From contig JAHCHY010000019.1 of the NCBI GenBank assembly GCA_026129485.1, positions 22,749 to 86,748 of the forward strand: a stretch of 64,000 nt of DNA, written 5' to 3'. Every line of letters starts with the position of its first letter. Position 1 is the stretch's first letter. A model generated the notes under the pieces. That model was not told where the DNA came from. It saw only the letters and a list, made by a program, of their open reading frames with translations, and did no database searches. Source of the DNA: Cyclobacteriaceae bacterium. GTDB taxonomy: Bacteria > Bacteroidota > Bacteroidia > Cytophagales > Cyclobacteriaceae. Of this stretch, positions 1 through 64,000 are shown one piece after another. A program made the position numbers and the translations under genes.

Positions 1-1
1 C

Positions 2-1462
2 TACATGGATTACACCAACGATGCCTGCATGAATATTTTTACACAAGGTCAGAAAACCAGGATGATGGCCGTGCTGCAGGTAAGCCCCAGGAGAAAATCA
101 TTGGTAGAGAGTAACCTGTGCAGCCCTATAGTGGCCGATGTACCCACTGCCAATTTTGATGTGAACAGCACCGTAGTATTATTAGGGGGCGATGCTACCT
201 TCACCGATCTTTCTACCAACTTCCCCACTAATTGGGCGTGGACATTTGAAGGAGGCGATCCGGCTACCTCCACTTCGCGTAACCCGGTTGTACGGTACCA
301 CACACCCGGTGTTTACACGGTAACGCTGGTGGCTACAAATGCATTAGGCTCTTCTGCTCCATTGGAAAGAACGGATTATATATTGGTTTCGGAAGAAGGG
401 CTTTGCAGCAGCGATAACAATTTTAAATCAACAGACACGCAGTCGCTCATCAAGCTGTCTGCTTTCGGATCGTACTCCGGTTATCTTACCGGCCACAACA
501 GCAGCAAGTTTGGAGCTGTTTCGGAATACTTCAGCAACCCGTTACGGTACCAGTACATCAGTGGCGTAAACATCCGTTTTGGAAAAGCAAAAATTGTGAA
601 TGAAGATGCAACCGCTGATGTGGTTGTCTGGGATGCGCGTGGCGCCCAAAATGCTCCGGGCTCTGTTATAGAACGGAAGACCGTATTGCTGCAGCAAATA
701 CAGGAAGATGTGAACGCAAACGAGGCTACCACCATTTACTTCGATCGGGAAACGCCTGTGTTCGGCCGCCCCTACCAGGTAGGCCTTGAATTAATATATG
801 CCGGTGATACCTTAGCCATCTTCTCCTCGGCAAACGGAGAGTCTACCGGTGTTACTTCGTGGCTTAAAACACAAGCCGGGGTATGGACACCCTACACCAT
901 TGAGCTTGGCGCTAACGTTGCCATGGATATTGAACCTTTTGTAGGCATGAAGCCATCGGTACAGGTATCCAGTTCTGCATTGCTGGTTAACCCCGGGCAG
1001 CAGGTTATTTTAAACGGAAGAGGCGCCAGCATATTTGTCTGGAATGCCGATGACGGCTCGGTGGTTAATTATACCGGCCCCCAGTTAATTGTAAACCCTG
1101 TACAAACCACAACCTATGTAACTACCGGTTCCGGGCTGGAGCTTTGCAATAACACCGCAAGCACCACCATTTTTGTTCGGGATGGTGTAGTAGGTGTGGA
1201 AGAAGAGGAGCCTGAATCGCAGCTAAGCCTCTACCCCAACCCCGGCAGGGAGCTTACGGTTCAAATCCGGAATGTAAAAATGGGCTCCGTAGTAATAACC
1301 CTGCAAAATCTGACCGGGCAAGTATATCAAAAGCGTACCGTAATCAAATCAGGCAACCAGTTGGATTACGCGATAGATGTTTCAGGGATGGCAGCCGGTA
1401 TGTATATTCTATCGGTTGACCAGGGAGGAAAAATCATGCACCGGAAATGGATCAAACAATAA
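2..1462 (+). CDS. Secreted M43-type metalloprotease, C-terminal part (5' truncated by window edge)
   Basis: Only the C-terminal part is visible. The frame is open to the left edge and begins with YMDYTNDACMNIFTQGQ, which matches the Met-turn region of cytophagalysin/pappalysin-type M43 zinc proteases, so the HExxH helix should lie upstream of the window. A PKD domain follows at about visible residues 45-130, then a beta-rich region of roughly 270 residues. The last 80 residues, beginning LSLYPNPGRE and ending in a basic KWIKQ tail, are a type A T9SS sorting domain. The protein is therefore predicted to be exported across the outer membrane by T9SS and released or anchored at the surface. The first ATG in the window is the methionine of the Met-turn and not a start codon. 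A perfect hairpin follows the stop. Confidence 0.85.
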   Translation, partial: YMDYTNDACMNIFTQGQKTRMMAVLQVSPRRKSLVESNLCSPIVADVPTANFDVNSTVVLLGGDATFTDLSTNFPTNWAWTFEGGDPATSTSRNPVVRYHTPGVYTVTLVATNALGSSAPLERTDYILVSEEGLCSSDNNFKSTDTQSLIKLSAFGSYSGYLTGHNSSKFGAVSEYFSNPLRYQYISGVNIRFGKAKIVNEDATADVVVWDARGAQNAPGSVIERKTVLLQQIQEDVNANEATTIYFDRETPVFGRPYQVGLELIYAGDTLAIFSSANGESTGVTSWLKTQAGVWTPYTIELGANVAMDIEPFVGMKPSVQVSSSALLVNPGQQVILNGRGASIFVWNADDGSVVNYTGPQLIVNPVQTTTYVTTGSGLELCNNTASTTIFVRDGVVGVEEEEPESQLSLYPNPGRELTVQIRNVKMGSVVITLQNLTGQVYQKRTVIKSGNQLDYAIDVSGMAAGMYILSVDQGGKIMHRKWIKQ

Positions 1463-1496
1463 AAAAAGCCTGGCGCTTTCGCGCCAGGCTTTCATT
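1461..1496. terminator. Bidirectional intrinsic terminator
   Basis: A perfect 10-bp inverted repeat (AGCCTGGCGC, 1467-1476, with its complement at 1481-1490) has a TTTC loop. It is preceded by a run of A and followed by a T-rich stretch, so it can terminate on both strands. It lies between two converging genes. Confidence 0.85.
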
Positions 1497-1514
1497 TCAC
1501 ATTTAACTTCTGCA

Positions 1515-2600
1515 TTATTTTTTCCTGACTCCTTCCGGCAAGTCAATCATCCGCAGCTTCAGATCACTTATCTTCCTGATGGTTTTGCGATCGAACGTGA
1601 AACCAGCACCCGCTACCCGGCTACCTGATGCGGGTACGGTTATCTGCGATATGTTGGTATAAGCCACACCATTCTTAACCATGGTTTGAACTACCTGCGG
1701 ATCGGTTCCCTCCACCTCATCGTCCCACCGGTTAATATTGTTCAATCCATAATTGGCCTCAAAAACCAATACACTACCTGCAGTAGCCGTAAAGTAGGGA
1801 TAAACTTGCCCGTTCAACCTGCCCCACATTAACGATACCACATCTACATCATCTGAAGTACCTGAGTAATAGGTATAGCTTACGCCATAGGTTCCGTTCG
1901 GGAAACCTGCCGGGATAAACAGGCCTTCATAAGGTAGTGTCCTGGTTCCTGAGTTATTATCATAGGTAGAGCTGTTTATCAAATCCCCATCCAGCGTAAC
2001 GAAAAGATCCATATCCACATCGCCAAATCCATCTGTGCCATCCACAAACCACTGATGCAAAATCAAGGCATCATCCTCTTCAATGCTCAGCGTATATGTA
2101 TCCGCTAATCCCAGCTCTGCATTACCCGACACCACTGAAGTAAACTTAATTATGGCTGTTTCAATCGGGCTATCATCATCATCTACCTCAAAAGAAAAAT
2201 CTTCAAATACGGTAATAATAAAATTAGCCTCGGTTGCTCCCTTTTCAATGGTAATCTTATCCGTACCTACAATGGTGTTAAGTCCATCCTTTATAGCATA
2301 ATCGTTAACTGCGCTGCCGGCAGGATTTGTGCGGGTAGCAGTACCCGAAACCGTGTATTGCAAAACTGTAGTTTCGCTCAATGCACGGTCTAACAGTATC
2401 TTCACTACAAACTCACGTCCCGCACCACCGTTAATCAGGTCAGGATGAAAAGAAGTCAGCGTACCGTCTGATTCCAGTGTTAAAAACGATTCCGCTTCAA
2501 ATGAAATCCCTGTTTTTGGTGGCGGAGGATCATCACCGCATGCGCTAATTCCCAACAGGGCAACCATCACCATCGCACTCAGCAGATAATTTATTTTCAT
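1515..2600 (-). CDS. Calx-beta-like surface lipoprotein of unknown function
   Basis: The protein has 361 residues. The ATG at 2600 is preferred to the in-frame GTG at 2606 because it gives a clean lipoprotein signal (MKINYLLSAMVMVALLGISAC, cleavage before the Cys at about residue 21), followed by an acidic and proline linker typical of exported Bacteroidetes lipoproteins. The middle of the protein (about residues 30-175) resembles Calx-beta repeats, with a segment ending TLSIEEDD. The C-terminal half is beta-rich with many Asp and Gly residues, suggesting calcium binding or a pre-peptidase-like fold. No catalytic motif is recognised. The gene is monocistronic and converges on the upstream metalloprotease. 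Specific function is unknown. Confidence 0.75.
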   Translation of the reverse strand: MKINYLLSAMVMVALLGISACGDDPPPPKTGISFEAESFLTLESDGTLTSFHPDLINGGAGREFVVKILLDRALSETTVLQYTVSGTATRTNPAGSAVNDYAIKDGLNTIVGTDKITIEKGATEANFIITVFEDFSFEVDDDDSPIETAIIKFTSVVSGNAELGLADTYTLSIEEDDALILHQWFVDGTDGFGDVDMDLFVTLDGDLINSSTYDNNSGTRTLPYEGLFIPAGFPNGTYGVSYTYYSGTSDDVDVVSLMWGRLNGQVYPYFTATAGSVLVFEANYGLNNINRWDDEVEGTDPQVVQTMVKNGVAYTNISQITVPASGSRVAGAGFTFDRKTIRKISDLKLRMIDLPEGVRKK

Positions 2601-2718
2601 ACTCACAAAATTTGGTTTCCTTAAAAGTAAGGAATAAGGAATTGAATTAAAAGCCCATTCTACCCGTAAGGGAAGAATGGAATTTCACCGATTTATCAAA
2701 GCTAACACCAATTAGTCC

Positions 2719-3765
2719 TCACAGCTTGATCGCCTTCTTCTCCTCGTTACTCTGATACGCTGCTTCAATCAGGCGGATAACATCACGAACCTGTTCGGGC
2801 TTTACCGCCAGCTCGTGCCCCTTGCGAACAGCCTCATACACATTATCATAAAATCCAAGGTAGTTGCCCGGAATGGTTTCTATTCGCTTCTCCACATGCT
2901 TACCCTTTATTGTTGTATTCAATTTTCCCCACGTTTCCTCCGGCATTGCGCCCCATCCTTCGCTGCCCGGGATTTTCTTTTCTTTCAATGCCTGCTCCTG
3001 CGGATCGACATTGCTGCTGGCCACAAACGAGCCTTCCGTACCATGCAACTGGTAACGGGGACCGGGCTCGCGCACCAAGTAGCTGGACTTTACAATCACG
3101 TTAACGCCCGGGTAGGTTAAACGCAAATCATAAAAATCATCCACCTTACCATTCGTACGCTGAATGCCAATGCGGGCATCAATATACCTGGGCATTCCAA
3201 ACAGCACCACTACCTGGTCGAGCATGTGCGAACCGAGGTTATACAATATGCCCTTGCCGATGCCTGTTTCTTCTTTCCAGGTATTGGGTTCGATGTAATT
3301 GCGAAAGCGATCATAATGCGCTTCAAGCTCTACCACACGCCCAACCCATTGTTTTTCGAACACCTGCTTCAACGTAAGAAAATCACCATCCCACCTTCGG
3401 TTTTGAAAAACGGTAAGCAGCCGGGATTTTTCGCACGCAAGCTGGATCAACTGATCCGCTTCGTGCAGCGTAACCGTAAATGGCTTTTCCACCACCACGT
3501 GCTTACCAGCCAACAGGGCGCGTGAAGCCTGGTTGAAATGCAGCTCGTTGGGCGTATTCACAACTACCAATTCAATGGATGGATCGCTGATTACTTCATC
3601 AATGGTGCGCACCACGTTACATTGCGGGTAGTGTTGCTTGGCTGTATCTTTTGAGCGTTGTACGATAGCAGCTATTTCAAAGCCTTTATGCGCATGCAGC
3701 AGCGGGGCATGAAACACTTCGCCCGACATGCCATAGGAAAGTATTGCCGTTTGAATGGGTTGCAT
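2719..3765 (-). CDS. Gfo/Idh/MocA family oxidoreductase (cytoplasmic)
   Basis: A 348-residue protein of the usual family length. The N-terminal Rossmann half starts at ILSYGMSGEVFHAPLL; the family signature VVVEKPFTVT sits near residues 90-100 and supplies the catalytic Lys of the EKP motif. The C-terminal alpha/beta half binds substrate. Family members oxidise or reduce sugars and cyclitols with NAD(P). There is no signal peptide, so it acts in the cytoplasm. Its ATG lies 5 nt downstream of the stop of the tandem DUF1080 gene, so the two are probably co-transcribed. Together with the Tat-type homologue at 5161-6486 it may handle 3-keto-glycosides (inference from context). The substrate cannot be read from sequence. 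Confidence 0.88.
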   Translation of the reverse strand: MQPIQTAILSYGMSGEVFHAPLLHAHKGFEIAAIVQRSKDTAKQHYPQCNVVRTIDEVISDPSIELVVVNTPNELHFNQASRALLAGKHVVVEKPFTVTLHEADQLIQLACEKSRLLTVFQNRRWDGDFLTLKQVFEKQWVGRVVELEAHYDRFRNYIEPNTWKEETGIGKGILYNLGSHMLDQVVVLFGMPRYIDARIGIQRTNGKVDDFYDLRLTYPGVNVIVKSSYLVREPGPRYQLHGTEGSFVASSNVDPQEQALKEKKIPGSEGWGAMPEETWGKLNTTIKGKHVEKRIETIPGNYLGFYDNVYEAVRKGHELAVKPEQVRDVIRLIEAAYQSNEEKKAIKL

Positions 3766-3770
3766 AAGCG

Positions 3771-5117
3771 CTACTTCAGCTCGCGGATTTTAATGCTGCG
3801 GAATGAAACCGCATCGCCATGATCCTGCAAGAGGATATGTCCTTTTTCGGCCATGCCAAAACCTTCCCAGTCCTTGTATTTGCTGCGCGCCACCAATGCA
3901 TAAAAAACAGGTGTGCCGCGCTGGTACTCCACAATCTTTCTTCCGTTCAGCCAATGCTCAGTTTTTCCATCGGGATATACACGAATGCGTCCTTCGTTCC
4001 ATACACGGGGAATATCCTGAATTTTCAGGGAAGGAATCAAGTCATACAATGAACCCAACGTACGGTTACCTACCACGCCTTCTTTGGCATCGGGATGGCG
4101 GGTATCGTCTAATATCTGGTACTCAAGTCCTATGGCGGAACCCGTTGAAAGGTATTTCTCGTCAACAAAATATTTAACACCGCTGTTGGCGCCTTCCGCA
4201 AATTTGAAATCGAACGTAAGCTCAAATGCACTGTACTTTTGTTCGGTAATAATATCACCACCGTTGGTGGACTCTGCTCCACCGGAAGGCAGCACCGAAA
4301 GCACACCGCCTTTTATTTCCCATCCTTTATCGGGAAAATCGGATTTGTGCGCACCGCGCCAGCCTGTTGTGGTAGCGCCATCCCACAGCAGCGAAAAACA
4401 TTGTTGCTTTTCAAGATCAGATAATGTATTGGGCACAAGATTTACTACCGGAATATCAACTACGGGTCGCGGTTTCAGGTTTTCCGTTTGAATGCGGATG
4501 TTTTTCCAGTACGTTTTTTTACCTACGCCTTCATCGTTATAAACCGAATGAACCTGCAGGGCAATCAGTCCGCTAAGTGTTTCGCTATCTACTAAATACA
4601 CTACAGCCACATCGTTTACCCACGTACGAATGGTGTTGCCGATACACTCGATACGATAGGTATTCCAATCGCCCCACCGGTAAGCCGTTTTAGCAGCAGG
4701 GTTAAGCTCTACCGGGTATAACCAGCCCCTGCGGGCTTCGTCATAAATACCACCCGACCAACTGCGCTCCGGCCTGTGATCCACTTCCGCCTGGTAGCCA
4801 TGCAAACGACCATCGCTTGCGCGCGGCAAGCTCCTGAACTGAATACCGGAATTAATTCCTTCATCGATCTTTACCTGTACTTCAAAAATAAAATCACCGT
4901 ACTCCTTTTCGGTAGCCAGGAATGAGTTGGGCGAATCTTTTACACATGTCCCCACAATCATCCCATCCACTACTTCATATTTAGCCGTACCGTTTACCTG
5001 TTTCCAGCCGGTCAGATCTTTTCCGTTAAACAGCCTGATCCACTTTTCTTTGGGTTGGGCAAAGCTTGTGCTTGTTACCAGAAAAGCCAGCGCTATAATT
5101 TTTATATACAGCTTCAT
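3771..5117 (-). CDS. Tandem DUF1080 (3-keto-disaccharide hydrolase-like) secreted protein
   Basis: The 448-residue protein begins with a signal peptide (cleavage after TSTSFAQ). It contains two DUF1080 folds (concanavalin-like jelly roll): residues about 24-215, opening WIRLFNGKDLTGW, and residues about 235-447, opening CFSLLWDGATTTGW. The NSG motif seen in many family members is present in both halves (INSGIQFRS and ANSGVKYFV). DUF1080 proteins are linked to hydrolysis or lyase cleavage of 3-keto-glycosides made by Gfo/Idh/MocA dehydrogenases, and such dehydrogenases flank this gene on both sides on the same strand. Most homologues have one domain, so the duplication is notable. The protein is expected in the periplasm. 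Confidence 0.85.
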   Translation of the reverse strand: MKLYIKIIALAFLVTSTSFAQPKEKWIRLFNGKDLTGWKQVNGTAKYEVVDGMIVGTCVKDSPNSFLATEKEYGDFIFEVQVKIDEGINSGIQFRSLPRASDGRLHGYQAEVDHRPERSWSGGIYDEARRGWLYPVELNPAAKTAYRWGDWNTYRIECIGNTIRTWVNDVAVVYLVDSETLSGLIALQVHSVYNDEGVGKKTYWKNIRIQTENLKPRPVVDIPVVNLVPNTLSDLEKQQCFSLLWDGATTTGWRGAHKSDFPDKGWEIKGGVLSVLPSGGAESTNGGDIITEQKYSAFELTFDFKFAEGANSGVKYFVDEKYLSTGSAIGLEYQILDDTRHPDAKEGVVGNRTLGSLYDLIPSLKIQDIPRVWNEGRIRVYPDGKTEHWLNGRKIVEYQRGTPVFYALVARSKYKDWEGFGMAEKGHILLQDHGDAVSFRSIKIRELK

Positions 5118-5160
5118 CTTGTTGAATTACGAATTAAAAATTACGAGTTACGATTTGGAA

Positions 5161-6486
5161 CTACAGCTTCATTTCCCAGCCTTTTTCATACTCGCGGCTC
5201 CACAGCTTGTTGGCTGCTTTATTATTTAACACACGCCCCGTTGCGGCATCACAATACAACGTTTGCCCGGTACGCCAGGCAATGTTGCCTAATTGCGGAA
5301 GCAGCGTGGACTTATGGCCTTCGCTGATAGGTGAAGTGTGCTTTGCTTTACCACGTACTGCATCCACAAAGTTTTGCAGGTGTAAGCTATCTAACTTTTC
5401 GCCCATGCCCATTGTATTGGTGGCATCGGCCTGCTGGATTTCGGTTTTTACATCCTGCACCAGCTTACCGCCCAATTCATACACTTTATAATCATCACCG
5501 CCCGGCACTACCATCGTTCCCTTCTCGCCATAAAAGACAACTCCGCGGCCGCTTTTAAACTCATCATAATCGTTGCAGCTTCTGCCCTCCCACAGCATGG
5601 CCTTACCATTTGGAAATTCGTAGGTAATGGTTTGCGTATCGGGTGTTTCCCAATCATCGGTAAATGCATAGCGGCCACCGGCTGAAATTACTTTGGTGGG
5701 ATAATCTACACCCAGACCCCAGCGCATGACATCAATTTCATGTGTACCGTTATTCAACGCTTCGCCTGTACCCCAATGCCAGAACCAATGCCAGTTGTAA
5801 TGAATGAGATTATCACGATAGGGTTTACGGGGTGCAGGCCCCTGCCATAGTTCATAGTCAAGATGTTGCGGAACGGGAGCGACTTTACCCACACCAATAG
5901 ACTTGCGTGCATTGGCATACCAGCCTTTTGCAAAATAAACTTTACCGATCACACCCGCATGCAATTGCTGCATGGCTTCCATCACTTTGGGGAATGACCT
6001 GCGCTGATTGCCCATCTGCACAATACGATTATACTTAGATGCAGCCGATGTTAAGATTTCTCCTTCGGCAGGATTGTGCGAACAGGGCTTTTCGATATAT
6101 ACATGCTTACCGGCTTTTAATGCCATAAGCGTAGCCGGTGCATGCCAGTGATCGGGTGAGGCAACCACGAGGGCATCGAGGTCTTTTTCTTCTAACAGCT
6201 TGCGAACATCCTTGAATGCCTTTGGCTTTTTACCGGTAAGCTTTTCAATATCGGCAACGGTACGGTTCAGCACGGTTTCATCCACATCGCAGATGTAACC
6301 CACCTCCACATCGGGAAGTTGAGCAAACATGCGCGCGAGATAATGCCCGCGGCTGTTGGTGCCCATTACACCCACTACGATTTTATCGGCAAGGGAGCGA
6401 CCACCAAACGAAGGTGAATAGAGCAACAAGCCAGCGCCAGCCAATGCTGACTGCCGAAGAAATGCCCTGCGATTTAAGGTAGACAT
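5161..6486 (-). CDS. Tat-exported Gfo/Idh/MocA family oxidoreductase
   Basis: A 441-residue protein with a twin-arginine signal (NRRAFLRQSALAGAGLLLY, residues 5-23), so it is exported folded with its nicotinamide cofactor. The Rossmann motif is VGVMGTNSRG near residue 40, and the catalytic signature is VYIEKPCSHNP near residue 130. The C-terminal part contains the WHWFWHWGTGEALNNGTHEID segment typical of the Tat-secreted subfamily common in Bacteroidetes and Planctomycetes. It is probably the periplasmic glycoside dehydrogenase partner of the downstream DUF1080 protein, 43 nt away. The sugar substrate is unknown. It is the first gene of the three-gene minus-strand cluster. Confidence 0.87.
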   Translation of the reverse strand: MSTLNRRAFLRQSALAGAGLLLYSPSFGGRSLADKIVVGVMGTNSRGHYLARMFAQLPDVEVGYICDVDETVLNRTVADIEKLTGKKPKAFKDVRKLLEEKDLDALVVASPDHWHAPATLMALKAGKHVYIEKPCSHNPAEGEILTSAASKYNRIVQMGNQRRSFPKVMEAMQQLHAGVIGKVYFAKGWYANARKSIGVGKVAPVPQHLDYELWQGPAPRKPYRDNLIHYNWHWFWHWGTGEALNNGTHEIDVMRWGLGVDYPTKVISAGGRYAFTDDWETPDTQTITYEFPNGKAMLWEGRSCNDYDEFKSGRGVVFYGEKGTMVVPGGDDYKVYELGGKLVQDVKTEIQQADATNTMGMGEKLDSLHLQNFVDAVRGKAKHTSPISEGHKSTLLPQLGNIAWRTGQTLYCDAATGRVLNNKAANKLWSREYEKGWEMKL

Positions 6487-6589
6487 AGCAACAATATTAT
6501 GCTGCTTAAATTGCTCACAATATTTGAATAATCATAGCAGGAATCGATCGAAAGCCGCGACAATATTATCAGCGGATAAAACAACTCGG

Positions 6590-8218
6590 TCAGTTCCTGA
6601 GATACTTACCCGTAACCGTGTTACCCTCTGAAGTTTGGGATTTATAATAGTAGAACCCGGCAGGCCAGCTATCGGTACGGATAGTTGCCTGGTACTTACC
6701 GGCCTGCGGTTTTGTTTCTTCATACTGAAGGATTGTCTTACCGGTCGCATCAAACCACTCTGCTGAAAACGTACCCGGCCTGGTTAAGCTATACTCCATA
6801 TATAATTCATGTGAAAACGGGTTGGGATAAATGCTTAACCCGGGAAATCCCTCAACACCGGTAATAAGTTGCGGCATGTTGGCATCCAGCCAGCTCATTC
6901 TACTGGTAATCCAGCTCTTCAGCCATTCTACTTCTGCCTGAAACGTAGGGCCAACATAATAATTAGGCCACACGTATTGACCGAGCACCGGCCAGCGTTG
7001 AAAATTTCGTGCAGCCGCTTCTGCATTTAGTACCGTATACACAGAATCGATGTAGCTATGAATTCTCGCGGTAGAATATTTATCGGCACGCAACTCGGCC
7101 CAACGTGTGGCCAGCTTATTCCGGTAGCCGTTATCCTGGTACAACCGATTCCACCAGAACGGGATTAACCAATAATCGCCCGGGCAGATTGTATTGAAAC
7201 CGGTAACCCAGCCACCAGTTGTGCCCGAAGTACAATAGTCTGCATTACCAAAGCCCAGGTTAAAATCCCAGACAGGCCCCATCGCCAGCTTGCCGCCATC
7301 AGAATCGCGTTGCTTGTGCATGAAGGTGCTTAACCGGTAACCATCCACATTTTTGGAAACTTCGTTCACAATAAAAAAATCAATAAACGAATTCACATCG
7401 ATGTAGCGCGAATAACCGGTTACCGGGTTGGTATAACCCGCTCCGGATAAGGTTGTTTCAAAGTCGATCATAAATTGCCGGATGTAGTTGCGTTGCGTTG
7501 TAGTAATGTTTGCCGCTTTGGGGTAATCGTATTGATAGTAGATCGTCTGACTTCCGTTTCGGCCGGGTGGCGGAAAATTGGAAGTCCAGCCGCCATTACC
7601 GCTACCGGTTTCTTTATCGATCTTAATGATATAGCCGCCTGTAAGACTGTTGCCTGAATTTTCATCCGGATCGAGCTTATTAACATCCACGCGATGATTA
7701 TCGCGTTTGATTTTTTCAATCAGCACATACACACCCTGGTATTGACCATTCAGCACCAGCTCGCAATAACGTGTGCGGGGTGCATACCGCCCAAGATCGC
7801 GCCCCAGCTTATACGCCAGCACATCGCGCATCAGGCTCTTATCATTATAAGGCGCAAATAAAACCCAGTCCGCTTCCTGCGGCATGCCCAACAACGGGGC
7901 GCTAATGTCGTTTCCGCCTGCATCGCGAAGCTCAATGCCATATTGTTTTTTGGGGAACATCTGCGATGATGAACCCCTTATCTCTATCCCGATTTTACCA
8001 TTGTAGTTGTTAAACGGATCGGTCATGTTATTGCGTTGGCCGGGGCCATTATCAATAATCCCCATATCCACTACAATCTTGGGCTCATCCGGAATGGTTT
8101 GCCCGTTTGTATTGATTACCACAATAGGCAGGTTGGATGAAGTAAAGGTTTGCGCTTGTGTAAAAACTGCGCAAAGCATCAACCCTCCTGAAACAGTAAG
8201 CCTGTGCATCAGCTTCAT
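6590..8218 (-). CDS. Secreted CotH-family protein kinase with T9SS sorting domain
   Basis: The 542-residue protein has a signal peptide (MKLMHRLTVSG to TQAQ), a CotH kinase-like domain at about residues 30-450, and a type A T9SS tail (LSIYPNPFSHELYMEYS to the C-terminus). In the CotH fold, FVLIEKIKRD-type and WDFN motifs serve ATP and metal binding; here YVLIEKIKRDN is near residue 170 and PVWDFNLGFGNAD near residue 320. CotH of Bacillus phosphorylates spore coat proteins, but many bacterial homologues are extracellular with unknown targets. T9SS export predicts action at the cell surface. It is separated by 103 nt from the oxidoreductase downstream and is divergent from the TonB receptor. 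Confidence 0.85.
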   Translation of the reverse strand: MKLMHRLTVSGGLMLCAVFTQAQTFTSSNLPIVVINTNGQTIPDEPKIVVDMGIIDNGPGQRNNMTDPFNNYNGKIGIEIRGSSSQMFPKKQYGIELRDAGGNDISAPLLGMPQEADWVLFAPYNDKSLMRDVLAYKLGRDLGRYAPRTRYCELVLNGQYQGVYVLIEKIKRDNHRVDVNKLDPDENSGNSLTGGYIIKIDKETGSGNGGWTSNFPPPGRNGSQTIYYQYDYPKAANITTTQRNYIRQFMIDFETTLSGAGYTNPVTGYSRYIDVNSFIDFFIVNEVSKNVDGYRLSTFMHKQRDSDGGKLAMGPVWDFNLGFGNADYCTSGTTGGWVTGFNTICPGDYWLIPFWWNRLYQDNGYRNKLATRWAELRADKYSTARIHSYIDSVYTVLNAEAAARNFQRWPVLGQYVWPNYYVGPTFQAEVEWLKSWITSRMSWLDANMPQLITGVEGFPGLSIYPNPFSHELYMEYSLTRPGTFSAEWFDATGKTILQYEETKPQAGKYQATIRTDSWPAGFYYYKSQTSEGNTVTGKYLRN

Positions 8219-8332
8219 ATCATAAATATCAGCAATTCATTCGCAACGTAATAGCCATTGGCGTAATTAAGGTTTGAAAATTCCATCGGATGCAAAAGCG
8301 TCTGACGCCTCATTTCGCTATTGCGTTATATT

Positions 8333-8366
8333 TTTGAGATAGTTTCTGCTTGTTTGCTTTACCTTG
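8333..8366 (+). promoter_or_regulatory. Possible Bacteroidetes-type promoter for the TonB receptor
   Basis: TTTG at 8333-8336 and TACCTTG at 8360-8366 resemble the -33 (TTTG) and -7 (TAnnTTTG) boxes, separated by 23 nt. The -7 box is imperfect. It sits about 20 nt upstream of the chosen ATG at 8387. Confidence 0.25.
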
Positions 8367-8386
8367 CACCACATTTCACACATTTT

Positions 8387-10189
8387 ATGATTCGTTATTA
8401 TTGGTGGGTATTACTGCTTTTTTCAATTACAGCTTTGGGTCAGCAGGATTCTTCAAGGCTTTTACAACAAGTAGTTATGCAAAGCAATCGCATTCAAACC
8501 GGATTCGATGAAACAGCAGCCAGCGTGGTTATTATTACTGCATCAGACCTTAAGCAGGCGCCCGCTATCAGCGTAAGCGACCTGCTGCACTATGTTGCCG
8601 GGGTAGATATCCGCCAACGCGGTGCACATGGCGTACAGGCCGATGCCGGCATTCGCGGCAGCACGTTCGACCAGGTGCTGATCCTGGTTAACGGCATTAA
8701 GATAAGCGATGCCCAAACGGGACATCATTCGCTCAACCTTCCGGTTGATATTGACAACATCGAACGCATTGAAGTCTTGAAAGGGCCCGCAGCACGCATA
8801 TTCGGTCAGAATGCCTTTGCGGGCGCAATTAACATCATCACCAAAAATCCGGATAAGTCGCTTGTTACGTTGCAGGCTATTGGCGGTGGTAATGGACTGG
8901 GCGGTTTCAGAATCAGTGCCGCACAAACAGGCGAACGGGTTAAACACTATCTATCCGCTTCGCGCGATTTTTCAGACGGGTACCAATACAACACAGCTTA
9001 CCAGGTCAATAACTTCTTTTATCAATCGCAGGTAAATACAACAGCCGGAAAGCTGAACCTGTTAGCCGGATATACCACACGCGATTTTGGCGCGAACGGA
9101 TTTTATGCCAGCCCGGCAGCAAGAGAACAACATGAAACCGTACAAACCAGTCTTACCGCTGTTACATTAGAAACCCAACCCGCAAAGAACATAACAATAA
9201 ATCATCGCTTGTACTGGCGCAGAAACCAGGATGAATATGTGTATAACCGGTTTAACCCAACCGCTTACCGCAACTTTCACTTAAACAATACGTTGGGCTA
9301 CGAAGCCAATGCCACGCTTGCTCATAAGCATAGCAGCACCGGGCTTGGTGCAGATATAAACCAACTCTGGCTGCGCAGCACAAACCTGGGCGATCGTGCG
9401 CGTACCGTGGCAACAGTATTTGCCGAACATCGTGTTGAGCTGCTCGACAAGCGACTTCACGTTACACCGGGTGTGCAGCTGAATTATTATTCTGATTTCG
9501 GCACTAACTTTTTCCCGGGATTAGATGCCGGGTATAGGGTTACACCTGCATTATCCGTTTTTGGTAACATGGGCTACACATACCGTGTGCCTACGTATAC
9601 CGATCTGTATTATAGCGATCCGGCCAACCTCGGCAACCCGGATCTGAAACCCGAGTACGCTGTTTCGTATGAAGGCGGATTAAAATTTCATCATGCAACC
9701 TTACAAGGCCAGGTATCTTATTTTGTACGTAATGGTAAACGGATTATCGATTGGACCAAAGCGCAGGACAGCGACCCCTGGCGGCCCGACAACCTGATTG
9801 GCGTGAACATGCAGGGCATTGATCTGAATTTTACATGGAAGCCTGTTACGGCTGCCCAATTAAATAGTGGCTACACATATATCGATGCCGATAAAGTAAC
9901 CGATGCTGGTTTCTCGCGGTATGCTTTGGAAAATCTGAAACACCAGGTAACCAGCGGAGTTACCTTGTTTTATACGAAAACACTTTCACATTCTATTAAC
10001 TACAGGTACTGCGATCGTCTAAACCTGCCCGATTATCATTTGTTTGATACCCGGCTGATGTGGCAGGGCAAAGCTTTTGGCGTTTTTACAGACGTTACCA
10101 ATGTATTTAACGTTTCATACCGGGAAACCAATCTTGTAACCATGCCGGGCCGGTGGTTTAAAGCTGGAGTGAATTATAGATTTGAATAG
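8387..10189 (+). CDS. TonB-dependent outer-membrane receptor (BtuB/siderophore-like)
   Basis: The 600-residue protein starts at the ATG at 8387, which gives a signal peptide ending SITALGQ; an upstream in-frame TTG at 8321 would put extra residues before it. The plug domain runs from about residue 30 to 150 (RGSTFDQVLILVNGI, then IERIEVLKGPAARIFG and GAINIITK), followed by a 22-strand barrel ending in an aromatic residue (GVNYRFE). It lacks the SusC N-terminal carboxypeptidase-like domain and has no SusD partner, so vitamin B12, a siderophore or a metal complex is more likely than a glycan. The stop lies one base before the ATG of the YiiX-like gene, implying co-transcription. Confidence 0.88.
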   Translation: MIRYYWWVLLLFSITALGQQDSSRLLQQVVMQSNRIQTGFDETAASVVIITASDLKQAPAISVSDLLHYVAGVDIRQRGAHGVQADAGIRGSTFDQVLILVNGIKISDAQTGHHSLNLPVDIDNIERIEVLKGPAARIFGQNAFAGAINIITKNPDKSLVTLQAIGGGNGLGGFRISAAQTGERVKHYLSASRDFSDGYQYNTAYQVNNFFYQSQVNTTAGKLNLLAGYTTRDFGANGFYASPAAREQHETVQTSLTAVTLETQPAKNITINHRLYWRRNQDEYVYNRFNPTAYRNFHLNNTLGYEANATLAHKHSSTGLGADINQLWLRSTNLGDRARTVATVFAEHRVELLDKRLHVTPGVQLNYYSDFGTNFFPGLDAGYRVTPALSVFGNMGYTYRVPTYTDLYYSDPANLGNPDLKPEYAVSYEGGLKFHHATLQGQVSYFVRNGKRIIDWTKAQDSDPWRPDNLIGVNMQGIDLNFTWKPVTAAQLNSGYTYIDADKVTDAGFSRYALENLKHQVTSGVTLFYTKTLSHSINYRYCDRLNLPDYHLFDTRLMWQGKAFGVFTDVTNVFNVSYRETNLVTMPGRWFKAGVNYRFE

Positions 10190-10190
10190 C

Positions 10191-10832
10191 ATGAGGCAGA
10201 TTCTTTTGATAGTCGTGGTTGGCCTTTTAGGTGCATGCGGCTTGTTTGTGCTCACTATAAAACTAATGGCAGATAAGGCCCCACCGGGAATTAACCTTCA
10301 AAACGGAGATATTATTTTTCAGGCTTCGCGCTCCGGCCAAAGCAAAGCCATCCAGTTGGCCACGCAATCCCGGTACAGCCACATGGGCATTCTTTATAAG
10401 AAAGACGGTGAGTATTATGTATATGAAGCCGTTCAGCCTGTAAAGCTTACACCTTTAAACGAATGGATTAAACGAGGTGAGAAATCTCATTATGTAGTTA
10501 AACGTTTAAAGAATGCAGAAGTATTAACTCACGATGCGATCCTAAAAATGAAAGCTGCCGGAGAAAAATTCTCAGGTAAAGATTATGATCTGTATTTTGA
10601 ATGGACGGATGACCGTATCTATTGTTCTGAGCTGGTTTGGAAAATTTATGATGAAGCGCTTAATATCCAATTGGGGGAATTGCAAGAGCTTGGAGAGTTT
10701 GATTTAAGCAGCGCTACCGTAAAAGATAAGCTGGCTGAACGTTACGGCAATCATATCCCGTTACATGAAAAGGTTATTTCGCCTGCGCGTATTTTTAATT
10801 CCGATAAGCTGGTAACCGTTTACGGGGAGTAA
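10191..10832 (+). CDS. YiiX/YebB-like (permuted NlpC/P60 papain fold) lipoprotein
   Basis: The 213-residue protein begins at the ATG at 10191 directly after the receptor stop; a TTG start at 10182 would overlap it. The signal sequence ends in the lipobox LLGAC, giving a lipoprotein. The core has the order seen in permuted papain-like amidases: GDIIFQ, then YSHMGIL with the catalytic His, a Glu a few residues later in YEAVQPV, and the Cys in YCSELVWKIY near the C-terminal third. Family members cleave or bind acylated peptides or cell-wall peptides; the substrate is unknown. Tight coupling with a TonB receptor suggests a shared physiological role. A strong hairpin terminates the pair. Confidence 0.8.
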   Translation: MRQILLIVVVGLLGACGLFVLTIKLMADKAPPGINLQNGDIIFQASRSGQSKAIQLATQSRYSHMGILYKKDGEYYVYEAVQPVKLTPLNEWIKRGEKSHYVVKRLKNAEVLTHDAILKMKAAGEKFSGKDYDLYFEWTDDRIYCSELVWKIYDEALNIQLGELQELGEFDLSSATVKDKLAERYGNHIPLHEKVISPARIFNSDKLVTVYGE

Positions 10833-10838
10833 GCAATA

Positions 10839-10871
10839 AGACCTATAAGGCTTCTAAAGCCTTATAGGTCT
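10839..10871. terminator. Bidirectional intrinsic terminator
   Basis: A perfect 15-bp inverted repeat (10839-10853 and 10857-10871, AGACCTATAAGGCTT) with a 3-nt loop lies in the short gap between converging genes, followed by TTTACTTAATT on the plus strand. Confidence 0.85.
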
Positions 10872-10879
10872 TTACTTAA

Positions 10880-13435
10880 TTACTTCGGATCCAATGCCTG
10901 GTTAATTCTTACCAATACATCCTGCAAGTGATATTTACTTAGCTTATCTGCCGTGCGCGGTATGGCTGCGTTTACTTCGCCACGCAAGGCAACAAGGTGC
11001 GCTCTTGAAAGCGAGATCACATCGCTTTTCTTGGGATCGGCCACAGGCGATGCCGGTGATGCCGGGAAGAACGGGCTTGAGAAACCGAATCCACCGGAAG
11101 GAGGAGCGCCTGAAGGAGGATTCAACAAAGCAATCAGCTTCTCCACATGCACTTTCTGCAGGTTGCGCCTGAAGTTATCGATGGTTTTACCAGTGCTTAG
11201 TTCAGACCAGATGCCTTTTCTCAAATCAGTAAACAAATCGTCAAGACTATATGCATTAGCGGTAAGGGCGCTGCTTTCAACCAGGCGCTGCATTCTCGAA
11301 TAATCGTGCAATGCATTAATGGTGGCTTCCTGCATCTGGCGCACCTGTTCCACACCGGAGCCCGGGCGGGTAAGGCTCAATACGTTCTGATCCAGCAACC
11401 ACTTAGGCGTTTCAAACAGTTGCCTGTTCAAAAATGCAACTGCATCGCGTTGCAGGTTTTTAGGTGTAGGCTCATACACTGCTCCGCCCTCATCATACGT
11501 TTTAGGCGTTTCGTAAATACCACCCACATACTTGGTAACATGGCCCATGTACCTGCGGTATTGGCCTACCGCCTGGTTATACATCTCATCCAGCTTCTTA
11601 TAGTTTTCTGCTTCTTCCGTGTACCAGTCTTTCAGGCTTGGCAGAATGCGTTTCAGGTTTTTGATGCCGTAATCGCTGGCCAGCATGGCATTGTTACCAA
11701 GGTCTTCGCTTTGCGAACGCGGGTCGTATGGGTTGATCTCCGTGCCGAACCAGTAAACCGGGTCGCGGTGCTCCAGCACCCACTTGTTCAGTATCTTTTT
11801 ATCCTCCTCGGCAGACTTCGTATCAAAAATCGGCTTGTAGCCCCATTCAATGGCCCAGCGATCGTACGCGCCTACACGCGGAAACAAAGTGGTTACACCA
11901 TCTTCGGGCTGCGCCACATAATTAAAACGCGCATAGTCCATAATAGAAGGTGTATGGCCGTGTTTATTCTGATATTCTTTATCGCGCAGCTTTTCTACAG
12001 GTGTTGAGTTACTGGATATAAAATTATGGCGAAGGCCCAGCGTATGCCCCACTTCGTGCGATGCCACAAACCGGATCAGCTCACCCATCAGGTCATCATC
12101 AAACTGACGCTTGCGTGCACGGGGATCTACGGCTGCTGTTTGAATCGTGTACCAACTGTTCAGCAGGCTCATTACGTTGTGATACCATTGAATGTGGCTT
12201 TCAATAATTTCTCCGGTACGCGGATCATGCACATTCGGCCCGCTGGCATTCTGAATATCGGATGCGAGGTAACGGATAAATGAATAACGGGCATCTTCCG
12301 TACTGATGGTTGTATCGCCAGCCGGAACTTCTTTGGCCAGAATAGCATTTTTAAAACCGGCCTGCTCGAAAGCAACCTGCCAGTCTTCAATTCCCAGCTT
12401 CAGGTATTTTACCCACTTGGCAGGTGTTGCCGGATCGATATAATAAACAATCGGCTTGATTGGCTCTACCAATTCTCCGCGCTTCATCTTCGCTACATCT
12501 TCCGGTTTGGGTTCCAACCGCCAGCGCACCGCAAACACTTCCGTTTCCGATTTGTGCGATTCTTCACCAAATACCGTGTAGCCGTTGGCAAAGTAACCCA
12601 CACGCGGATCGAATAATCTTTTCTGAGCAGGCACCTTAGGCAACAAAATCATGGATGTATTTAACTCTACCGTAACCACACCCGAGCTTGAGCCTGCAGG
12701 CAAAACGGTTACCTGCTGCTGGCCCGGGGGCGGCAGGTTAGACGTAAACGTTTTTACCATTCTGACTTCCGTATTGATCGGGTAAGACTTGATGCTCTGG
12801 ATATAAGAACGATCAGCCATGAGAGTAGTAAGGCTGTATGCGCGCTTGGATTGCGGCCGCAGTGAAACAATCTGGTTATCGCCTTTAAAAAATTCTTTTA
12901 CATTAATCACCACTGATGTGTCCTTGCGGATGGCCTTAATGTCGAACGATGCTGCAATAGGCTCAACATTGGAATTTCTTACCGCCTGCATAATAGGCTT
13001 AAGCGTATCGGCACTTTCGCTGAGGTAAAGCACCACACGAAGAAACAGCTTATTATCGGGGCCTTTTTCCCAACGCAGCACCTGGCTGCTCTCCTGCCTT
13101 CCGCCATAGCCGGCACCCGCAGGTGTTTTGGCCACACGGGTAACTGCCATAAACTCACGCCCCAGCAGGCTGTCGGGCACTTCAAAGAAATAATCGTCAT
13201 TGATTTTATGAACGGTAAAAAGTCCTTTCTGGGTTTTTGCCCTGGCGGTAATCACCTGCTTGTACGGTTTGGGGCCGGGAAGCGCTGGAGCTTTCGCTTT
13301 GGTGGTATCGGCCTTTGCCGGGACAGCCGTTGCCGGCTTCTTATCATCTTTTTTCTTTGATTTTTGTGCGGATACGGGCAATGCCAGCGCAAGACATAGC
13401 ACCAGCCCGATAAAAAAGGTAAACGATCTCATCAT
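10880..13435 (-). CDS. Large secreted zinc-dependent metalloprotease (DUF5117/DUF4953 type)
   Basis: The 851-residue protein has a signal peptide ending LPVSAQ, then a Lys/Ala-rich linker. The catalytic helix HEVGHTLGLRH (HExxHxxGxxH, near residue 460) and the downstream SIMDY Met-turn place it in the metzincin clan. The flanking regions match the DUF5117-DUF4953 architecture found widely in Bacteroidetes and other phyla as zinc-dependent metalloprotease. There is no T9SS tail and no lipobox, so a periplasmic or peripheral outer-membrane location is most likely. The C-terminal region (residues about 770-800) holds a Gly/Pro/Ser-rich low-complexity stretch. The start could be either of two adjacent ATGs (13435 or 13432). 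Confidence 0.85.
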   Translation of the reverse strand: MMRSFTFFIGLVLCLALALPVSAQKSKKKDDKKPATAVPAKADTTKAKAPALPGPKPYKQVITARAKTQKGLFTVHKINDDYFFEVPDSLLGREFMAVTRVAKTPAGAGYGGRQESSQVLRWEKGPDNKLFLRVVLYLSESADTLKPIMQAVRNSNVEPIAASFDIKAIRKDTSVVINVKEFFKGDNQIVSLRPQSKRAYSLTTLMADRSYIQSIKSYPINTEVRMVKTFTSNLPPPGQQQVTVLPAGSSSGVVTVELNTSMILLPKVPAQKRLFDPRVGYFANGYTVFGEESHKSETEVFAVRWRLEPKPEDVAKMKRGELVEPIKPIVYYIDPATPAKWVKYLKLGIEDWQVAFEQAGFKNAILAKEVPAGDTTISTEDARYSFIRYLASDIQNASGPNVHDPRTGEIIESHIQWYHNVMSLLNSWYTIQTAAVDPRARKRQFDDDLMGELIRFVASHEVGHTLGLRHNFISSNSTPVEKLRDKEYQNKHGHTPSIMDYARFNYVAQPEDGVTTLFPRVGAYDRWAIEWGYKPIFDTKSAEEDKKILNKWVLEHRDPVYWFGTEINPYDPRSQSEDLGNNAMLASDYGIKNLKRILPSLKDWYTEEAENYKKLDEMYNQAVGQYRRYMGHVTKYVGGIYETPKTYDEGGAVYEPTPKNLQRDAVAFLNRQLFETPKWLLDQNVLSLTRPGSGVEQVRQMQEATINALHDYSRMQRLVESSALTANAYSLDDLFTDLRKGIWSELSTGKTIDNFRRNLQKVHVEKLIALLNPPSGAPPSGGFGFSSPFFPASPASPVADPKKSDVISLSRAHLVALRGEVNAAIPRTADKLSKYHLQDVLVRINQALDPK

Positions 13436-13569
13436 AGCATAATATGTTTGAGGCGAAACTAATTGGCCCCCGGCACATTATACAATGAATTGTGGGATGG
13501 ATGGCTTCCTGTTTTATCCGGGCCCGCACCGGCTGGCTAATCAAAACAATAAAGAGAAATGAAATACTT

Positions 13570-15165
13570 TCATTTAAGCACGCTTTTTGTATCGATCAGT
13601 TGGTTGCCTAAATCATGAGTAGCCCAATCCAGCTTATTTCCCGAAACCCGGAACCTTATATAATGATGGGCTTTGATTACAGTATCCATCTTTGGTTGCG
13701 CTGATGATTCTGCCGGTTCCAAAGAACCACCTCCACCACCGGTTATAATAAAATGGGTACGTTGCTTACCATAGTGCTTTACCATACGCTCATAGTCATG
13801 CGTATGGCCTGCAATCACAAAATCAATTCCGGCTTCTTCCATTACCGGTTCTAACAATTCGCGCACAACAGCATCACCCTGGTAACCCGCCCAGCCCTGC
13901 GAATACGGAGGTTGATGAACAAACACAAAACGCCATGCAGCTCTTTTCCATTTGTCCGATTGGAGCTGCCCGTAAAACCAATCTCTTTGCTCTTCCGGAA
14001 ACCCGATTGGAAATTGTGTATTGGGATCTATGGCTATGAAGGCACAGTTGGCATAAGTCCACGCAAAGTAGGGTTTGCCTGCTGGCGATGCGTATTGATG
14101 ATACCCCTGCGGGTTAAGATCAGTATAGTAGCCATCATAATCATGATTGCCGGCTATAAGATAAGCTGGCCGGTTAGCTGTATAATCTGATAACAAACCC
14201 GTAAATGCACGCCATTCTTCCGCTTTGCAACCATTGCCGACCAGGTCGCCTACCCCGACTGTAAAAGCGTCCTGTTCCTGGCTAAGATGCTGGATGTGTT
14301 TTTGAAAGCTATGCCAACCCGACTGGCTATCGCCCCAAACGCTGAATGAGAAATCCTGCTTTTCAGCCGCTACCGGGTAAACCGGGGTGCAATAGCTACC
14401 CGAACAGATTTTATAAAACCAATCTGTATCAGGTATAGTAATGTTGAATGATACCAGCTTCCCTTCTTCCTGTTCTGCCTGATTTAATTTACCCGGCTCC
14501 AAACCCCAATGCAGTTTTACCGGATCTCCTTCCGTAATCAATCGAATGGTAAAAAAAGAATCCGTGCGCGTTAACCATGGGCCGACCCATAGCGGTAACC
14601 GTGAATCGATCTGTAACACCTGCTTCTCATGCTTACGCTTTGCAGCAAGCTGCTTTTCATACTCCTGCTGCAGGGCTTCAAAATGTTCTTCCCTGAAGTA
14701 AGAAACTCTTTTCAATCCACCGGACATCGCATTGTTGAGAACCCGTATCAGCACATGCGCATCCTCAACTGCAAACACTTTAAATGCATCGCCCTGAATC
14801 CGTTCTGCCGCTTCATCATTTATCCATACCTGCGCCCCGTCATCCGCCTGGATGCTCAGCACACCGTTTCCAGAGAAAGAGATAATTTGCTTATACCACA
14901 ATGCCGTATTGGGACTAAGCACCCGATGCGGCAGCTCAACAAGACTATCGGGTTGGGGTAGCTGCGCTACAAACAAGGTTTCATCCGGAAGTCCTTTAAC
15001 ATACTTCCAGCCCGAATTAAAAACCGAATCCGGAGAACTGCTAAAAATTTCCGGTTGAGCGTACGAACCCGGTTCCTGCCAAAGTACGGAGTATGGCAGT
15101 TGTGCGGTCTGTCCAGGTTGGCAGGCAAACCACACAACTGCCAATACCCATAATCTTATTTTCAC
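13570..15165 (-). CDS. Purple-acid-phosphatase-like metallophosphoesterase
   Basis: A 531-residue exported protein. The start is GTG at 15165, overlapping the TGA stop of the upstream gene as GTGA, which implies translational coupling. The N-terminus is a signal sequence with a Cys at residue 15 (VWFAC), a non-canonical but possible lipobox. Residues about 40-250 are beta-rich. The catalytic domain carries the calcineurin-type metal motifs in order: WGDSQSG, GVGDLVGNG, IAGNHDYDG, FVHQPPYS and IAGHTHDYER. Such enzymes hydrolyse phosphomono- or diesters. The gene is last in an operon behind SusC, SusD and an alkaline-phosphatase-like enzyme, suggesting extracellular or periplasmic phosphorus scavenging. 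Confidence 0.85.
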   Translation of the reverse strand: MKIRLWVLAVVWFACQPGQTAQLPYSVLWQEPGSYAQPEIFSSSPDSVFNSGWKYVKGLPDETLFVAQLPQPDSLVELPHRVLSPNTALWYKQIISFSGNGVLSIQADDGAQVWINDEAAERIQGDAFKVFAVEDAHVLIRVLNNAMSGGLKRVSYFREEHFEALQQEYEKQLAAKRKHEKQVLQIDSRLPLWVGPWLTRTDSFFTIRLITEGDPVKLHWGLEPGKLNQAEQEEGKLVSFNITIPDTDWFYKICSGSYCTPVYPVAAEKQDFSFSVWGDSQSGWHSFQKHIQHLSQEQDAFTVGVGDLVGNGCKAEEWRAFTGLLSDYTANRPAYLIAGNHDYDGYYTDLNPQGYHQYASPAGKPYFAWTYANCAFIAIDPNTQFPIGFPEEQRDWFYGQLQSDKWKRAAWRFVFVHQPPYSQGWAGYQGDAVVRELLEPVMEEAGIDFVIAGHTHDYERMVKHYGKQRTHFIITGGGGGSLEPAESSAQPKMDTVIKAHHYIRFRVSGNKLDWATHDLGNQLIDTKSVLK

Positions 15166-16253
15166 TTGCTCAGCTCCAATGGCTTACCAGCCTTGCCATC
15201 TTGTGTGAAAGTAAGGCCCAGCAAACCGGCTGCTGTTGCGGCTACCTGGTTTTGATATAGCTGCCCGGCAACTTTTACTTCTCCCTGTGCTTTGACACCC
15301 GCTCCAATTGCGGCAATCCAGATCTGATCGGCACCTTTAATTTTTGTTCCGTGACTGCGCCATTCATCTGCCGGAATAGTTCCCCGGCCATGATCGGTAG
15401 TAATAACAATTGCCGTTTTATTGCGATACTGAGGTTCGGACTGCACCCATTCCCAAACGGCTTTTATAAACTGGTCGGTTTGATAAGCGGATTTAAGGTA
15501 AGCATCATACTTTCCGTTGTGCGCAAAATCATCTGTTTCGCCATAGGCAATGTAAACCACTTTCGGCTTATACTTTTTCATGTACTCAAGCGCATAGTGA
15601 TGCGTAAATGCATCTAACCGCACACCACCCCAGGGGCTTGGTATTTCTACCTGTAGTTCATTCAAAAAAACTTCTCGTGGTGATAACCTGGTTTGTGTAG
15701 CTGGTTTGAACCCTGCATTTACAGGAACACCGCTGCGCTCTTCATTAATGATGAACGGGAAAACATCCCACGAGCCAAAAGCTGCAACTTTACCTTTATA
15801 CTTTGCCTGCTTATTTAAAAACTCTAAAACCGTTTCGTTCGGGTTATTGAATTTATCATTACTCTTTATGCGTTGATCGTCTGCAAAGCCCGAGAGAATC
15901 TCATTGTAGCCCGGATAAGAAAACCACATGTTATTGGAGCAGTTAACATTATTATCATAAGTCCTGTTACCAAACAAAACTCCTTCCTTAGCCAGCGTGC
16001 TCCAGAAAAAGGGCATTAGTTTTTCTCTGCGGATTTCTGACTGATCGTGCCAGAAACGGGCACGCAGGCCCACTACATCATCCACATACTCTTTGTTTTT
16101 TATTAATGCGGAATCAGCCCCGGTAAACACTTCCTGCCAACGCATACCATCCAGCGTAATCAGGATGATGTTTTCGGCTGGCGTTTGCGCAAATGCAGCC
16201 AGGTCAGATAAAAAAAATATCAAAACAGCTACTACAATTCTATTTCGTTTCAT
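15162..16253 (-). CDS. Alkaline phosphatase/phosphodiesterase superfamily exported enzyme
   Basis: The 363-residue protein is started at the ATG at 16253, so that a typical signal peptide (MKRNRIVVAVLIFF to AFAQ) leads; an ATG at 16268 would add five residues. Metal-ligand motifs of the alkaline phosphatase superfamily are visible: ITLDGMRW (Asp35), the nucleophile region NMWFSYPGYNEI, YGETDDFAHNG, TTDHGRGT, and a later His in RSHGTK. Members include phosphatases, phosphodiesterases and sulfatases; there is no sulfatase C/S-x-P-x-R signature, so a phosphoester substrate is favoured. It overlaps the next gene by 4 nt. A terminator-like hairpin separates it from SusD, so it may also have its own promoter. 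Confidence 0.8.
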   Translation of the reverse strand: MKRNRIVVAVLIFFLSDLAAFAQTPAENIILITLDGMRWQEVFTGADSALIKNKEYVDDVVGLRARFWHDQSEIRREKLMPFFWSTLAKEGVLFGNRTYDNNVNCSNNMWFSYPGYNEILSGFADDQRIKSNDKFNNPNETVLEFLNKQAKYKGKVAAFGSWDVFPFIINEERSGVPVNAGFKPATQTRLSPREVFLNELQVEIPSPWGGVRLDAFTHHYALEYMKKYKPKVVYIAYGETDDFAHNGKYDAYLKSAYQTDQFIKAVWEWVQSEPQYRNKTAIVITTDHGRGTIPADEWRSHGTKIKGADQIWIAAIGAGVKAQGEVKVAGQLYQNQVAATAAGLLGLTFTQDGKAGKPLELSK

Positions 16254-16287
16254 AATTCGGAAAAGCATTTAAAATTAAAAACCTAAA

Positions 16288-16325
16288 TTAAAAACAGCCG
16301 GGAAAAAAATCTCCCGACTGTTCAA
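16288..16325 (-). terminator. Intrinsic terminator after susD-like gene
   Basis: Stem ACAGCCGGGA (16294-16303) pairs with TCCCGACTGT (16312-16321) with one mismatch. On the minus strand it is followed by a T-rich tract. It lies between the SusD-like gene and the phosphatase genes and may give partial read-through. Confidence 0.6.
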
Positions 16326-16347
16326 CCAAAACACTAATTAAACCCAA

Positions 16348-17883
16348 TTAATCTTTATCCCACCAAACCGGTGTATTAATATCATCGGCACCCTGACGGG
16401 CCACTGCCTCTGCACGATTTGTTCCGTTCAGGGATTGCTCGGACTGAGGGTATATATACCGTACCGGTATTTTGTTGCCATTCAGATTAGCCGGCCCCGG
16501 AGTAAGCGCAGGCAGCCCTGTTCTGCGCCAGTCGTACCACGCCTCCAGGCCATTGAAGAAAAGAGCGACCCATTTTTGTGTCGCTATTTTTTCCAAACGT
16601 TCTGCGGATGTTCCGGTATAGGCTACCGCTGACTGGTCAAAGTAACCGGCTGGAAGGGTAAGGTCAATTCCATATTCGGAAGGAACAATGTCCCTGTAAA
16701 AATCCAAGTTCGCATTGATGCCGTTCAGGTAAAAGGTTTCTGCATCACCTGCTGTAAGAATACCGCGCTCGCGGGCTTCTGCAAGAATGAACTGCAATTC
16801 GGCATAGGTCATGATCAACCCCCGGGGGGCATCCGGCACGGGCGGGTTTTGACCAACATCACCACATACCAAGCATGCAAACGTGTAGCCTACACGCGAA
16901 ATGTTAAGCACTCCCCCGTTATAGGCTTGAGCCTGCGTGTCTTCCAGCCCGTTGGGTACGCCCGAGATAACCGGTGTTCCTGCTGTTACCGATGCTTCTG
17001 TCGGCCTTCCGAAAACGGCCAGACGAGGATCATCGATAGACACCAGGTAGTCGCCCAGCCGTTTGCTAAGCCTGAATTCATCAAACGATCCTACACGGGT
17101 ATCATATAACGGCCATTGGTTGGGGGCCGCTGCAAGGTATTTCAGCACAGCGTTATCATCATTATCTTCAAAAACCGGGTTTTGTGCCGGGTTGCTTACA
17201 ATAGTATTGAAATCAGCCGATATATTCTTTTTGTTGGATATGCGCATCAGGTAACGCAGCCGCAGGGAGTTGGCCAGCTTGCGCCATTGGATAATGGATG
17301 CCTGACCTCCGCCATAAATTATATCACCGGAAATAGCTTCCGTGCTGGTTCCTAAAATTTCGTTTGCTCTTTTCAGATCAGCCAGGATACCTTCATAAAT
17401 AGACTCCTGCGTATCATACTTGGTAAGATAAATACCCTGGGTTTTTCCCTGGGTTGCTTCCGAATAAGGAATATCTCCGTAGGCATCCGTAGCCAGCGAG
17501 AACAACCACGATTTTAATATGAGCGCCACACCGAGGTAGTTGTTCTGCACAGGGTCTGCTGTTTCAGCACTGGTAATAATATTCTGAACGTTGCGCATGT
17601 TTCCATATACGCTGTTCCATATACCATTTCTTTCGTTCCATAAGTAACGGTCTTCATTCACAAACTGGATCTTGGCTGTTTGCTGCACCACAATATTGCC
17701 AATGCCCCATGCTTCGCCTACCTGGTTGTTCACCGCGTTACGGATAATGCCAGCCAATAAAAGGTTGGGACTTACGGAAGTAGGCACGTTTTTGTTTGTA
17801 TTGATCTCCTCAAAGTTTTTGTCGCAGGCTGCTACCAGGAACATACCCGCAAGGACTAAACCGGTTTTAAAAAATGTTTTCAT
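16348..17883 (-). CDS. SusD/RagB-family nutrient-binding outer-membrane lipoprotein (SusD-like_2 type)
   Basis: A 511-residue protein starting at the ATG at 17883; a much earlier in-frame ATG at 18027 lies inside the SusC gene and is rejected. The signal ends in a lipobox (MFLVAACDK). The sequence after it (FEEINTNKNVPTSVSPNLLL) is characteristic of the SusD-like_2 subfamily, which binds substrate at the surface and lids the SusC barrel. Tetratricopeptide-like helices fill the N-terminal half. This subfamily is often tied to non-glycan nutrients such as peptides or other organics (family knowledge). The genes downstream are phosphatases, not glycosidases. It begins 22 nt after the SusC stop. 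Confidence 0.9.
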   Translation of the reverse strand: MKTFFKTGLVLAGMFLVAACDKNFEEINTNKNVPTSVSPNLLLAGIIRNAVNNQVGEAWGIGNIVVQQTAKIQFVNEDRYLWNERNGIWNSVYGNMRNVQNIITSAETADPVQNNYLGVALILKSWLFSLATDAYGDIPYSEATQGKTQGIYLTKYDTQESIYEGILADLKRANEILGTSTEAISGDIIYGGGQASIIQWRKLANSLRLRYLMRISNKKNISADFNTIVSNPAQNPVFEDNDDNAVLKYLAAAPNQWPLYDTRVGSFDEFRLSKRLGDYLVSIDDPRLAVFGRPTEASVTAGTPVISGVPNGLEDTQAQAYNGGVLNISRVGYTFACLVCGDVGQNPPVPDAPRGLIMTYAELQFILAEARERGILTAGDAETFYLNGINANLDFYRDIVPSEYGIDLTLPAGYFDQSAVAYTGTSAERLEKIATQKWVALFFNGLEAWYDWRRTGLPALTPGPANLNGNKIPVRYIYPQSEQSLNGTNRAEAVARQGADDINTPVWWDKD

Positions 17884-17905
17884 AATGCTTGATCTTGTCG
17901 GGTGA

Positions 17906-20900
17906 TTAAAATTTAAAGCCAATGTTAAATCCATAGCTCCGCGAAGAGGGAATAGCCATGTATTCAATACCCGGCAGGGCAGTGCCCCCTGTGTATGACA
18001 TGGTTTCAGGGTCAACGTGCGGAACATCGGTCCACAGGGCCAGGTTTCTGCCTACCAGTGTAATGCTTACACCATGGAATGGCGTTTTGGTAAAAAACTT
18101 ATCCGGCAGCGTATAGCCTATCTGAACTTCGCGCAACTTTACGAAAGATGCATCGTAGATAACACCCTCAGCAATGTTGCGTCCGCCTGTCCAGGCTGTA
18201 TGCCATTGCCGGGGCCGAATCCTGAGGTCGTTTACCCGGAAGGTTCCGTCACCGTTTTGGGTAACTCCTTCCCCGATTACATACGTTCCGGCAGGAGCAT
18301 TCAGCAGTTGTGGATCGGTATTTACGGAAGTCTGCGGGTAGTACCCGTTTTCGCGGCCTTGCAGTGTCTCGATAATCATACCCCCTTCGCGGCCTACGGT
18401 TTGCGTATGCGAATACACCTCTCCGCCATGACGGATGTCGAACAGGAATCCTAACTTAATTCCCTTATAGGTAAACGTATTGTTGATACCCGCCAGCCAG
18501 TCGGGGTTATAGTTTCCGAGCTTGATGCGTTCCGTGGTACGGATCGGCCTTCCCTGGTTGTCGAAAACCATTTGCCCTGTAAATTGCCCGGTAGCATCGT
18601 AATAAGGTTTTGCGGGATCAGTGCTCTGTACACGTACAAAGCCTATCCCGTACATATCGCCCATGCGTTCGCCCACGCGCGCTTCAATGCTTACCGAACG
18701 GCTGGCCATAACATAATTATCCAGGCCGTCTGATAATGATACCACTTCGCTCCTGTTTCGCGAGTAGTTAACATTTATAGCCCATTTAAAATCATTTGTA
18801 CGAACCGGCACACCGCTCAGCATGATTTCCATACCATAGTTCTTGATTTCACCGGCATTGATCGAACGGCTGTTATACCCGCTGGTGATAGACAAGGGAA
18901 TGTTCAGAATCTGGTTTCTTGTAAACGTAGTATAGTAAGCGAAGTCGAGCCCTAAGCGGCCATTTAAAAACATCAGGTCAATTCCGGCTTCATACGAAGT
19001 GCTGATTTCAGGCTTTAAGCTAAAATTGGCTAAGCGGTCTGTTTCGCCATACACCTGGGAGGTGCCAAAAGGATCGCCCGGGTTATAGCTTTGAGTAAAG
19101 GTAAAGGCATCGGTATCATTACCTATTTGCGCAACGCTTGCTCTCACTTTGGCGAAAGAAAGAAACTCAGGTGTTTCAAACATATCGGATACCACTGCGG
19201 TTACAGCTGCCGATGAGTAGAAGTAAGAATTGTTTTCGGTTCCGATGCCTGCATCTTTCAATGCCTGGGGAAGTGTAAGCGCGCTCGACCAGTCGTTGCG
19301 GGCGTTTAAATCCAGGAACAGGATATTCTTGTAGCCTAATTGTGCAAAGGCATACAAGCTGTTGATGCGCTTTTCCACATCGCTATGCGATTGCTGCAAG
19401 GGAATTCTTGAGTTGGTAAGGTTATATATGCCCGGAATGTTTAGCTGGCCGGCATTGACATCTAAAAAGTTCGACTTTTGCCTGAGCTGGTTGCCGCCCA
19501 CAGATGCCGAAAGCGTAAACACCGAAGGCACGATTTCACGATTGAACGTGAGCAGGAAATCTGAGTTGCGTTCTTCCGAAACGATATTGGATTGACGATA
19601 CTGGCCGAACGCGAAACGCTGCGTGCTGAAAGCTCTCCGGAACTCCCTCCGTTCACTGGCAAAGTCAGTAGCGGTGCGCAATTGCAGGCTCAACCAGTCG
19701 GTGAAGTTATACTTCAATGAGATATTCCCGATAACGCGATCCACATACTGGCCGTTGGTATTTTCAAACATGGTAAAGTACGGGTTGTCGTGGTAATTAT
19801 AGTTCCAGTTATACTGCCGTTGCCCTTCCAGGCCCGGCATCCAGTAGTTTTGCTGATCAGCCATTTTTATAGAACGCGGAAACCAGCAGTTGAACAGGTA
19901 CATAATGTTTTCGGTACCATAGCTGATGGACGGGCGGTTGTCGCTCTCGCTTTTGATGTAGCTTACAAAGGCACGGGCTGTAAACTTATCCGTCAGGTTA
20001 TATCCGCCACCAAACGAAACCGTGTTCCTGCGTAAATCGGTGTTGGGCACAATGCCGGTTTGATCCAGGTTAGTGTACGACAACCGGAAGTCGCCATGCT
20101 GGTTGCTCCCGGTGAGCGCCACATTATTAGTAAGCGTTCTTCCTGTTTTAAAGAAGCTCTTCACACCGTCTTTGTCATTCTCCCACAAGGTGGGTGTAAT
20201 AACACTTCCGGCCGGTGCGTTAAGATCGCCCCCGCGAAAAGGAATGGGTTGGCCATTAAGCGTGCGGGGGGAATTATACTGGGCGAAAAGCTGGCCGGTA
20301 AAAGCCGGTCCCCAGCTTTCGTCTGATCCATCCCATGCGCCTGCACCAGACCCGTTCACAAAGTTGAAATTATTGTCGCCCGCGCCAGAACCCTGGCCAT
20401 ACACATTCTGGTATTCCGGTAAGCGGAGGGCCGATTCAAACGTGGTGTTGGAGTTTACTTCCACACCAATTCCCTTCCCCTTTGCACCTTTTCCTAATTT
20501 TGTTTTGATCACAATTACACCGTTAGCAGCTCTTGATCCGTAAAGCGCTGTTGCCGCCCCGCCTTTCAGCACGGTCATGCTTTCGATATCGTCAGGGTTT
20601 ACAAAGCCAGCGCCATTGCCAAAATCCACCTCCAAGTTATTGCGGCCCGAAGCCCCTGTTAACCCGTTGCTGATGGGCACGCCATCCACTACATACAAGG
20701 GTTGGTTTTTGTTCAGATCAAGTGAACGCTCACCCCGGATGGTAACGCGGGAGGAGCCGCCAATACCGGACGGGCTGCCCACCACCGTAACACCGGCTAT
20801 TTTACCGGCCAACTGGTTCACTACATTGGTTTCGCGTGCAACGGTTATATCTTCACCGCTTACGGATTGCACGGCATACCCCAGCGATTTTTTCTCGCGT

Positions 20901-21268
20901 TCAACCCCAAGCGCAGTTACTACAACTTCCGAAAGCTCGGTTGCATCTACGGCCAGCGTAACATCAACCGTTGTTCTGCCGCTAACGGCAACTTCCTGGG
21001 GCTTAAAGCCGACAAATGAAAATACCAGCACATCGGATGGCAAAGCAGAAATAGAGAAAACACCATCTGCGTTTGTAATGGTACCGTTCGATGTACCTTT
21101 AACCAGGATGTTTACACCGGGAATGGGGCTATTGTCTTCAGCCGAAATAACCTTGCCGGAAACTGTGCTTTGTGCGGAGGCGGTAAAGCCTGCCAACACA
21201 AGCACCAACAATACAACCATCCTAAATGGCCGTACTGTAAACTTGGAAACTTGTAGAGGTTGATTCAT
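17906..21268 (-). CDS. SusC/RagA-family TonB-linked outer-membrane transporter
   Basis: A 1120-residue protein begun at the ATG at 21268 (MNQPLQVSKF); the longer frame needs a GTG at 21316. A signal peptide ends FTASAQ. A carboxypeptidase D-like regulatory domain spans about residues 33-115 (VSGKVISAEDNSPIPGVNI). The plug carries the SusC signature PLYVVDGVPIS and VLKGGAATALYGSRAANGVI, and the barrel ends SYGFNIGFKF. With SusD it forms a pedal-bin importer energised by TonB. The operon continues into two phosphatase-type enzymes, and it is divergent from the XRE-cupin regulator of the phosphonate genes. The substrate may be an organophosphorus compound (inference). Confidence 0.92.
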   Translation of the reverse strand: MNQPLQVSKFTVRPFRMVVLLVLVLAGFTASAQSTVSGKVISAEDNSPIPGVNILVKGTSNGTITNADGVFSISALPSDVLVFSFVGFKPQEVAVSGRTTVDVTLAVDATELSEVVVTALGVEREKKSLGYAVQSVSGEDITVARETNVVNQLAGKIAGVTVVGSPSGIGGSSRVTIRGERSLDLNKNQPLYVVDGVPISNGLTGASGRNNLEVDFGNGAGFVNPDDIESMTVLKGGAATALYGSRAANGVIVIKTKLGKGAKGKGIGVEVNSNTTFESALRLPEYQNVYGQGSGAGDNNFNFVNGSGAGAWDGSDESWGPAFTGQLFAQYNSPRTLNGQPIPFRGGDLNAPAGSVITPTLWENDKDGVKSFFKTGRTLTNNVALTGSNQHGDFRLSYTNLDQTGIVPNTDLRRNTVSFGGGYNLTDKFTARAFVSYIKSESDNRPSISYGTENIMYLFNCWFPRSIKMADQQNYWMPGLEGQRQYNWNYNYHDNPYFTMFENTNGQYVDRVIGNISLKYNFTDWLSLQLRTATDFASERREFRRAFSTQRFAFGQYRQSNIVSEERNSDFLLTFNREIVPSVFTLSASVGGNQLRQKSNFLDVNAGQLNIPGIYNLTNSRIPLQQSHSDVEKRINSLYAFAQLGYKNILFLDLNARNDWSSALTLPQALKDAGIGTENNSYFYSSAAVTAVVSDMFETPEFLSFAKVRASVAQIGNDTDAFTFTQSYNPGDPFGTSQVYGETDRLANFSLKPEISTSYEAGIDLMFLNGRLGLDFAYYTTFTRNQILNIPLSITSGYNSRSINAGEIKNYGMEIMLSGVPVRTNDFKWAINVNYSRNRSEVVSLSDGLDNYVMASRSVSIEARVGERMGDMYGIGFVRVQSTDPAKPYYDATGQFTGQMVFDNQGRPIRTTERIKLGNYNPDWLAGINNTFTYKGIKLGFLFDIRHGGEVYSHTQTVGREGGMIIETLQGRENGYYPQTSVNTDPQLLNAPAGTYVIGEGVTQNGDGTFRVNDLRIRPRQWHTAWTGGRNIAEGVIYDASFVKLREVQIGYTLPDKFFTKTPFHGVSITLVGRNLALWTDVPHVDPETMSYTGGTALPGIEYMAIPSSRSYGFNIGFKF

Positions 21269-21401
21269 AGAGGTTGTTTGATTTTTAGAATTATGATCCA
21301 AAAATTCACAATCCACATCACCCAGGATTTAGTAAGAAATTACGCCTTCGTTAATTGCAGCAGCCCAAACCGAACTTTAATAATGTTGCAATAAATTGAC
21401 G

Positions 21402-21412
21402 AATAGGAAACA
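21402..21412 (+). promoter_or_regulatory. Candidate operator half-site in the XRE gene promoter
   Basis: AATAGGAAACA recurs 98 nt downstream within a full palindrome. It falls between a TTG at 21396-21398 and TATAGTTTG at 21422-21430, which resemble -33 and -7 boxes. A regulator bound here would block RNA polymerase. Confidence 0.4.
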
Positions 21413-21492
21413 TCCTAACTTTATAGTTTGCAGCCGTTTTTATATTAACATTCTATTAATAAATGGCTTTGCGCTTTCCCTGATCCGAAAAA

Positions 21493-21509
21493 GTTTCCAA
21501 ATAGGAAAC
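21493..21509 (+). promoter_or_regulatory. Candidate operator palindrome before the XRE-cupin gene
   Basis: GTTTCC-AAATA-GGAAAC is a perfect 6-bp inverted repeat with a 5-nt spacer, nine bases before the ATG at 21519. Its right arm and spacer repeat the half-site at 21402-21412. This is a plausible autoregulatory site. Confidence 0.45.
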
Positions 21510-21518
21510 AAAAAGGAT

Positions 21519-22091
21519 ATGCAGGATGAGCTGATCGGCCGCATCGGTAAAAGAATCAAAGCATTACGAAAAACACGCGGGCTTACCTTACAGACGTTAA
21601 GCGACCGCGCCCACATAACCAAAGGGTTGCTTTCCAAAATTGAAAACTCCAGGACCATACCTTCTCTCCCGGTTTTTCTCCAGGTAGTGCAAGGACTTGA
21701 AGTTTCCACACAGGAATTTTTTGAAAACATGAAGCTGGTGCAGGGCAAAAATTATTTATTGATCCGGAAGGCCGATTATCAGCCTATTCAAAAAGAAGAA
21801 AGGCCGGGCTTTGATTACCGGTTTATACTATCCCAGAATTTACAATCCACAACAATGGAAGCAGTTCTGCTGCACCTGCAGCCTAAAACACAAAGCCAGC
21901 CCACCACCACCGATGGCCTGGAATTCAAGTACATCATTTCAGGCAGGTGCCTGTACCGGATAGAAGACGAAGAGCTCTTATTGCAGGAGGGCGACTCCCT
22001 GTATTTCGATGCCTCGCGGCCACACCACCCTATCAATCCATTCCGGAAGCAGGTAACCATGCTGGTGCTTTACTTCTTAACATCAAAATAA
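21519..22091 (+). CDS. XRE-family transcriptional regulator with C-terminal cupin
   Basis: A 190-residue protein. The ATG at 21519 is chosen because it starts the helix-turn-helix cleanly (GRIGKRIKALRKTRGLTL) and has AAAGGA just upstream; the longer frame would read through the promoter and operator region. Residues 5-60 are an HTH_3 domain (LQTLSDRAHITKGLLSKIE). Residues about 100-185 are a small beta-barrel cupin (GLEFKYIISGRCLYRIED, then EEGDSLYFDASRPHHPINP) that may sense a small molecule. It lies 57 nt before the FAD oxidoreductase on the same strand and is divergent from susC, so it probably controls phosphonate use and possibly the SusCD operon. Confidence 0.88.
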   Translation: MQDELIGRIGKRIKALRKTRGLTLQTLSDRAHITKGLLSKIENSRTIPSLPVFLQVVQGLEVSTQEFFENMKLVQGKNYLLIRKADYQPIQKEERPGFDYRFILSQNLQSTTMEAVLLHLQPKTQSQPTTTDGLEFKYIISGRCLYRIEDEELLLQEGDSLYFDASRPHHPINPFRKQVTMLVLYFLTSK

Positions 22092-22148
22092 AAACCTGCC
22101 GTAAGGGATTGTTGCGTATTTTATTCACTTTGCAGCATTGACTGTTAT

Positions 22149-23306
22149 ATGAACTCAAATCATTTCGACATTATAGTAATTGGTGCAGGCGTTCTCGGAA
22201 CCTTTCATGCTTATCATGCCGCTACGACAAATAAAAAAGTTTTGCTGCTGGAAAAAGATGGTAAGCCCATGCAGGCTACCGTGCGAAACTTCGGACAGGT
22301 GGTGCCTTCGGGTATGAGCGAAAACTGGTTTGAATTTGGCGTGTATGCCACACAATTATATAAACGCATCCAGGCAGAGCTTAACATCGGCATCCGGCAA
22401 AATGGCAGCGTATATCTTGCCTCCGACCCGGACGAGCAGCAGTTGCTTCATGAGCTGAAACAACGAATGGATGAACGCGGCTACGAAGCGCAATTACTAA
22501 CTACCGCACAATGCCTGGAACGCTGGCCCGTGCTTAAGTCGGAATACTGCCGCGAAGGATTGTTTTTTCCGCAAGAGGTAAGCGCAGAGCCAAATTTATT
22601 GATTCACCGGTTACTTAACTATTGCACTGCTAAATTTCCTAATCTTACTTACCGCAATTACGCCACTATTATTACTTGTGATATTGAAAATAATAAGGTT
22701 AAGGTAATAACTAATGAAGGGGAACAGCTTACCGCTGATAAGGTGATTATTTGTAACGGCAGCGAATTTAAAATTTTATTCTCTGATCTGTTTGCAAACA
22801 GTGGAATCGTAATCAGCAAATTGCAAATGCTGCGCACCACACCCATGCCCGCTTTACCCTTAGAGGGAAATATTCTTACCGGGCTTACCACCCGCAGGTA
22901 CGAGTCGTTTGAAGAGTGCCCTTCGTTTGCTTCAATTCAAACGCCCGAACATTTGAAAGAACTAAAGCAATGGGGCATTCATATTCTGTTTAAAAAAGCT
23001 GTTGACGGTTCCGTAATTGTGGGCGATTCGCACGAGTATGTTCAGGCCGGTGTGGAAGAAGCTGGCTATGAGCTTAATCAGCATATTAACAACCTGATGT
23101 GGCAGGAAGCAGCGCGGATTGCGGATATAAAAGACTGGAAGATTGCAGCCTCATGGGCGGGTTACTACTCCCAGCATTCTGAAAAAGATATTATTGAGAT
23201 TGACATGGAAGATAAAATTCACATCCGTACGGCTATTGGAGGCAAAGGAATGACATCATCGGCCGGGTATGCGCAAAAAAGCATAAGCCGGTTGTTAGCG
23301 GGATAA
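22149..23306 (+). CDS. FAD-dependent oxidoreductase, TIGR03364 (phosphonate-catabolism) type
   Basis: A 385-residue DAO-fold enzyme. The FAD-binding motif is IIVIGAGVLGTFHA near the N-terminus. The family-typical RNFGQVVPSG segment follows at about residue 43, and the C-terminal flavin contact is AIGGKGMTSSAGYAQ. The TIGR03364 clade is named for its presence in phosphonate degradation operons; characterised relatives oxidise 2-aminoethylphosphonate or its N-methyl derivative to phosphonoacetaldehyde (family knowledge). That product is the substrate of PhnX, and a PhnX-like gene lies about 1.5 kb downstream, convergent. There is no signal peptide, so it acts in the cytoplasm. No ammonia-lyase or transaminase (PhnW) is present in the window. 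Confidence 0.82.
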   Translation: MNSNHFDIIVIGAGVLGTFHAYHAATTNKKVLLLEKDGKPMQATVRNFGQVVPSGMSENWFEFGVYATQLYKRIQAELNIGIRQNGSVYLASDPDEQQLLHELKQRMDERGYEAQLLTTAQCLERWPVLKSEYCREGLFFPQEVSAEPNLLIHRLLNYCTAKFPNLTYRNYATIITCDIENNKVKVITNEGEQLTADKVIICNGSEFKILFSDLFANSGIVISKLQMLRTTPMPALPLEGNILTGLTTRRYESFEECPSFASIQTPEHLKELKQWGIHILFKKAVDGSVIVGDSHEYVQAGVEEAGYELNQHINNLMWQEAARIADIKDWKIAASWAGYYSQHSEKDIIEIDMEDKIHIRTAIGGKGMTSSAGYAQKSISRLLAG

Positions 23307-23471
23307 CGCTTTATGGGTATTTCCAGGTATGCGGATCAACTGCCTTTTGATCGCAAGCAAGCTTGAGTTTCCTGCTTCTGTATTACTACAGGCTGGTTAT
23401 AAAAAAATCACCATTCTGAAAAATGGTTTCCGGAAAGAAGCTAATTTTAGCAAAAACGGAATCCGGGATTG

Positions 23472-24767
23472 ATGGAACAAAAGCACAAGATCACCCGTTG
23501 GCTGGAAAGCACGCACACCACCTGGTTTACAATCTATGCATCGCTTTGTGCATTTGCCTTATATACCTGTGTATATGCCTTTCGTAAAACATTCGCAGTG
23601 GCTACGTTCAGTGGTCTTTCGTTTGCCGGATTTGACTACAAAGTCTGGCTGGTTACTTTCCAGGTGATTGGTTACGCGCTTGCCAAGTTTATCGGCATAA
23701 AAGTAATCTCCGAGCTTAAAGCACGTTCACGTGGCTTCGGCATCTTATTAATGGTAGCCATTGCGGGGGCATCGTGGCTTTTATTTGCGCTTGTACCCGC
23801 GCCTTACAATATAATATTTCTCTTTACAAACGGACTCCCGCTGGGTATGGTGTGGGGCATGGTTTTCGGTTACCTCGAAGGCAGGCGCATGACGGAAGTA
23901 TTGGGTGCATCGCTCGCTGTAAGCTTTATCTTTTCAGCAGGACTCTGCCGCTCGGCAGGCGCCTATGTAATGCGGGATTGGAATGTGTCGGAATACTGGA
24001 TGCCGTTTGTCGTGTGCTGCCTCTTCCTCCTGCCGTTGCTGGCATTTCAATTCTTATTAGACAAGCTGCCTCCGCCATCCGAAAAAGACGAGCAGCTCCG
24101 CACCAAAAGATTACCCATGAATAAGGAGGAAAGAAAAAACTTTACAAAAGCCTTTCTTCCCGGCATCGTGCTGTTCACCCTTTGCTATGTGCTGCTTACT
24201 GCCTTTCGCGATTTCCGCGATAATTTTTCTGCAGACATCTGGAAAGCTTTAAATATGGGCGATGATCCTTCTATTTATACCAAAACAGAAATTCCGGTAT
24301 CATTAATTGTATTGGTTTGCATGGGTAGCTTAATGCTGATCAAAAACAACAAGCTGGCTTTAATGATCAACCACCTGATTATTGCTTTTGGCATGATCCT
24401 GATTGGCATTGCCAACCTGATGTTTGAAGCACAGGTAATCGGCCCTGTGTTGTGGATGACGCTGGTGGGAATCGGCTTGTACCTGGGGTACATTCCTTTC
24501 AACAGCATTTTCTTCGATCGCCTGATTGCAACCTTCAAATATGTAAGCACCGTTGGCTTTATTATGTACGTGGCCGATTCTTTTGGCTACTTAGGCAGTG
24601 TGGCCGTATTGTTCTATAAGAACTTCTTTCAGAAAGGTCTGAGCTGGCTCAGCTTCTTTCTTACAGGTGGCTACGTGATGTCAGTTGCAGGTACAATCCT
24701 GATATTAGGATCCATGCTGTACTTCCATCAAAAGCACAGGGCCCGAAAGAAGCAGCAAGCTATTTAA
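23472..24767 (+). CDS. DUF5690 family MFS-like permease
   Basis: A 431-residue membrane protein started at the ATG at 23472 (a TTG precedes it directly). About 12 hydrophobic segments are visible, with a central cytoplasmic loop rich in Lys and Glu near residues 200-220. The N-terminal YTCVYAFRKTF and the LEGRRMTEVLGA loop recall the organophosphate:phosphate antiporter branch of MFS, although the family is only catalogued as DUF5690. Its position inside the phosphonate gene set makes it a candidate organophosphonate importer (inference). Its 3' end overlaps the convergent PhnX-like gene by 8 nt. Confidence 0.75.
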   Translation: MEQKHKITRWLESTHTTWFTIYASLCAFALYTCVYAFRKTFAVATFSGLSFAGFDYKVWLVTFQVIGYALAKFIGIKVISELKARSRGFGILLMVAIAGASWLLFALVPAPYNIIFLFTNGLPLGMVWGMVFGYLEGRRMTEVLGASLAVSFIFSAGLCRSAGAYVMRDWNVSEYWMPFVVCCLFLLPLLAFQFLLDKLPPPSEKDEQLRTKRLPMNKEERKNFTKAFLPGIVLFTLCYVLLTAFRDFRDNFSADIWKALNMGDDPSIYTKTEIPVSLIVLVCMGSLMLIKNNKLALMINHLIIAFGMILIGIANLMFEAQVIGPVLWMTLVGIGLYLGYIPFNSIFFDRLIATFKYVSTVGFIMYVADSFGYLGSVAVLFYKNFFQKGLSWLSFFLTGGYVMSVAGTILILGSMLYFHQKHRARKKQQAI

Positions 24768-25446
24768 CCCCGATTATTGTAAGCACTTCGTCCACATTTT
24801 CGGCAAGGTGTGTGTGTGGTTCCATTTTGAGCTGTTCGGGAGTATAGGCACCGGTTGTAATGCCAATTACATGCTGGCAGCCTGCACGTGTACCCTCCTG
24901 CATATCGCTTGCCGTATCGCCAACCTTTACCACATGCTTAATATCCGTTATGCCCGTGCGCTTCATCGCTTCAAAGATCATATCCGGTGCAGGTCGGCCG
25001 TTTTCCACTTCATCACTTGTTACACTGGTATCCAGCAATCCTTTTTCTATCCACCCCAGCCGTTTTAATAATTCATCCGTAATCTCCCGGTCAAAGCCTG
25101 TGTCGACAGCCACTTTTATTCCGGCTTGCTTAAGTAGTGCGAACGTTTCGCTTACACCCTGCTTTTCCCCAACCGAGCTATCGTAGCGGTAGAAGTCAAT
25201 CATGCTGTCCACGAAGTACCGGTGTATCTCCTCCACAAATTCATCTGTAAAAGAAGCCCGGCCGCCATCCGCTAAAAGTTTTTTTATGGCTACGGGCTTA
25301 GGTATTCCCATCAGGTCGGTAGCCTGCTGCAGCGATATATTTACACCGCCTTTATCAATAAGCGCTTTTTGCAATACCCGTGGTACATCAAAATTATCTC
25401 TAACGGTAGTTCCGGCCAGATCAAAAACTACAAGCTGTGTTTGCAT
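24760..25446 (-). CDS. PhnX-like phosphonatase (HAD superfamily, TIGR03351 type)
   Basis: A 228-residue protein starting at the ATG at 25446; a TTG at 25512 would add 22 residues. The HAD motif I is FDLAGTTV, the DxAGT variant that marks the phosphonatase group, with nucleophile Asp9. Lys50 in LMGIPKPVAIKK falls at the position of the Schiff-base lysine of PhnX (Lys53 in the Bacillus cereus enzyme, where the nucleophile is Asp12; the offset of three is the same). Motifs III/IV are in HVVKVGDTASDMQEG. The predicted reaction is C-P cleavage of phosphonoacetaldehyde or a close analogue to give phosphate. It is divergent from the PhnZ-like gene and convergent with the permease. Confidence 0.85.
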   Translation of the reverse strand: MQTQLVVFDLAGTTVRDNFDVPRVLQKALIDKGGVNISLQQATDLMGIPKPVAIKKLLADGGRASFTDEFVEEIHRYFVDSMIDFYRYDSSVGEKQGVSETFALLKQAGIKVAVDTGFDREITDELLKRLGWIEKGLLDTSVTSDEVENGRPAPDMIFEAMKRTGITDIKHVVKVGDTASDMQEGTRAGCQHVIGITTGAYTPEQLKMEPHTHLAENVDEVLTIIGVK

Positions 25447-25508
25447 GATGTCAGCATCTTTTTTCAGGGGTAATGTTAGAAATAACTTATGGCAGAAAAA
25501 ACCTGTGC

Positions 25509-25527
25509 TCAAATATTAATTATTTGA
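25509..25527. promoter_or_regulatory. Candidate operator in the phnX/phnZ-like divergent promoter
   Basis: TCAAATA-TTAAT-TATTTGA is a perfect 7-bp inverted repeat with a 5-nt spacer in the 153-nt gap between the two divergent genes. The spacing equals that of the 21493-21509 palindrome, although the arms differ. The region is AT-rich and could also simply be promoter DNA. Confidence 0.35.
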
Positions 25528-25599
25528 TAATAGTATATTCGTTGCCATTCATCGCCTTGCTCTCAAACTTGCACATACAACTATAATTCATAATGCCAT

Positions 25600-26160
25600 A
25601 TGAACGCGGAAGAAGTTACTAAAGAAATTTTTGATCTCTATGAAAAGTACGGCCGTGCCGATTACATTGGCGAACCTGTTTCACAAATTGAGCACATGTC
25701 GCAATCGGCCGGGCTGGCGATACAGGCCGGTGCCGATGATGAGGTAGTGCTGGCAGCTTTCTTCCACGACATCGGGCATATTTGTGTTCAGAATGACTCA
25801 AGCCTTAAAATGGCATCGTATGGAATAAAGAGTCATGAAGAAATCGGGGCCGGCTTTTTGCGCTCACGCGGATTTTCAGAACGAATGGCGCAACTGGTAG
25901 AGAACCATGTTAAGGCCAAGCGATACCTTACCTATAAATACCCGGAATATTTTAATCAGCTATCGGAGGCAAGCAGGCAGACGCTGATTTTTCAAGGCGG
26001 AGTTATGACAGCAGCAGAGGCTACCGAATTTGAGCAAGACCCCCTGTTTGAGCACAGCATCCTGCTTCGTAAATGGGACGAAGCCGCCAAGGAAGTAAAC
26101 GTTCCGGTAATGGAAATTGAAAAGTTGAAGGCTACCTGCCTGCGTGTACTTAAAAGGTAG
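25600..26160 (+). CDS. PhnZ-like HD-domain oxygenase (TIGR03276 type)
   Basis: A 186-residue cytoplasmic protein. All residues expected for the mixed-valent di-iron site of PhnZ are present at matching spacing: His32, His56-Asp57 (FFHDIGH), His79, His103 and Asp160. The Tyr/Glu substrate-lid pair of PhnZ is matched by Tyr22 and Glu25 in DYIGEPVSQ. PhnZ cleaves 1-hydroxy-2-aminoethylphosphonate to glycine and phosphate with O2 (family knowledge). The 2-oxoglutarate dioxygenase PhnY that makes this substrate is absent from the window, so the true substrate may be another 1-hydroxyphosphonate. The gene is divergent from the PhnX-like gene. Confidence 0.85.
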   Translation: MNAEEVTKEIFDLYEKYGRADYIGEPVSQIEHMSQSAGLAIQAGADDEVVLAAFFHDIGHICVQNDSSLKMASYGIKSHEEIGAGFLRSRGFSERMAQLVENHVKAKRYLTYKYPEYFNQLSEASRQTLIFQGGVMTAAEATEFEQDPLFEHSILLRKWDEAAKEVNVPVMEIEKLKATCLRVLKR

Positions 26161-26565
26161 TCAGTTGTTAATTGTGCTCAACAGCTCGTCCAGCCCCTGC
26201 GAGGTTAAAGGCTTGGGTATAAAGCGGATAACGTTACTGAAGCTATAGGCGCGGTCGCGGTCGGCCTGGCTGTTGGAACTGGTTAAAACCACTACCCGCA
26301 AGCGGTTGAAAAGTTCCTGCGAGGTTTCCCGAACCTGTTCCAGGAACTCGAACCCGTTGAGCATAGGCATGTTAAGGTCTAAAAAAAGTATGCCCGGCAG
26401 GTGAGCCGAGTTGTTGGTTAAGGCTTCCAGCGCCTTGGAGGGGCTGGAGAAAGTAATGATGTTGCCGGCAAACTTTTTCATCTCAATAAACCGCTTCTGC
26501 ACAAAGAGGTCTACCTCGTTATCGTCCACCAGGTAAACTGTTTGAATTGAAGCTGCCGCGACCAT
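26161..26565 (-). CDS. Single-domain response regulator
   Basis: A 134-residue CheY-like receiver without an output domain. The acidic pair is at Asp14-Asp15 (YLVDDNEVD), the phospho-acceptor is Asp63 in ILFLDLNMP, the switch residue is Thr95, and Lys118 lies in FIPKP. No histidine kinase is nearby, so it probably receives phosphate from a remote hybrid or soluble kinase. The stop abuts that of the convergent PhnZ-like gene with no intergenic base, which leaves no room for a terminator between them. Confidence 0.9.
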   Translation of the reverse strand: MVAAASIQTVYLVDDNEVDLFVQKRFIEMKKFAGNIITFSSPSKALEALTNNSAHLPGILFLDLNMPMLNGFEFLEQVRETSQELFNRLRVVVLTSSNSQADRDRAYSFSNVIRFIPKPLTSQGLDELLSTINN

Positions 26566-26702
26566 TTGTATATAAACTGAAATTAAAGGAATAATGTTGG
26601 CCTTCCACCAATTCTTTTACATTTTTCTGTTCAAAATATTGGGCGAACGGTTTTACCCCTTTGGAAAAATGTGCTAAAATTGAAGGTCTAAACCAAAAAC
26701 CC

Positions 26703-27590
26703 ATGAAATTTACTCGACTCTTAATTCCTTTTGTTGCAGTTGTTGCGTTGGCCGGGCTGTGGAGCTGCGGAGGCGGTTCAAAAACAGGAAACAACGCCAA
26801 TGAATTCAACGAGGCGGAACAATCGCTGAAAGACCAGATCAAAGAAGTTGTTTACAACCTTCCTTCTCCAACTGAAATACCATACTTACTCCAGCAAACC
26901 GGTGCAGAGTTTAACCAGGGCCTGGTGAACAGCCGCAGCAAGGTGGACCAATATGCCAGCCGTACGGATAAGGCTGCCCTCAACCTTGGGATTTACGCAG
27001 CCGATATCGGGTACCTGAGCTCATACGAGAAAACCCAGGAAGCTATTGATTACCTGAATGCTGCCAAGAAACTGGCCGACAACATCGGTGTAATCGGAAC
27101 TTTTGATGTGGACGTACTGAAGCGCTTTGAAAGTAACATCGCCAACAAAGATTCGCTGGCCAATATCCTGAACACGGCCGTGCAAAGCAGCGAAAAGTAC
27201 CTGAAAGACGATAGCCGTAATAAGCTGGCCGCCCTGCTCCTTTCCGGAAGCTTTATTGAAGGCTTGTATATTTCCACCGGCCTGATCAAAACGTATCCAA
27301 AAGATTTATTACCCGAAGATTCGCGCAACCTGGTGCTTACTCCGCTTATGCGTGTGATCCTGGAACAGGAAAAATCAGTAGACGAATTGGTAGCCATGCT
27401 CTCAACCGTAGATCAGGAAGAGCCTGTTGCTACCCTGATCGATGACCTGAAAACATTGCAAGCCAGCTACAAGGCATTGAATATCGAAGAGCAGATCAAG
27501 AATAACCGTTCAGACCTGGTTCTTTCTGACAAGAACCTGATCGACATTACTGTTATTGTAGAAAAAATGCGCAATTCGATTGTAAACTGA
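26703..27590 (+). CDS. Helical lipoprotein of unknown function
   Basis: A 295-residue protein started at the ATG at 26703 (a TTG at 26661 would add 14 residues before the signal). The signal ends in a lipobox LAGLWSC followed by GGGSK. The mature part is predicted almost wholly alpha-helical, with heptad-like Leu/Ala spacing and repeated tetratricopeptide-like pairs (KAALNLGIYAADIGYLSSYE, and KLAALLLSGSFIEGLYIS). I do not recognise the family; similar proteins seem widespread in Bacteroidetes. It lies 110 nt upstream of the ABCG transporter on the same strand, but a terminator separates them. Confidence 0.75.
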   Translation: MKFTRLLIPFVAVVALAGLWSCGGGSKTGNNANEFNEAEQSLKDQIKEVVYNLPSPTEIPYLLQQTGAEFNQGLVNSRSKVDQYASRTDKAALNLGIYAADIGYLSSYEKTQEAIDYLNAAKKLADNIGVIGTFDVDVLKRFESNIANKDSLANILNTAVQSSEKYLKDDSRNKLAALLLSGSFIEGLYISTGLIKTYPKDLLPEDSRNLVLTPLMRVILEQEKSVDELVAMLSTVDQEEPVATLIDDLKTLQASYKALNIEEQIKNNRSDLVLSDKNLIDITVIVEKMRNSIVN

Positions 27591-27608
27591 TCCAACCCGG
27601 TAACCGGT

Positions 27609-27643
27609 AAAAAAGGATTGGTCCTGGGGCCAGTCCTTTTTTA
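27609..27643 (+). terminator. Intrinsic terminator
   Basis: A 13-bp stem (27609-27621 and 27630-27642) with one G-T wobble and an 8-nt loop ends in six T residues. It follows the helical lipoprotein gene. Confidence 0.8.
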
Positions 27644-27700
27644 TTTCAATCCAGCGGCTTTTAAGCTATCTTTAAACCTGCCCCACAACCTTGACAACCT

Positions 27701-30700
27701 ATGAGCGAACCCGTACTGAAGGCTATTCTGAAATTGTTTGCGCTGGTAGCAAAAGAAGACGAGATCACCAGCCAGGAACGGGAATCAATCCGGGTGTTTC
27801 TGTCCGACCATTTAAGTGAAAAGGCAACGGACGACCACATGCGGCTGTTCGATGAATTTATTTCTCAAAAAGTACCGGATGCGCAGGAGAAAGAAACCAT
27901 ACTGGAGATATGCGGGTCTATTAACCGCGAGGCTGCCCAGAAGCAGAAAGTAGTGATCATGCTGGATTTGATGAGCGTGGTAATGGCCGATGGAAGCCTC
28001 TCCGGCCGGGAACAGCAGCTAACCAAAGCCATAAGCGAAGCCCTGTACATACAACATCAGTATCTGGAAATCATAAACCAATACGTGATAGCTGAAAACC
28101 GGGATCAAATAAATCACGAAGACATCCTGGTAATTGATTCGGGGAGCGAAGCATCGGGAAAAAGTCAGCATATAAAACGTGGCGGGCTTGATGGATTCAT
28201 TTCCATTCTGTACGTACGAAGCACCGATACCTTTTTTTTCAAATATCTGGGCCACTCCGATGTTTACCTTAACGGAGTGCCGCAGAAAGCAGGCAACATT
28301 AATGTACTGGCCAACGGCAGCATCATCCGGTGGGATTCGGCCGAAGCCGTTTACTTTGGAGAAATCCTTAACCTGTTCAAAAAGCAGGTTGCCACTACCC
28401 GAACCAGCTTTGTAGCTCAGAACATTTCTTACAAATTCAGGAATGGCCGTTTAGGCTTGCGCGATATTCGCATTGAAGAAGAATCAGGCAACCTCGTGGC
28501 ATTGATGGGCGCCAGCGGTGCCGGCAAATCCACCCTGCTGCACGTACTAAACGGAACCGAAAAGCCTTCGGCCGGGCAGGTGCTGATTAACGGCATAGAC
28601 ATTTACAAGGAGCCCAAACGCATTGAAGGCGTAATCGGATTTGTGCCACAGGATGATCTGCTGATAGAAGACCTTACCGTTTATCAAAACCTCTACTTTG
28701 CCGCCAAGCTTTGCTTCAGCCACCTTACCGAAGCCGCTATTGACGAGCTGGTGATCCATACACTGGCCGACCTGGGTCTGTCGGAAACAAAAAATCTTAA
28801 AGTCGGTTCGCCCCTTCGCAAGACCATAAGCGGTGGCCAGCGCAAGCGTTTGAATATCGGCCTTGAGCTGCTGCGCGAACCTGCCGTACTTTTTGTGGAT
28901 GAGCCTACCTCCGGTCTTTCATCGCGCGATTCTGAAAACATCATCGACCTGCTGAAAGAGCTTGCGCTGAAAGGCAAACTGGTGTTTGCCGTGATCCACC
29001 AGCCTTCTTCCGATATTTTTAAAATGTTCGATAAGCTGGTGATCCTGGATACGGGCGGATACCAGATCTATTACGGTAACCCGGTTGATGCCATTATCTA
29101 CTTTAAACGAAACATTAACCTGGTAAACAGCCAGGAAGGCGAGTGCATAACATGCGGTAATGTAAACCCCGAACAGATTTTCAACATCATCGAAACGAAG
29201 GTGATTGACGAGTTTGGCAACTTCACAGACGAACGAAAATTCTCCGCTGAACGCTGGAACAAAAAATTCAGGGATAAAGTCAGGATTAGCCCGGTTGCCC
29301 CTTCCGTAGAAGAGCCGCACTCCACCCTGCGCATCCCTTCGTGGCTGCAGCAAATCAATATCTTCAGCAGGCGCGATTTGCTTTCCAAGCTAAGCAATAC
29401 GCAATACTTAGTTATCAACCTGCTGGAGGCACCGCTCCTTGCCTTTATACTGGCCTTTATTGTACGCTATTACAATACTGACGATCCCGTTAACACCGGC
29501 TATGTCTTCAGCAAAAACCTGAACATGCCGGCCTACCTGTTCATGAGTGTTATTGTGGCGCTCTTTATGGGGCTTACGGTAAGTGCTGAGGAAATTATCC
29601 GCGATCGTAAAATTCTGAAACGCGAAAAATTCCTGCACCTTAACCGCAGCAGCTACCTGCTGTCTAAAATCGGCATCCTGTTCCTGATCTCAGCCATTCA
29701 AACGGCATTGTTTGTAACGGTGGGTAATACTATGCTTGAGATTAAAGGCATGTTCTTTATTTATTGGGGTATTTTATTCACCACTTCCTGCTTTGCCAAT
29801 ATGCTCGGCCTGAATATCTCATCGGCATTCAACTCGGCCGTTACCATCTATATTCTCATTCCTGTTCTGCTTATCCCCCAGCTTATCCTGAGCGGGGTGG
29901 TGGTGAAATTCGATAAGCTTAATCCCGTTATCGGAAATACCGCCACGGTACCAATGGTTGGCGACCTGATGGCATCGCGATGGGCATTTGAAGCCAGCAT
30001 GGTGGCGCAATACAAAGACAACCGGTTTGAGCAGGAGTTTTATGAGGATGACAAGATTATGGCCGATGCGGATTATAAAAAAATCTATTACATACCGGCA
30101 CTTGAAACCCGGCTGGACTTTGCCCGGCATAACATCCTGAATCCCGATCCCAAAATTCAGCAGGAGGTCGCCAATGGGTTGAGCCTGCTGCAGGCGGAAA
30201 TCAAAGACGAGCTGAATTTTGTCGGCAAATCAGATTTTAAAAGCCTCGACAAGTTTACGCTCCAACAGTTTGACAGTGCCGTATATGATGAGACCCAGCT
30301 CTTCCTGAATGCACTTAAAAAATTCTACATCATCCGGTACAACAAAGCTGACGAAGCAAAAGATGCAAAAGTAAGCGCGATGACACGCACACCCGAGCTG
30401 GAAAAAGAGTTTGAAGCGTATCGCAACAGGTATCAGAACGAATCCATTGCCGAGCTGGTTAAGAACATTGTAGAGTCGCACAGGATTATTGAAAAAGACG
30501 GCAAGCTGGTGCAAAAAATTTTTCCGATCTACAAAGAGCCCGACCCTTCGCACATGGTCGATTTCAATGCGCAGTTTTATATGCCTGCCAAGCATTTTCT
30601 AAACCAGAATATTGATACATTTTATTTCAACCTGGGGGTAATCTGGTCGATGACATTAGTGCTGGCCATCACATTATACTTTGAAGTGCTCCGCAGAATT

Positions 30701-30748
30701 GTGGATGGGCTCGGCAACATCTCCAACCCGATTCCAAAACGGATGTAG
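27701..30748 (+). CDS. ABCG-type ABC transporter with TerB-like and FHA-like N-terminus
   Basis: A 1015-residue fusion. Residues 1-130 are helical and TerB-like. Residues about 150-225 are a beta-rich FHA-like region (VYLNGVPQKAGN, then LANGSIIRWDS). The ATPase covers about 235-460: Walker A GASGAGKST near 270, signature ISGGQRKRL near 376, Walker B VLFVDEPTSGLS near 399. A linker leads to an ABC2-type membrane domain with about five helices between residues 575 and 735, then a roughly 230-residue hydrophilic segment, then a last helix near 977-998. The order ATPase-then-membrane is that of ABCG exporters; mycobacterial Rv1747 also has FHA domains before an ABCG core. The substrate is unknown. 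The next gene begins one base after its stop. Confidence 0.85.
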   Translation: MSEPVLKAILKLFALVAKEDEITSQERESIRVFLSDHLSEKATDDHMRLFDEFISQKVPDAQEKETILEICGSINREAAQKQKVVIMLDLMSVVMADGSLSGREQQLTKAISEALYIQHQYLEIINQYVIAENRDQINHEDILVIDSGSEASGKSQHIKRGGLDGFISILYVRSTDTFFFKYLGHSDVYLNGVPQKAGNINVLANGSIIRWDSAEAVYFGEILNLFKKQVATTRTSFVAQNISYKFRNGRLGLRDIRIEEESGNLVALMGASGAGKSTLLHVLNGTEKPSAGQVLINGIDIYKEPKRIEGVIGFVPQDDLLIEDLTVYQNLYFAAKLCFSHLTEAAIDELVIHTLADLGLSETKNLKVGSPLRKTISGGQRKRLNIGLELLREPAVLFVDEPTSGLSSRDSENIIDLLKELALKGKLVFAVIHQPSSDIFKMFDKLVILDTGGYQIYYGNPVDAIIYFKRNINLVNSQEGECITCGNVNPEQIFNIIETKVIDEFGNFTDERKFSAERWNKKFRDKVRISPVAPSVEEPHSTLRIPSWLQQINIFSRRDLLSKLSNTQYLVINLLEAPLLAFILAFIVRYYNTDDPVNTGYVFSKNLNMPAYLFMSVIVALFMGLTVSAEEIIRDRKILKREKFLHLNRSSYLLSKIGILFLISAIQTALFVTVGNTMLEIKGMFFIYWGILFTTSCFANMLGLNISSAFNSAVTIYILIPVLLIPQLILSGVVVKFDKLNPVIGNTATVPMVGDLMASRWAFEASMVAQYKDNRFEQEFYEDDKIMADADYKKIYYIPALETRLDFARHNILNPDPKIQQEVANGLSLLQAEIKDELNFVGKSDFKSLDKFTLQQFDSAVYDETQLFLNALKKFYIIRYNKADEAKDAKVSAMTRTPELEKEFEAYRNRYQNESIAELVKNIVESHRIIEKDGKLVQKIFPIYKEPDPSHMVDFNAQFYMPAKHFLNQNIDTFYFNLGVIWSMTLVLAITLYFEVLRRIVDGLGNISNPIPKRM

Positions 30749-30749
30749 C

Positions 30750-31517
30750 ATGTTTTTTATACTCTCCAAAACCATCAACTTCCTGGCCATGCCGTTGGTG
30801 CTGGTCTTCCTGTTGTGGATCACATCCCGGCTTATTCGCAACCGAAAGTGGAAGAAGCGCATAGTGATGGCCGGGTTTGGCCTGCTCATTATTATATCGA
30901 ACGATTTTATTACCAACGAGGTAGCCATGCTTTGGGAACCTGCCGCCACACCCTATCAACAGATCACCAAAAAATACAAGCTGGGAATTCTTCTTACCGG
31001 TGTTACCAAAAGCAACATGCAGCCGGACGACCGGGTTTACTTTCAGCGCGGTGCCGACCGGGTAACACACACGCTTCAACTTTATAAGCTGGGGATCATT
31101 GAAAAGATACTGGTAAGCGGGGGCAGCGGCATGATTGCTACACGCGCGCGGCAGGAAGCCGATGAAATTGCAGATGCGCTTAAATTAATGGGCGTACCGG
31201 AAGGTGATATCATAATTGAGAACAAAACCCGTAACACGTACGAATCGGCTGTGGCGGTGAAGGCCTTGTTGCAAGATGATTACCAGCCGTCCGATTGCCT
31301 GCTGATCACCTCTGCTTATCACATGCCCCGGTCGCAGGCATGTTATAAAAAAGCCGGGTGGTCATGCGATACTTTTACATGCGATTTCCTGTCGCATGAA
31401 CGCAGGTTTACACCCGATGTGCTGTTTGTACCACGTGCAGAATCCGTCAGCATCTGGACAACACTTATGCGCGAATGGGCTGGCGTGGTAGCCTATAAAA
31501 TTTCAGGCTACATCTGA
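30750..31517 (+). CDS. YdcF/SanA-like DUF218 membrane protein
   Basis: A 255-residue protein starting at the ATG at 30750, one base after the transporter stop; the longer frame would overlap that gene. Two N-terminal transmembrane segments (residues about 3-25 and 35-55) precede a DUF218 domain with the family motifs GILLTGVT, ILVSGGSG, NTYESAVAVKALL and CLLITSAYHMPRSQACYKKAG. DUF218 proteins are implicated in envelope integrity and polysaccharide or lipid-carrier metabolism, but their reaction is poorly defined. Position between an ABCG exporter and an O-acetylation module suggests an envelope function. Confidence 0.85.
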   Translation: MFFILSKTINFLAMPLVLVFLLWITSRLIRNRKWKKRIVMAGFGLLIIISNDFITNEVAMLWEPAATPYQQITKKYKLGILLTGVTKSNMQPDDRVYFQRGADRVTHTLQLYKLGIIEKILVSGGSGMIATRARQEADEIADALKLMGVPEGDIIIENKTRNTYESAVAVKALLQDDYQPSDCLLITSAYHMPRSQACYKKAGWSCDTFTCDFLSHERRFTPDVLFVPRAESVSIWTTLMREWAGVVAYKISGYI

Positions 31518-31548
31518 GGGAGTGTTTTCATTTACCAATTAACCTGCC

Positions 31549-31556
31549 TATACTTG
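31549..31556 (+). promoter_or_regulatory. Possible -7 box before the acetylation genes
   Basis: TATACTTG is one base from the Bacteroidetes -7 consensus TAnnTTTG and lies 17 nt before the ATG at 31574. No convincing -33 box is seen. Confidence 0.2.
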
Positions 31557-31573
31557 AATCTTTAAAGCAAACT

Positions 31574-32953
31574 ATGCCGGTTAACCAGCTTCAGAAATCG
31601 CTCTGGCTTTCATTAATGGCTATTGCAGCATTGTTGTTAACCGCCCTTCTGCCGGCAATACACCTCGGCTCGTACACGCTAAAAAAAGTAGACCTGCTGG
31701 CTGATATCAAAGCTGATGCTCCGGTAATGGCAGGGCTTCTGTTTGCGGATAGCATCGCGTTCGATCCGGCACGGGATTCTGTTATCGAAGTAATTCCTGA
31801 AGCGCCCAAAGATCCATACCCATGCCCGAATGGAAATTGCCTGGAAGATTTCAGCCCAGATAAGTCAACGCTCAAAAGTTTTTTCCGTGCGTTAAAGCAA
31901 GCCAATCGCAAACAGGTGCGCATAGCATTTTATGGCGATTCGTTTATTGAAGGCGATGTATTGTGCGGAAGCTTTCGCGATACCTTGCAGGCATTATATG
32001 GAGGCCGTGGTGTTGGCTTTGTGCCCATTGCATCAGAAGTGGCACAGTACCGCACCTCTATTCAGCATACTTATTCCAACTGGGAAGGTTACTCCATAGT
32101 AGGCAAGCAAAGCGCGGAAGTGCCCTTAGGTATTTCAGGGCATGCTTTTGTACCCGCCCCGGAAAATGAGGCTGAATTTAAGCCCGCCCGCAAGCCTGCC
32201 AAACAGAAATTTGATAACATCAGCCTTTTCTATAAAAGCGCAGCCGAAACCATGCTTCATTACGTGGTAAACGATACGCTTGAGGTCAATGACACCTTAC
32301 CGGCAACGGATCATTTGAATCGTTTTATTCTTAAATCCCCGGCTGCGGCATCCGTTAAACTATCCTTCACCAGCCCGGACAGCGTGGTTGCCTATGGGCT
32401 TAGCTTCGACACTAAAACAGGCGTGTATGTAGATAACCTTGCCATGCGGGGCAATTCGGGTATAGGGCTTTACGCGATTGATACCACGCAACTGAAACAA
32501 TTCAATCAATACCTTGATTACAAGCTTATCCTGCTGCAATACGGACTGAACGTAGTAACCGAAACAGACTCTACCGATTATACCTGGTACGAAACGCGAA
32601 TGGTACGGGTTGTAAACCGGTTAAAGCAGATTTTTCCCAACACAGCAATTGTATTGATTGGCATAAGCGATCGTGCCGGTAACCTGAACGGTAAAATTCA
32701 GACCATTCCGGCAATAGCCCGTATGCGAAAAGCCCAGCGAAAAATCGCCCAACGCACACAAATTGCCTATTGGGATTTATATACCGCTATGGGAGGAGAA
32801 AATAGTATCGTTAAATTTGCAGAGGCAAAGCCACCCTTGGCTGCCAAAGATTTTACACATTTAACTTTTTTGGGTGGACGCAGGTTAGCCAAAAAGCTAA
32901 CCGATGCGCTATTGTTTGAACAAACCCGGTATGACAAGAAACCTGATTCTTAG
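31574..32953 (+). CDS. Membrane-anchored SGNH/GDSL-like protein (putative O-acetyl transferase partner)
   Basis: A 459-residue protein with one N-terminal transmembrane anchor (residues about 10-30) and a periplasmic domain. The SGNH block I is RIAFYGDSFIEGD near residue 120, with a later LLQYGLNVV in the block III position and a C-terminal THLTFLGGRRLA supplying the His. In alginate and peptidoglycan acetylation, such proteins (AlgJ/AlgX, PatB) accept acetyl groups from an MBOAT protein and move them to a polysaccharide. The MBOAT gene lies two genes downstream. The 3' end overlaps the next gene by 23 nt. Confidence 0.8.
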   Translation: MPVNQLQKSLWLSLMAIAALLLTALLPAIHLGSYTLKKVDLLADIKADAPVMAGLLFADSIAFDPARDSVIEVIPEAPKDPYPCPNGNCLEDFSPDKSTLKSFFRALKQANRKQVRIAFYGDSFIEGDVLCGSFRDTLQALYGGRGVGFVPIASEVAQYRTSIQHTYSNWEGYSIVGKQSAEVPLGISGHAFVPAPENEAEFKPARKPAKQKFDNISLFYKSAAETMLHYVVNDTLEVNDTLPATDHLNRFILKSPAAASVKLSFTSPDSVVAYGLSFDTKTGVYVDNLAMRGNSGIGLYAIDTTQLKQFNQYLDYKLILLQYGLNVVTETDSTDYTWYETRMVRVVNRLKQIFPNTAIVLIGISDRAGNLNGKIQTIPAIARMRKAQRKIAQRTQIAYWDLYTAMGGENSIVKFAEAKPPLAAKDFTHLTFLGGRRLAKKLTDALLFEQTRYDKKPDS

Positions 32954-34166
32954 TTTGCTCCTTTTTGCAGGTGCACAGGTTTGGGCGCAGGATACCATTG
33001 CCTGGAACCCGAAGCCTGCTTTCGGATTTATCCAGGAAGATGCAAACGTAATTCAAAACTCGGTTATACTAAGCGAGTTTTACGAAAGACTCTATCAGCT
33101 TAAGAAGCTGAAGAAAAACACCGTAAACATTTTGCAGATTGGCGATTCGCACATTCAGGCTGATATTTTGAGCGGAACCACCCGCAAGTTATTTCAGCTT
33201 GAGTTCGGCAATGCCGGGCGTGGCCTGATTTTTCCCGGGCGTGTGGGGCGTACCAATGAATCCAGCACCCTGCATTCAAGCTCATCGGGCTTGTGGGATG
33301 CGAAGCGAATCATCTATACCAATCAGCCGCTGCCTGTTGGTATAGGCGCCATGACTATTCAGACCGAGCAGGCCGGCAATACGATAAAGCTCAAGGCAAC
33401 TCCTGGCGAGCTGAATTACAGCTTCAACAAGATGACTTTTTTCTTTGAGAAGGATCTTTCGAGTTTTAACCTTGCCATCAAAGATTCCGTTGGCCAGCAG
33501 ATTGCCTATGTGGGCCCATATACTTTTGAAGCTCCGAACATTTCAAGGGTGCTGCTGCCCTACCCCATCAGCCAGGTAGAGCTTCAAACCCTTCAGTCAA
33601 ACCACTTGCAAAAGCAATTTACCCTGTACGGTATAAATCTTGAAAACGGCAAGCCCGGTGTGCTGTATCATAGTACCGGGGGCAATGGCGCCAAAGTAAA
33701 ACATTACACAGAAGCAGAGCTGTTTGCAGAACAGGCTAAAGAGCTTTCACCCGACCTGGTTATTGTTTCGCTGGGCACCAATGAAGCAATCGAATACCCG
33801 TATGTGGATCCACGCTTTCACGACCAGTTAGATACCTTTATCAATCAGCTGAAGCAGCAAAACCCGCAGGCTAAAATTCTGCTTACTATCCCGATGGATT
33901 TCTATAAGAAGAAAACCCGCAGAAACCCGGGCGTGGAAGTTATGCGCAGCAAGCTGATAGAATATGCCGATGCAAACGGGCTTGCGTTCTGGGATTTATA
34001 TACCGTTGCCGGGGGCAAGCACGCAGCCGATTCGTGGAAAAATAACAGCCTGATGCAAAGCGATGGCGTACACTTTACCAAAACCGGGTACGAGCTGCAA
34101 GGCGCCTTGTTATATCAGGCATTGATAAAAGGGTATAATGAATATGTTCGGTATCGATACCCATAA
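32931..34166 (+). CDS. Secreted SGNH/GDSL-like protein, second acetylation partner
   Basis: A 411-residue protein begun at the ATG at 32931, which gives a signal peptide (MTRNLILSLLLFAGAQVWAQ); an ATG at 32904 would lengthen the overlap with the previous gene. Block I is ILQIGDSHIQAD near residue 75, VIVSLGTNEA near 285 resembles block III, and the catalytic Asp/His pair is in SDGVHFTKTGY near 385. It is related to the protein encoded just upstream (similar order of motifs and a similar WDLYT segment), so the two look like an old duplication. It is probably periplasmic. Its end overlaps the MBOAT start by 29 nt, supporting a single transcript. Confidence 0.82.
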   Translation: MTRNLILSLLLFAGAQVWAQDTIAWNPKPAFGFIQEDANVIQNSVILSEFYERLYQLKKLKKNTVNILQIGDSHIQADILSGTTRKLFQLEFGNAGRGLIFPGRVGRTNESSTLHSSSSGLWDAKRIIYTNQPLPVGIGAMTIQTEQAGNTIKLKATPGELNYSFNKMTFFFEKDLSSFNLAIKDSVGQQIAYVGPYTFEAPNISRVLLPYPISQVELQTLQSNHLQKQFTLYGINLENGKPGVLYHSTGGNGAKVKHYTEAELFAEQAKELSPDLVIVSLGTNEAIEYPYVDPRFHDQLDTFINQLKQQNPQAKILLTIPMDFYKKKTRRNPGVEVMRSKLIEYADANGLAFWDLYTVAGGKHAADSWKNNSLMQSDGVHFTKTGYELQGALLYQALIKGYNEYVRYRYP

Positions 34167-35628
34167 GCTCGGCCAGCAGTTTTTATACAACCCGCAGGAG
34201 CCCCTGATCTTTAACAGCGGTTTTTTTCTTTTTCTCTTCACCGCGTTCCTGGCCATTTACATCCTGCTGCACAAAACCCATCGCCCCAAGCTTTTATTCG
34301 TTATATTTTTTTCACTTTATTTTTATTACAAATCAAGCGGCATTTATTTCCTGTTGCTGATCAGCACTACGGTAATGGATTATACCCTGGCGCGCATATT
34401 AGCCAACACTACTATTCCCTGGAAGCGAAGTGGCGTACTCGCCATCAGCCTGGTGGCCAACCTGGGTTTATTAGGCTATTTTAAATACACCAATTTTCTT
34501 CACGAGATATTCAGCAACCTGGCGGAAATCGAATATAAGCCGTTCGATATCTTTCTGCCTGTGGGCATATCCTTTTTCACATTTCAATCGCTCAGCTACA
34601 CCATAGATGTGTATCGTAAAAAAATTGAACCCGCACCGCATTTACTGGACTATGCGTTCTTCGTTTCGTTCTTCCCGGTTTTGGTTGCCGGGCCTATTGT
34701 ACGCGCTGCTGATTTCCTGCCGCAAATTTCAAAACCAACTTTTGTTTCGCGCGAGATGCTGGGGCGAGGCGTATTCCTGATTTGTACGGGTTTGTTCAAG
34801 AAAGCGGTTATTTCCAACTATATCAGCCTGAATTTTGTTGACCGCATATTCGATGCCCCCACGCTTTACACCGGCCTCGAAAATCTTTTTGGCGTGTATG
34901 GTTATGCCTTGCAAATCTACTGCGATTTTTCCGGCTACTCGGACATGGCTATCGGCTTTGCGCTGCTGCTGGGATTCCGTTTCAACCTCAACTTCGATTC
35001 GCCCTATCAGTCCAAAAACATTACGGAGTTCTGGAGGCGCTGGCACATGTCGCTCTCCAGTTGGCTGCGCGATTACCTGTATATTTCGTTAGGCGGAAAC
35101 CGGAAAGGAAAAATCCGCACCTATATCAACCTGTTCTTAACCATGCTGCTTGGAGGTCTTTGGCATGGCGCTGCCTTTCGGTTTATTCTTTGGGGAGCCT
35201 TGCATGGAGCAGCGTTAGGCGTGCACAAATTTATGATGTCTTTTAAATGGCCTGCAATTCATAACGCATTCTTAAAGCATAGCAGCCAGGTATTCAGTAT
35301 CCTTCTTACGTTTCATTTTGTATGCTTCTGCTGGATATTCTTCCGGGCGCAGGATATGGAAACGGCCTGGCAGGTAATCAACCAGGTTACCACGCATTTT
35401 TCCCCGGGAGTATTTTTTAGTTTTATAGCAGGTTACAAAGCCGTATTACTGTTAATGCTGATCGGTTACATCCTGCATTTTATACCCGCACCTGTAGAGC
35501 AACGGGCTGAAGCCTGGGTAACTAACCTCTCGCTTGCCGGAAAGTTTGTTGTGATCTTTATTACTATATTAATTGTGATCCAAACCAAATCGGCCGGGAT
35601 ACAGCCGTTTATTTATTTTCAGTTTTGA
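34138..35628 (+). CDS. MBOAT family O-acyltransferase (AlgI/DltB/PatA-like)
   Basis: A 496-residue polytopic membrane protein with about ten helices. Typical MBOAT segments are present: FLPVGISFFTFQSLSYTIDVY (first part near residue 140), YCDFSGYSDMAIGFALLLG, FWRRWHMSLSSWLRDYLYI and GGLWHGAAFRFILWGALHG, with the active-site His near residue 343. The enzyme moves acetyl groups from a cytoplasmic donor across the membrane for transfer to a polysaccharide by a periplasmic SGNH protein. Two such SGNH genes lie immediately upstream with overlapping ends. The polymer acetylated (capsule, exopolysaccharide or other) is not evident. An alternative ATG lies six bases downstream. Confidence 0.9.
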   Translation: MNMFGIDTHKLGQQFLYNPQEPLIFNSGFFLFLFTAFLAIYILLHKTHRPKLLFVIFFSLYFYYKSSGIYFLLLISTTVMDYTLARILANTTIPWKRSGVLAISLVANLGLLGYFKYTNFLHEIFSNLAEIEYKPFDIFLPVGISFFTFQSLSYTIDVYRKKIEPAPHLLDYAFFVSFFPVLVAGPIVRAADFLPQISKPTFVSREMLGRGVFLICTGLFKKAVISNYISLNFVDRIFDAPTLYTGLENLFGVYGYALQIYCDFSGYSDMAIGFALLLGFRFNLNFDSPYQSKNITEFWRRWHMSLSSWLRDYLYISLGGNRKGKIRTYINLFLTMLLGGLWHGAAFRFILWGALHGAALGVHKFMMSFKWPAIHNAFLKHSSQVFSILLTFHFVCFCWIFFRAQDMETAWQVINQVTTHFSPGVFFSFIAGYKAVLLLMLIGYILHFIPAPVEQRAEAWVTNLSLAGKFVVIFITILIVIQTKSAGIQPFIYFQF

Positions 35629-35631
35629 AGG

Positions 35632-38600
35632 CTACTTGATCACCTGCAGCCAACCTTTGCAAACTGCTTCACCGGGAATCCGGATTTCGTAAAAGTACAT
35701 GCCGGCTTCTACATTACCTGCATCCCAATCGTCCTGGTAATTATTGCTCTCAAACACTTTTTTCCCCCACCGGTTTACAATAACCACACGGGCGGCAAAT
35801 CCTGATGCCGACAATTTATTGCCGCCATACTGGATCACAAACTGGTTATTCTCCGGGAACTCATCCGGTGTAATTACATTCGGCACTTTCAGCTCGTACA
35901 CCGGCACACTCATCACCTTTTCGTACACACAGGTTTCCTTTACGCCCACCAGCTTAACCGCATAGGTTCCATCCTGCTGAAAGGTGTGAAGGGCCTGTTC
36001 CCGGTCAGACGTGTTGCCATCACCAAAATCAAAAAACACCTGCTCATCCGCAGCCGGCAACAGGTTTTCAACCGCTATGGTGGGCCGGTTGAAGCAATCG
36101 TACATTTTGCTGAGGCTGAAATCAAGCTCAACACCGGGAATAACCCGCACATGCACGGTGTCTTTTTTAGAGCACCCGTTAAAGTCAAAAATGGAAACAA
36201 TATAATCTTCATCCTCAGCCGGGTTTACCACAGGCGATTGATCTGTTGTGGAAAATGTGCGGTTATAATTGATCCATTCGTACGCCACTCCCCCGGTAGC
36301 AGTCAACCGCGTACCGGCACCGAAGCACATATCCACATCGGGTCCTGCTTCGCCTGCTGCTTCTGTTACAACCACCTGGGTAAAGGTAGAATCCATACCC
36401 ACGCAGGTGCCGGCATCAATAGCCAGCAGCTTCACCCGATATGTACCCGGTTGATTATAGCGGTGCATAATAAACGAAGTATCCTGCCGCACTACCTGGC
36501 CTCCATCACCAAAGCTCCATTCGTAAATACGGCCGCCTGTGCTTAAATTCTGAAACACGATCGGGTCAGGAATACATACCCGGTTTAATCCCGGCATATC
36601 AAACGTAATGTTGTTGGTTTGAATGCGCGCTTTAAGCGATGACAAATCAAACTTGAACGCTGCGTTATTGCAATTCTGACTTTGGTTTAACTGGCTCCAG
36701 GCATTGGGTGTTGTGGGGAAATCATCAAACCCAGCGCCACAGCCTCCGCATACGGAGTGGTACACAATACCGCCTTTATCAAACCGGCTGGTGCCGCCAT
36801 CCACATGCACAGGAGATTGATTGCCTCCCAAAAAGGTTCCGTATAACATCTCGGAAGCATCATCAGTTAACACGATAAAATAAAAGTCAGAGCCGGCTGT
36901 TGTTTTCTGGTAAGCATCGGACGTAATGGGCATACCCGAGGTGCCGCTGTTCCAGAATCCGCGTGAAATGTTAATTGCACCGCCCCAGCCACTCATGTAG
37001 ATGTTGTTACAATCATTAACCAGGAAAGCGGTTGGTGAAATGTCAGGTATGCCTCTGCCTGCACCAAACACAGTTGAAAACAGCAATGTGGTAAGGTCTT
37101 TATCGAACTTCTGCAAAAACTGGCCGCTGTTCGGATTTGAAAATACTCCGGCTGTTACCGGGAATGCGCCTACTGTTTGTCCATATACATATACGTTCTC
37201 GTTGTTATCTAAGTCAATAAAATAAACCTGGTTGTATTGTGCCGTTCCCGTAAGGCCGGATACCATAATAGCAGAACCGTCTTTCATGATCTTGGCCATC
37301 CAGCCGTCCACACCACCGGCCAGTGTTGGCTGGTACACGCCTGCCGTGGTGGGGAAGTTCGGACTGGCAGTACCACCCGCTACCCATACATCGCCTTCTT
37401 CATTCAGCTTAATGGTATGCGAAGCATCTGCACCGGAGCCGCCCAAAAAGGCTGACCAGTAAATTTCCGTTAACGATGCATTCAGGTGCATGACGATTGC
37501 ATCGGTAAGTCCGCCCTGGTAGGCATTGCTAAAACTGTCTTTGCCGGTAAAATCTGCCGATTGCGTAACGGTACTGATATAGATGTTACCATTAGCATCC
37601 ACAATTATATCGCCACGCAATTCATCGCCATAGTTTCTAACCAACGGACTGTTTGCCGGGTTGAGGCCATCGTTGGCTGAGCCACCGAGGTACGTGCTGG
37701 CCAGCAGATCGCTGCCATCTGCGCTAAGCTTAGCTACAAAAATATCGGAGCCATTCTCATAAGGTATTACATTAAACAAGCTTATACCACCATTATAGGT
37801 ATCATCTATAACACCTGCCGTAACCGGAAAATTATCAGAGCTGGTGGTGCCCAATATCCAGAGGTTTTCATCTGCATCCATAATCAGACTGTGTGGCGAT
37901 TCGCCATGCGAGCCACCGAGGTAGGTAGCATACAACATTTGCGTACCCGCAGAATCGTATTTAATAACGGCCACATCATACGCGCCTCCTATCGAAGTTT
38001 GAAAAGCACCGGCTGTGGCAGGAAAAAAACCTCCGAGGTTATGGCTGGTTACACCTGCCGAATATAAATTACCATGCTCGCCCGGTGTGGCCGTGCTGCC
38101 CCAGTTATCGGCAGTAGAACCACTGTAGGTTGAAAAAATCAAAAGCGGGTCAATCGTTAAGGGGTAACAGGCATCATACCCTTGCGGGAAAGCAAAGCTT
38201 ACCTTGTTGTGTAGAAGCGCATACGCACACTCCACAAATACTTTTTTACCGTTAATCCACTGCCACGCCACCGGTTTCTTCTCGGTAAACTCAAATTGCG
38301 ATGCGCTTATTTTCAAATCACCATCGCTCAAATAAACACGATCGGTACCGGAATACTCAAAAGCAATTTGTAACGGATCGGCCCCGGCCGCCACATAGAA
38401 GTCATACTTTATATTTCTTCCGGCACTGTAAACTTTCAGGTCAATACCGTTATAAAATGCAGGATAATACACACCCTCAAAAGCGCCTGCACGCGAAGCC
38501 CACATGGATCGATCAGCACCGAGGAAATAATTATAATATTGAGATAATCTGCCGACAGGCTGAGGCTGCACATTTTTATTAGCTTCTTTAAACAGCACAT

Positions 38601-38880
38601 CTACCCGGTGGCCATTCAGCTTCAGGTTGATTTCCGCCTGTGCCGATTCGTTGTGCGATTCATGCCCCAGCTCATGCATGTGGTCTAAATGCTGCTGATC
38701 GATAAATGTATAGGAAAAGCCTGCCTGCTGAAGCTGCATGGTGCCGCCCGGAATGCGAGCCTTGTACTTCACCTCGTCCGGCCACTGGCATTTGTTCTCA
38801 ATGAACTCAACCTGTCGGGCAAAAACGGTGCTCCAACCGGAGAAGAGAAAAAAACATGCTACCACTATTCGGACACACAT
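35632..38880 (-). CDS. SBBP/PKD giant surface protein with type B T9SS tail
   Basis: A 1082-residue exported protein (signal peptide ending TVFARQ). The first 240 residues form the conserved N-terminal domain found before SBBP repeats (ENKCQWPDEVKYKA). Residues about 245-730 hold at least seven SBBP beta-propeller-like repeats built on YLGGS and FPVTAGVF motifs. Two PKD-type domains follow (YEWSFGDGG near 780, and VFFDFGDGN near 945). The last 85 residues, with VVIVNRWGKKVFES and an ending GWLQVIK, match the gliding-motility-associated type B T9SS sorting domain. It is predicted to be exposed on the surface, perhaps as an adhesin. It converges on the MBOAT gene with a 3-nt gap. Confidence 0.88.
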   Translation of the reverse strand: MCVRIVVACFFLFSGWSTVFARQVEFIENKCQWPDEVKYKARIPGGTMQLQQAGFSYTFIDQQHLDHMHELGHESHNESAQAEINLKLNGHRVDVLFKEANKNVQPQPVGRLSQYYNYFLGADRSMWASRAGAFEGVYYPAFYNGIDLKVYSAGRNIKYDFYVAAGADPLQIAFEYSGTDRVYLSDGDLKISASQFEFTEKKPVAWQWINGKKVFVECAYALLHNKVSFAFPQGYDACYPLTIDPLLIFSTYSGSTADNWGSTATPGEHGNLYSAGVTSHNLGGFFPATAGAFQTSIGGAYDVAVIKYDSAGTQMLYATYLGGSHGESPHSLIMDADENLWILGTTSSDNFPVTAGVIDDTYNGGISLFNVIPYENGSDIFVAKLSADGSDLLASTYLGGSANDGLNPANSPLVRNYGDELRGDIIVDANGNIYISTVTQSADFTGKDSFSNAYQGGLTDAIVMHLNASLTEIYWSAFLGGSGADASHTIKLNEEGDVWVAGGTASPNFPTTAGVYQPTLAGGVDGWMAKIMKDGSAIMVSGLTGTAQYNQVYFIDLDNNENVYVYGQTVGAFPVTAGVFSNPNSGQFLQKFDKDLTTLLFSTVFGAGRGIPDISPTAFLVNDCNNIYMSGWGGAINISRGFWNSGTSGMPITSDAYQKTTAGSDFYFIVLTDDASEMLYGTFLGGNQSPVHVDGGTSRFDKGGIVYHSVCGGCGAGFDDFPTTPNAWSQLNQSQNCNNAAFKFDLSSLKARIQTNNITFDMPGLNRVCIPDPIVFQNLSTGGRIYEWSFGDGGQVVRQDTSFIMHRYNQPGTYRVKLLAIDAGTCVGMDSTFTQVVVTEAAGEAGPDVDMCFGAGTRLTATGGVAYEWINYNRTFSTTDQSPVVNPAEDEDYIVSIFDFNGCSKKDTVHVRVIPGVELDFSLSKMYDCFNRPTIAVENLLPAADEQVFFDFGDGNTSDREQALHTFQQDGTYAVKLVGVKETCVYEKVMSVPVYELKVPNVITPDEFPENNQFVIQYGGNKLSASGFAARVVIVNRWGKKVFESNNYQDDWDAGNVEAGMYFYEIRIPGEAVCKGWLQVIK

Positions 38881-38889
38881 GCCCTAAAG

Positions 38890-41466
38890 TTAGCTTTCCT
38901 TGCGCAATACTTGCAAGGGTGGCGTGGAGATGACTTCGCGCGAGTTCCACCAGCCGATTAGCACGGTAAGCAGCACAACTCCTGCCGAAATGATCAATAA
39001 TTCAACGAAATCAACTGAAAACCTGACTTCAAAGAAAAACTTTGTGAGCAACCAGCCTGCACCCAATGAAAGGCCTAACCCGGTTATCGCAGAAAAAATC
39101 CCCAAATAACCATATTCAATAATGGTGATGCGGGTGATCTGCCCAGTGCGCGCACCAATAGTTCGCAGCAGCACATTTTCTTTCATGCGTGCAAACTTGC
39201 TGTTAAGCACAGCACCAGCCAATACAACCAGGCCTGTAATAATGCTGAACAATGCCAGGAAACGAACCACCAGGCCTACTTTATTAAATAGCTCGTCTAC
39301 CGTGCTCAATATCAAACGCAAATCAATGAGCGACACGTTTGAAAAATTGAAAACAAGCTCCTGCTGAAACAGGATTGCGTTCTGCTGATTTTCCACGCGG
39401 GTGGCTGCCACCCATATTTGAGGGGCATCATCCAATACGCCTTTTGGGAAAACAAAGATAAAGTTGGGCGGATCCTTCGGCCACTCTACTTTGCGAATAC
39501 CGCTAATGAATGCTTTTACCGGAACGCCCTGCACATCAAACACCAACGAATCGCCCACACCTATACGCAAGGTTTCGTGCATACCTTCTGAAATGGTTAC
39601 ATAAACAGAATCGCGCGCGCCTTTTTTAAAGGCATGCATTTCGCCTTTAACCAGCTCTTCTGAAAGGTGCAGGCTATCGCGATACGTTACCCGGTATTCG
39701 CGCGTAAGCGCCCAGTTGGGAATACGAACTGAATCGGCATCGGTTCGCTTAAACTGCTCAACCGGCTTGCCTTTTACTTCGCTAAGCCGACAGGTAATTA
39801 TCGGAACCACCTGGTTAACCGGTAAGTCATATTTTTCAATCAGCTTTACCACATCATCTTTTTGGTGCGATTGAATATCAAATAAAATTGTGTTCGATTG
39901 GTTGGCATTACCCCTAAACTCCACCTGGTTGAGCAAGCTGCTTTGAATAATATTAAGCGTGGCAATAATAAATGCGCCTAACCCGATCGTAACCAGCAGC
40001 ACCTGGGTTTGATTGTTGGGCCGGAATAAATTTGAAAGCGCATGGCGGAATACAAACGAGCTGTTTTGCGGAAAATACCTTCGCACAAGATACAGCACAC
40101 CCACTGCAACCAGTGCAAGTCCGCCAAGGGCCAGCACGAGCCCAACCGAAAATAAGCCTCCCGTTAAAAAACTGCTGGTTTGATACGCTGCTGCCAGCAA
40201 CGGGAACAGGAAGATCAATATGATGGCAGTTAACCGGGTTTTGGAAAAGATGCGCCCCGGCTGGAAGTCGGCACGCAGCACCGACAACGGGGGAACAAAC
40301 CTGACCGCAACCAAAGGCAGAATGGAAAACAATATAGAAACCACCGTACCCAGCAAAACACCTTCGGCTACCGCGCGCCACGAAATTCCAAACTGCAGCT
40401 CTACCGGCAGGTAATTACCGAATGCTACCGGCACCACCTGCTGGATAAGCACACCTAACGCAGCGCCCAATACGCTGCCGGTTATTCCCAACACAAAAAT
40501 CTGGATAAAATAAATGTTGAATGCCTGCCAACCCGATGACCCGATGCAACGCAGCACAGCTACTTCATCGCGTTTTTCCCGTGCATAAATGTGTACCGAG
40601 CTGGCCACACCGATGCAGCCTAAAATAAGTGCGATAAAGGCCAGCAGGGAAAAAAAGCGATACACCGAACCAAAGCCTTCACCCAATTCTTCCTTGCGCT
40701 CCTCCACATCATCAGCACCGTAGCCCAACTCATCGCGGTATGGCCTTATGGTTTCCATGGCCACTTTGGTATCCGCATCCGAAACGGTTTTTATAAACAG
40801 GCTATAATTTACCCGGCTTCCGTACTGAATCAGGCCTGTTGAATCAAGCGCATCTAACGAAATATAAACAGCCGGTGCAAGTGTTGCCGTGAGTGCACCG
40901 CCACCCGGAAATTTCTCTACCACTCCGGCCATTTTAAAGTGGATGTTTCCGATCTTAATGGAATCTTCTGAGCTTACATTATACTGTCGGGCCAGCGCTT
41001 CATCCAGCATGGCAAACCTCCCGGTCTTCATCAGCTCATAGGCATTGGCAGGCTGTGTAACCACGTTGCCGTAAAAGGGGAACTCACCCTGCAACGCAAC
41101 AAGCTTTATCAGGCGACTTTGCTTAGTGTTCATAAACATCACCATCGAAGCCATCTCGGCATCCTGTGCAAACTGGCGCTGTGCCGTATCTATCTTTTCC
41201 AAAAATGCAGAATCGAATGGCAGCCCGCTGTTCACCACCAGGTCGGCCCCAAGAAGCTCCTTTGCGTTGCGATCCAGCTCATGCTGCATGGAATAGTTAA
41301 GCGAGCTGATAGCCACTACTGCGGCAATACCGGTAATCAGGGAAGCCACAAACAAGAACAACCGGCCAAAGTTGTGCTTGCCATCGCGCCAGGCCATTTG
41401 CCATACCCACCGATCGCGGAAAATAGGTTTTGCCTTTCGCTTAATGCGGATGAAATACTCGATCAT
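38890..41466 (-). CDS. ybbP: FtsX-type ABC permease, YbbP-like
   Basis: An 858-residue integral membrane protein with two FtsX domains. One is near residues 265-395 (ALILGCIGVASSVHIYAREK) and one near 735-850 (LVVLAGAVLNSKFARMKEN). A periplasmic region follows the first helix, another lies near residues 510-700, and extra helices sit between the FtsX domains, giving about ten helices as in Escherichia coli YbbP. The start overlaps the stop of the ATPase gene by ATGA, so the two are translationally coupled. Transporters of this type extract hydrophobic molecules from the inner membrane or act as mechanotransmitters rather than classical exporters. Gene context (ybbA, tesA) supports the YbbP assignment over LolE or MacB. 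Confidence 0.85.
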   Translation of the reverse strand: MIEYFIRIKRKAKPIFRDRWVWQMAWRDGKHNFGRLFLFVASLITGIAAVVAISSLNYSMQHELDRNAKELLGADLVVNSGLPFDSAFLEKIDTAQRQFAQDAEMASMVMFMNTKQSRLIKLVALQGEFPFYGNVVTQPANAYELMKTGRFAMLDEALARQYNVSSEDSIKIGNIHFKMAGVVEKFPGGGALTATLAPAVYISLDALDSTGLIQYGSRVNYSLFIKTVSDADTKVAMETIRPYRDELGYGADDVEERKEELGEGFGSVYRFFSLLAFIALILGCIGVASSVHIYAREKRDEVAVLRCIGSSGWQAFNIYFIQIFVLGITGSVLGAALGVLIQQVVPVAFGNYLPVELQFGISWRAVAEGVLLGTVVSILFSILPLVAVRFVPPLSVLRADFQPGRIFSKTRLTAIILIFLFPLLAAAYQTSSFLTGGLFSVGLVLALGGLALVAVGVLYLVRRYFPQNSSFVFRHALSNLFRPNNQTQVLLVTIGLGAFIIATLNIIQSSLLNQVEFRGNANQSNTILFDIQSHQKDDVVKLIEKYDLPVNQVVPIITCRLSEVKGKPVEQFKRTDADSVRIPNWALTREYRVTYRDSLHLSEELVKGEMHAFKKGARDSVYVTISEGMHETLRIGVGDSLVFDVQGVPVKAFISGIRKVEWPKDPPNFIFVFPKGVLDDAPQIWVAATRVENQQNAILFQQELVFNFSNVSLIDLRLILSTVDELFNKVGLVVRFLALFSIITGLVVLAGAVLNSKFARMKENVLLRTIGARTGQITRITIIEYGYLGIFSAITGLGLSLGAGWLLTKFFFEVRFSVDFVELLIISAGVVLLTVLIGWWNSREVISTPPLQVLRKES

Positions 41467-42155
41467 ACCTCTGAAAGAATGCGTTCGTTCACCAGCTTGC
41501 CGCCTTTCATCTGCAGGATGCGTTGCGTTTGCTCGGCCAGCTCTAAGTTATGTGTAACCAGCACCAGCGTGGTTTTTTCCTGGCGGTTCATTTCAAATAA
41601 AAGTTCTGTTACCTGGCTGGCATTCTCATCGTCTAAGTTGCCGGTTGGTTCATCGGCAAACAGAATGCGCGGTGATGTGATGAAAGCCCTGGCCATTGCC
41701 ACGCGTTGCTGTTCACCACCGGAAAGCTGGGACGGGTAATGGCTGATCCGTTCGGCCAAACCTACCCGCGCCAGCAAGTCTTTAGCCTTGCCGGACACAT
41801 TGCGTTCGCCCCGCAGCTCAAGCGGCACCATTACATTCTCCAAAGCGGTTAAAGTGGGCAGCAACTGAAAATTCTGAAACACAAATCCGATGTATTGATT
41901 ACGCAGATAAGCGCGGTCATCTTCATTCATCGCGTTAAGCTTAAAGCCCATTAACGAAACCGTTCCGCTGCTGGCCACATCCAAACCGGCACATAAGCCC
42001 AACAAAGTTGTCTTCCCGCTTCCGGAAGGCCCGATGATTGACACGGTAGTTCCCTGGTGCACTTCAAACGATACATGATCCAGCACCACTAGGTCGCGTT
42101 CAGCTGATCTATAAACTTTTGTCAGGCTCTCGGCCTGTAAAACTGTTTCTGGCAT
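41463..42155 (-). CDS. ybbA: ABC transporter ATP-binding protein, YbbA/LolD-like
   Basis: A 230-residue ATPase of the LolD/MacB class. Walker A is IGPSGSGKTT near residue 41, the signature is LSGGEQQRVAMARAF near 147, and Walker B is ILFADEPTGNLDDENA near 165. It pairs with the 858-residue FtsX-type permease downstream (4-nt overlap) and is divergent from a TesA-type esterase, the same gene order as ybbP-ybbA/tesA in Escherichia coli. LolD itself is an alternative, but no LolC/E-sized permease is present here. Confidence 0.88.
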   Translation of the reverse strand: MPETVLQAESLTKVYRSAERDLVVLDHVSFEVHQGTTVSIIGPSGSGKTTLLGLCAGLDVASSGTVSLMGFKLNAMNEDDRAYLRNQYIGFVFQNFQLLPTLTALENVMVPLELRGERNVSGKAKDLLARVGLAERISHYPSQLSGGEQQRVAMARAFITSPRILFADEPTGNLDDENASQVTELLFEMNRQEKTTLVLVTHNLELAEQTQRILQMKGGKLVNERILSEV

Positions 42156-42237
42156 GATAATTAAAGATAACCGATCAGGTTTTAAATCGTTATTTCAGTA
42201 AAATTGTTTCAGCGAATTTCAACAATACACAATTATT

Positions 42238-42849
42238 ATGGTAGTCGGTAAATATTCACTTCTTATTGTTTTGTTAACGGTAGTTTTTAACCCACCGGCT
42301 CCCAAAACCATACTATTTTTTGGCGACAGCCTGACGGCCGGTTACGGGCTTTCGCCCGAAGAGGCTTTCCCGGCCCTGATTGAGAAAGAATTAAACAAGG
42401 CAGAGAAAAAAGTAAAGGTGGTGAATGCGGGGCTGAGCGGTGAAACCTCGGCCGGGGGCCTGAGCCGTATCGACTGGATCCTGCGCCAGCCCATCGACAT
42501 TTTTGTGCTGGAGCTTGGCGCCAACGATGGCTTGCGCGGACTGCCCATCGACCAGACCCGGAAAAACCTGCAAAGCATTATTGATAAAGTAAAGGCCAAA
42601 TATCCTCAATGCCAGATCGTATTGGCGGGTATGATGGTGCCGCCCAACATGGGCAAGCAATACACCGATGAGTTCAGGGACATTTATCCCAACCTCGCAA
42701 AAAAGAATAATGCCACACTGATTCACTTCCTGTTAGATGGCGTGGCCGGAAATGCGAAATTAAACCAGGCCGATGGCATTCACCCGAATACGGAAGGGCA
42801 TAAGATTATTGCGAATAACCTGAAGAGTGTGTTTGAGAAGCTGATTTAG
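42238..42849 (+). CDS. tesA: TesA-like SGNH esterase/thioesterase
   Basis: A 203-residue protein with an N-terminal hydrophobic segment acting as signal or anchor. All four SGNH blocks are clear: block I FFGDSLTAGYG (Ser near residue 29), block II Gly in NAGLSGETSAGG, block III LGANDGLRG, and block V DGIHPNTEGH with Asp and His. This is the arylesterase/acyl-CoA thioesterase I/lysophospholipase L1 family. It is divergent from ybbA across an 82-nt AT-rich gap. Conservation of this arrangement in distant phyla suggests that the esterase and the ABC transporter act together, for instance in releasing and removing hydrophobic acyl compounds. Confidence 0.88.
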   Translation: MVVGKYSLLIVLLTVVFNPPAPKTILFFGDSLTAGYGLSPEEAFPALIEKELNKAEKKVKVVNAGLSGETSAGGLSRIDWILRQPIDIFVLELGANDGLRGLPIDQTRKNLQSIIDKVKAKYPQCQIVLAGMMVPPNMGKQYTDEFRDIYPNLAKKNNATLIHFLLDGVAGNAKLNQADGIHPNTEGHKIIANNLKSVFEKLI

Positions 42850-42895
42850 GTTTGCTGCTGATTACACGAATGCAACGTAACCAGTGATTAAGTAG

Positions 42896-43531
42896 CTAAT
42901 CTTTAAGACCTTTATACATCGCCTCTACCCATAGCGCATACATTTTGCCTGACGGATGCAGGCCATCACTTGCTACCAGCGCTGCATCATCAAGTCCTTT
43001 GCGGGAAATATCCGTTATGTTAAAATATGTAACTCCATATTTCCCGGCAACCCGCTTATTGATGGTATTATATTCATCCAGCTCGCGCGAAATCTTTTCC
43101 TGCTTTTCTTTACCAAAAGGTGTGTAGCCGTAATCGGGAATGGAAACCACAAAAACATTTTTCTTTTCACCCTTAGCCAGCATTATTGAAGCCAGAAGCA
43201 GCTCTTCAAACTCTTTCTCATAAACGGCAATCGGCTTACCCTGATATTGATTGTTCACCCCGATCAATAACGAAACCAGATCATACTCCGGCTTTAGCTT
43301 TGCCGCCTCAATGGCTTGCTTTAATTCATCCGTACGCCAGCCGGTAGTGGCAATGATTTTCGGTGGGGGAATTTTTAACCTATCTGCTAACTGGTGCGGC
43401 CAGCGTTCGGCTTCCGAAACGCTTTCGCCAATGGTGTAAGAATCTCCTAAGGCAAGATACTTTTTAGCTTCTTGCGCTATACTATTTGTATGAATCATGT
43501 AAATCAATATTATCAGGAACCGTGTTTTCAA
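42896..43531 (-). CDS. SGNH/GDSL hydrolase, exported
   Basis: A 211-residue protein. Starting at TTG 43531 gives a plausible signal peptide (MKTRFLIILIYMIHTNSIAQ); the first ATG, at 43498, would shorten this to nine residues before the mature protein, so the TTG is preferred with moderate confidence. SGNH blocks are visible: YLALGDSYTIGE, LLIGVNNQYQG (Asn of block III) and SDGLHPSGKMYALW (Asp and His). It probably hydrolyses a carboxylester. It converges on tesA but is not closely similar to it. Function in vivo is unknown. Confidence 0.8.
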   Translation of the reverse strand: MKTRFLIILIYMIHTNSIAQEAKKYLALGDSYTIGESVSEAERWPHQLADRLKIPPPKIIATTGWRTDELKQAIEAAKLKPEYDLVSLLIGVNNQYQGKPIAVYEKEFEELLLASIMLAKGEKKNVFVVSIPDYGYTPFGKEKQEKISRELDEYNTINKRVAGKYGVTYFNITDISRKGLDDAALVASDGLHPSGKMYALWVEAMYKGLKD

Positions 43532-43587
43532 ATATTTTAACCTGTTTTGTTTCGGTAATACAAGTCCTCTCTTAATTCATAACTGGA

Positions 43588-43700
43588 GTTACGCAAAAAC
43601 ACAACCTCGAATGTCAGACAGAGCTTGTCGAAGTCTTTTTTGGTTCTGAATTAAATAGTTTTCGACTGGCTCAAACTGACACTTAGTGTTTTTGCGTAAC
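43588..43700. repeat. Hairpin-forming non-coding element A (MITE/REP-like)
   Basis: A perfect 15-bp inverted repeat (GTTACGCAAAAACAC, 43588-43602, and its complement at 43686-43700) encloses about 83 bases with further internal pairing (TGTCAG at 43612-43617 with CTGACA at 43676-43681). Read on the minus strand, it contains GTCAGTTT and TTCGACAAGC followed by CTGTCTG, both also present in the element at 58870-59009. It lies between divergent genes and codes for nothing visible. Confidence 0.7.
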
Positions 43701-43747
43701 ATCAATTCATAAAATTAAGCTTATATTTTGGATTGAAATTATCCTGC

Positions 43748-44794
43748 ATGAAGATCGCTTGCTTTTTACCGACATTGTTTCTCATCGTTATAAGTCATTA
43801 CGGGTATAGCCAGACCGTAAAGCTTTATCCGTTGCCGCAAGAGGTTAAGTCATCCTTTCGGGCGCTATCCGTTGTTGACGATCACACAGCCTGGGTAGCC
43901 GGATCAGGCGGTTGGGTTGGCGCTACTTCCGATGGAGGTATAAGCTGGCATTTTCAGCAGGTGCCTGAATTCGGCAAAGCAGATTTCCGGTCGCTATATG
44001 CCTTCTCATCGCGCAAAGCCATTATCGTGAATGCAGGCTCTCCTGCTTCCGTGCTGCTTACGCAGGATGGTGGCGCGACCTGGAAAACCGTTTACACTAA
44101 TACCGATGCAAACGTGTTCGCAGATGGTATCGATTTCTGGAATGAGCAGGAAGGTGTTATTTACGGAGATCCGATGGACAGGCATTTGTTCCTGCTCAGG
44201 ACAACTGATGGCGGGCTTAACTGGAAAGAAATCCGGGGGCCTGAGCTGAATACGGGTGAAGCCTCATTCGCGGCCAGCGGCACAGGCATTCGCTGCAAAA
44301 GAAAATCGGAATTGATCATCAGCACCGGGGGAAAAACTTCACGCTTGTTTGTTTCTATTGATAAAGGAGATAGCTGGAAACAGCTTCATCCCCCGGCAAC
44401 ACAGGAAAAAGAAAGTGCCGGAATTTTTTCGGTTGACCGCACCGGCAAAACATTTATTGTAGTGGGCGGAGATTTTACTAACGAAACCGGTATCACCAAC
44501 AATGCATTTATAAGCGCTGACAATGGAAAAACATGGATCGCTCCGCGCGTGGCGCCACGCGGATACCGCGAGTGCGTGGAGTTTATCACTAAAAATAAAG
44601 TCATTACCACCGGGCCATCAGGCACCGAAGTTTCTTTAAACAGGGGATTGGACTGGCATCCGATAGCGGATGAAAAAGGATTTCATGTAGTGCGAAAAGC
44701 CTGGAAGGGGAACTTAGTGGTGATAGCCGGAAAAGAAAAGCTGGGAATAGTAGCTGCAAAAATTGATGCCGGTATCGTGAGGAGGCTTCATTAA
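43748..44794 (+). CDS. Exported BNR/Ycf48-like beta-propeller protein
   Basis: A 348-residue protein started at the ATG at 43748 (a TTG at 43733 precedes it). A signal peptide ends HYGYSQ. The body repeats a motif with Asp-x-Gly-x-x-Trp (SDGGISWHF, QDGGATWKTV, TDGGLNWKEI, DKGDSWKQL, DNGKTWIAP), as in BNR/Asp-box and Ycf48-like propellers; about six blades are expected. Such proteins are usually described as oxidoreductase or photosystem assembly-like by distant similarity, which has little meaning in this organism. A catalytic role is not supported. It is a single gene. Confidence 0.8.
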   Translation: MKIACFLPTLFLIVISHYGYSQTVKLYPLPQEVKSSFRALSVVDDHTAWVAGSGGWVGATSDGGISWHFQQVPEFGKADFRSLYAFSSRKAIIVNAGSPASVLLTQDGGATWKTVYTNTDANVFADGIDFWNEQEGVIYGDPMDRHLFLLRTTDGGLNWKEIRGPELNTGEASFAASGTGIRCKRKSELIISTGGKTSRLFVSIDKGDSWKQLHPPATQEKESAGIFSVDRTGKTFIVVGGDFTNETGITNNAFISADNGKTWIAPRVAPRGYRECVEFITKNKVITTGPSGTEVSLNRGLDWHPIADEKGFHVVRKAWKGNLVVIAGKEKLGIVAAKIDAGIVRRLH

Positions 44795-44912
44795 GGCTTC
44801 ATCATCGCGCTTGCAATCGCGATCCAGATAAATATTCATCTTGCAACCCTATTGCACGGGGTTAGCCCTTATTTTTGAAACGCAGGAATATTTTTTTTGC
44901 ATAGTATAAAGT

Positions 44913-46874
44913 ATGAGCGGACATCACGATGATATGCACACACACGATGCATGTTGCGCAGCACATGAAGGCAATCCTGCTGCTGTAAGCAAAGTTCAGC
45001 GTGCGGAAGAAAGTATCATTAATAAAGAATGGATAACCGCCTCTATCAGCTTTGTTTTATTAGGCGCTGGCCTGGTGCTCGATTACTGGATAGCCCCGGG
45101 TTGGTTTAGCGGGGTGATTCGCGCAGGCTGGTATGCAGTAGCGTATATACCGGTTGGCATACCTGTTTTGCTAAAAGGCATTCGCCTGGCATGGCGGGGC
45201 GATGTGTTTACAGAGTTTATCCTGATGAGCATAGCCACTATTGGCGCGTTTTACATTGGCGAATACCCGGAAGGTGTTGCCGTCATGTTGTTTTATGCTG
45301 TGGGAGAATTATTCCAGGATGCAGCCGTTAACCGTGCCAAACGAAGCATCAAGGCATTGCTGGATGTAAGGCCCGATACGGCAAATGCGCTGCGCAACGG
45401 AACTTATGTAAGCGTAGATCCGTCCGATGTAAAAATTGATGAAACGATCCGGGTTAAAGTGGGTGAACGTGTTCCCTTAGATGGCGAAATGCTAAGTAAC
45501 GGCAGCTCGTTCAACACGGCTGCCCTTACGGGAGAAAGCAAGCCCGTATCTATTGAAAAAGGCGAAGCGGTTCTTGCCGGCATGATCAACGAAGAGAAAG
45601 TTACCGAGATAAAAGTAACAAAGCTGTTTGGCGATAGTTCGTTAGCCCGCATCCTAACCTTGGTACAAAACGCCACCGGACGAAAAGCCCGCACGGAGCT
45701 TTTCATTCGCAGGTTTGCGCGTATTTATACACCTGTAGTCGTCTTCCTGGCATTCGGGTTAACGTTGTTACCCTATTTCTTTGTGGAAAATTATGTATTT
45801 AACGACTGGCTGTATCGTGCATTGATTTTCCTTGTTATCTCCTGCCCCTGCGCTTTGGTTGTAGCTATTCCGTTGGGTTACTTTGGCGGAATTGGTGCAG
45901 GATCACGTAACGGTATTTTATTCAAAGGCTCCAATTACCTGGATGTAATGACCCGTGTAGATACTATTGTAATGGACAAAACCGGCACACTAACCAAAGG
46001 TGTGTTCAGGGTTCAGCAGGTAATAAGCTCATTACCGGAAAACGAATGGATTCCTTTGGTGGCAGCCGTTGAATCACACTCCACGCACCCGGCAGGTAAA
46101 GCTATTATAGATTATGCCGGTGGTGTTCATAAAAACATAGCTATCGGCAGCATAGAAGAAATAAAAGGACATGGACTAAAAGGAATTGTAAACGGCAAGG
46201 AAGTACTGGCTGGCAACGCAAGGCTGCTGACAAAATTCAATATCAGTTTCCCGGCCGAAGCGCACGAAGCCGTTGACACACTCGTGCTGGTTGCGGTAGA
46301 TAAACAGTACGCAGGCTATATTACTATTGCCGATGAACTTAAGCCCGATAGTCAACAGGCTATTGTGCAAATGCATGCGGCCAATCTCAAAACCATCATG
46401 CTGAGTGGCGACAAGCAGGCTGTAGCCGATCAGGTAGCGCGTGCGCTTGGTATCGATGAGGCTTATGGCGATCTGCTTCCAGAAGATAAGGTAAAGAAAA
46501 TTGAAGAAATCAAATCCGGCAAGAAAGAGCCGGTAGCCTTTGTGGGCGATGGCATTAACGATGCGCCTGTTCTGGCTTTGAGCGATGTGGGTATCGCTAT
46601 GGGCGGTTTGGGTAGCGATGCCGCCATTGAAACGGCCGATATTGTTATACAAACCGATCAGCCTTCCAAAATTGTTACGGCAATAAAAATCGGCAAAGCC
46701 ACCAATGCCGTTGTCTGGCAGAATATTGCATTTGCCTTTGGCGTAAAGCTGATTGTGCTGGCGCTTGGCGCGGGTGGTGTGGCCACCCTGTGGGAGGCCG
46801 TGTTTGCCGATGTAGGCGTGGCGCTTTTAGCTATATTAAATGCCATAAGAATTCAGCACATGAGATTCAGTTGA
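44913..46874 (+). CDS. Heavy-metal P1B-type ATPase (Zn/Cd/Pb exporter type)
   Basis: A 653-residue metal pump. The N-terminus lacks a ferredoxin-like HMA domain and instead has a short His/Cys-rich tail (SGHHDDMHTHDACCAAHEG). The order of motifs is standard: actuator loop AALTGESKPV near residue 205, transmembrane CPC at about 311-313 (ISCPCALVVAIPLG), phosphorylation loop MDKTGTLTKG near 355, the HP dipeptide in SHSTHPAGKA, and VGDGINDAPVLA in the hinge. The Lys in FGVKLIV and the Asp in ADVGVALLA of the last helices fit the Zn/Cd/Pb subgroup (P1B-2), not copper. No metal-responsive regulator is adjacent. Confidence 0.9.
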   Translation: MSGHHDDMHTHDACCAAHEGNPAAVSKVQRAEESIINKEWITASISFVLLGAGLVLDYWIAPGWFSGVIRAGWYAVAYIPVGIPVLLKGIRLAWRGDVFTEFILMSIATIGAFYIGEYPEGVAVMLFYAVGELFQDAAVNRAKRSIKALLDVRPDTANALRNGTYVSVDPSDVKIDETIRVKVGERVPLDGEMLSNGSSFNTAALTGESKPVSIEKGEAVLAGMINEEKVTEIKVTKLFGDSSLARILTLVQNATGRKARTELFIRRFARIYTPVVVFLAFGLTLLPYFFVENYVFNDWLYRALIFLVISCPCALVVAIPLGYFGGIGAGSRNGILFKGSNYLDVMTRVDTIVMDKTGTLTKGVFRVQQVISSLPENEWIPLVAAVESHSTHPAGKAIIDYAGGVHKNIAIGSIEEIKGHGLKGIVNGKEVLAGNARLLTKFNISFPAEAHEAVDTLVLVAVDKQYAGYITIADELKPDSQQAIVQMHAANLKTIMLSGDKQAVADQVARALGIDEAYGDLLPEDKVKKIEEIKSGKKEPVAFVGDGINDAPVLALSDVGIAMGGLGSDAAIETADIVIQTDQPSKIVTAIKIGKATNAVVWQNIAFAFGVKLIVLALGAGGVATLWEAVFADVGVALLAILNAIRIQHMRFS

Positions 46875-46939
46875 TCTTCTGCTACAGTAGTTGTAGTAAA
46901 CCCGAAAGACCTATTCCGTTTTTCCCAGGTCTTACCTTG

Positions 46940-48304
46940 TCAGAGATCTGCTATCGGCTTGTACCTGGGCACCAGGGTTTTCATTACAAACCAGGCGATC
47001 AAATAAGCTACCGCACATCCGGCAAACATGATGGTGTAACCCGTTTCAATATGCCCCAATGCTTTATAATGATCGAACAATGCACCGCCACTCTTGGTGA
47101 TGACTACCGCGCCTAACCCACCGGCCATACCGCCAATACCTACTACGGAGGCAATCGCTTTCTTGGGAAACATATCCGATACCGTGGTGAAAATATTCGC
47201 GCTCCACGCCTGGTGGGCAGCAGCACCTACCCCAATCAGTAAAATGGGTATCCAATGGGAAATATCTCCCAGCGGTTGTGCCAGCAGAATGACCATCGGA
47301 AACAAGGCGATCAATAACATAGCCCGCATGCGGCCATTGTATGCATCATACCCCTTGTTGATAAAATGTATCGGCAGCCACCCTCCTGCAATGCTGCCAA
47401 TCATTGACATGGTGTAAACCGAGGCCAGCGGAATCATCACAGCCTGATCCACGATGTCATATTGTGCTTTCAAATACGCTGGCAGCCAGAACAGGAAGAA
47501 CCACCACACACCATCGGTCATAAACTTACCGAATGCAAACGACCACGTTTGGCGGTAACCTAACAGCTTAACCCAGGATATTTTCGCTTCAGCCTCAACG
47601 GGTGTCCCTCGTTCCTGATCATCGCTGTTAATGTAAGCCAGCTCATCAGTTGAAAGGCGCTTTTGTTGTGTTGGCCTTTCATAATAGACCAGCCAGAAAA
47701 ACAACCACAAAAAGCCAACGCCTCCCACAATAATAAAGGCAGCTTCCCAACCCCACTGCTTGTAAATCCAGGGTACAGTAAGCGGGGCAAGTATGGCGCC
47801 AATGTTTGCCCCTGAATTAAATATGCCGGTTGCAAGCGCACGCTCTTTTTTAGGGAAATATTCGGCAGTGGCTTTAATCGCAGCCGGAAAATTCCCGGCT
47901 TCACCAAATGCCAGTACGGCACGCGAAAACATAAAGCCCAACACCGAAACAGAAAAAGCAGTGATACCCAACCAACCAAATAGTACAGCAAGACTCTCAC
48001 CAACAGGTATAGCTAACGCATGTACAATAGCGCCTACAGACCAGATGATGATGGCCCAGCCATAGCCCCACTTCGTACCCAGCTTATCAATCAGCCGGCC
48101 GGCAAACAACATCGATACAGCATAGGTAAACTGAAACACCGCGGCAATGTTGGCGTAGTCGCTGTTCGTCCACCCAAAGAGTTCTTCCAAACGAGGTTGC
48201 AACAAGCTCAATACCTGACGGTCGAGGTAGTTTACGGTTGTAGCAAAGAACACCAATGCACAAATCGTCCACCGGTAATTCCCAATCTTGTTCTTGTTTT
48301 CCAC
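46940..48304 (-). CDS. MFS transporter, ACS family (hexuronate ExuT-like)
   Basis: A 454-residue permease if begun at the GTG at 48304 (MENKNKIGNYRW), which lies 10 nt after the aldolase stop and matches the usual family start just before the first helix. An ATG at 48397 would overlap the aldolase by 83 nt. Family motifs are NYLDRQVLSLL after helix 1, GRLIDKLGTKWGY, and FGEAGNFPAAIKATAEYFPKKERA. The ACS family includes hexuronate and glucarate symporters. Its place behind KDG kinase and KDPG aldolase in a pectin locus suggests uptake of galacturonate or an unsaturated uronate (inference). It is last in the kdgK-eda-transporter operon. Confidence 0.87.
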   Translation of the reverse strand: MENKNKIGNYRWTICALVFFATTVNYLDRQVLSLLQPRLEELFGWTNSDYANIAAVFQFTYAVSMLFAGRLIDKLGTKWGYGWAIIIWSVGAIVHALAIPVGESLAVLFGWLGITAFSVSVLGFMFSRAVLAFGEAGNFPAAIKATAEYFPKKERALATGIFNSGANIGAILAPLTVPWIYKQWGWEAAFIIVGGVGFLWLFFWLVYYERPTQQKRLSTDELAYINSDDQERGTPVEAEAKISWVKLLGYRQTWSFAFGKFMTDGVWWFFLFWLPAYLKAQYDIVDQAVMIPLASVYTMSMIGSIAGGWLPIHFINKGYDAYNGRMRAMLLIALFPMVILLAQPLGDISHWIPILLIGVGAAAHQAWSANIFTTVSDMFPKKAIASVVGIGGMAGGLGAVVITKSGGALFDHYKALGHIETGYTIMFAGCAVAYLIAWFVMKTLVPRYKPIADL

Positions 48305-48314
48305 GGGGCTATGT

Positions 48315-48992
48315 TTAGTTGATTGCTTTTTTTGACTTAACTTGTTGTACCAGCGCCACGGCTTCGGCTGTTTTATCTTGAAGCGCTTCCCACTCATTAT
48401 TCTGAATAATGCTGTTCGTGATCAATTGCGAACCCAATCCCACGCAAGTGGCACCGGCTTTAAACCAGGCCGAAAGATTTTGTTCGGCAGGTTCTACACC
48501 ACCGGTAATCATTAACTGCAAACCCGGCGCTACAGGCATAATGGCCGAAACAAAACCCGGACCCATCACCGAACCCGGAAACACTTTGATTACTTCAGCG
48601 CCTGCTTCTTTAGCGGTTACAATTTCTGTAAGGGTGGCACAGCCCGGCACCCATAATTTATGATGTGCATGACATACGGCAGCCATTTCTGTTTTTAAGA
48701 TAGGCGCCACTATTAAATCGGCACCGGCATCAATAAATTTTTGTGTAGTAGCCGCATCCATTATTGTACCCACACCCAAAGCCATTTCAGGAAAATCATC
48801 GGCATGTGCCACTAATTGCTTGAATACTTCAAAGGAGTTTGTTCTGCGGTTGGTGAACTCAAACACACGCGCACCGCCTTTGTACAAGGCTTCCACTACT
48901 TTTAATACAATGCGTGCATCATCGTGCGAAAACAACGGTACAATACCCGTATTCTTAAGTGTAGCAACAATTTGTTCTTTTGTAAACGCCAT
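48315..48992 (-). CDS. eda: 2-keto-3-deoxy-6-phosphogluconate (KDPG) aldolase
   Basis: A 225-residue class I aldolase that splits KDPG into pyruvate and glyceraldehyde 3-phosphate. The Schiff-base Lys136 is in EVIKVFPGS, the catalytic Glu46 in VFEFTNR, and phosphate-binding and core motifs GVGTIMDA, VPGCATLTEI and ITGGVEP are in order. Its ATG lies 2 nt after the KDG kinase stop, so both are co-translated. It completes the Ashwell-type route from uronates to central metabolism. Some members also act on 4-hydroxy-2-oxoglutarate. Confidence 0.92.
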   Translation of the reverse strand: MAFTKEQIVATLKNTGIVPLFSHDDARIVLKVVEALYKGGARVFEFTNRRTNSFEVFKQLVAHADDFPEMALGVGTIMDAATTQKFIDAGADLIVAPILKTEMAAVCHAHHKLWVPGCATLTEIVTAKEAGAEVIKVFPGSVMGPGFVSAIMPVAPGLQLMITGGVEPAEQNLSAWFKAGATCVGLGSQLITNSIIQNNEWEALQDKTAEAVALVQQVKSKKAIN

Positions 48993-48994
48993 GC

Positions 48995-49996
48995 CTATCG
49001 CAACAGTTTGCCTACGTTTTCTCCTTTTACCAATGTTTCTATTTCATCGGCTGTGGCCAGGTTTACATCACCTTCAATAGCATGTTTTAAGGCGCTTGCC
49101 GCGATACCGAATTCGATAGCCTGCTGATCGGTTTTTCCGGTTACCCATCCGTAAATAATACCGGCCATGTAAGCATCGCCTGCACCCACGCGGTCAACAA
49201 TATGTGTGAGATCATACTCAGCCGAAGTGAGCAATTGCTTACCATTCCACAGGCGTGCGCTTATTTTATTGTGCGATGAGCTTACCGAATCGCGCAATGT
49301 GGAAGTAAGTTTCTTTACAGCCGGGTATTGTTTGATTACCTGCTGGCAAGCCTTTTCAAAACTCTTTTCGGTAATGTTTAAGCTGTTTTCAAAATCGGTG
49401 GTACCCCCTACAATTATATCTGTCATTTCAATTAAGGCAGGCATTACCTCTGCAGCAGATTTACCATACTGCCACAGGTTTCTGCGGTAGTTGATATCGC
49501 CCGAAACGGTGAGTCCGTTTTTGCGCGCTGCCTGGATGGCTTCAAGACAAACATCGGCTGCGCCTTGTGAAATGGCCGGAGTAATGCCGGTCCAGTGAAA
49601 CCACTGCGCATCTTTAAAGACCTCTTCCCAATTAAGCTCGCCTGCTTGGATACGTGCAAAGGCAGAATCAAAACGATCATATATAATTTTGGATGATCGG
49701 TGCATGGCGCCATTCTCCAAAAAGTAAAGCCCCAGGCGACCATCTCCATATATAATATGGTCTGTATCTACTCCATACTGTCTTAAAGTCTGCACCGCAG
49801 CCACTCCCAAATCGCTGTCCGGAAAGCGGGTAACATGCGCAGCCGGTATCCCCATAATCGCCAGCGATGCAGCCACATTGGCTTCGCTGCCGGCATACAA
49901 GACCTGAAAACGGTCGGCCTGTGTAAACCGTGCAAACGCGGGTGCCGACAGGCGCATCATAATTTCTCCGAAGGTGATTACTTTTTTTATAGCCAT
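48995..49996 (-). CDS. kdgK: 2-keto-3-deoxygluconate (KDG) kinase, PfkB family
   Basis: A 333-residue ribokinase-fold enzyme. The N-terminal signature FGEIMMRLSAP and GSEANVAASLAIMGI binds the sugar, and the DRVGAGDAYMAGIIYG motif near residue 265 supplies the catalytic base Asp and the anion hole. It phosphorylates KDG to KDPG with ATP, the substrate for the downstream aldolase. It is the first gene of the minus-strand kdgK-eda-transporter operon and is divergent from uxaA across 134 nt that contain a perfect 20-bp palindrome. Confidence 0.9.
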   Translation of the reverse strand: MAIKKVITFGEIMMRLSAPAFARFTQADRFQVLYAGSEANVAASLAIMGIPAAHVTRFPDSDLGVAAVQTLRQYGVDTDHIIYGDGRLGLYFLENGAMHRSSKIIYDRFDSAFARIQAGELNWEEVFKDAQWFHWTGITPAISQGAADVCLEAIQAARKNGLTVSGDINYRRNLWQYGKSAAEVMPALIEMTDIIVGGTTDFENSLNITEKSFEKACQQVIKQYPAVKKLTSTLRDSVSSSHNKISARLWNGKQLLTSAEYDLTHIVDRVGAGDAYMAGIIYGWVTGKTDQQAIEFGIAASALKHAIEGDVNLATADEIETLVKGENVGKLLR

Positions 49997-50092
49997 ATTT
50001 CCTTATTCATTTTATACCGATAGCTTTGAAGAATACTGAAAAATACTTTTAAAAAGACTCTGTTTTTTTAATTCTCCGATAAATAATATACC

Positions 50093-50112
50093 TTGCGCAA
50101 TCGATTGCGCAA
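50093..50112. promoter_or_regulatory. LacI-type operator palindrome between kdgK and uxaA
   Basis: TTGCGCAATCGATTGCGCAA is a perfect 20-bp palindrome with the central CG and the AATCGATT core typical of LacI-family operators. It begins inside a possible -7 box (TACCTTG, 50089-50095), 18 nt before the uxaA ATG, so binding would repress transcription. The matching regulator gene is not in the window. Confidence 0.7.
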
Positions 50113-50130
50113 TTTAGCCCTTTTATCTGT

Positions 50131-51777
50131 ATGGCAAACAAGTTTTTGAAAATTCATCCGGCTGACAATGTACTGGTGGCCCTTACCGACCTGAAAGCAG
50201 GAGAAAAAGTAGCACACAATGGCAGCACGATTACGCTGGTAAACGACACACCCGCCAAACACAAGTTTGTGGAACGCGACATGCAGAAAGGCGACACCAT
50301 CTATATGTATGGTGTAATTGTTGGCAAAGCCGTGGAGCCTATTACAGCAGGCGCAGCCATTACCACACAGAACGTAAAACACGAAGCCTCTACCTATGCC
50401 ACACGCACAGGAGGCTACTCGTGGACACCGCCCGATATATCGCGCTGGAAAAACAAGACATTTTTAGGCTATCACCGCCCTGATGGACAGGTGGGCACAG
50501 CCAACTACTGGATTGTAGTGCCGCTGGTGTTTTGCGAAAACCAAAACGTACAGGTAATTCGACAGGCGTTTGAGGAAGAGCTGGGCTTTGGTAAAACCAA
50601 CGCCTATAAAAACTATGTGCATGAGCTGATTCAGCTTTATAAAAAAGGCGATACTGATGCCCTCGAAAAGCTGACGCTTACACCTGAAAAAGATGTTAAG
50701 CCTTCGCGCCTGTTCGAAAACTTAGATGGCATTAAATTCCTGACGCACGAAGGCGGCTGCGGAGGCATACGCCAGGATTCGGAAGCGCTGTGCGGATTGC
50801 TGGCCGGCTACATGCACAATCCTAATGTAGCAGGCGCCACCGTGTTGAGCCTCGGTTGCCAGAATGCACAGCCCTCTATTCTGCAAAAGAAGCTAAACGA
50901 GCTGGCCGGCACTTTTTCAAAACCGTTCATCTTGCTGGAACAGCAGAAAGAAGGCATTGAAAGTGAATTGCTCATGCAAGCCGTACGTAAAACATTTATC
51001 GCACTTACTGAAGTAAACAACATTACACGCAAGCCTGCGCCACTCAGCAAACTGAAAGTCGGCCTGGAATGCGGAGGCTCGGATGGCTTCTCTGGTATTT
51101 CAGCCAACCCGGCTATCGGGCATACATCCGACCTGTTAGCGGCATTGGGCGGGTCTTCCATCTTAGCCGAGTTTCCTGAACTGTGTGGCGTAGAGCAGGA
51201 GCTCATCAATCGCTCGGTAGATGATGAAAAAGCCAGCCGCTTTACACAACTGATGCGCGCTTATGCACGGGCTGCCGAAGCAGTAGGTTCCGGCTTTGAT
51301 ATGAACCCTTCGCCCGGGAACATTAAAGACGGGCTAATCACCGATGCCATGAAATCGGCAGGGGCAGCCAAGAAGGGCGGCAACTCTCCTATTGTAGATG
51401 TACTCGATTACCCGGAGTATGTAACCCAACCCGGGCTTAGCTTATTATGCACTCCCGGCAACGATGCTGAGTGTACCACCGCACTGGCCGGTTCCGGTGC
51501 CAATATTATTTTGTTTACAACAGGTTTGGGTAACCCGATGGGCAACCCGATTACACCGGTAATCAAGTTATCGTCCAACACCAAGCTGGCGCAAAAAATG
51601 CCTGACATTATTGACATTGATTGCGGGCCGGTTATTTCCGGGGAGAAAACCATCGAACAAATGGGTGAAGATATACTTGACTTTATTATTGAGGTGGCCA
51701 GCGGAAACATTACACCTAAAGCGGTAGCGCTTGGCCACGATGATTTTATTCCGTGGAAACGCGGGGTCTCGCTTTAA
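50131..51777 (+). CDS. uxaA: Altronate dehydratase
   Basis: A 548-residue fused UxaA. Residues 1-95 form the small SAF-type N-terminal domain. Residues about 110-548 are the large catalytic domain with FLGYHRPDGQVGTANYW, the Cys-rich THEGGCGGIRQDSEAL, LECGGSDGFSGISANPA and DIDCGPVISGE. It dehydrates altronate to 2-keto-3-deoxygluconate and needs Fe2+ or a similar metal (family knowledge). Next to KDG kinase and KDPG aldolase it gives three of the five steps of galacturonate breakdown; uronate isomerase and tagaturonate reductase are not in this window. The gene is monocistronic and ends at an inverted repeat shared with the convergent pectinesterase. Confidence 0.92.
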   Translation: MANKFLKIHPADNVLVALTDLKAGEKVAHNGSTITLVNDTPAKHKFVERDMQKGDTIYMYGVIVGKAVEPITAGAAITTQNVKHEASTYATRTGGYSWTPPDISRWKNKTFLGYHRPDGQVGTANYWIVVPLVFCENQNVQVIRQAFEEELGFGKTNAYKNYVHELIQLYKKGDTDALEKLTLTPEKDVKPSRLFENLDGIKFLTHEGGCGGIRQDSEALCGLLAGYMHNPNVAGATVLSLGCQNAQPSILQKKLNELAGTFSKPFILLEQQKEGIESELLMQAVRKTFIALTEVNNITRKPAPLSKLKVGLECGGSDGFSGISANPAIGHTSDLLAALGGSSILAEFPELCGVEQELINRSVDDEKASRFTQLMRAYARAAEAVGSGFDMNPSPGNIKDGLITDAMKSAGAAKKGGNSPIVDVLDYPEYVTQPGLSLLCTPGNDAECTTALAGSGANIILFTTGLGNPMGNPITPVIKLSSNTKLAQKMPDIIDIDCGPVISGEKTIEQMGEDILDFIIEVASGNITPKAVALGHDDFIPWKRGVSL

Positions 51778-51847
51778 TTTAAAATTCCGAATCTTAGATT
51801 CAAGATTGAGTGCCGCTCGTATTCAATTCGAATCTTGAATTTTAAAT
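51777..51847. terminator. Inverted repeat between converging genes, probable bidirectional terminator
   Basis: ATTTAAAATTC (51777-51787) and GAATTTTAAAT (51837-51847) are perfectly complementary, and internal GAATCTT/AAGATTC words extend the possible pairing. It lies between uxaA and the pectinesterase gene, which converge. The stem is AT-rich and so less stable than the other terminators here. Confidence 0.5.
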
Positions 51848-51852
51848 TCTGT

Positions 51853-52800
51853 TTAACGGGCCCAATCACCCAACATATTATTCAATGTATATTGTTTTGC
51901 TTCGGTATCGGTTAGCTGGTGCGACCATGCTACACGCGAAGCTTTGTCAGCGCCCGGCCCGTATGATTTATATTCTGCATACAGGGTTGTCTTCTCCGCA
52001 TCGGGCTTGCTCCAGTTGTGCCAGCCTTCGGGCAGAATGTGCGCACCCAATTCACAATTCATAAAAACTGTTTTGGCGTAACTCCGCCACGGTCTGCCCA
52101 GGTAAACTTTGTTTACACCCTCAATCGCCTTTAACTTACAGTTGATAAACACATACCCGAATTCCTTGCCTTGCGTGGTAGATGCGGCCGTAACATACGA
52201 ATCTTTCTTGCTCACGATCTCGCAGTTTTCGAACACGGCTGTAGCGGCACCGAAGATAAAATCGGTTGTCCCTTCAATATAACAGTTAACAAAATACTGC
52301 CGGCTGCTATCTCCTCCTGTATAGATGGTATCCTGGTTACCCAGAAAGCGGCAATTTTTGAACACTGCTTTATCGGCTTCCACATGCAAAGCTACCGCCT
52401 GGCCTACCGGGCCAGCCGTATTTTCGAATGTAATGTTCTCGGCCCGAAAACCATTACCCAACACTTTTACCGAATAAGACCGAAACGTGTTGATATCGCC
52501 TTTGCCGGAATAATCGTCAAACGTGATAATAGTAGTTTTCGGATCTTCGCCAACCAGTGAAATGTTGGTTGTCCACGAATAGATTTCAAGCTTCTCTTTA
52601 TATGTGCCCGGCTTTACCCGGATAACAATGCGCTTGTCCGGAAAATGCTTGCACACATCTATTACCTGTTGAATGGTTGTATAATCGCCCGAGCCATCCT
52701 GCGCCACCACATACGAAGTGCGATATTCTTCAACCGGCTTTGTTTGCGCCTCACTATACAGACAGGCAGCGCTCAGCATCAACAGGAAAATGTATTTCAT
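51853..52800 (-). CDS. Pectin methylesterase, carbohydrate esterase family 8
   Basis: A 315-residue secreted enzyme (signal peptide ending CLYSEAQ). The right-handed beta-helix carries the CE8 signatures: QAVALHVEADKAVFKNC, FLGNQDTIYTGG with a catalytic Asp, DFIFGAATAVFENCEI with the second Asp, and YLGRPWRSYAKTVF with the substrate-binding Arg and Trp. It removes methyl groups from homogalacturonan so that polygalacturonase and pectate lyase can act. It lies 9 nt downstream of the GH28 gene in the same operon. A periplasmic or surface location is likely. Confidence 0.93.
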   Translation of the reverse strand: MKYIFLLMLSAACLYSEAQTKPVEEYRTSYVVAQDGSGDYTTIQQVIDVCKHFPDKRIVIRVKPGTYKEKLEIYSWTTNISLVGEDPKTTIITFDDYSGKGDINTFRSYSVKVLGNGFRAENITFENTAGPVGQAVALHVEADKAVFKNCRFLGNQDTIYTGGDSSRQYFVNCYIEGTTDFIFGAATAVFENCEIVSKKDSYVTAASTTQGKEFGYVFINCKLKAIEGVNKVYLGRPWRSYAKTVFMNCELGAHILPEGWHNWSKPDAEKTTLYAEYKSYGPGADKASRVAWSHQLTDTEAKQYTLNNMLGDWAR

Positions 52801-52809
52801 ACGTTCTGC

Positions 52810-54201
52810 TTATTGCATCTCTGCCTTTTCGCCATTGATGGTAACATTGGTAACCTTCAGGTTTTTGTAACCCTTCAGCAGGTTCCCCTTTGCTACATTA
52901 TCAAACGTACAACCTTCAATTACCACATTTTCTACCGGGTAGCTGTCATCGCTGTTAATAAAGATAGCATACGGTGAATTCTCACTTGTTACATTTTTCA
53001 TTTCAATGTTGCGCACCACCGGCAGGTAGCTACCGGTTTCTTTCATGTAAAACATATCTACGTGCAGCACGGCTTCGGCCAGTGTTCCCACAGTAATATT
53101 ACGCATATAAATATTTTCTATGATCCCTCCCCTGCGTGAATTCGATTTCAAACGCAGCGCCCGATCTAAATTCGGGCTGCTCATCTCACAGTTTTCTGCA
53201 AACACATTGCGTACATTACCCGACACTTCACTGCCAATTACCACGCCACCGTGCCCGTCTTTCATTACACAGTTACGCACAATGATATTTTCGCTCGGCA
53301 CATTTACCCTTCGGCCATCATGATCGCGACCGGATTTAATCGCAATGCAGTCATCGCCTGTATCAAACAAGCATCCTTCAATCAATACATTCCTGCTTGA
53401 TTCCGGATCACAACCATCGCTGTTCGGGCCATGACTGATTACTTTCACGTCTTTGATGATTACATTTTCGGACAACACCGGGTGAATGATCCACATGGGC
53501 GAATTCAGCACGGTTACTCCTTCAATCAATACATTCTTACATTTATACGGCTGAATAAAATTAGGACGCAAAAAATCGCCTTCGCCAAACACACGCTCAT
53601 GTACCGGCACACCCTCTTCTGCCATTTTCTTTAAGCGTTCGTTGGCTTCTTTCTGCGACTGCTCACGCGCAGGATAAGCCGCATCAGCATGACCCCACTT
53701 GCCTTTCCACCACCACCAATGATCCGGATCGGCCTGACCGTTCAGTGTGCCTTCTCCGGTAATGGCAATATTCTCCTGCTCGTATGCATATATAAGTGGC
53801 GAGTAATTCATCAGCTCAATCGCTTCAAAGCGTGTATAAACCTGCGGTAAATATTTTTTAGTATCCTGACTAAATAAGATCGTAGCTTCTTTGGTTACGT
53901 GCAGGTTTACATTGCTCTTTAAGTGAATAGCGCCTGATGTAAATTTACCGGCAGGCACCACCACACGTCCGCCACCGGCAGCATGGCAAGCTTCAATCGC
54001 TTTTTTAAATGCTTCAGTACAATCGGTAATGCTATCGCCCACGGCCCCATAATCGGTAATCAAAAAATCCTGCTGCTTAAATACTGGGGCTTTGATTTGC
54101 GCAAGAACTTCATCGGCCTTTTTCCAGGGATCGATTGCTTTCTGTTGCGTGGAACAAGCTGCAAAGGCAAATAGTGTGAGTAATAAAAATATATGTTTCA
54201 T
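52810..54201 (-). CDS. Glycoside hydrolase family 28 (polygalacturonase-type) lipoprotein
   Basis: A 463-residue protein with a lipobox (LFAFAACST), so membrane-anchored. The parallel beta-helix has all GH28 catalytic motifs: PNSDGCDPE, FDTGDDCIAIKSG and DGHGGVVIGSE, with the substrate-binding RALRLKSN in place of the usual RIK. It hydrolyses alpha-1,4-galacturonan or related pectin backbones; endo or exo action and specificity for homogalacturonan or rhamnogalacturonan cannot be decided. A 139-nt gap upstream contains two palindromes and may hold a promoter. Confidence 0.92.
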   Translation of the reverse strand: MKHIFLLLTLFAFAACSTQQKAIDPWKKADEVLAQIKAPVFKQQDFLITDYGAVGDSITDCTEAFKKAIEACHAAGGGRVVVPAGKFTSGAIHLKSNVNLHVTKEATILFSQDTKKYLPQVYTRFEAIELMNYSPLIYAYEQENIAITGEGTLNGQADPDHWWWWKGKWGHADAAYPAREQSQKEANERLKKMAEEGVPVHERVFGEGDFLRPNFIQPYKCKNVLIEGVTVLNSPMWIIHPVLSENVIIKDVKVISHGPNSDGCDPESSRNVLIEGCLFDTGDDCIAIKSGRDHDGRRVNVPSENIIVRNCVMKDGHGGVVIGSEVSGNVRNVFAENCEMSSPNLDRALRLKSNSRRGGIIENIYMRNITVGTLAEAVLHVDMFYMKETGSYLPVVRNIEMKNVTSENSPYAIFINSDDSYPVENVVIEGCTFDNVAKGNLLKGYKNLKVTNVTINGEKAEMQ

Positions 54202-54227
54202 GCATTAATGATTTTTTTGTTTAAGTC

Positions 54228-54291
54228 CCGCATATGCGGAATTGGTAAACTTTGTAAAGATGCGTCAAGACACTTTTGAAGTGTCAAACGC
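54228..54291. repeat. Palindrome and hairpin upstream of the GH28 gene
   Basis: CCGCATATGCGG (54228-54239) is a perfect 12-bp palindrome. GACACTT-TTG-AAGTGTC (54269-54285) is a hairpin extended by GCGT/ACGC to 54262-54291. They may be a terminator for the upstream pectate lyase gene, a regulatory site for GH28, or both. Confidence 0.4.
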
Positions 54292-54340
54292 CTCATGCTT
54301 TTAATTTTTAAGATCGTTTCCGAAAATTTTAATACCAATT

Positions 54341-55669
54341 CTATTTAATTATGTGGCTTACCAGCTCGTTGAGGTACACTTCAATGTTGGTGTATTCCTT
54401 ACTAAGTGCATAGGCCGAAGCATCGGCTGCATCGTTTGGATTTAGCTTGTGCTTTTTTTCCCACGCATCGGGCAAGCCATCACCATCAGTGTCGGGTTCG
54501 GCCGGGTTTGATTTCAGAACCGGCCAGCCGCCTACATCCTGCTGCGAATCGATAATGCCATTTTTGTTTTTCCCATACGTGGCCGTTCCTGCCCTTACTT
54601 CCTCAACCACTCTTGCATCTACCACATCGCGCTGCAAACTTGCGCCTCCATGCTTTAACACCTGCTGGTATGCCTGCTCTGCCGGCTGATTCGTGATAGC
54701 CACTACTTCAAAGGGCTTAACCGCTTTTGCCGAATCCAGGTCGTTTGCCTTTACACCGTCTTTCCAGTTGTTGGCCGATATTTCTTTATTGCCTTCAAGA
54801 CAATTACCTTCAATAAAAAATTTTCCTAATGGCGAGGATGGATTGATGATCCAGTCGGCTTTCGGTTTGTTGGCGGGGCCTTTTTTATAATAATTGTTCA
54901 CAATATTATAACGTCCTTTTTCGCCACCATACGTGCCGTTGCCTGTCCAGTTATAGATTACGTTGTTACGAAAATCAACCAGCTCACCAGCGGGATTGGG
55001 TGTAGTGGGCGATCCGCTAAAGCGCGGCAAACGGTTGGTGTGATGCGCCAATAAGTTATGATGAAACGAGGCTCCTTCACCGCCCCATATACCGCCATAG
55101 CCATGACTGCCTTTGGTATGTACCGATTCATTCAGGCTTTCGGAAATAATACACCACTGCATAGTAAAATTTTTATTTCGGTAGAACGAAGCGCACTCAT
55201 CCGTTGCCCAACTGATGGAACAATGATCGACTATGATATTTGCATTTCCTTTTGTCCCGCCAAAAGCATCTGTTTCCAACTGCGTTTCATCGCCCAAGCG
55301 AAAACGCAGAAAACGCACAATCACGTTATCGGCATTAATGCCCACCATGTTATCCCGGATACAAATGCCATCGCCCGGTGCCGATTGTCCAGCTATGGTA
55401 ACATCGCCCTCGCTTATGGTTAATGGCGACTTGAGTTTTATATTGCCGGAAACGGCAAACAATATAATACGCGGCCCTTTTTTCTTTACCGCTTCGCGTA
55501 AGCTGCCGGGGCCATCGTCATTCAGGTTTGTTACCATATAAACTTTACCACCTCGCCCACCGGTTGCATACTTTCCAAAACCTTCCGCGCCCGGAAAAGC
55601 TATGGGCTGGGCCTTCACTGTAATGACCGATACCAAGAATAAGCTGACTAATAACAATCTGTTTCTCAT
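54341..55669 (-). CDS. Pectate lyase (PL1-like) A
   Basis: A 442-residue secreted protein starting at the ATG at 55669 (a GTG directly precedes it). Signal peptide ends VITVKAQ. The beta-helix begins AFPGAEGFGKYATGGRGG, followed by TNLNDDGPGSLREAV and IIVDHCSISWATDE, typical of pectate lyases of the PL1/PL-like group common in Bacteroidetes. The C-terminus has a thrombospondin-type-3-like calcium loop, DTDGDGLPDAWEKK, and a short tail. It cleaves polygalacturonate by beta-elimination. It is paralogous to the lyase at 57402-58850, but is not a lipoprotein. It lies 6 nt after the CE12 gene. Confidence 0.9.
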   Translation of the reverse strand: MRNRLLLVSLFLVSVITVKAQPIAFPGAEGFGKYATGGRGGKVYMVTNLNDDGPGSLREAVKKKGPRIILFAVSGNIKLKSPLTISEGDVTIAGQSAPGDGICIRDNMVGINADNVIVRFLRFRLGDETQLETDAFGGTKGNANIIVDHCSISWATDECASFYRNKNFTMQWCIISESLNESVHTKGSHGYGGIWGGEGASFHHNLLAHHTNRLPRFSGSPTTPNPAGELVDFRNNVIYNWTGNGTYGGEKGRYNIVNNYYKKGPANKPKADWIINPSSPLGKFFIEGNCLEGNKEISANNWKDGVKANDLDSAKAVKPFEVVAITNQPAEQAYQQVLKHGGASLQRDVVDARVVEEVRAGTATYGKNKNGIIDSQQDVGGWPVLKSNPAEPDTDGDGLPDAWEKKHKLNPNDAADASAYALSKEYTNIEVYLNELVSHIIK

Positions 55670-55675
55670 CACAAT

Positions 55676-56422
55676 TTACTTTTTGATCACAGGCTTTCTG
55701 ATCCGTGTTGCCAATCCCAGATTCAGGTCTTTAACATGCTGCAATACTATCTGTGCAATTTTTCGTGCGCCTAACTCACTAAAGTGCGTATTATCTTCCT
55801 TTCCTTCCGGATAGTTGGGATGCTCGCCCGGCCGGGTCTGCAAAAACAATAACTTAGAATGCTCCTCGCCAAATTCCTGCAACAATGCCCTGCTTTGTGT
55901 ATCCAGATCAATGAATGCTACCTGCTGTTCTTTCGCTACTTCAGCAGCCAGCCCGGAATACTCCATGTGTGTTTCCTGCTGCACACCATCTTTAAATTTT
56001 CTGCGCGATACAGGAGTAAGTAAAACCGGTATGGCTTTCTTCGCACGGGTTTCTGTAATAAGCTTCACCAGATTTTTTTTGTAATTCTCCGGAGTAGTGT
56101 AGCGGTCTGTCTTTTCTTTCGATTCGTCATTATGCCCGAATTGCATGAACACATAATCTCCTTCCCGTAGCTTATCAACAATAGGTTGCCAGCGGTTCTC
56201 CGAAAGGAAGGTTCGTGTGCTGCGTCCGTTCATGGCATGATTTTCAACCACTACGGTGGAATCGAAAAAAGTAGCGAAAGGCATACCCCAGCCCGTTTCC
56301 GGGTAAACGGTTACCGGCTTATTGGCCATGGTTGAATCGCCAACCAGGTATACTGTAATCTTTGCTTGCTGTACAGTCAGCATCGGTAAACAAATAAACG
56401 CAAGACTCAGTAACAATTTCAT
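55676..56422 (-). CDS. Rhamnogalacturonan acetylesterase-like SGNH hydrolase (CE12)
   Basis: A 248-residue secreted enzyme. Block I is VYLVGDSTMANK (Ser near residue 31), block II is NHAMNGRSTRTF, block III is FMQFGHNDESKEKTDRY, and the C-terminal DNTHFSELGARKIAQ supplies Asp and His. This combination, with PVSRRKF, is that of the CE12 rhamnogalacturonan acetylesterase family. It removes acetyl groups from pectin and so opens it to lyases. It is set in the pectin operon between an alpha/beta esterase and a pectate lyase. Confidence 0.9.
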   Translation of the reverse strand: MKLLLSLAFICLPMLTVQQAKITVYLVGDSTMANKPVTVYPETGWGMPFATFFDSTVVVENHAMNGRSTRTFLSENRWQPIVDKLREGDYVFMQFGHNDESKEKTDRYTTPENYKKNLVKLITETRAKKAIPVLLTPVSRRKFKDGVQQETHMEYSGLAAEVAKEQQVAFIDLDTQSRALLQEFGEEHSKLLFLQTRPGEHPNYPEGKEDNTHFSELGARKIAQIVLQHVKDLNLGLATRIRKPVIKK

Positions 56423-56427
56423 TTTTT

Positions 56428-57399
56428 CTACCTGTTAAATACGTGCTTCAAAAATTCCTCTATCGCATTAACGGTTGGATCGAACCACGGATGAAACAGC
56501 CAGAATGAATGCGGGGCATCGTTCCATTTCACCGTATGGTTATAAATCCCAAATTTATTGAGTTGCTTCACCATTTGTGCATGACCGGCATGAAAGCGTG
56601 TTTGTGAGCTGTTGATGAACAAAAACGGTGGCGACTGTTTGCTTACCCATGTAAGGGCAGAAGCCTGCTGCCACTTCTCTTTGTTTTGCTCGTAAAAACC
56701 TTCCAGCCAGAAAACATCGGCACTGTTTTCGGTACGCGGTAACGCTAAATTTTCTGCATCGGTAAAATCGAGCAAGCCATCCATATCAATTACAGCCTGC
56801 ACCGTGCCCGGAATTTTATCGGTATGCTGATCTTCAAGCTCGCTTCGCCCGTTGGTTACACCCAATAATGATGCCATCTGCCCGCCAGCCGAACTCCCTG
56901 CTATGGCAATTTTATTTTCATCTACACCGTATTCTTTTGCCGAATGTCGCACCCAGCGCACACATGCTTTTAAGTCGTGCAGAGCAGCAGGATACTTCGC
57001 TTCCAGCGAAAGCCGGTACTCCACCGAAAATACAACAAAACCAAGATGCGCCAACGCTTGCGCCATCGGTGTGTTTAATGATTTGTTGCCCGATCTCCAG
57101 CCCCCGCCATGCACTAAGATCACAGCCGGTTTCTCTTTTGAACTTTCTTTCGGAACAAAAACATCCACTAACAAATTACGTGTGCCGTATGCAGTATGCG
57201 GAATAGCTTTATAAACCACATCATACTGTTCCGTAACATCGGCATACGACTGAGCCTTTACCGGCTTAATACCCGGATAGGTTTTGACTAATTTTTTAAA
57301 AGTAGAAGCAACGGTGTATGTCGTATCAAGCGGCACAGGTTGTGCCTGTATGCTTAACGCGAAAGCTAATAACACTCCTATGCTCAACAATTTTTTCAC
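56428..57399 (-). CDS. Alpha/beta-hydrolase esterase, probable pectin-linked deacylase
   Basis: A 323-residue secreted enzyme. The start is GTG at 57399 (MKKLLSIGVLLAFALSIQAQ), 2 nt after the previous stop; it gives a complete signal peptide and no upstream ATG fits. The oxyanion region is ILVHGGGWRSGNK (HGGGW, as in hormone-sensitive-lipase-like enzymes), the nucleophile elbow is IAGSSAGGQMASLLG, and a C-terminal WNDAPHSFWLFHPW supplies His. It probably hydrolyses acetyl, methyl or feruloyl esters on pectin or side chains; which of these cannot be told. Confidence 0.87.
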   Translation of the reverse strand: MKKLLSIGVLLAFALSIQAQPVPLDTTYTVASTFKKLVKTYPGIKPVKAQSYADVTEQYDVVYKAIPHTAYGTRNLLVDVFVPKESSKEKPAVILVHGGGWRSGNKSLNTPMAQALAHLGFVVFSVEYRLSLEAKYPAALHDLKACVRWVRHSAKEYGVDENKIAIAGSSAGGQMASLLGVTNGRSELEDQHTDKIPGTVQAVIDMDGLLDFTDAENLALPRTENSADVFWLEGFYEQNKEKWQQASALTWVSKQSPPFLFINSSQTRFHAGHAQMVKQLNKFGIYNHTVKWNDAPHSFWLFHPWFDPTVNAIEEFLKHVFNR

Positions 57400-57401
57400 C
57401 T

Positions 57402-58850
57402 CTACTTAATTTGTTCCTGTGTAATGTGCTTTACCAGGCTATTGATATATACTTCAATATTATCGTAAGCCGTGCTCAGCTCTCTTCCATTCGCATTGGC
57501 CGTGTTGGGATCCAGCTTCATTTCAATCTCCCATACATCGGGCATACCATCGCCATCGGTATCAACCGGGGGTGTTGTGCTGTTCAGTACCGGCCAGCAA
57601 CCGGCATCGGCCTGACTATCAAGAATACCGGCATAGCCGGTTTTGGAACCATTATATGTAGACGTTCCGTTACGCACTTCGTTGGTTACGCGCGTATCCA
57701 CGGCATCGCGCGAAAGACTTGCGCCCGCATATTTTAATACTGACTCAAATGCCTGCTCAGCAGTATGATTAGTGCTTAGGTCATTTTCAATTGGTGATGT
57801 TAGCTGCACCAGCGCTTGTGTTACTCCACCGGCATAATCCACGCCACCGTTCCAGTTGTCGGCAGTTACCATAGTATTCCCATGCACATAGTTACCGGCA
57901 ATATAAAACTTGCCGTAACCTGCTCCATAACTTGTATCATTTTCTTTGGATACCTGCATAATACGCTTGTTGCGATTGGCCGGTGTAGCCGGGCCGGGCT
58001 TGTAATAATTATTTACAATATTATAATTTCCGTTCTCGCCACCGTAAGCGCTGTTGCCCCGCCAGTTATAAACAACATTGCTTCGAAAATCCACATGCTC
58101 ATCCGGATAAATGCTATTGCTTATACCCGATCTTCCGCCACCGTTAAAGCGCGGGTTGCGGCTGTTGTGATGCGCCAACAGGTTGTGGTGAAATGTCGCT
58201 TTATCTCCACCCCATATAGCACCATAGCCATGCTCTCCTTTTCCGTGAAAGGATTCGTTTAAACTTTCGGAAAGAATGCACCATTGCATGGTAAAGTTTT
58301 GATTGGCATAAAATGAAGCGGCTTCGTCTACAGACCAGCCCACGGAGCAATGATCGATTATTATATCTTTCTGATATCTTCCCCAGATAGCATCGGTTTC
58401 CTGCTCGAACAAATCGCCTAACCGGAAACGCATATAACGAATGATAATGTTTGATGCGGACACCACTACTTCATAATTCTGCACACAGATACCATCGCCC
58501 GGAGCGGTCTGCCCGGCAACAGTTAAATTACCATTTGTAATGTTGATCCTGCTTTTAAGCTCTATGTTACCGGAAACCTTAAATACAACCATACGCGCAC
58601 CACTGGCTGTAAGCGCTGCCCGCAGGCTTCCTTCCCCGCTGTCGTTCAGATTGGTTACAAAAATCACACGGCCACCACGTCCGCCAGTTGTATTCTTTCC
58701 AAATCCTTCCGCCCCGGGAAATGCATAGGCGGTTTCGGCTACAGGCACTGGCTTATCGTCCGGGGCGTTATCGCCTGTTTCCGGTTCATCGCCACAACGG
58801 GTAAACAACAGGCCGATACCTACTGCAATCAGAAAAATTCGCTTCCTCAT
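57402..58850 (-). CDS. Pectate lyase (PL1-like) B, lipoprotein
   Basis: A 482-residue paralogue of the lyase at 54341. The signal ends in a lipobox-like GLLFTRCGD, so it is membrane-anchored, followed by an acidic linker. The beta-helix starts AFPGAEGFGKNTTGGRGG, with TNLNDSGEGSLRAAL, IIIDHCSVGWSVDEAASFY and HHNLLAHHNSRNPRFNG, in the same order as in the paralogue. A calcium-binding loop DTDGDGMPDVWEIE is near residue 435. It is predicted to cleave polygalacturonate at the cell surface before import. It is first in the block of enzyme genes downstream of hairpin element B. Confidence 0.9.
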   Translation of the reverse strand: MRKRIFLIAVGIGLLFTRCGDEPETGDNAPDDKPVPVAETAYAFPGAEGFGKNTTGGRGGRVIFVTNLNDSGEGSLRAALTASGARMVVFKVSGNIELKSRINITNGNLTVAGQTAPGDGICVQNYEVVVSASNIIIRYMRFRLGDLFEQETDAIWGRYQKDIIIDHCSVGWSVDEAASFYANQNFTMQWCILSESLNESFHGKGEHGYGAIWGGDKATFHHNLLAHHNSRNPRFNGGGRSGISNSIYPDEHVDFRSNVVYNWRGNSAYGGENGNYNIVNNYYKPGPATPANRNKRIMQVSKENDTSYGAGYGKFYIAGNYVHGNTMVTADNWNGGVDYAGGVTQALVQLTSPIENDLSTNHTAEQAFESVLKYAGASLSRDAVDTRVTNEVRNGTSTYNGSKTGYAGILDSQADAGCWPVLNSTTPPVDTDGDGMPDVWEIEMKLDPNTANANGRELSTAYDNIEVYINSLVKHITQEQIK

Positions 58851-58869
58851 CGTCCTTCATTAAAAAAAG

Positions 58870-59009
58870 AAGAGGCTGCCTCAAAAGTCAGTTTCATTTG
58901 TCAGCCTGATCCCGAAGTTCGGGATCAGGCCTTTTCAGAGGTTTCGACAAGCCTGTCTGCCGACAGGCAGGCTCAACCTGAAACGGATACACTTTTGAGG
59001 CAGCCTCTT
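58870..59009. repeat. Hairpin-rich non-coding element B (MITE-like)
   Basis: A perfect 19-bp terminal inverted repeat (AAGAGGCTGCCTCAAAAGT, 58870-58888, complement at 58991-59009) encloses two more hairpins: 58904-58930 with 13-bp arms and a 1-nt loop, and GCCTGTC-TGCC-GACAGGC at 58951-58968. The whole could fold into a three-stem structure. It sits between the beta-helix lipoprotein and pectate lyase B in the pectin operon. It shares the words GTCAGTTT and TTCGACAAGC...TGTCTG with element A at 43588-43700. Confidence 0.75.
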
Positions 59010-59029
59010 TCAAACAACAAATAAACCCC

Positions 59030-60586
59030 TTATTGTCTCCACCGTGGGTCGCCCACTTCATTATCTTTTAACGTTTGATTGGTAATCGTAAAATTACCCG
59101 CATCAGCATTTACAAATCCCGGATCCAATAGGGTATGCGTTCCGGAATTATCAACCTTAAGATTGGAAACCGTTTCAAATGCTATGTCATAGAAACGTTG
59201 CGCATTAAAGTAATTATTGTTAGCGCATACCGGTTGTGAAGTAGTGGTCTGGTTTGCATAAAAGCCGGTAGACTGAACGATCAAAGAATTTTTAACCGTT
59301 AGCGTATTTGCGTTAAAACGTACATACAATAATCTTCTTGTGCTGCCTGTATTGTTAACAGCTCCGTAGAAGGTACAATGATCGATCAATACATTTGATG
59401 TTAGCCCTGTTCCGGATAAGCCGGAAGCTGCATCCATTCGAACAAAATCGCGTGTTGGTGTGCAATTATCAAATGTGCTGTTCGTGATCGTTAAGTCGGC
59501 CAGGTAGGTGTTCCTGAAATCAATAAAATCACCACCTGAGCTGTTAATATCAGTCATGATGCAATCATCTATAACCACCGATTGTACGGTAGCCGCAACG
59601 TTCCCGGCTATGATCGACCGGGTAAAGTCATGCACATTGCTGCTAAGGATTTTCAGAGATGTATAGGTAACACTGGCAGAATTAAACCTGAACAGATCAT
59701 TCAATGTTCCATCCCCGGAAAAATCCACATCCTTTACTTCCACGCTGGCTGCTCCAGCTTCGATCATAAACTGAACATGGAGCTTAGGCTTGTCGTACGG
59801 GTAAAGGCCTTTGATCGCAATAGATTTATTAAGTGTAATGGATCCTGTAAACACAGTATAGTCGCCCGGTGCCAGCACAAGCACATCTCCATTTCCGGCA
59901 GCAGCAATTACATCACTCAGGTTGTCGGCTGGCTCAACCAATGTTGCATCTCCTATATCGATAAGCGTAGTGAAGGTTACAGAACCTCTGTTTTTGCTAT
60001 CGCGTCTCAGCAAAACGTTATATTCCGTGCTTCCGGTTAAACCGGTGATGGTAGCTATACCTGCCGCTTTCTCGTCAGTTGTAAGGGTGCGCTGTATATT
60101 ACCCGGGTTAATCAAAAGGTCGGTTACATCGCTGTTCTCCGGCCAGCGCAATGTGGCGGTTGTCGCCTGAATATCGCCCGGTTGTACAGGCAGGAAAATA
60201 TTTTCCTGCGCTGTCATGATCGTTACGGCAGTCCAGTTCGAATCTCCTGTTCCGTTCTTTACTGCTTTTACCCGTGCGGAATAGCGCGTTTCACCTGAGA
60301 AGGTTCTTCTGTATGGAAGCTGATCCGCAGTTACCTCTTCGGTAAAAATGATGGTATTAAATACTAAGCTATCTTCACTGAATTCAACTACATAGTGATC
60401 AACCCCCTGGCGAACACTCCAGGTCAGCTCAATTGCCGTAAGATCTCTTATTCGCGCAACCAACTGTGTTGGTGTAAGGGCGCGGTTAAGCTCCAGCTCG
60501 GTTACTGGCGGATCAATTTTATCCTCGCAGGACGTATAGCCAAGGGCTGTCAATCCTATTATAAAGAGTATTGCATATTTTTTCAT
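59030..60586 (-). CDS. Surface lipoprotein with FN3 and beta-helix domains (DUF5123/DUF4957 type)
   Basis: A 518-residue protein started at the ATG at 60586, 13 nt after the SusD stop; an earlier start at 60610 would overlap SusD. A lipobox (GLTALGYTSC) precedes EDKIDPP. Two fibronectin type III-like domains span about residues 35-215. Residues about 220-515 form a right-handed beta-helix with DUF4957-like and DUF5123-like parts (AAGNGDVLVLAPGDYTV, then VVIDDCIMTDINSSGGDFID). Such proteins recur in pectin loci after susD and probably bind polysaccharide at the cell surface. No catalytic residue set is recognised. Confidence 0.82.
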   Translation of the reverse strand: MKKYAILFIIGLTALGYTSCEDKIDPPVTELELNRALTPTQLVARIRDLTAIELTWSVRQGVDHYVVEFSEDSLVFNTIIFTEEVTADQLPYRRTFSGETRYSARVKAVKNGTGDSNWTAVTIMTAQENIFLPVQPGDIQATTATLRWPENSDVTDLLINPGNIQRTLTTDEKAAGIATITGLTGSTEYNVLLRRDSKNRGSVTFTTLIDIGDATLVEPADNLSDVIAAAGNGDVLVLAPGDYTVFTGSITLNKSIAIKGLYPYDKPKLHVQFMIEAGAASVEVKDVDFSGDGTLNDLFRFNSASVTYTSLKILSSNVHDFTRSIIAGNVAATVQSVVIDDCIMTDINSSGGDFIDFRNTYLADLTITNSTFDNCTPTRDFVRMDAASGLSGTGLTSNVLIDHCTFYGAVNNTGSTRRLLYVRFNANTLTVKNSLIVQSTGFYANQTTTSQPVCANNNYFNAQRFYDIAFETVSNLKVDNSGTHTLLDPGFVNADAGNFTITNQTLKDNEVGDPRWRQ

Positions 60587-60599
60587 AGCGCTCATGTTA

Positions 60600-62378
60600 T
60601 CAGTAACCATAATCGTTTGTCAGTTTACCGTTGCTGCCATCCAGGAATATCTGCCAGATAGGCCAGAACTGTTTGGTATCGGGATGGTTTGTGAACAGGC
60701 TGTTGATCTTTACTTCACCATTACCGGTACCCATGTTGGTCCATGTTTTTTCGGTCCATCCGGCCGGTGGTGTGGTTTCACCCCTGTTCAAGCCATAAAT
60801 CTGCAACGACTCATTATCCGCTGCGATCTGGAAATATAAGGACGTTGGTACTGTTGCATAGCTTCCGGTCCTGTCGCGAAGCGCAAACATTTTTGTCTTG
60901 GCTTCTTCCATCTTGCTACCCAACAAGTTCCAGCGAATAAGCGCCTGCTTGCGTTCAAACTCCCCTGTAAATTCAAATTTATGCTCATCAACAATTGCAT
61001 TGAATAAGCTTTCTTTTGAATTGAGGGCATCCACATACGCATCTACCTTGACTGCGTGCTCAGATGAAGGAAATGCTCTTCTGCGTATCTGCTTCAGATA
61101 GTTTTTGGCGGCTCCCTGGTTGCCCAATTCATTAGCGGCTTCAGCAGCCATCAGCAACACTTCGGCATATCGCATATACATCTTATTTACACCGTCATCA
61201 TTGGTTGACGTAACAAAGCGGTTCATCCATTCATACCGGTACTTTCCGAAATACCAGGTGTTCAGATCCACCAGCTCCTGCTGCGCCCAGCCGCTTACCG
61301 CATTCCCGTAACGGTATGGCACACAGGTAACATCCCGCCTCGTATCTTTTTCATCGAAGTCATAAAAAACATGGGGCAGCGGGCCTGCCACTCCTCCCCT
61401 GTTCGCTCCATTTGCATGATGCTGGTCGTTGCTGTTATGACGCACCGCAAAGGTGAACAACATACGACCGCGGCCATCGGCAAAAGGAATCTCCCAAAGC
61501 GACTCCCCGCCTGCTGCCACGTTATCTTCATTGTACTTCCTCCACAATGTTTCAAAAGAAGACTCCAACTGGGCTTTGCCGCTTTCAATTACATCTTCAC
61601 TTTCGTTTAAAGCAAGCTGGTAAAGCTCCTGCGTGGTATAGCCCGGAATTTCTCCCCTGCGTATGCCTTCCGGATATTGCGAATAACCTGCCGCTACCAA
61701 CGCCAACCGTGCACGAAAACCCTTTACAAACGCTTTGTTTACATACTCTACTGTTGCCGTAGTAGCGCTCTCATTGGGCCACGGAGCCAGCTCTGCCGCT
61801 TCGTCCAGGTCATCGAGCAATTGTTTGTAGATTATATCGCGGCTTGCTTTGCCCAAATACATCGTTTCTGCAGTAATAGGCTCGAACCGTGCAGGCACAT
61901 CGCCCCACGCCTTCAGCAGATCGGCATAATACACAGCGCGCAAGGTCAGTGACTCAGCCAGCAACTCACCCATAGCGGGGTTTGTTTCCGGTGAGCCGTA
62001 TGTGCGGATACCGCGAATACACAGGTTAGCCCGCTCAATGCCTGCATACATCATGGCCCAAGCATTGTTCTCGGTATTCATGTTGGTATTATTGGGCTTT
62101 GAGTTGTATACCGCCAGGTCAGAGTTATCGCCTACGGTTTGCGATGTGTTGTACCACTCTGAATCCGTATTCATACCATACCAGGGCAGGAAACGCCCGC
62201 GATAGGAGTTGGTTTCGGCAAACGGAACCTTAATGCCATCTACTGCTCCACGGGCCAGGCCCGGTGTTGAATAGATAACAGATTCATCCAGCGAAGACTT
62301 GGTTGGCGCTTCGAGAAAATCGTTACACGCTGTTAAAACAGTCGCTAAAATTATTCCGGTTATATATTTCGTTTTCAT
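60600..62378 (-). CDS. SusD/RagB-family outer-membrane glycan-binding lipoprotein
   Basis: A 592-residue protein of the larger SusD family. The signal ends in a lipobox (ILATVLTAC) followed by NDFLEAPTKSSLDES, the usual SusD opening. The N-terminal helices hold YRGRFLPWYGMNTDSEWYN and RANLCIRGI, and the C-terminal RWNLLGSKMEEAKTKM is typical. It works with the SusC encoded 18 nt upstream to bind and import pectin oligosaccharides at the cell surface. Its gene lies in the same minus-strand operon as the pectinases. Confidence 0.92.
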   Translation of the reverse strand: MKTKYITGIILATVLTACNDFLEAPTKSSLDESVIYSTPGLARGAVDGIKVPFAETNSYRGRFLPWYGMNTDSEWYNTSQTVGDNSDLAVYNSKPNNTNMNTENNAWAMMYAGIERANLCIRGIRTYGSPETNPAMGELLAESLTLRAVYYADLLKAWGDVPARFEPITAETMYLGKASRDIIYKQLLDDLDEAAELAPWPNESATTATVEYVNKAFVKGFRARLALVAAGYSQYPEGIRRGEIPGYTTQELYQLALNESEDVIESGKAQLESSFETLWRKYNEDNVAAGGESLWEIPFADGRGRMLFTFAVRHNSNDQHHANGANRGGVAGPLPHVFYDFDEKDTRRDVTCVPYRYGNAVSGWAQQELVDLNTWYFGKYRYEWMNRFVTSTNDDGVNKMYMRYAEVLLMAAEAANELGNQGAAKNYLKQIRRRAFPSSEHAVKVDAYVDALNSKESLFNAIVDEHKFEFTGEFERKQALIRWNLLGSKMEEAKTKMFALRDRTGSYATVPTSLYFQIAADNESLQIYGLNRGETTPPAGWTEKTWTNMGTGNGEVKINSLFTNHPDTKQFWPIWQIFLDGSNGKLTNDYGY

Positions 62379-62396
62379 AAGAGTTTCTATCTGGAA

Positions 62397-64000
62397 TTAA
62401 AAATTAAAATTCAGACCAAACACAATCTGCCTGCTGCGCGGATAGGCAGAATAATCCACACCGGGCGTATAAGGTGTTCTTCTCCGGGTAGAAACCTCGG
62501 GATCGAACCCGCTGTAATTGGTAATAATAAATACGTTATACCCGGTAGCATAAACTCTCAGGTTTTTAAGCTTGGCTTTTGAGGCAATTGCGGCCGGCAA
62601 CGTGTAGCCCAACGTAAGCGTGTTAAGGCGAATGAAAGAACCGTCTTCTACTGCCCAGTCGCTGAACACGTAGCGGTTCATATAAGGCGACCACATGGTG
62701 GTGTTGGCATTCATTGCGGCTAATTCTGCAGGATCGGTTACAAGCTGGCCCGATGAGTTTATGTTCGTCCATCGCTTGCCCTCCGCCATGATATCGCTGA
62801 GGTTACGGTACTGATTGTTCAGGTTAGAGGTCGTAAACTCAATTTTGTTCGCGTTGTATACGCTGTTTCCGTAGCTGTAATTAAATGCGGCTGTTACATC
62901 AAATCCAAAAGCATAACCATTAAGTGTAAACCCACCGGAATGCTTCGGGTTAAAGTTTCCGATAATCTGCTGATCTTCCTGCCCTACTATACCGTTGCCT
63001 GATACGTCTTTCAGCTTCATCATACCGGGACGCGCAGTACCCAAACCGGCACCTACCACACCCGAAGCATCGGCCACACCTTCTTTTAAAATCCATCTCC
63101 CGGTGCTTTCATTATAACCTTCAAAATCAGAAACCTCATAGCGGCCATCGTTCAGGTAGCCATACATCGCACCAAGCGAGCTACCCACGCGCACATCAAA
63201 ATCGCGGCCTATCTGGGTAGACGCCCAGTTTGAATTGGTTCCGGCTGTAATGGCGTCTAACTCGCCCAGCGATACAACCTTATTCCGGTTAAAGTTTGAG
63301 TTGACTGAAACCGTAAGTCCGTAGTCCTTGTGATCCAGCACAACATAGCTAAGGGAAACATCCACACCTTTGTTCTCAGTTTCCCCGATGTTACGATACT
63401 GGCTCAGGTACCCTGTACCCGGTGTAGGAAATGCCAGCAGCAAATCTTTTGTATTGTTTCTATAATACTCTACCGTTCCGAATACCCGGCCTTTCAGTAT
63501 GCTGAAGTCCAGCCCGATGTTCCGGGTGTACGTGGTTTCCCATTTCAGATCGGGGTTGGCCATGATGCTGGATGCAGCCCAGTAATTATCAAACCCGCTC
63601 ATCCACGTATTGGTGCGCGACTCAAACATGGTAAGGGTTTGGCCTACCGGTATACTATTATTACCGGCTATGCCATAGCTGGCCCGCAGCTTCAAATCAT
63701 TAACCCAGTTGGTGGCGCCCTTCATAAAATTCTCTTCGGCTATCTTCCAGGCACCGGATACGGAAGGAAAGTATCCCCACACATTGTCGCCTAAAAATTT
63801 GCTTGAGCCATCGGCACGGTAAACACCTTCAAGCACATAGCGGTTTTTGAATACATAGTTTACACGCGTGAAAAATGAAAGTAGTTTTTCATCCGGATCA
63901 AAATAATTGTCCACTGAAACCGGGATTCCCTGTGTAGTCAGCCTGAATGCCTTGTCAGAATCAAAAAACCGGGGGAAACCGTGTATCTCTGACGTTACGC
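62397..64000 (-). CDS. SusC/RagA-family TonB-linked transporter, C-terminal part (truncated by window edge)
   Basis: About 534 residues of the C-terminal barrel are visible; the frame is open through the right edge, so the plug and signal peptide lie outside. The sequence has SusC barrel features: YVLEGVYRADGSSKFLGDN, LKLRASYGIAGNNSIPVGQ, LDFSILKGRVFGTVEYYRNN and the ending YPRSRQIVFGLNFNF. A GTG at 63914 is inside the gene and not a start. With the SusD just downstream it should import pectin-derived oligosaccharides. It is probably the first gene of the operon that runs to 51853. Confidence 0.92.
   Translation of the reverse strand, partial: VTSEIHGFPRFFDSDKAFRLTTQGIPVSVDNYFDPDEKLLSFFTRVNYVFKNRYVLEGVYRADGSSKFLGDNVWGYFPSVSGAWKIAEENFMKGATNWVNDLKLRASYGIAGNNSIPVGQTLTMFESRTNTWMSGFDNYWAASSIMANPDLKWETTYTRNIGLDFSILKGRVFGTVEYYRNNTKDLLLAFPTPGTGYLSQYRNIGETENKGVDVSLSYVVLDHKDYGLTVSVNSNFNRNKVVSLGELDAITAGTNSNWASTQIGRDFDVRVGSSLGAMYGYLNDGRYEVSDFEGYNESTGRWILKEGVADASGVVGAGLGTARPGMMKLKDVSGNGIVGQEDQQIIGNFNPKHSGGFTLNGYAFGFDVTAAFNYSYGNSVYNANKIEFTTSNLNNQYRNLSDIMAEGKRWTNINSSGQLVTDPAELAAMNANTTMWSPYMNRYVFSDWAVEDGSFIRLNTLTLGYTLPAAIASKAKLKNLRVYATGYNVFIITNYSGFDPEVSTRRRTPYTPGVDYSAYPRSRQIVFGLNFNF

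Follow-up and report, generated by a model that had tools for sequence, protein, structure and literature searches.

How does a bacterium use two different C-P cleaving enzymes encoded side by side, with neither PhnW nor PhnY next to them? The question is raised by a 64,000-nucleotide stretch of a Cyclobacteriaceae genome (the window), whose assembly is 98% complete. In the initial annotation, a regulator, an FAD oxidoreductase, a permease and PhnX-like and PhnZ-like enzymes formed a compact phosphonate gene set that might serve a broader or branched pathway.

Gene content of the locus

Open reading frames and profile scores place all five named genes at 21519-26160 (Table 1). That inventory was incomplete, however: divergent from the regulator, across 13570-21316, lie a SusC-SusD pair and two phosphoesterases that it had missed, one of the alkaline-phosphatase superfamily and one a metallophosphoesterase. 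SusC scores above its cut-off and SusD is adjacent to it; an ATG at 21268 is a possible alternative start for susC. The metallophosphoesterase gene overlaps its upstream neighbor by 4 bases. Terminator-like sites are no more frequent than chance (18, versus 18.4 in shuffled sequences).

Table 1. Features of the locus, in window coordinates
Feature	Position	Strand	Basis
Metallophosphoesterase (Metallophos, PF00149)	13570..15165	-	Pfam 59 bits; putative signal peptide judged by eye
Alkaline-phosphatase-superfamily protein, secreted-looking, probable periplasmic phosphomono/diesterase	15162..16268	-	Conserved candidate ligands
Terminator-like hairpin with a 14-pair stem, separating susD from the phosphatase gene	16292..16323	-	Longest stem listed
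SusD-like surface lipoprotein	16348..17883	-	SusD-like_2 331.7 bits; lipobox read by eye
SusC/RagA TonB-dependent outer-membrane transporter	17906..21316	-	TIGR04056 654.3 bits, cut-off 368.25
Perfect inverted repeat GTTTCC-N5-GGAAAC, candidate operator of XRE-cupin regulator	21493..21509		Same place in relatives
XRE-cupin transcriptional regulator	21519..22091	+	HTH_19 and Cupin_2
TIGR03364 FAD-dependent oxidoreductase (PbfD family)	22149..23306	+	341.6 bits, cut-off 285.1
DUF5690 protein, predicted MFS transporter	23472..24767	+	558.2 bits, cut-off 25
PhnX-like hydrolase (TIGR03351-like)	24760..25446	-	206.4 bits, below cut-off 218.9
PhnZ-like HD-domain diiron oxygenase	25600..26160	+	TIGR03276 210.8 bits, below cut-off 214.6

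The gene set recurs across the phylum

Across 395 genomes of the phylum, the co-occurrence of these genes is far from chance. DUF5690 accompanies PhnZ in 17/17 genomes (1.8 expected, p = 9e-19) and TIGR03364 in 30 of 33 (3.5 expected, p = 6e-32), and 16 of the 17 PhnZ genomes also encode TIGR03364. For PhnZ, up to eight candidates were scored per genome, and for several other profiles up to four, so that absences may be overstated. At the level of individual loci, which span 10.6 to 22.6 kb and in several cases stop at a contig end, DUF5690 is found in 14 of the 17 PhnZ loci. Cultured relatives that carry the gene set include Ohtaekwangia koreensis DSM 25262 and Mucilaginibacter frigoritolerans.

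We compared the PhnZ loci with 19 TIGR03364 loci lacking PhnZ (two of which, L079 and L080, come from genomes with PhnZ elsewhere) and 14 DUF5690 loci without tested phosphonate genes. SusC occurs in 16/17, 5/19 and 1/14 of these loci, respectively, and SusD in 16/17, 4/19 and 0/14, a contrast that may be inflated because the loci compared were also the source of both models. The set is thus larger than "compact" had implied. The third group lacks the five tested genes rather than all phosphonate genes, since two of its loci (L086 and L091) carry a PbfA-like protein and, in one of the genomes (G368), a PhnW gene lies on the same contig at a distance of 26 kb. Seven of the 57 loci fall outside the three groups and were left uncounted (L064, L084, L088, L090, L093, L094 and L098); three of these carry PbfA-like proteins.

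The phosphoesterases are less constant. The alkaline-phosphatase-type protein is found in 8 of the 17 PhnZ loci, and its candidate metal ligands (D40, D246, H250, D292, H293 and H306) and candidate nucleophile (S117) are invariant in 12/12 sequences; a search against PDB sequences returned nothing at E ≤ 0.001. Proteins similar to the metallophosphoesterase occur in only two of 56 related loci (L078 and L084). Among the PhnZ loci themselves, L059 lacks SusCD and L056 lacks PhnX or PhnA in the stretch covered. By hand count over the stretches examined, a PhnX-like or PhnA hydrolase is present in 16 of the 17 PhnZ genomes, the exception being that of L056 (G261).

A proposed oxidative-hydrolytic branch in a genome lacking PhnW

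The reported absence of PhnW extends to the whole genome, where no match scores above 42.1 bits and the cut-off is 400.8. The FAD enzyme exceeds the curated TIGR03364 cut-off, and its FAD-binding glycines (G12, G14 and G17) are unchanged in 33/33 relatives. Members of this family (PbfD) convert N-methyl-AEP and AEP to phosphonoacetaldehyde and can replace PhnW; for PbfD2, whose host genome apparently lacks phnW, the AEP reaction is about 4-fold slower than that with N-methyl-AEP (PMC10590968). This precedent makes the proposed replacement of PhnW plausible, and by analogy the enzyme encoded here would likewise produce phosphonoacetaldehyde from AEP or N-methyl-AEP. The arrangement resembles the PbfD-PhnX clusters without PhnW, such as that of Mariniblastus fucicola (PMC10590968), in having an above-cut-off FAD oxidase (family assigned by profile score) near a PhnX-type hydrolase gene in a genome without above-cut-off PhnW. 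It differs in adding PhnZ, DUF5690, SusCD, the phosphoesterases and the XRE-cupin regulator.

The neighboring hydrolase scores higher against TIGR03351 (206.4 bits) than against the PhnX family TIGR01422 (119.8 bits), and falls short of the TIGR03351 cut-off, making it a near relative rather than a strict member; we found no paper on TIGR03351 in the open-licence PMC literature. When aligned with solved PhnX, its D9 and K50 match the corresponding aspartate and lysine, K50 pairing with the lysine replaced by arginine in entry 2ioh. The conservation that had been noted for these residues holds in 27/27 relatives. We take D9 to be the nucleophile and K50 the Schiff-base lysine of the cap domain, as in PhnX-type enzymes. 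From its sequence, the protein would hydrolyze phosphonoacetaldehyde to acetaldehyde and phosphate.

Pairs of TIGR03364 and PhnZ genes also occur in Pseudomonas, in 39 loci with no PhnX alongside, which suggested that the FAD enzyme and PhnZ might form a self-sufficient two-step pathway. We rejected this idea, as all 20 of the Pseudomonas genomes searched encode an above-cut-off PhnX elsewhere, as expected if the product of the FAD enzyme is phosphonoacetaldehyde. In these high-GC loci PhnZ was counted from six-frame segments, because open reading frame picking hid some of the genes. The named PhnZ loci are the best 80 of 537, a sample that leans towards close relatives and Pseudomonas.

An oxygenase without a PhyH-type hydroxylase

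PhnY* is a PhyH-family hydroxylase. No protein of this family matches anywhere in the genome at E ≤ 0.001, so the earlier statement that PhnY is missing stands for the PhyH type; PhnJ likewise has no match in the genome. For 56 further genes lying no more than 6 kb from PhnZ, the 25 Pfam families listed (of 141) include no PhyH; these genes are all but one of the 57 candidates, a contig-end fragment having been left out.

The oxygenase itself resembles PhnZ more than related enzymes. It aligns with solved PhnZ (4mlm) at 145.5 bits versus 111 bits for TmpB (6npa), and its profile scores fall from 210.8 for TIGR03276 to 137.5 for TmpB and 122.0 for the hydroxymethylphosphonate enzyme. The TIGR03276 cut-off is narrowly missed; among the 17 genomes with strong PhnZ matches, 7 exceed it and 10 lie at 193.7-214.2 bits. 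The residues listed in the initial annotation, comprising the diiron ligands H32, H56/D57, H79, H103 and D160 and the loop Y22xxE25, are invariant in 17/17 sequences, as are K107 and R157. The YxxE loop is also present in TmpB. PbfA has a best genome match of 251.3 bits (cut-off 525), and PbfA-like proteins occur in 0/17 PhnZ loci, 5/19 TIGR03364 loci lacking PhnZ (p = 0.047, a weak difference) and 2/14 unlinked DUF5690 loci.

It had been suggested that a PhnZ without PhnY may take a different hydroxyphosphonate. This is not the best reading, given the unchanged Y22 and E25, the ranking of the scores and the lack of PbfA-like neighbors, together with published cases in which a lone phnZ, beside hydrolytic clusters and never with pbfA, was interpreted as handling (R)-HAEP (PMC8154272). 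Because of that precedent, the orphan enzyme most likely acts on ready-made (R)-HAEP, the normal PhnZ substrate, and its sequence suggests conversion of this (R)-1-hydroxy-2-aminoethylphosphonate to glycine and phosphate. Like those phnWX and phnWAY clusters, the locus combines a hydrolytic route with a PhnZ that has no PhnY*, and it lacks PbfA, but they contain PhnW (PMC8154272), whereas this genome lacks it and has the FAD oxidase instead. With the PhnY*-PhnZ and TmpA-TmpB pathways it shares an oxygenase of PhnZ-like type in which every metal ligand and the YxxE loop are present; unlike the PhnY*-PhnZ pathway, it has no PhyH-family hydroxylase.

DUF5690 is a candidate inner-membrane permease

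A check of the genome for ABC phosphonate transporters found no PhnD-type protein, and DUF5690 is the best candidate for the missing inner-membrane aminophosphonate permease. Its structure model (pLDDT 93.7, pTM 0.91) predicts an MFS transporter. MFS folds of several families match the model about equally well, with SPNS2, sialin, NorA and DgoT within about 2 Z units, so the fold says little about the substrate. Searches of PDB sequences returned nothing with the family profile at E ≤ 10 or with the single sequence at E ≤ 1. DUF5690 shares a predicted MFS fold with the organophosphate:phosphate antiporters (GlpT, SLC37) but has no significant sequence relation to them (compared by hhalign with three aligned OPA-type proteins, probability 1.5% and E 0.033), and other MFS families fit comparably; in that non-significant alignment, the invariant R39 pairs with a conserved OPA-type arginine.

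Scoring up to four candidates per genome gave 47 copies of DUF5690 above the cut-off. A tree was built from 46 of these, with four long rows flagged and the L084 copy left out because an overlapping antisense frame had been picked in its place. We rejected an exclusive link between DUF5690 and phosphonate loci: the family is not tied strictly to phosphonates, since 14 of the 46 copies lie more than 5 kb from any tested phosphonate gene and 7 of 42 DUF5690 genomes have no above-cut-off TIGR03364, PhnZ or PhnW. No paper on DUF5690 was found in the open-licence PMC literature.

A palindrome precedes the regulator gene

The inverted repeat ends 9 bases before the XRE-cupin start codon. Among nearer relatives, 14 of 18 loci (the window and L106 included) have it at this position, and its two arms change together; outside these relatives, the form GTNNNC-N5-GNNNAC precedes only 1 of 24 XRE genes. 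Within the window this form is absent upstream of phnX and phnZ, and the susC/XRE and phnX/phnZ intergenic regions share no site that matches at 13 or more of 16 bases. The palindrome occurs at two places in the genome (the reversed control pattern at none), and we rejected the second copy, inside an open reading frame, as likely chance.

A model for phosphonate capture and cleavage

Together, these findings suggest that this is probably a phosphonate utilization locus with a SusCD-type front end, two C-P cleaving branches and DUF5690 as permease, and they support the broader, branched pathway first proposed. SusD and SusC would capture a phosphonate-bearing molecule, either an ester (a piece of a phosphonoglycan or phosphonolipid) or a free compound, which would cross the outer membrane through SusC with TonB energy. 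Periplasmic phosphoesterases could then release the aminophosphonate and DUF5690 move it to the cytoplasm. In one branch, the FAD enzyme would replace PhnW in supplying phosphonoacetaldehyde to the PhnX-like hydrolase; in the other, independent of the first, the PhnZ-like enzyme would use O2 to cleave imported (R)-HAEP, covering the compound handled elsewhere by PbfA. Acting at the preceding palindrome, the XRE-cupin protein may regulate its own gene at the least.

The choice of ready-made (R)-HAEP as substrate has two competitors. A different alpha-hydroxyphosphonate, either hydroxymethylphosphonate or an N-methylated 1-hydroxy-AEP, might be what the PhnZ-like enzyme cleaves, leaving the second branch to serve a non-HAEP compound. 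Such tolerance exists, as a Gimesia PhnZ cleaves both (R)-HAEP and hydroxymethylphosphonate (PMC10574752), and the missing PhyH-type partner would fit; but the loop invariant in all 17 sequences, even if shared with TmpB, contains the glutamate that binds the substrate amine (PMC8177086), and both the score ranking and the lack of PbfA-like proteins in PhnZ loci make this reading unlikely. A partner hydroxylase encoded elsewhere, TauD-type or another 2-oxoglutarate oxygenase, would complete a PhnY*Z- or TmpAB-like route. We consider this improbable: no PhyH-family match exists in the genome, and no hydroxylase was seen in the part of the neighbors scanned, either among families recurring in at least three loci or among single genes, although the genome-wide search covered the PhyH family, in an assembly short of 100% complete.

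The import side invites a further objection, namely that SusCD and the phosphoesterases form a generic organophosphate-scavenging island merely beside phosphonate genes, with DUF5690 carrying a different substrate, for instance a phosphate ester. According to PMC8115612, phosphate-starvation SusCD (PusCD) systems of Flavobacterium co-localize with phosphonate-degrading enzymes, and PusCD with phosphatases is thought to target organic phosphorus generally; DUF5690 also occurs without phosphonate genes. Set against this are the concentration of SusC in PhnZ loci, the recurrence of the gene set in five families in similar order, and DUF5690 in every PhnZ genome, and we judge a generic island rather unlikely. 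For SusC/SusD or the outer membrane together with phosphonates, PMC8115612 was the nearest source in the open-licence PMC literature; as far as its available text goes, it shares with our locus the pairing of SusCD with phosphatases and names no specific SusCD-PhnZ association and no DUF5690 permease. Nor is the combination described in the accessible portions of PMC8316502 and PMC12366243.

Returning to the phosphonate utilization locus, we tentatively raise a more specific possibility, a "phosphonate PUL". SusCD would import glycans or lipids decorated with (R)-HAEP or AEP (e.g. from soil amoebae), exported phosphodiesterases would strip off the aminophosphonate, and DUF5690 would represent a new inner-membrane aminophosphonate permease family feeding the oxidase-PhnX and hydroxylase-free PhnZ branches. 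The enzymology is largely in print already; what is new in detail is the import side, together with this specific combination.

For genome interpretation, phnZ alone is an unsafe marker of AEP oxidation, because a hydrolase of the PhnX-like or PhnA kind accompanies PhnZ in 16/17 genomes, over the stretches examined, and 20/20 searched Pseudomonas genomes have PhnX. The proposed pathway would let a cell use three natural aminophosphonates while needing neither PhnW nor a PhyH-type PhnY*. It also suggests that some SusCD pairs import molecules other than sugars, and it gives DUF5690, an uncharacterized transporter family, a testable role.

Gene organization of the phosphonate locus

Gene calls and profile matches confirmed the five genes described in the initial annotation, which encode an XRE-cupin regulator, a TIGR03364 FAD oxidoreductase, DUF5690, a PhnX-like hydrolase and a PhnZ-like oxygenase. 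All lie on the + strand except the PhnX-like gene, which is on the - strand and overlaps the end of the DUF5690 gene by 8 bases. Because of these orientations, the set requires at least three transcripts: XRE-FAD-DUF5690 (+), PhnX-like (-) and PhnZ-like (+). Genes for susC and then susD diverge from the regulator gene. Beyond the hairpin that follows them, the alkaline-phosphatase-superfamily gene overlaps a metallophosphoesterase gene by 4 bases. G+C content is 45-49%, without a break in base composition. Elsewhere in the window, a second region encodes altronate/galactarate dehydratase, GH28 and SusD-type proteins; it is unrelated to the phosphonate locus and perhaps serves pectin use.

Coordinates of features in the window and, where a locus handle is given, in compared loci
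Feature	Position	Strand	Remark
Terminator-like hairpin	16292-16323		Long; past susD, ahead of alkaline-phosphatase-superfamily gene
Palindrome	21493-21509		
Five-gene set	21519-26160		
XRE regulator gene	21519-22091	+	
FAD enzyme gene	22149-23306	+	
Dehydratase/GH28/SusD-type region	50131-62378		
FAD enzyme gene, L051	L051:13947-15077		
TIGR03364-PhnZ pair, Pseudomonas	L138:8856-10573		
PHP-domain (HisJ-like) gene	L113:7041-7889		
PHP-domain (HisJ-like) gene	L058:6730-7575		Judged by size and place
Second palindrome copy, own genome	L186 = G000:C19:16617-16633		Within an open reading frame

A probably PhnW-independent enzyme set

A profile search places the FAD enzyme in TIGR03364, with 341.6 bits against a cut-off of 285.1. 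According to the available text of PMC10590968, PbfD1 is annotated as a member of this family, PbfD enzymes convert N-methyl-AEP and AEP (2-aminoethylphosphonate) to phosphonoacetaldehyde, and PbfD2 is thought to substitute for PhnW in an organism lacking it. Genome-wide searches of the host (4.08 Mb, 98% complete) gave no PhnW or PbfA over cut-off, no match to a PhyH-family protein, and neither PhnJ nor a PhnD-type binding protein.

Two of the enzymes are called PhnX-like and PhnZ-like because both score slightly below their NCBIfam cut-offs, as do 9 others among the 17 strong Phn-HD (PhnZ family) matches. D9 and K50 of the former are kept in 27/27 relatives, and the diiron ligands and YxxE loop of the latter in 17/17; in PhnZ and TmpB the YxxE glutamate lies close enough to the amine of the substrate to bond with it, as described in the available part of PMC8177086. 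In a comparison of the window with L051 inside a single family, PhnX, PhnZ and DUF5690 share 57-67% identity. The two FAD enzymes share a mere 28%, and two deep TIGR03364 branches seem to substitute for one another within the same cassette.

Association of PhnZ with DUF5690 and SusCD

Among 395 genomes of the same phylum, strong Phn-HD matches (≥193.7 bits) occur in 17, representing five families, TIGR03364 (E≤1e-40) in 33, and DUF5690 and PhnW over cut-off in 42 and 13. DUF5690 is present in 17/17 PhnZ and 30/33 TIGR03364 genomes, and the PhnZ genomes carry TIGR03364 in 16/17 cases and PhnW in 2/17; the co-occurrence p-values assume independent genomes, which these are not.

We mapped 56 stretches around PhnZ, TIGR03364 or DUF5690 genes together with the window, distinguishing 17 PhnZ loci, 19 loci that have TIGR03364 but no PhnZ, and 14 that have DUF5690 but none of the tested phosphonate genes (7 further loci were ungrouped). 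Across these groups, respectively, SusC is found in 16/17, 5/19 and 1/14 loci, SusD in 16/17, 4/19 and 0/14, an AP-type phosphatase in 8/17, 4/19 and 0/14, and a PbfA-like gene in 0/17, 5/19 and 2/14. By hand count, 12/17 PhnZ loci have at least one phosphoesterase gene (AP, PF04185 or PhoD type, the PF04185 type being assigned from one scanned member). A different TonB receptor (one member scanned) replaces SusC in some TIGR03364 loci without PhnZ. Because they lie on separate contigs in two genomes (G099, G190), the PhnZ-SusCD and FAD genes look like two modules that frequently travel together. In close relatives, the FAD and DUF5690 genes are separated by a PHP-domain (HisJ-like) gene that the window lacks.

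Among the best 80 of 537 named PhnZ loci, the closest relatives of the PhnZ-like protein are from Cyclobacteriaceae/Cytophagales MAGs (≤82% identity), which points to a Bacteroidota origin for the window. The same cassette is found in Ohtaekwangia, Algoriphagus, Aquiflexum and Mucilaginibacter, among others of these loci. Also among these 80, the TIGR03364 gene adjoins phnZ with no PhnX nearby in 39 Pseudomonas loci (within L124-L184); PhnX is encoded elsewhere in 20/20 such genomes searched. In the one Pseudomonas locus scanned, L138, the pair lies downstream of PhnS2/PhnT2-type AEP ABC transporter genes. In five other Bacteroidota MAG loci (L126, L151, L161, L172, L176), a PhnA-like gene immediately adjoins PhnZ; neither TIGR03364 nor DUF5690 was found in the examined stretches, and PhnX had no match in the three of these genomes searched.

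A candidate operator upstream of the XRE gene

The XRE start codon is preceded, at a distance of 9 bases, by a perfect inverted repeat 17 bases long. The window holds one exact copy and two more at one mismatch (0.14 expected), and the genome holds two, with none for a reversed control pattern; the other genomic copy is probably due to chance, as it lies within an open reading frame. We compared 29 loci, comprising the window and nearer relatives, 18 with an XRE gene. A GTNNNC-N5-GNNNAC palindrome lies directly upstream of that gene in 14/18, the other four being Algoriphagus/Aquiflexum, and its arms co-vary among loci (GTTTCC/GGAAAC, GTTTAC/GTAAAC, GTCAAC/GTTGAC). This form is found at 1/24 other XRE genes (L072). 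Any perfect 6-N5-6 repeat is found near 22/43 XRE genes versus 265/1527 other genes, and spacing 7 is likewise elevated (18/43). A second copy is present in three closely similar loci (L108, L112, L115) and, in L115, lies ~100 bases from phnX. Together, the sequence comparisons provide fair evidence that the palindrome is an autoregulated operator of the XRE regulator in this group.

Our confidence in the overall explanation is moderate, given that DUF5690 is matched to a similar degree by several MFS families and that the second genomic palindrome falls within a reading frame. The enzymology is partly known already; as far as our literature searches went, the gene combination, the quantified SusCD-PhnZ association, DUF5690 as a candidate permease and the candidate operator are new in detail. 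In the available text of PMC8154272, phnZ homologues occur in 15/1,186 phnWX and 24/75 phnWAY clusters, never alongside pbfA, and lone phnZ is read as a sign that (R)-1-hydroxy-2-aminoethylphosphonate requires separate processing. Our data extend this lone-phnZ pattern to clusters without PhnW. The same text places the first isolation of that compound in Acanthamoeba polysaccharides, an origin that, speculatively, would fit a SusCD importer.
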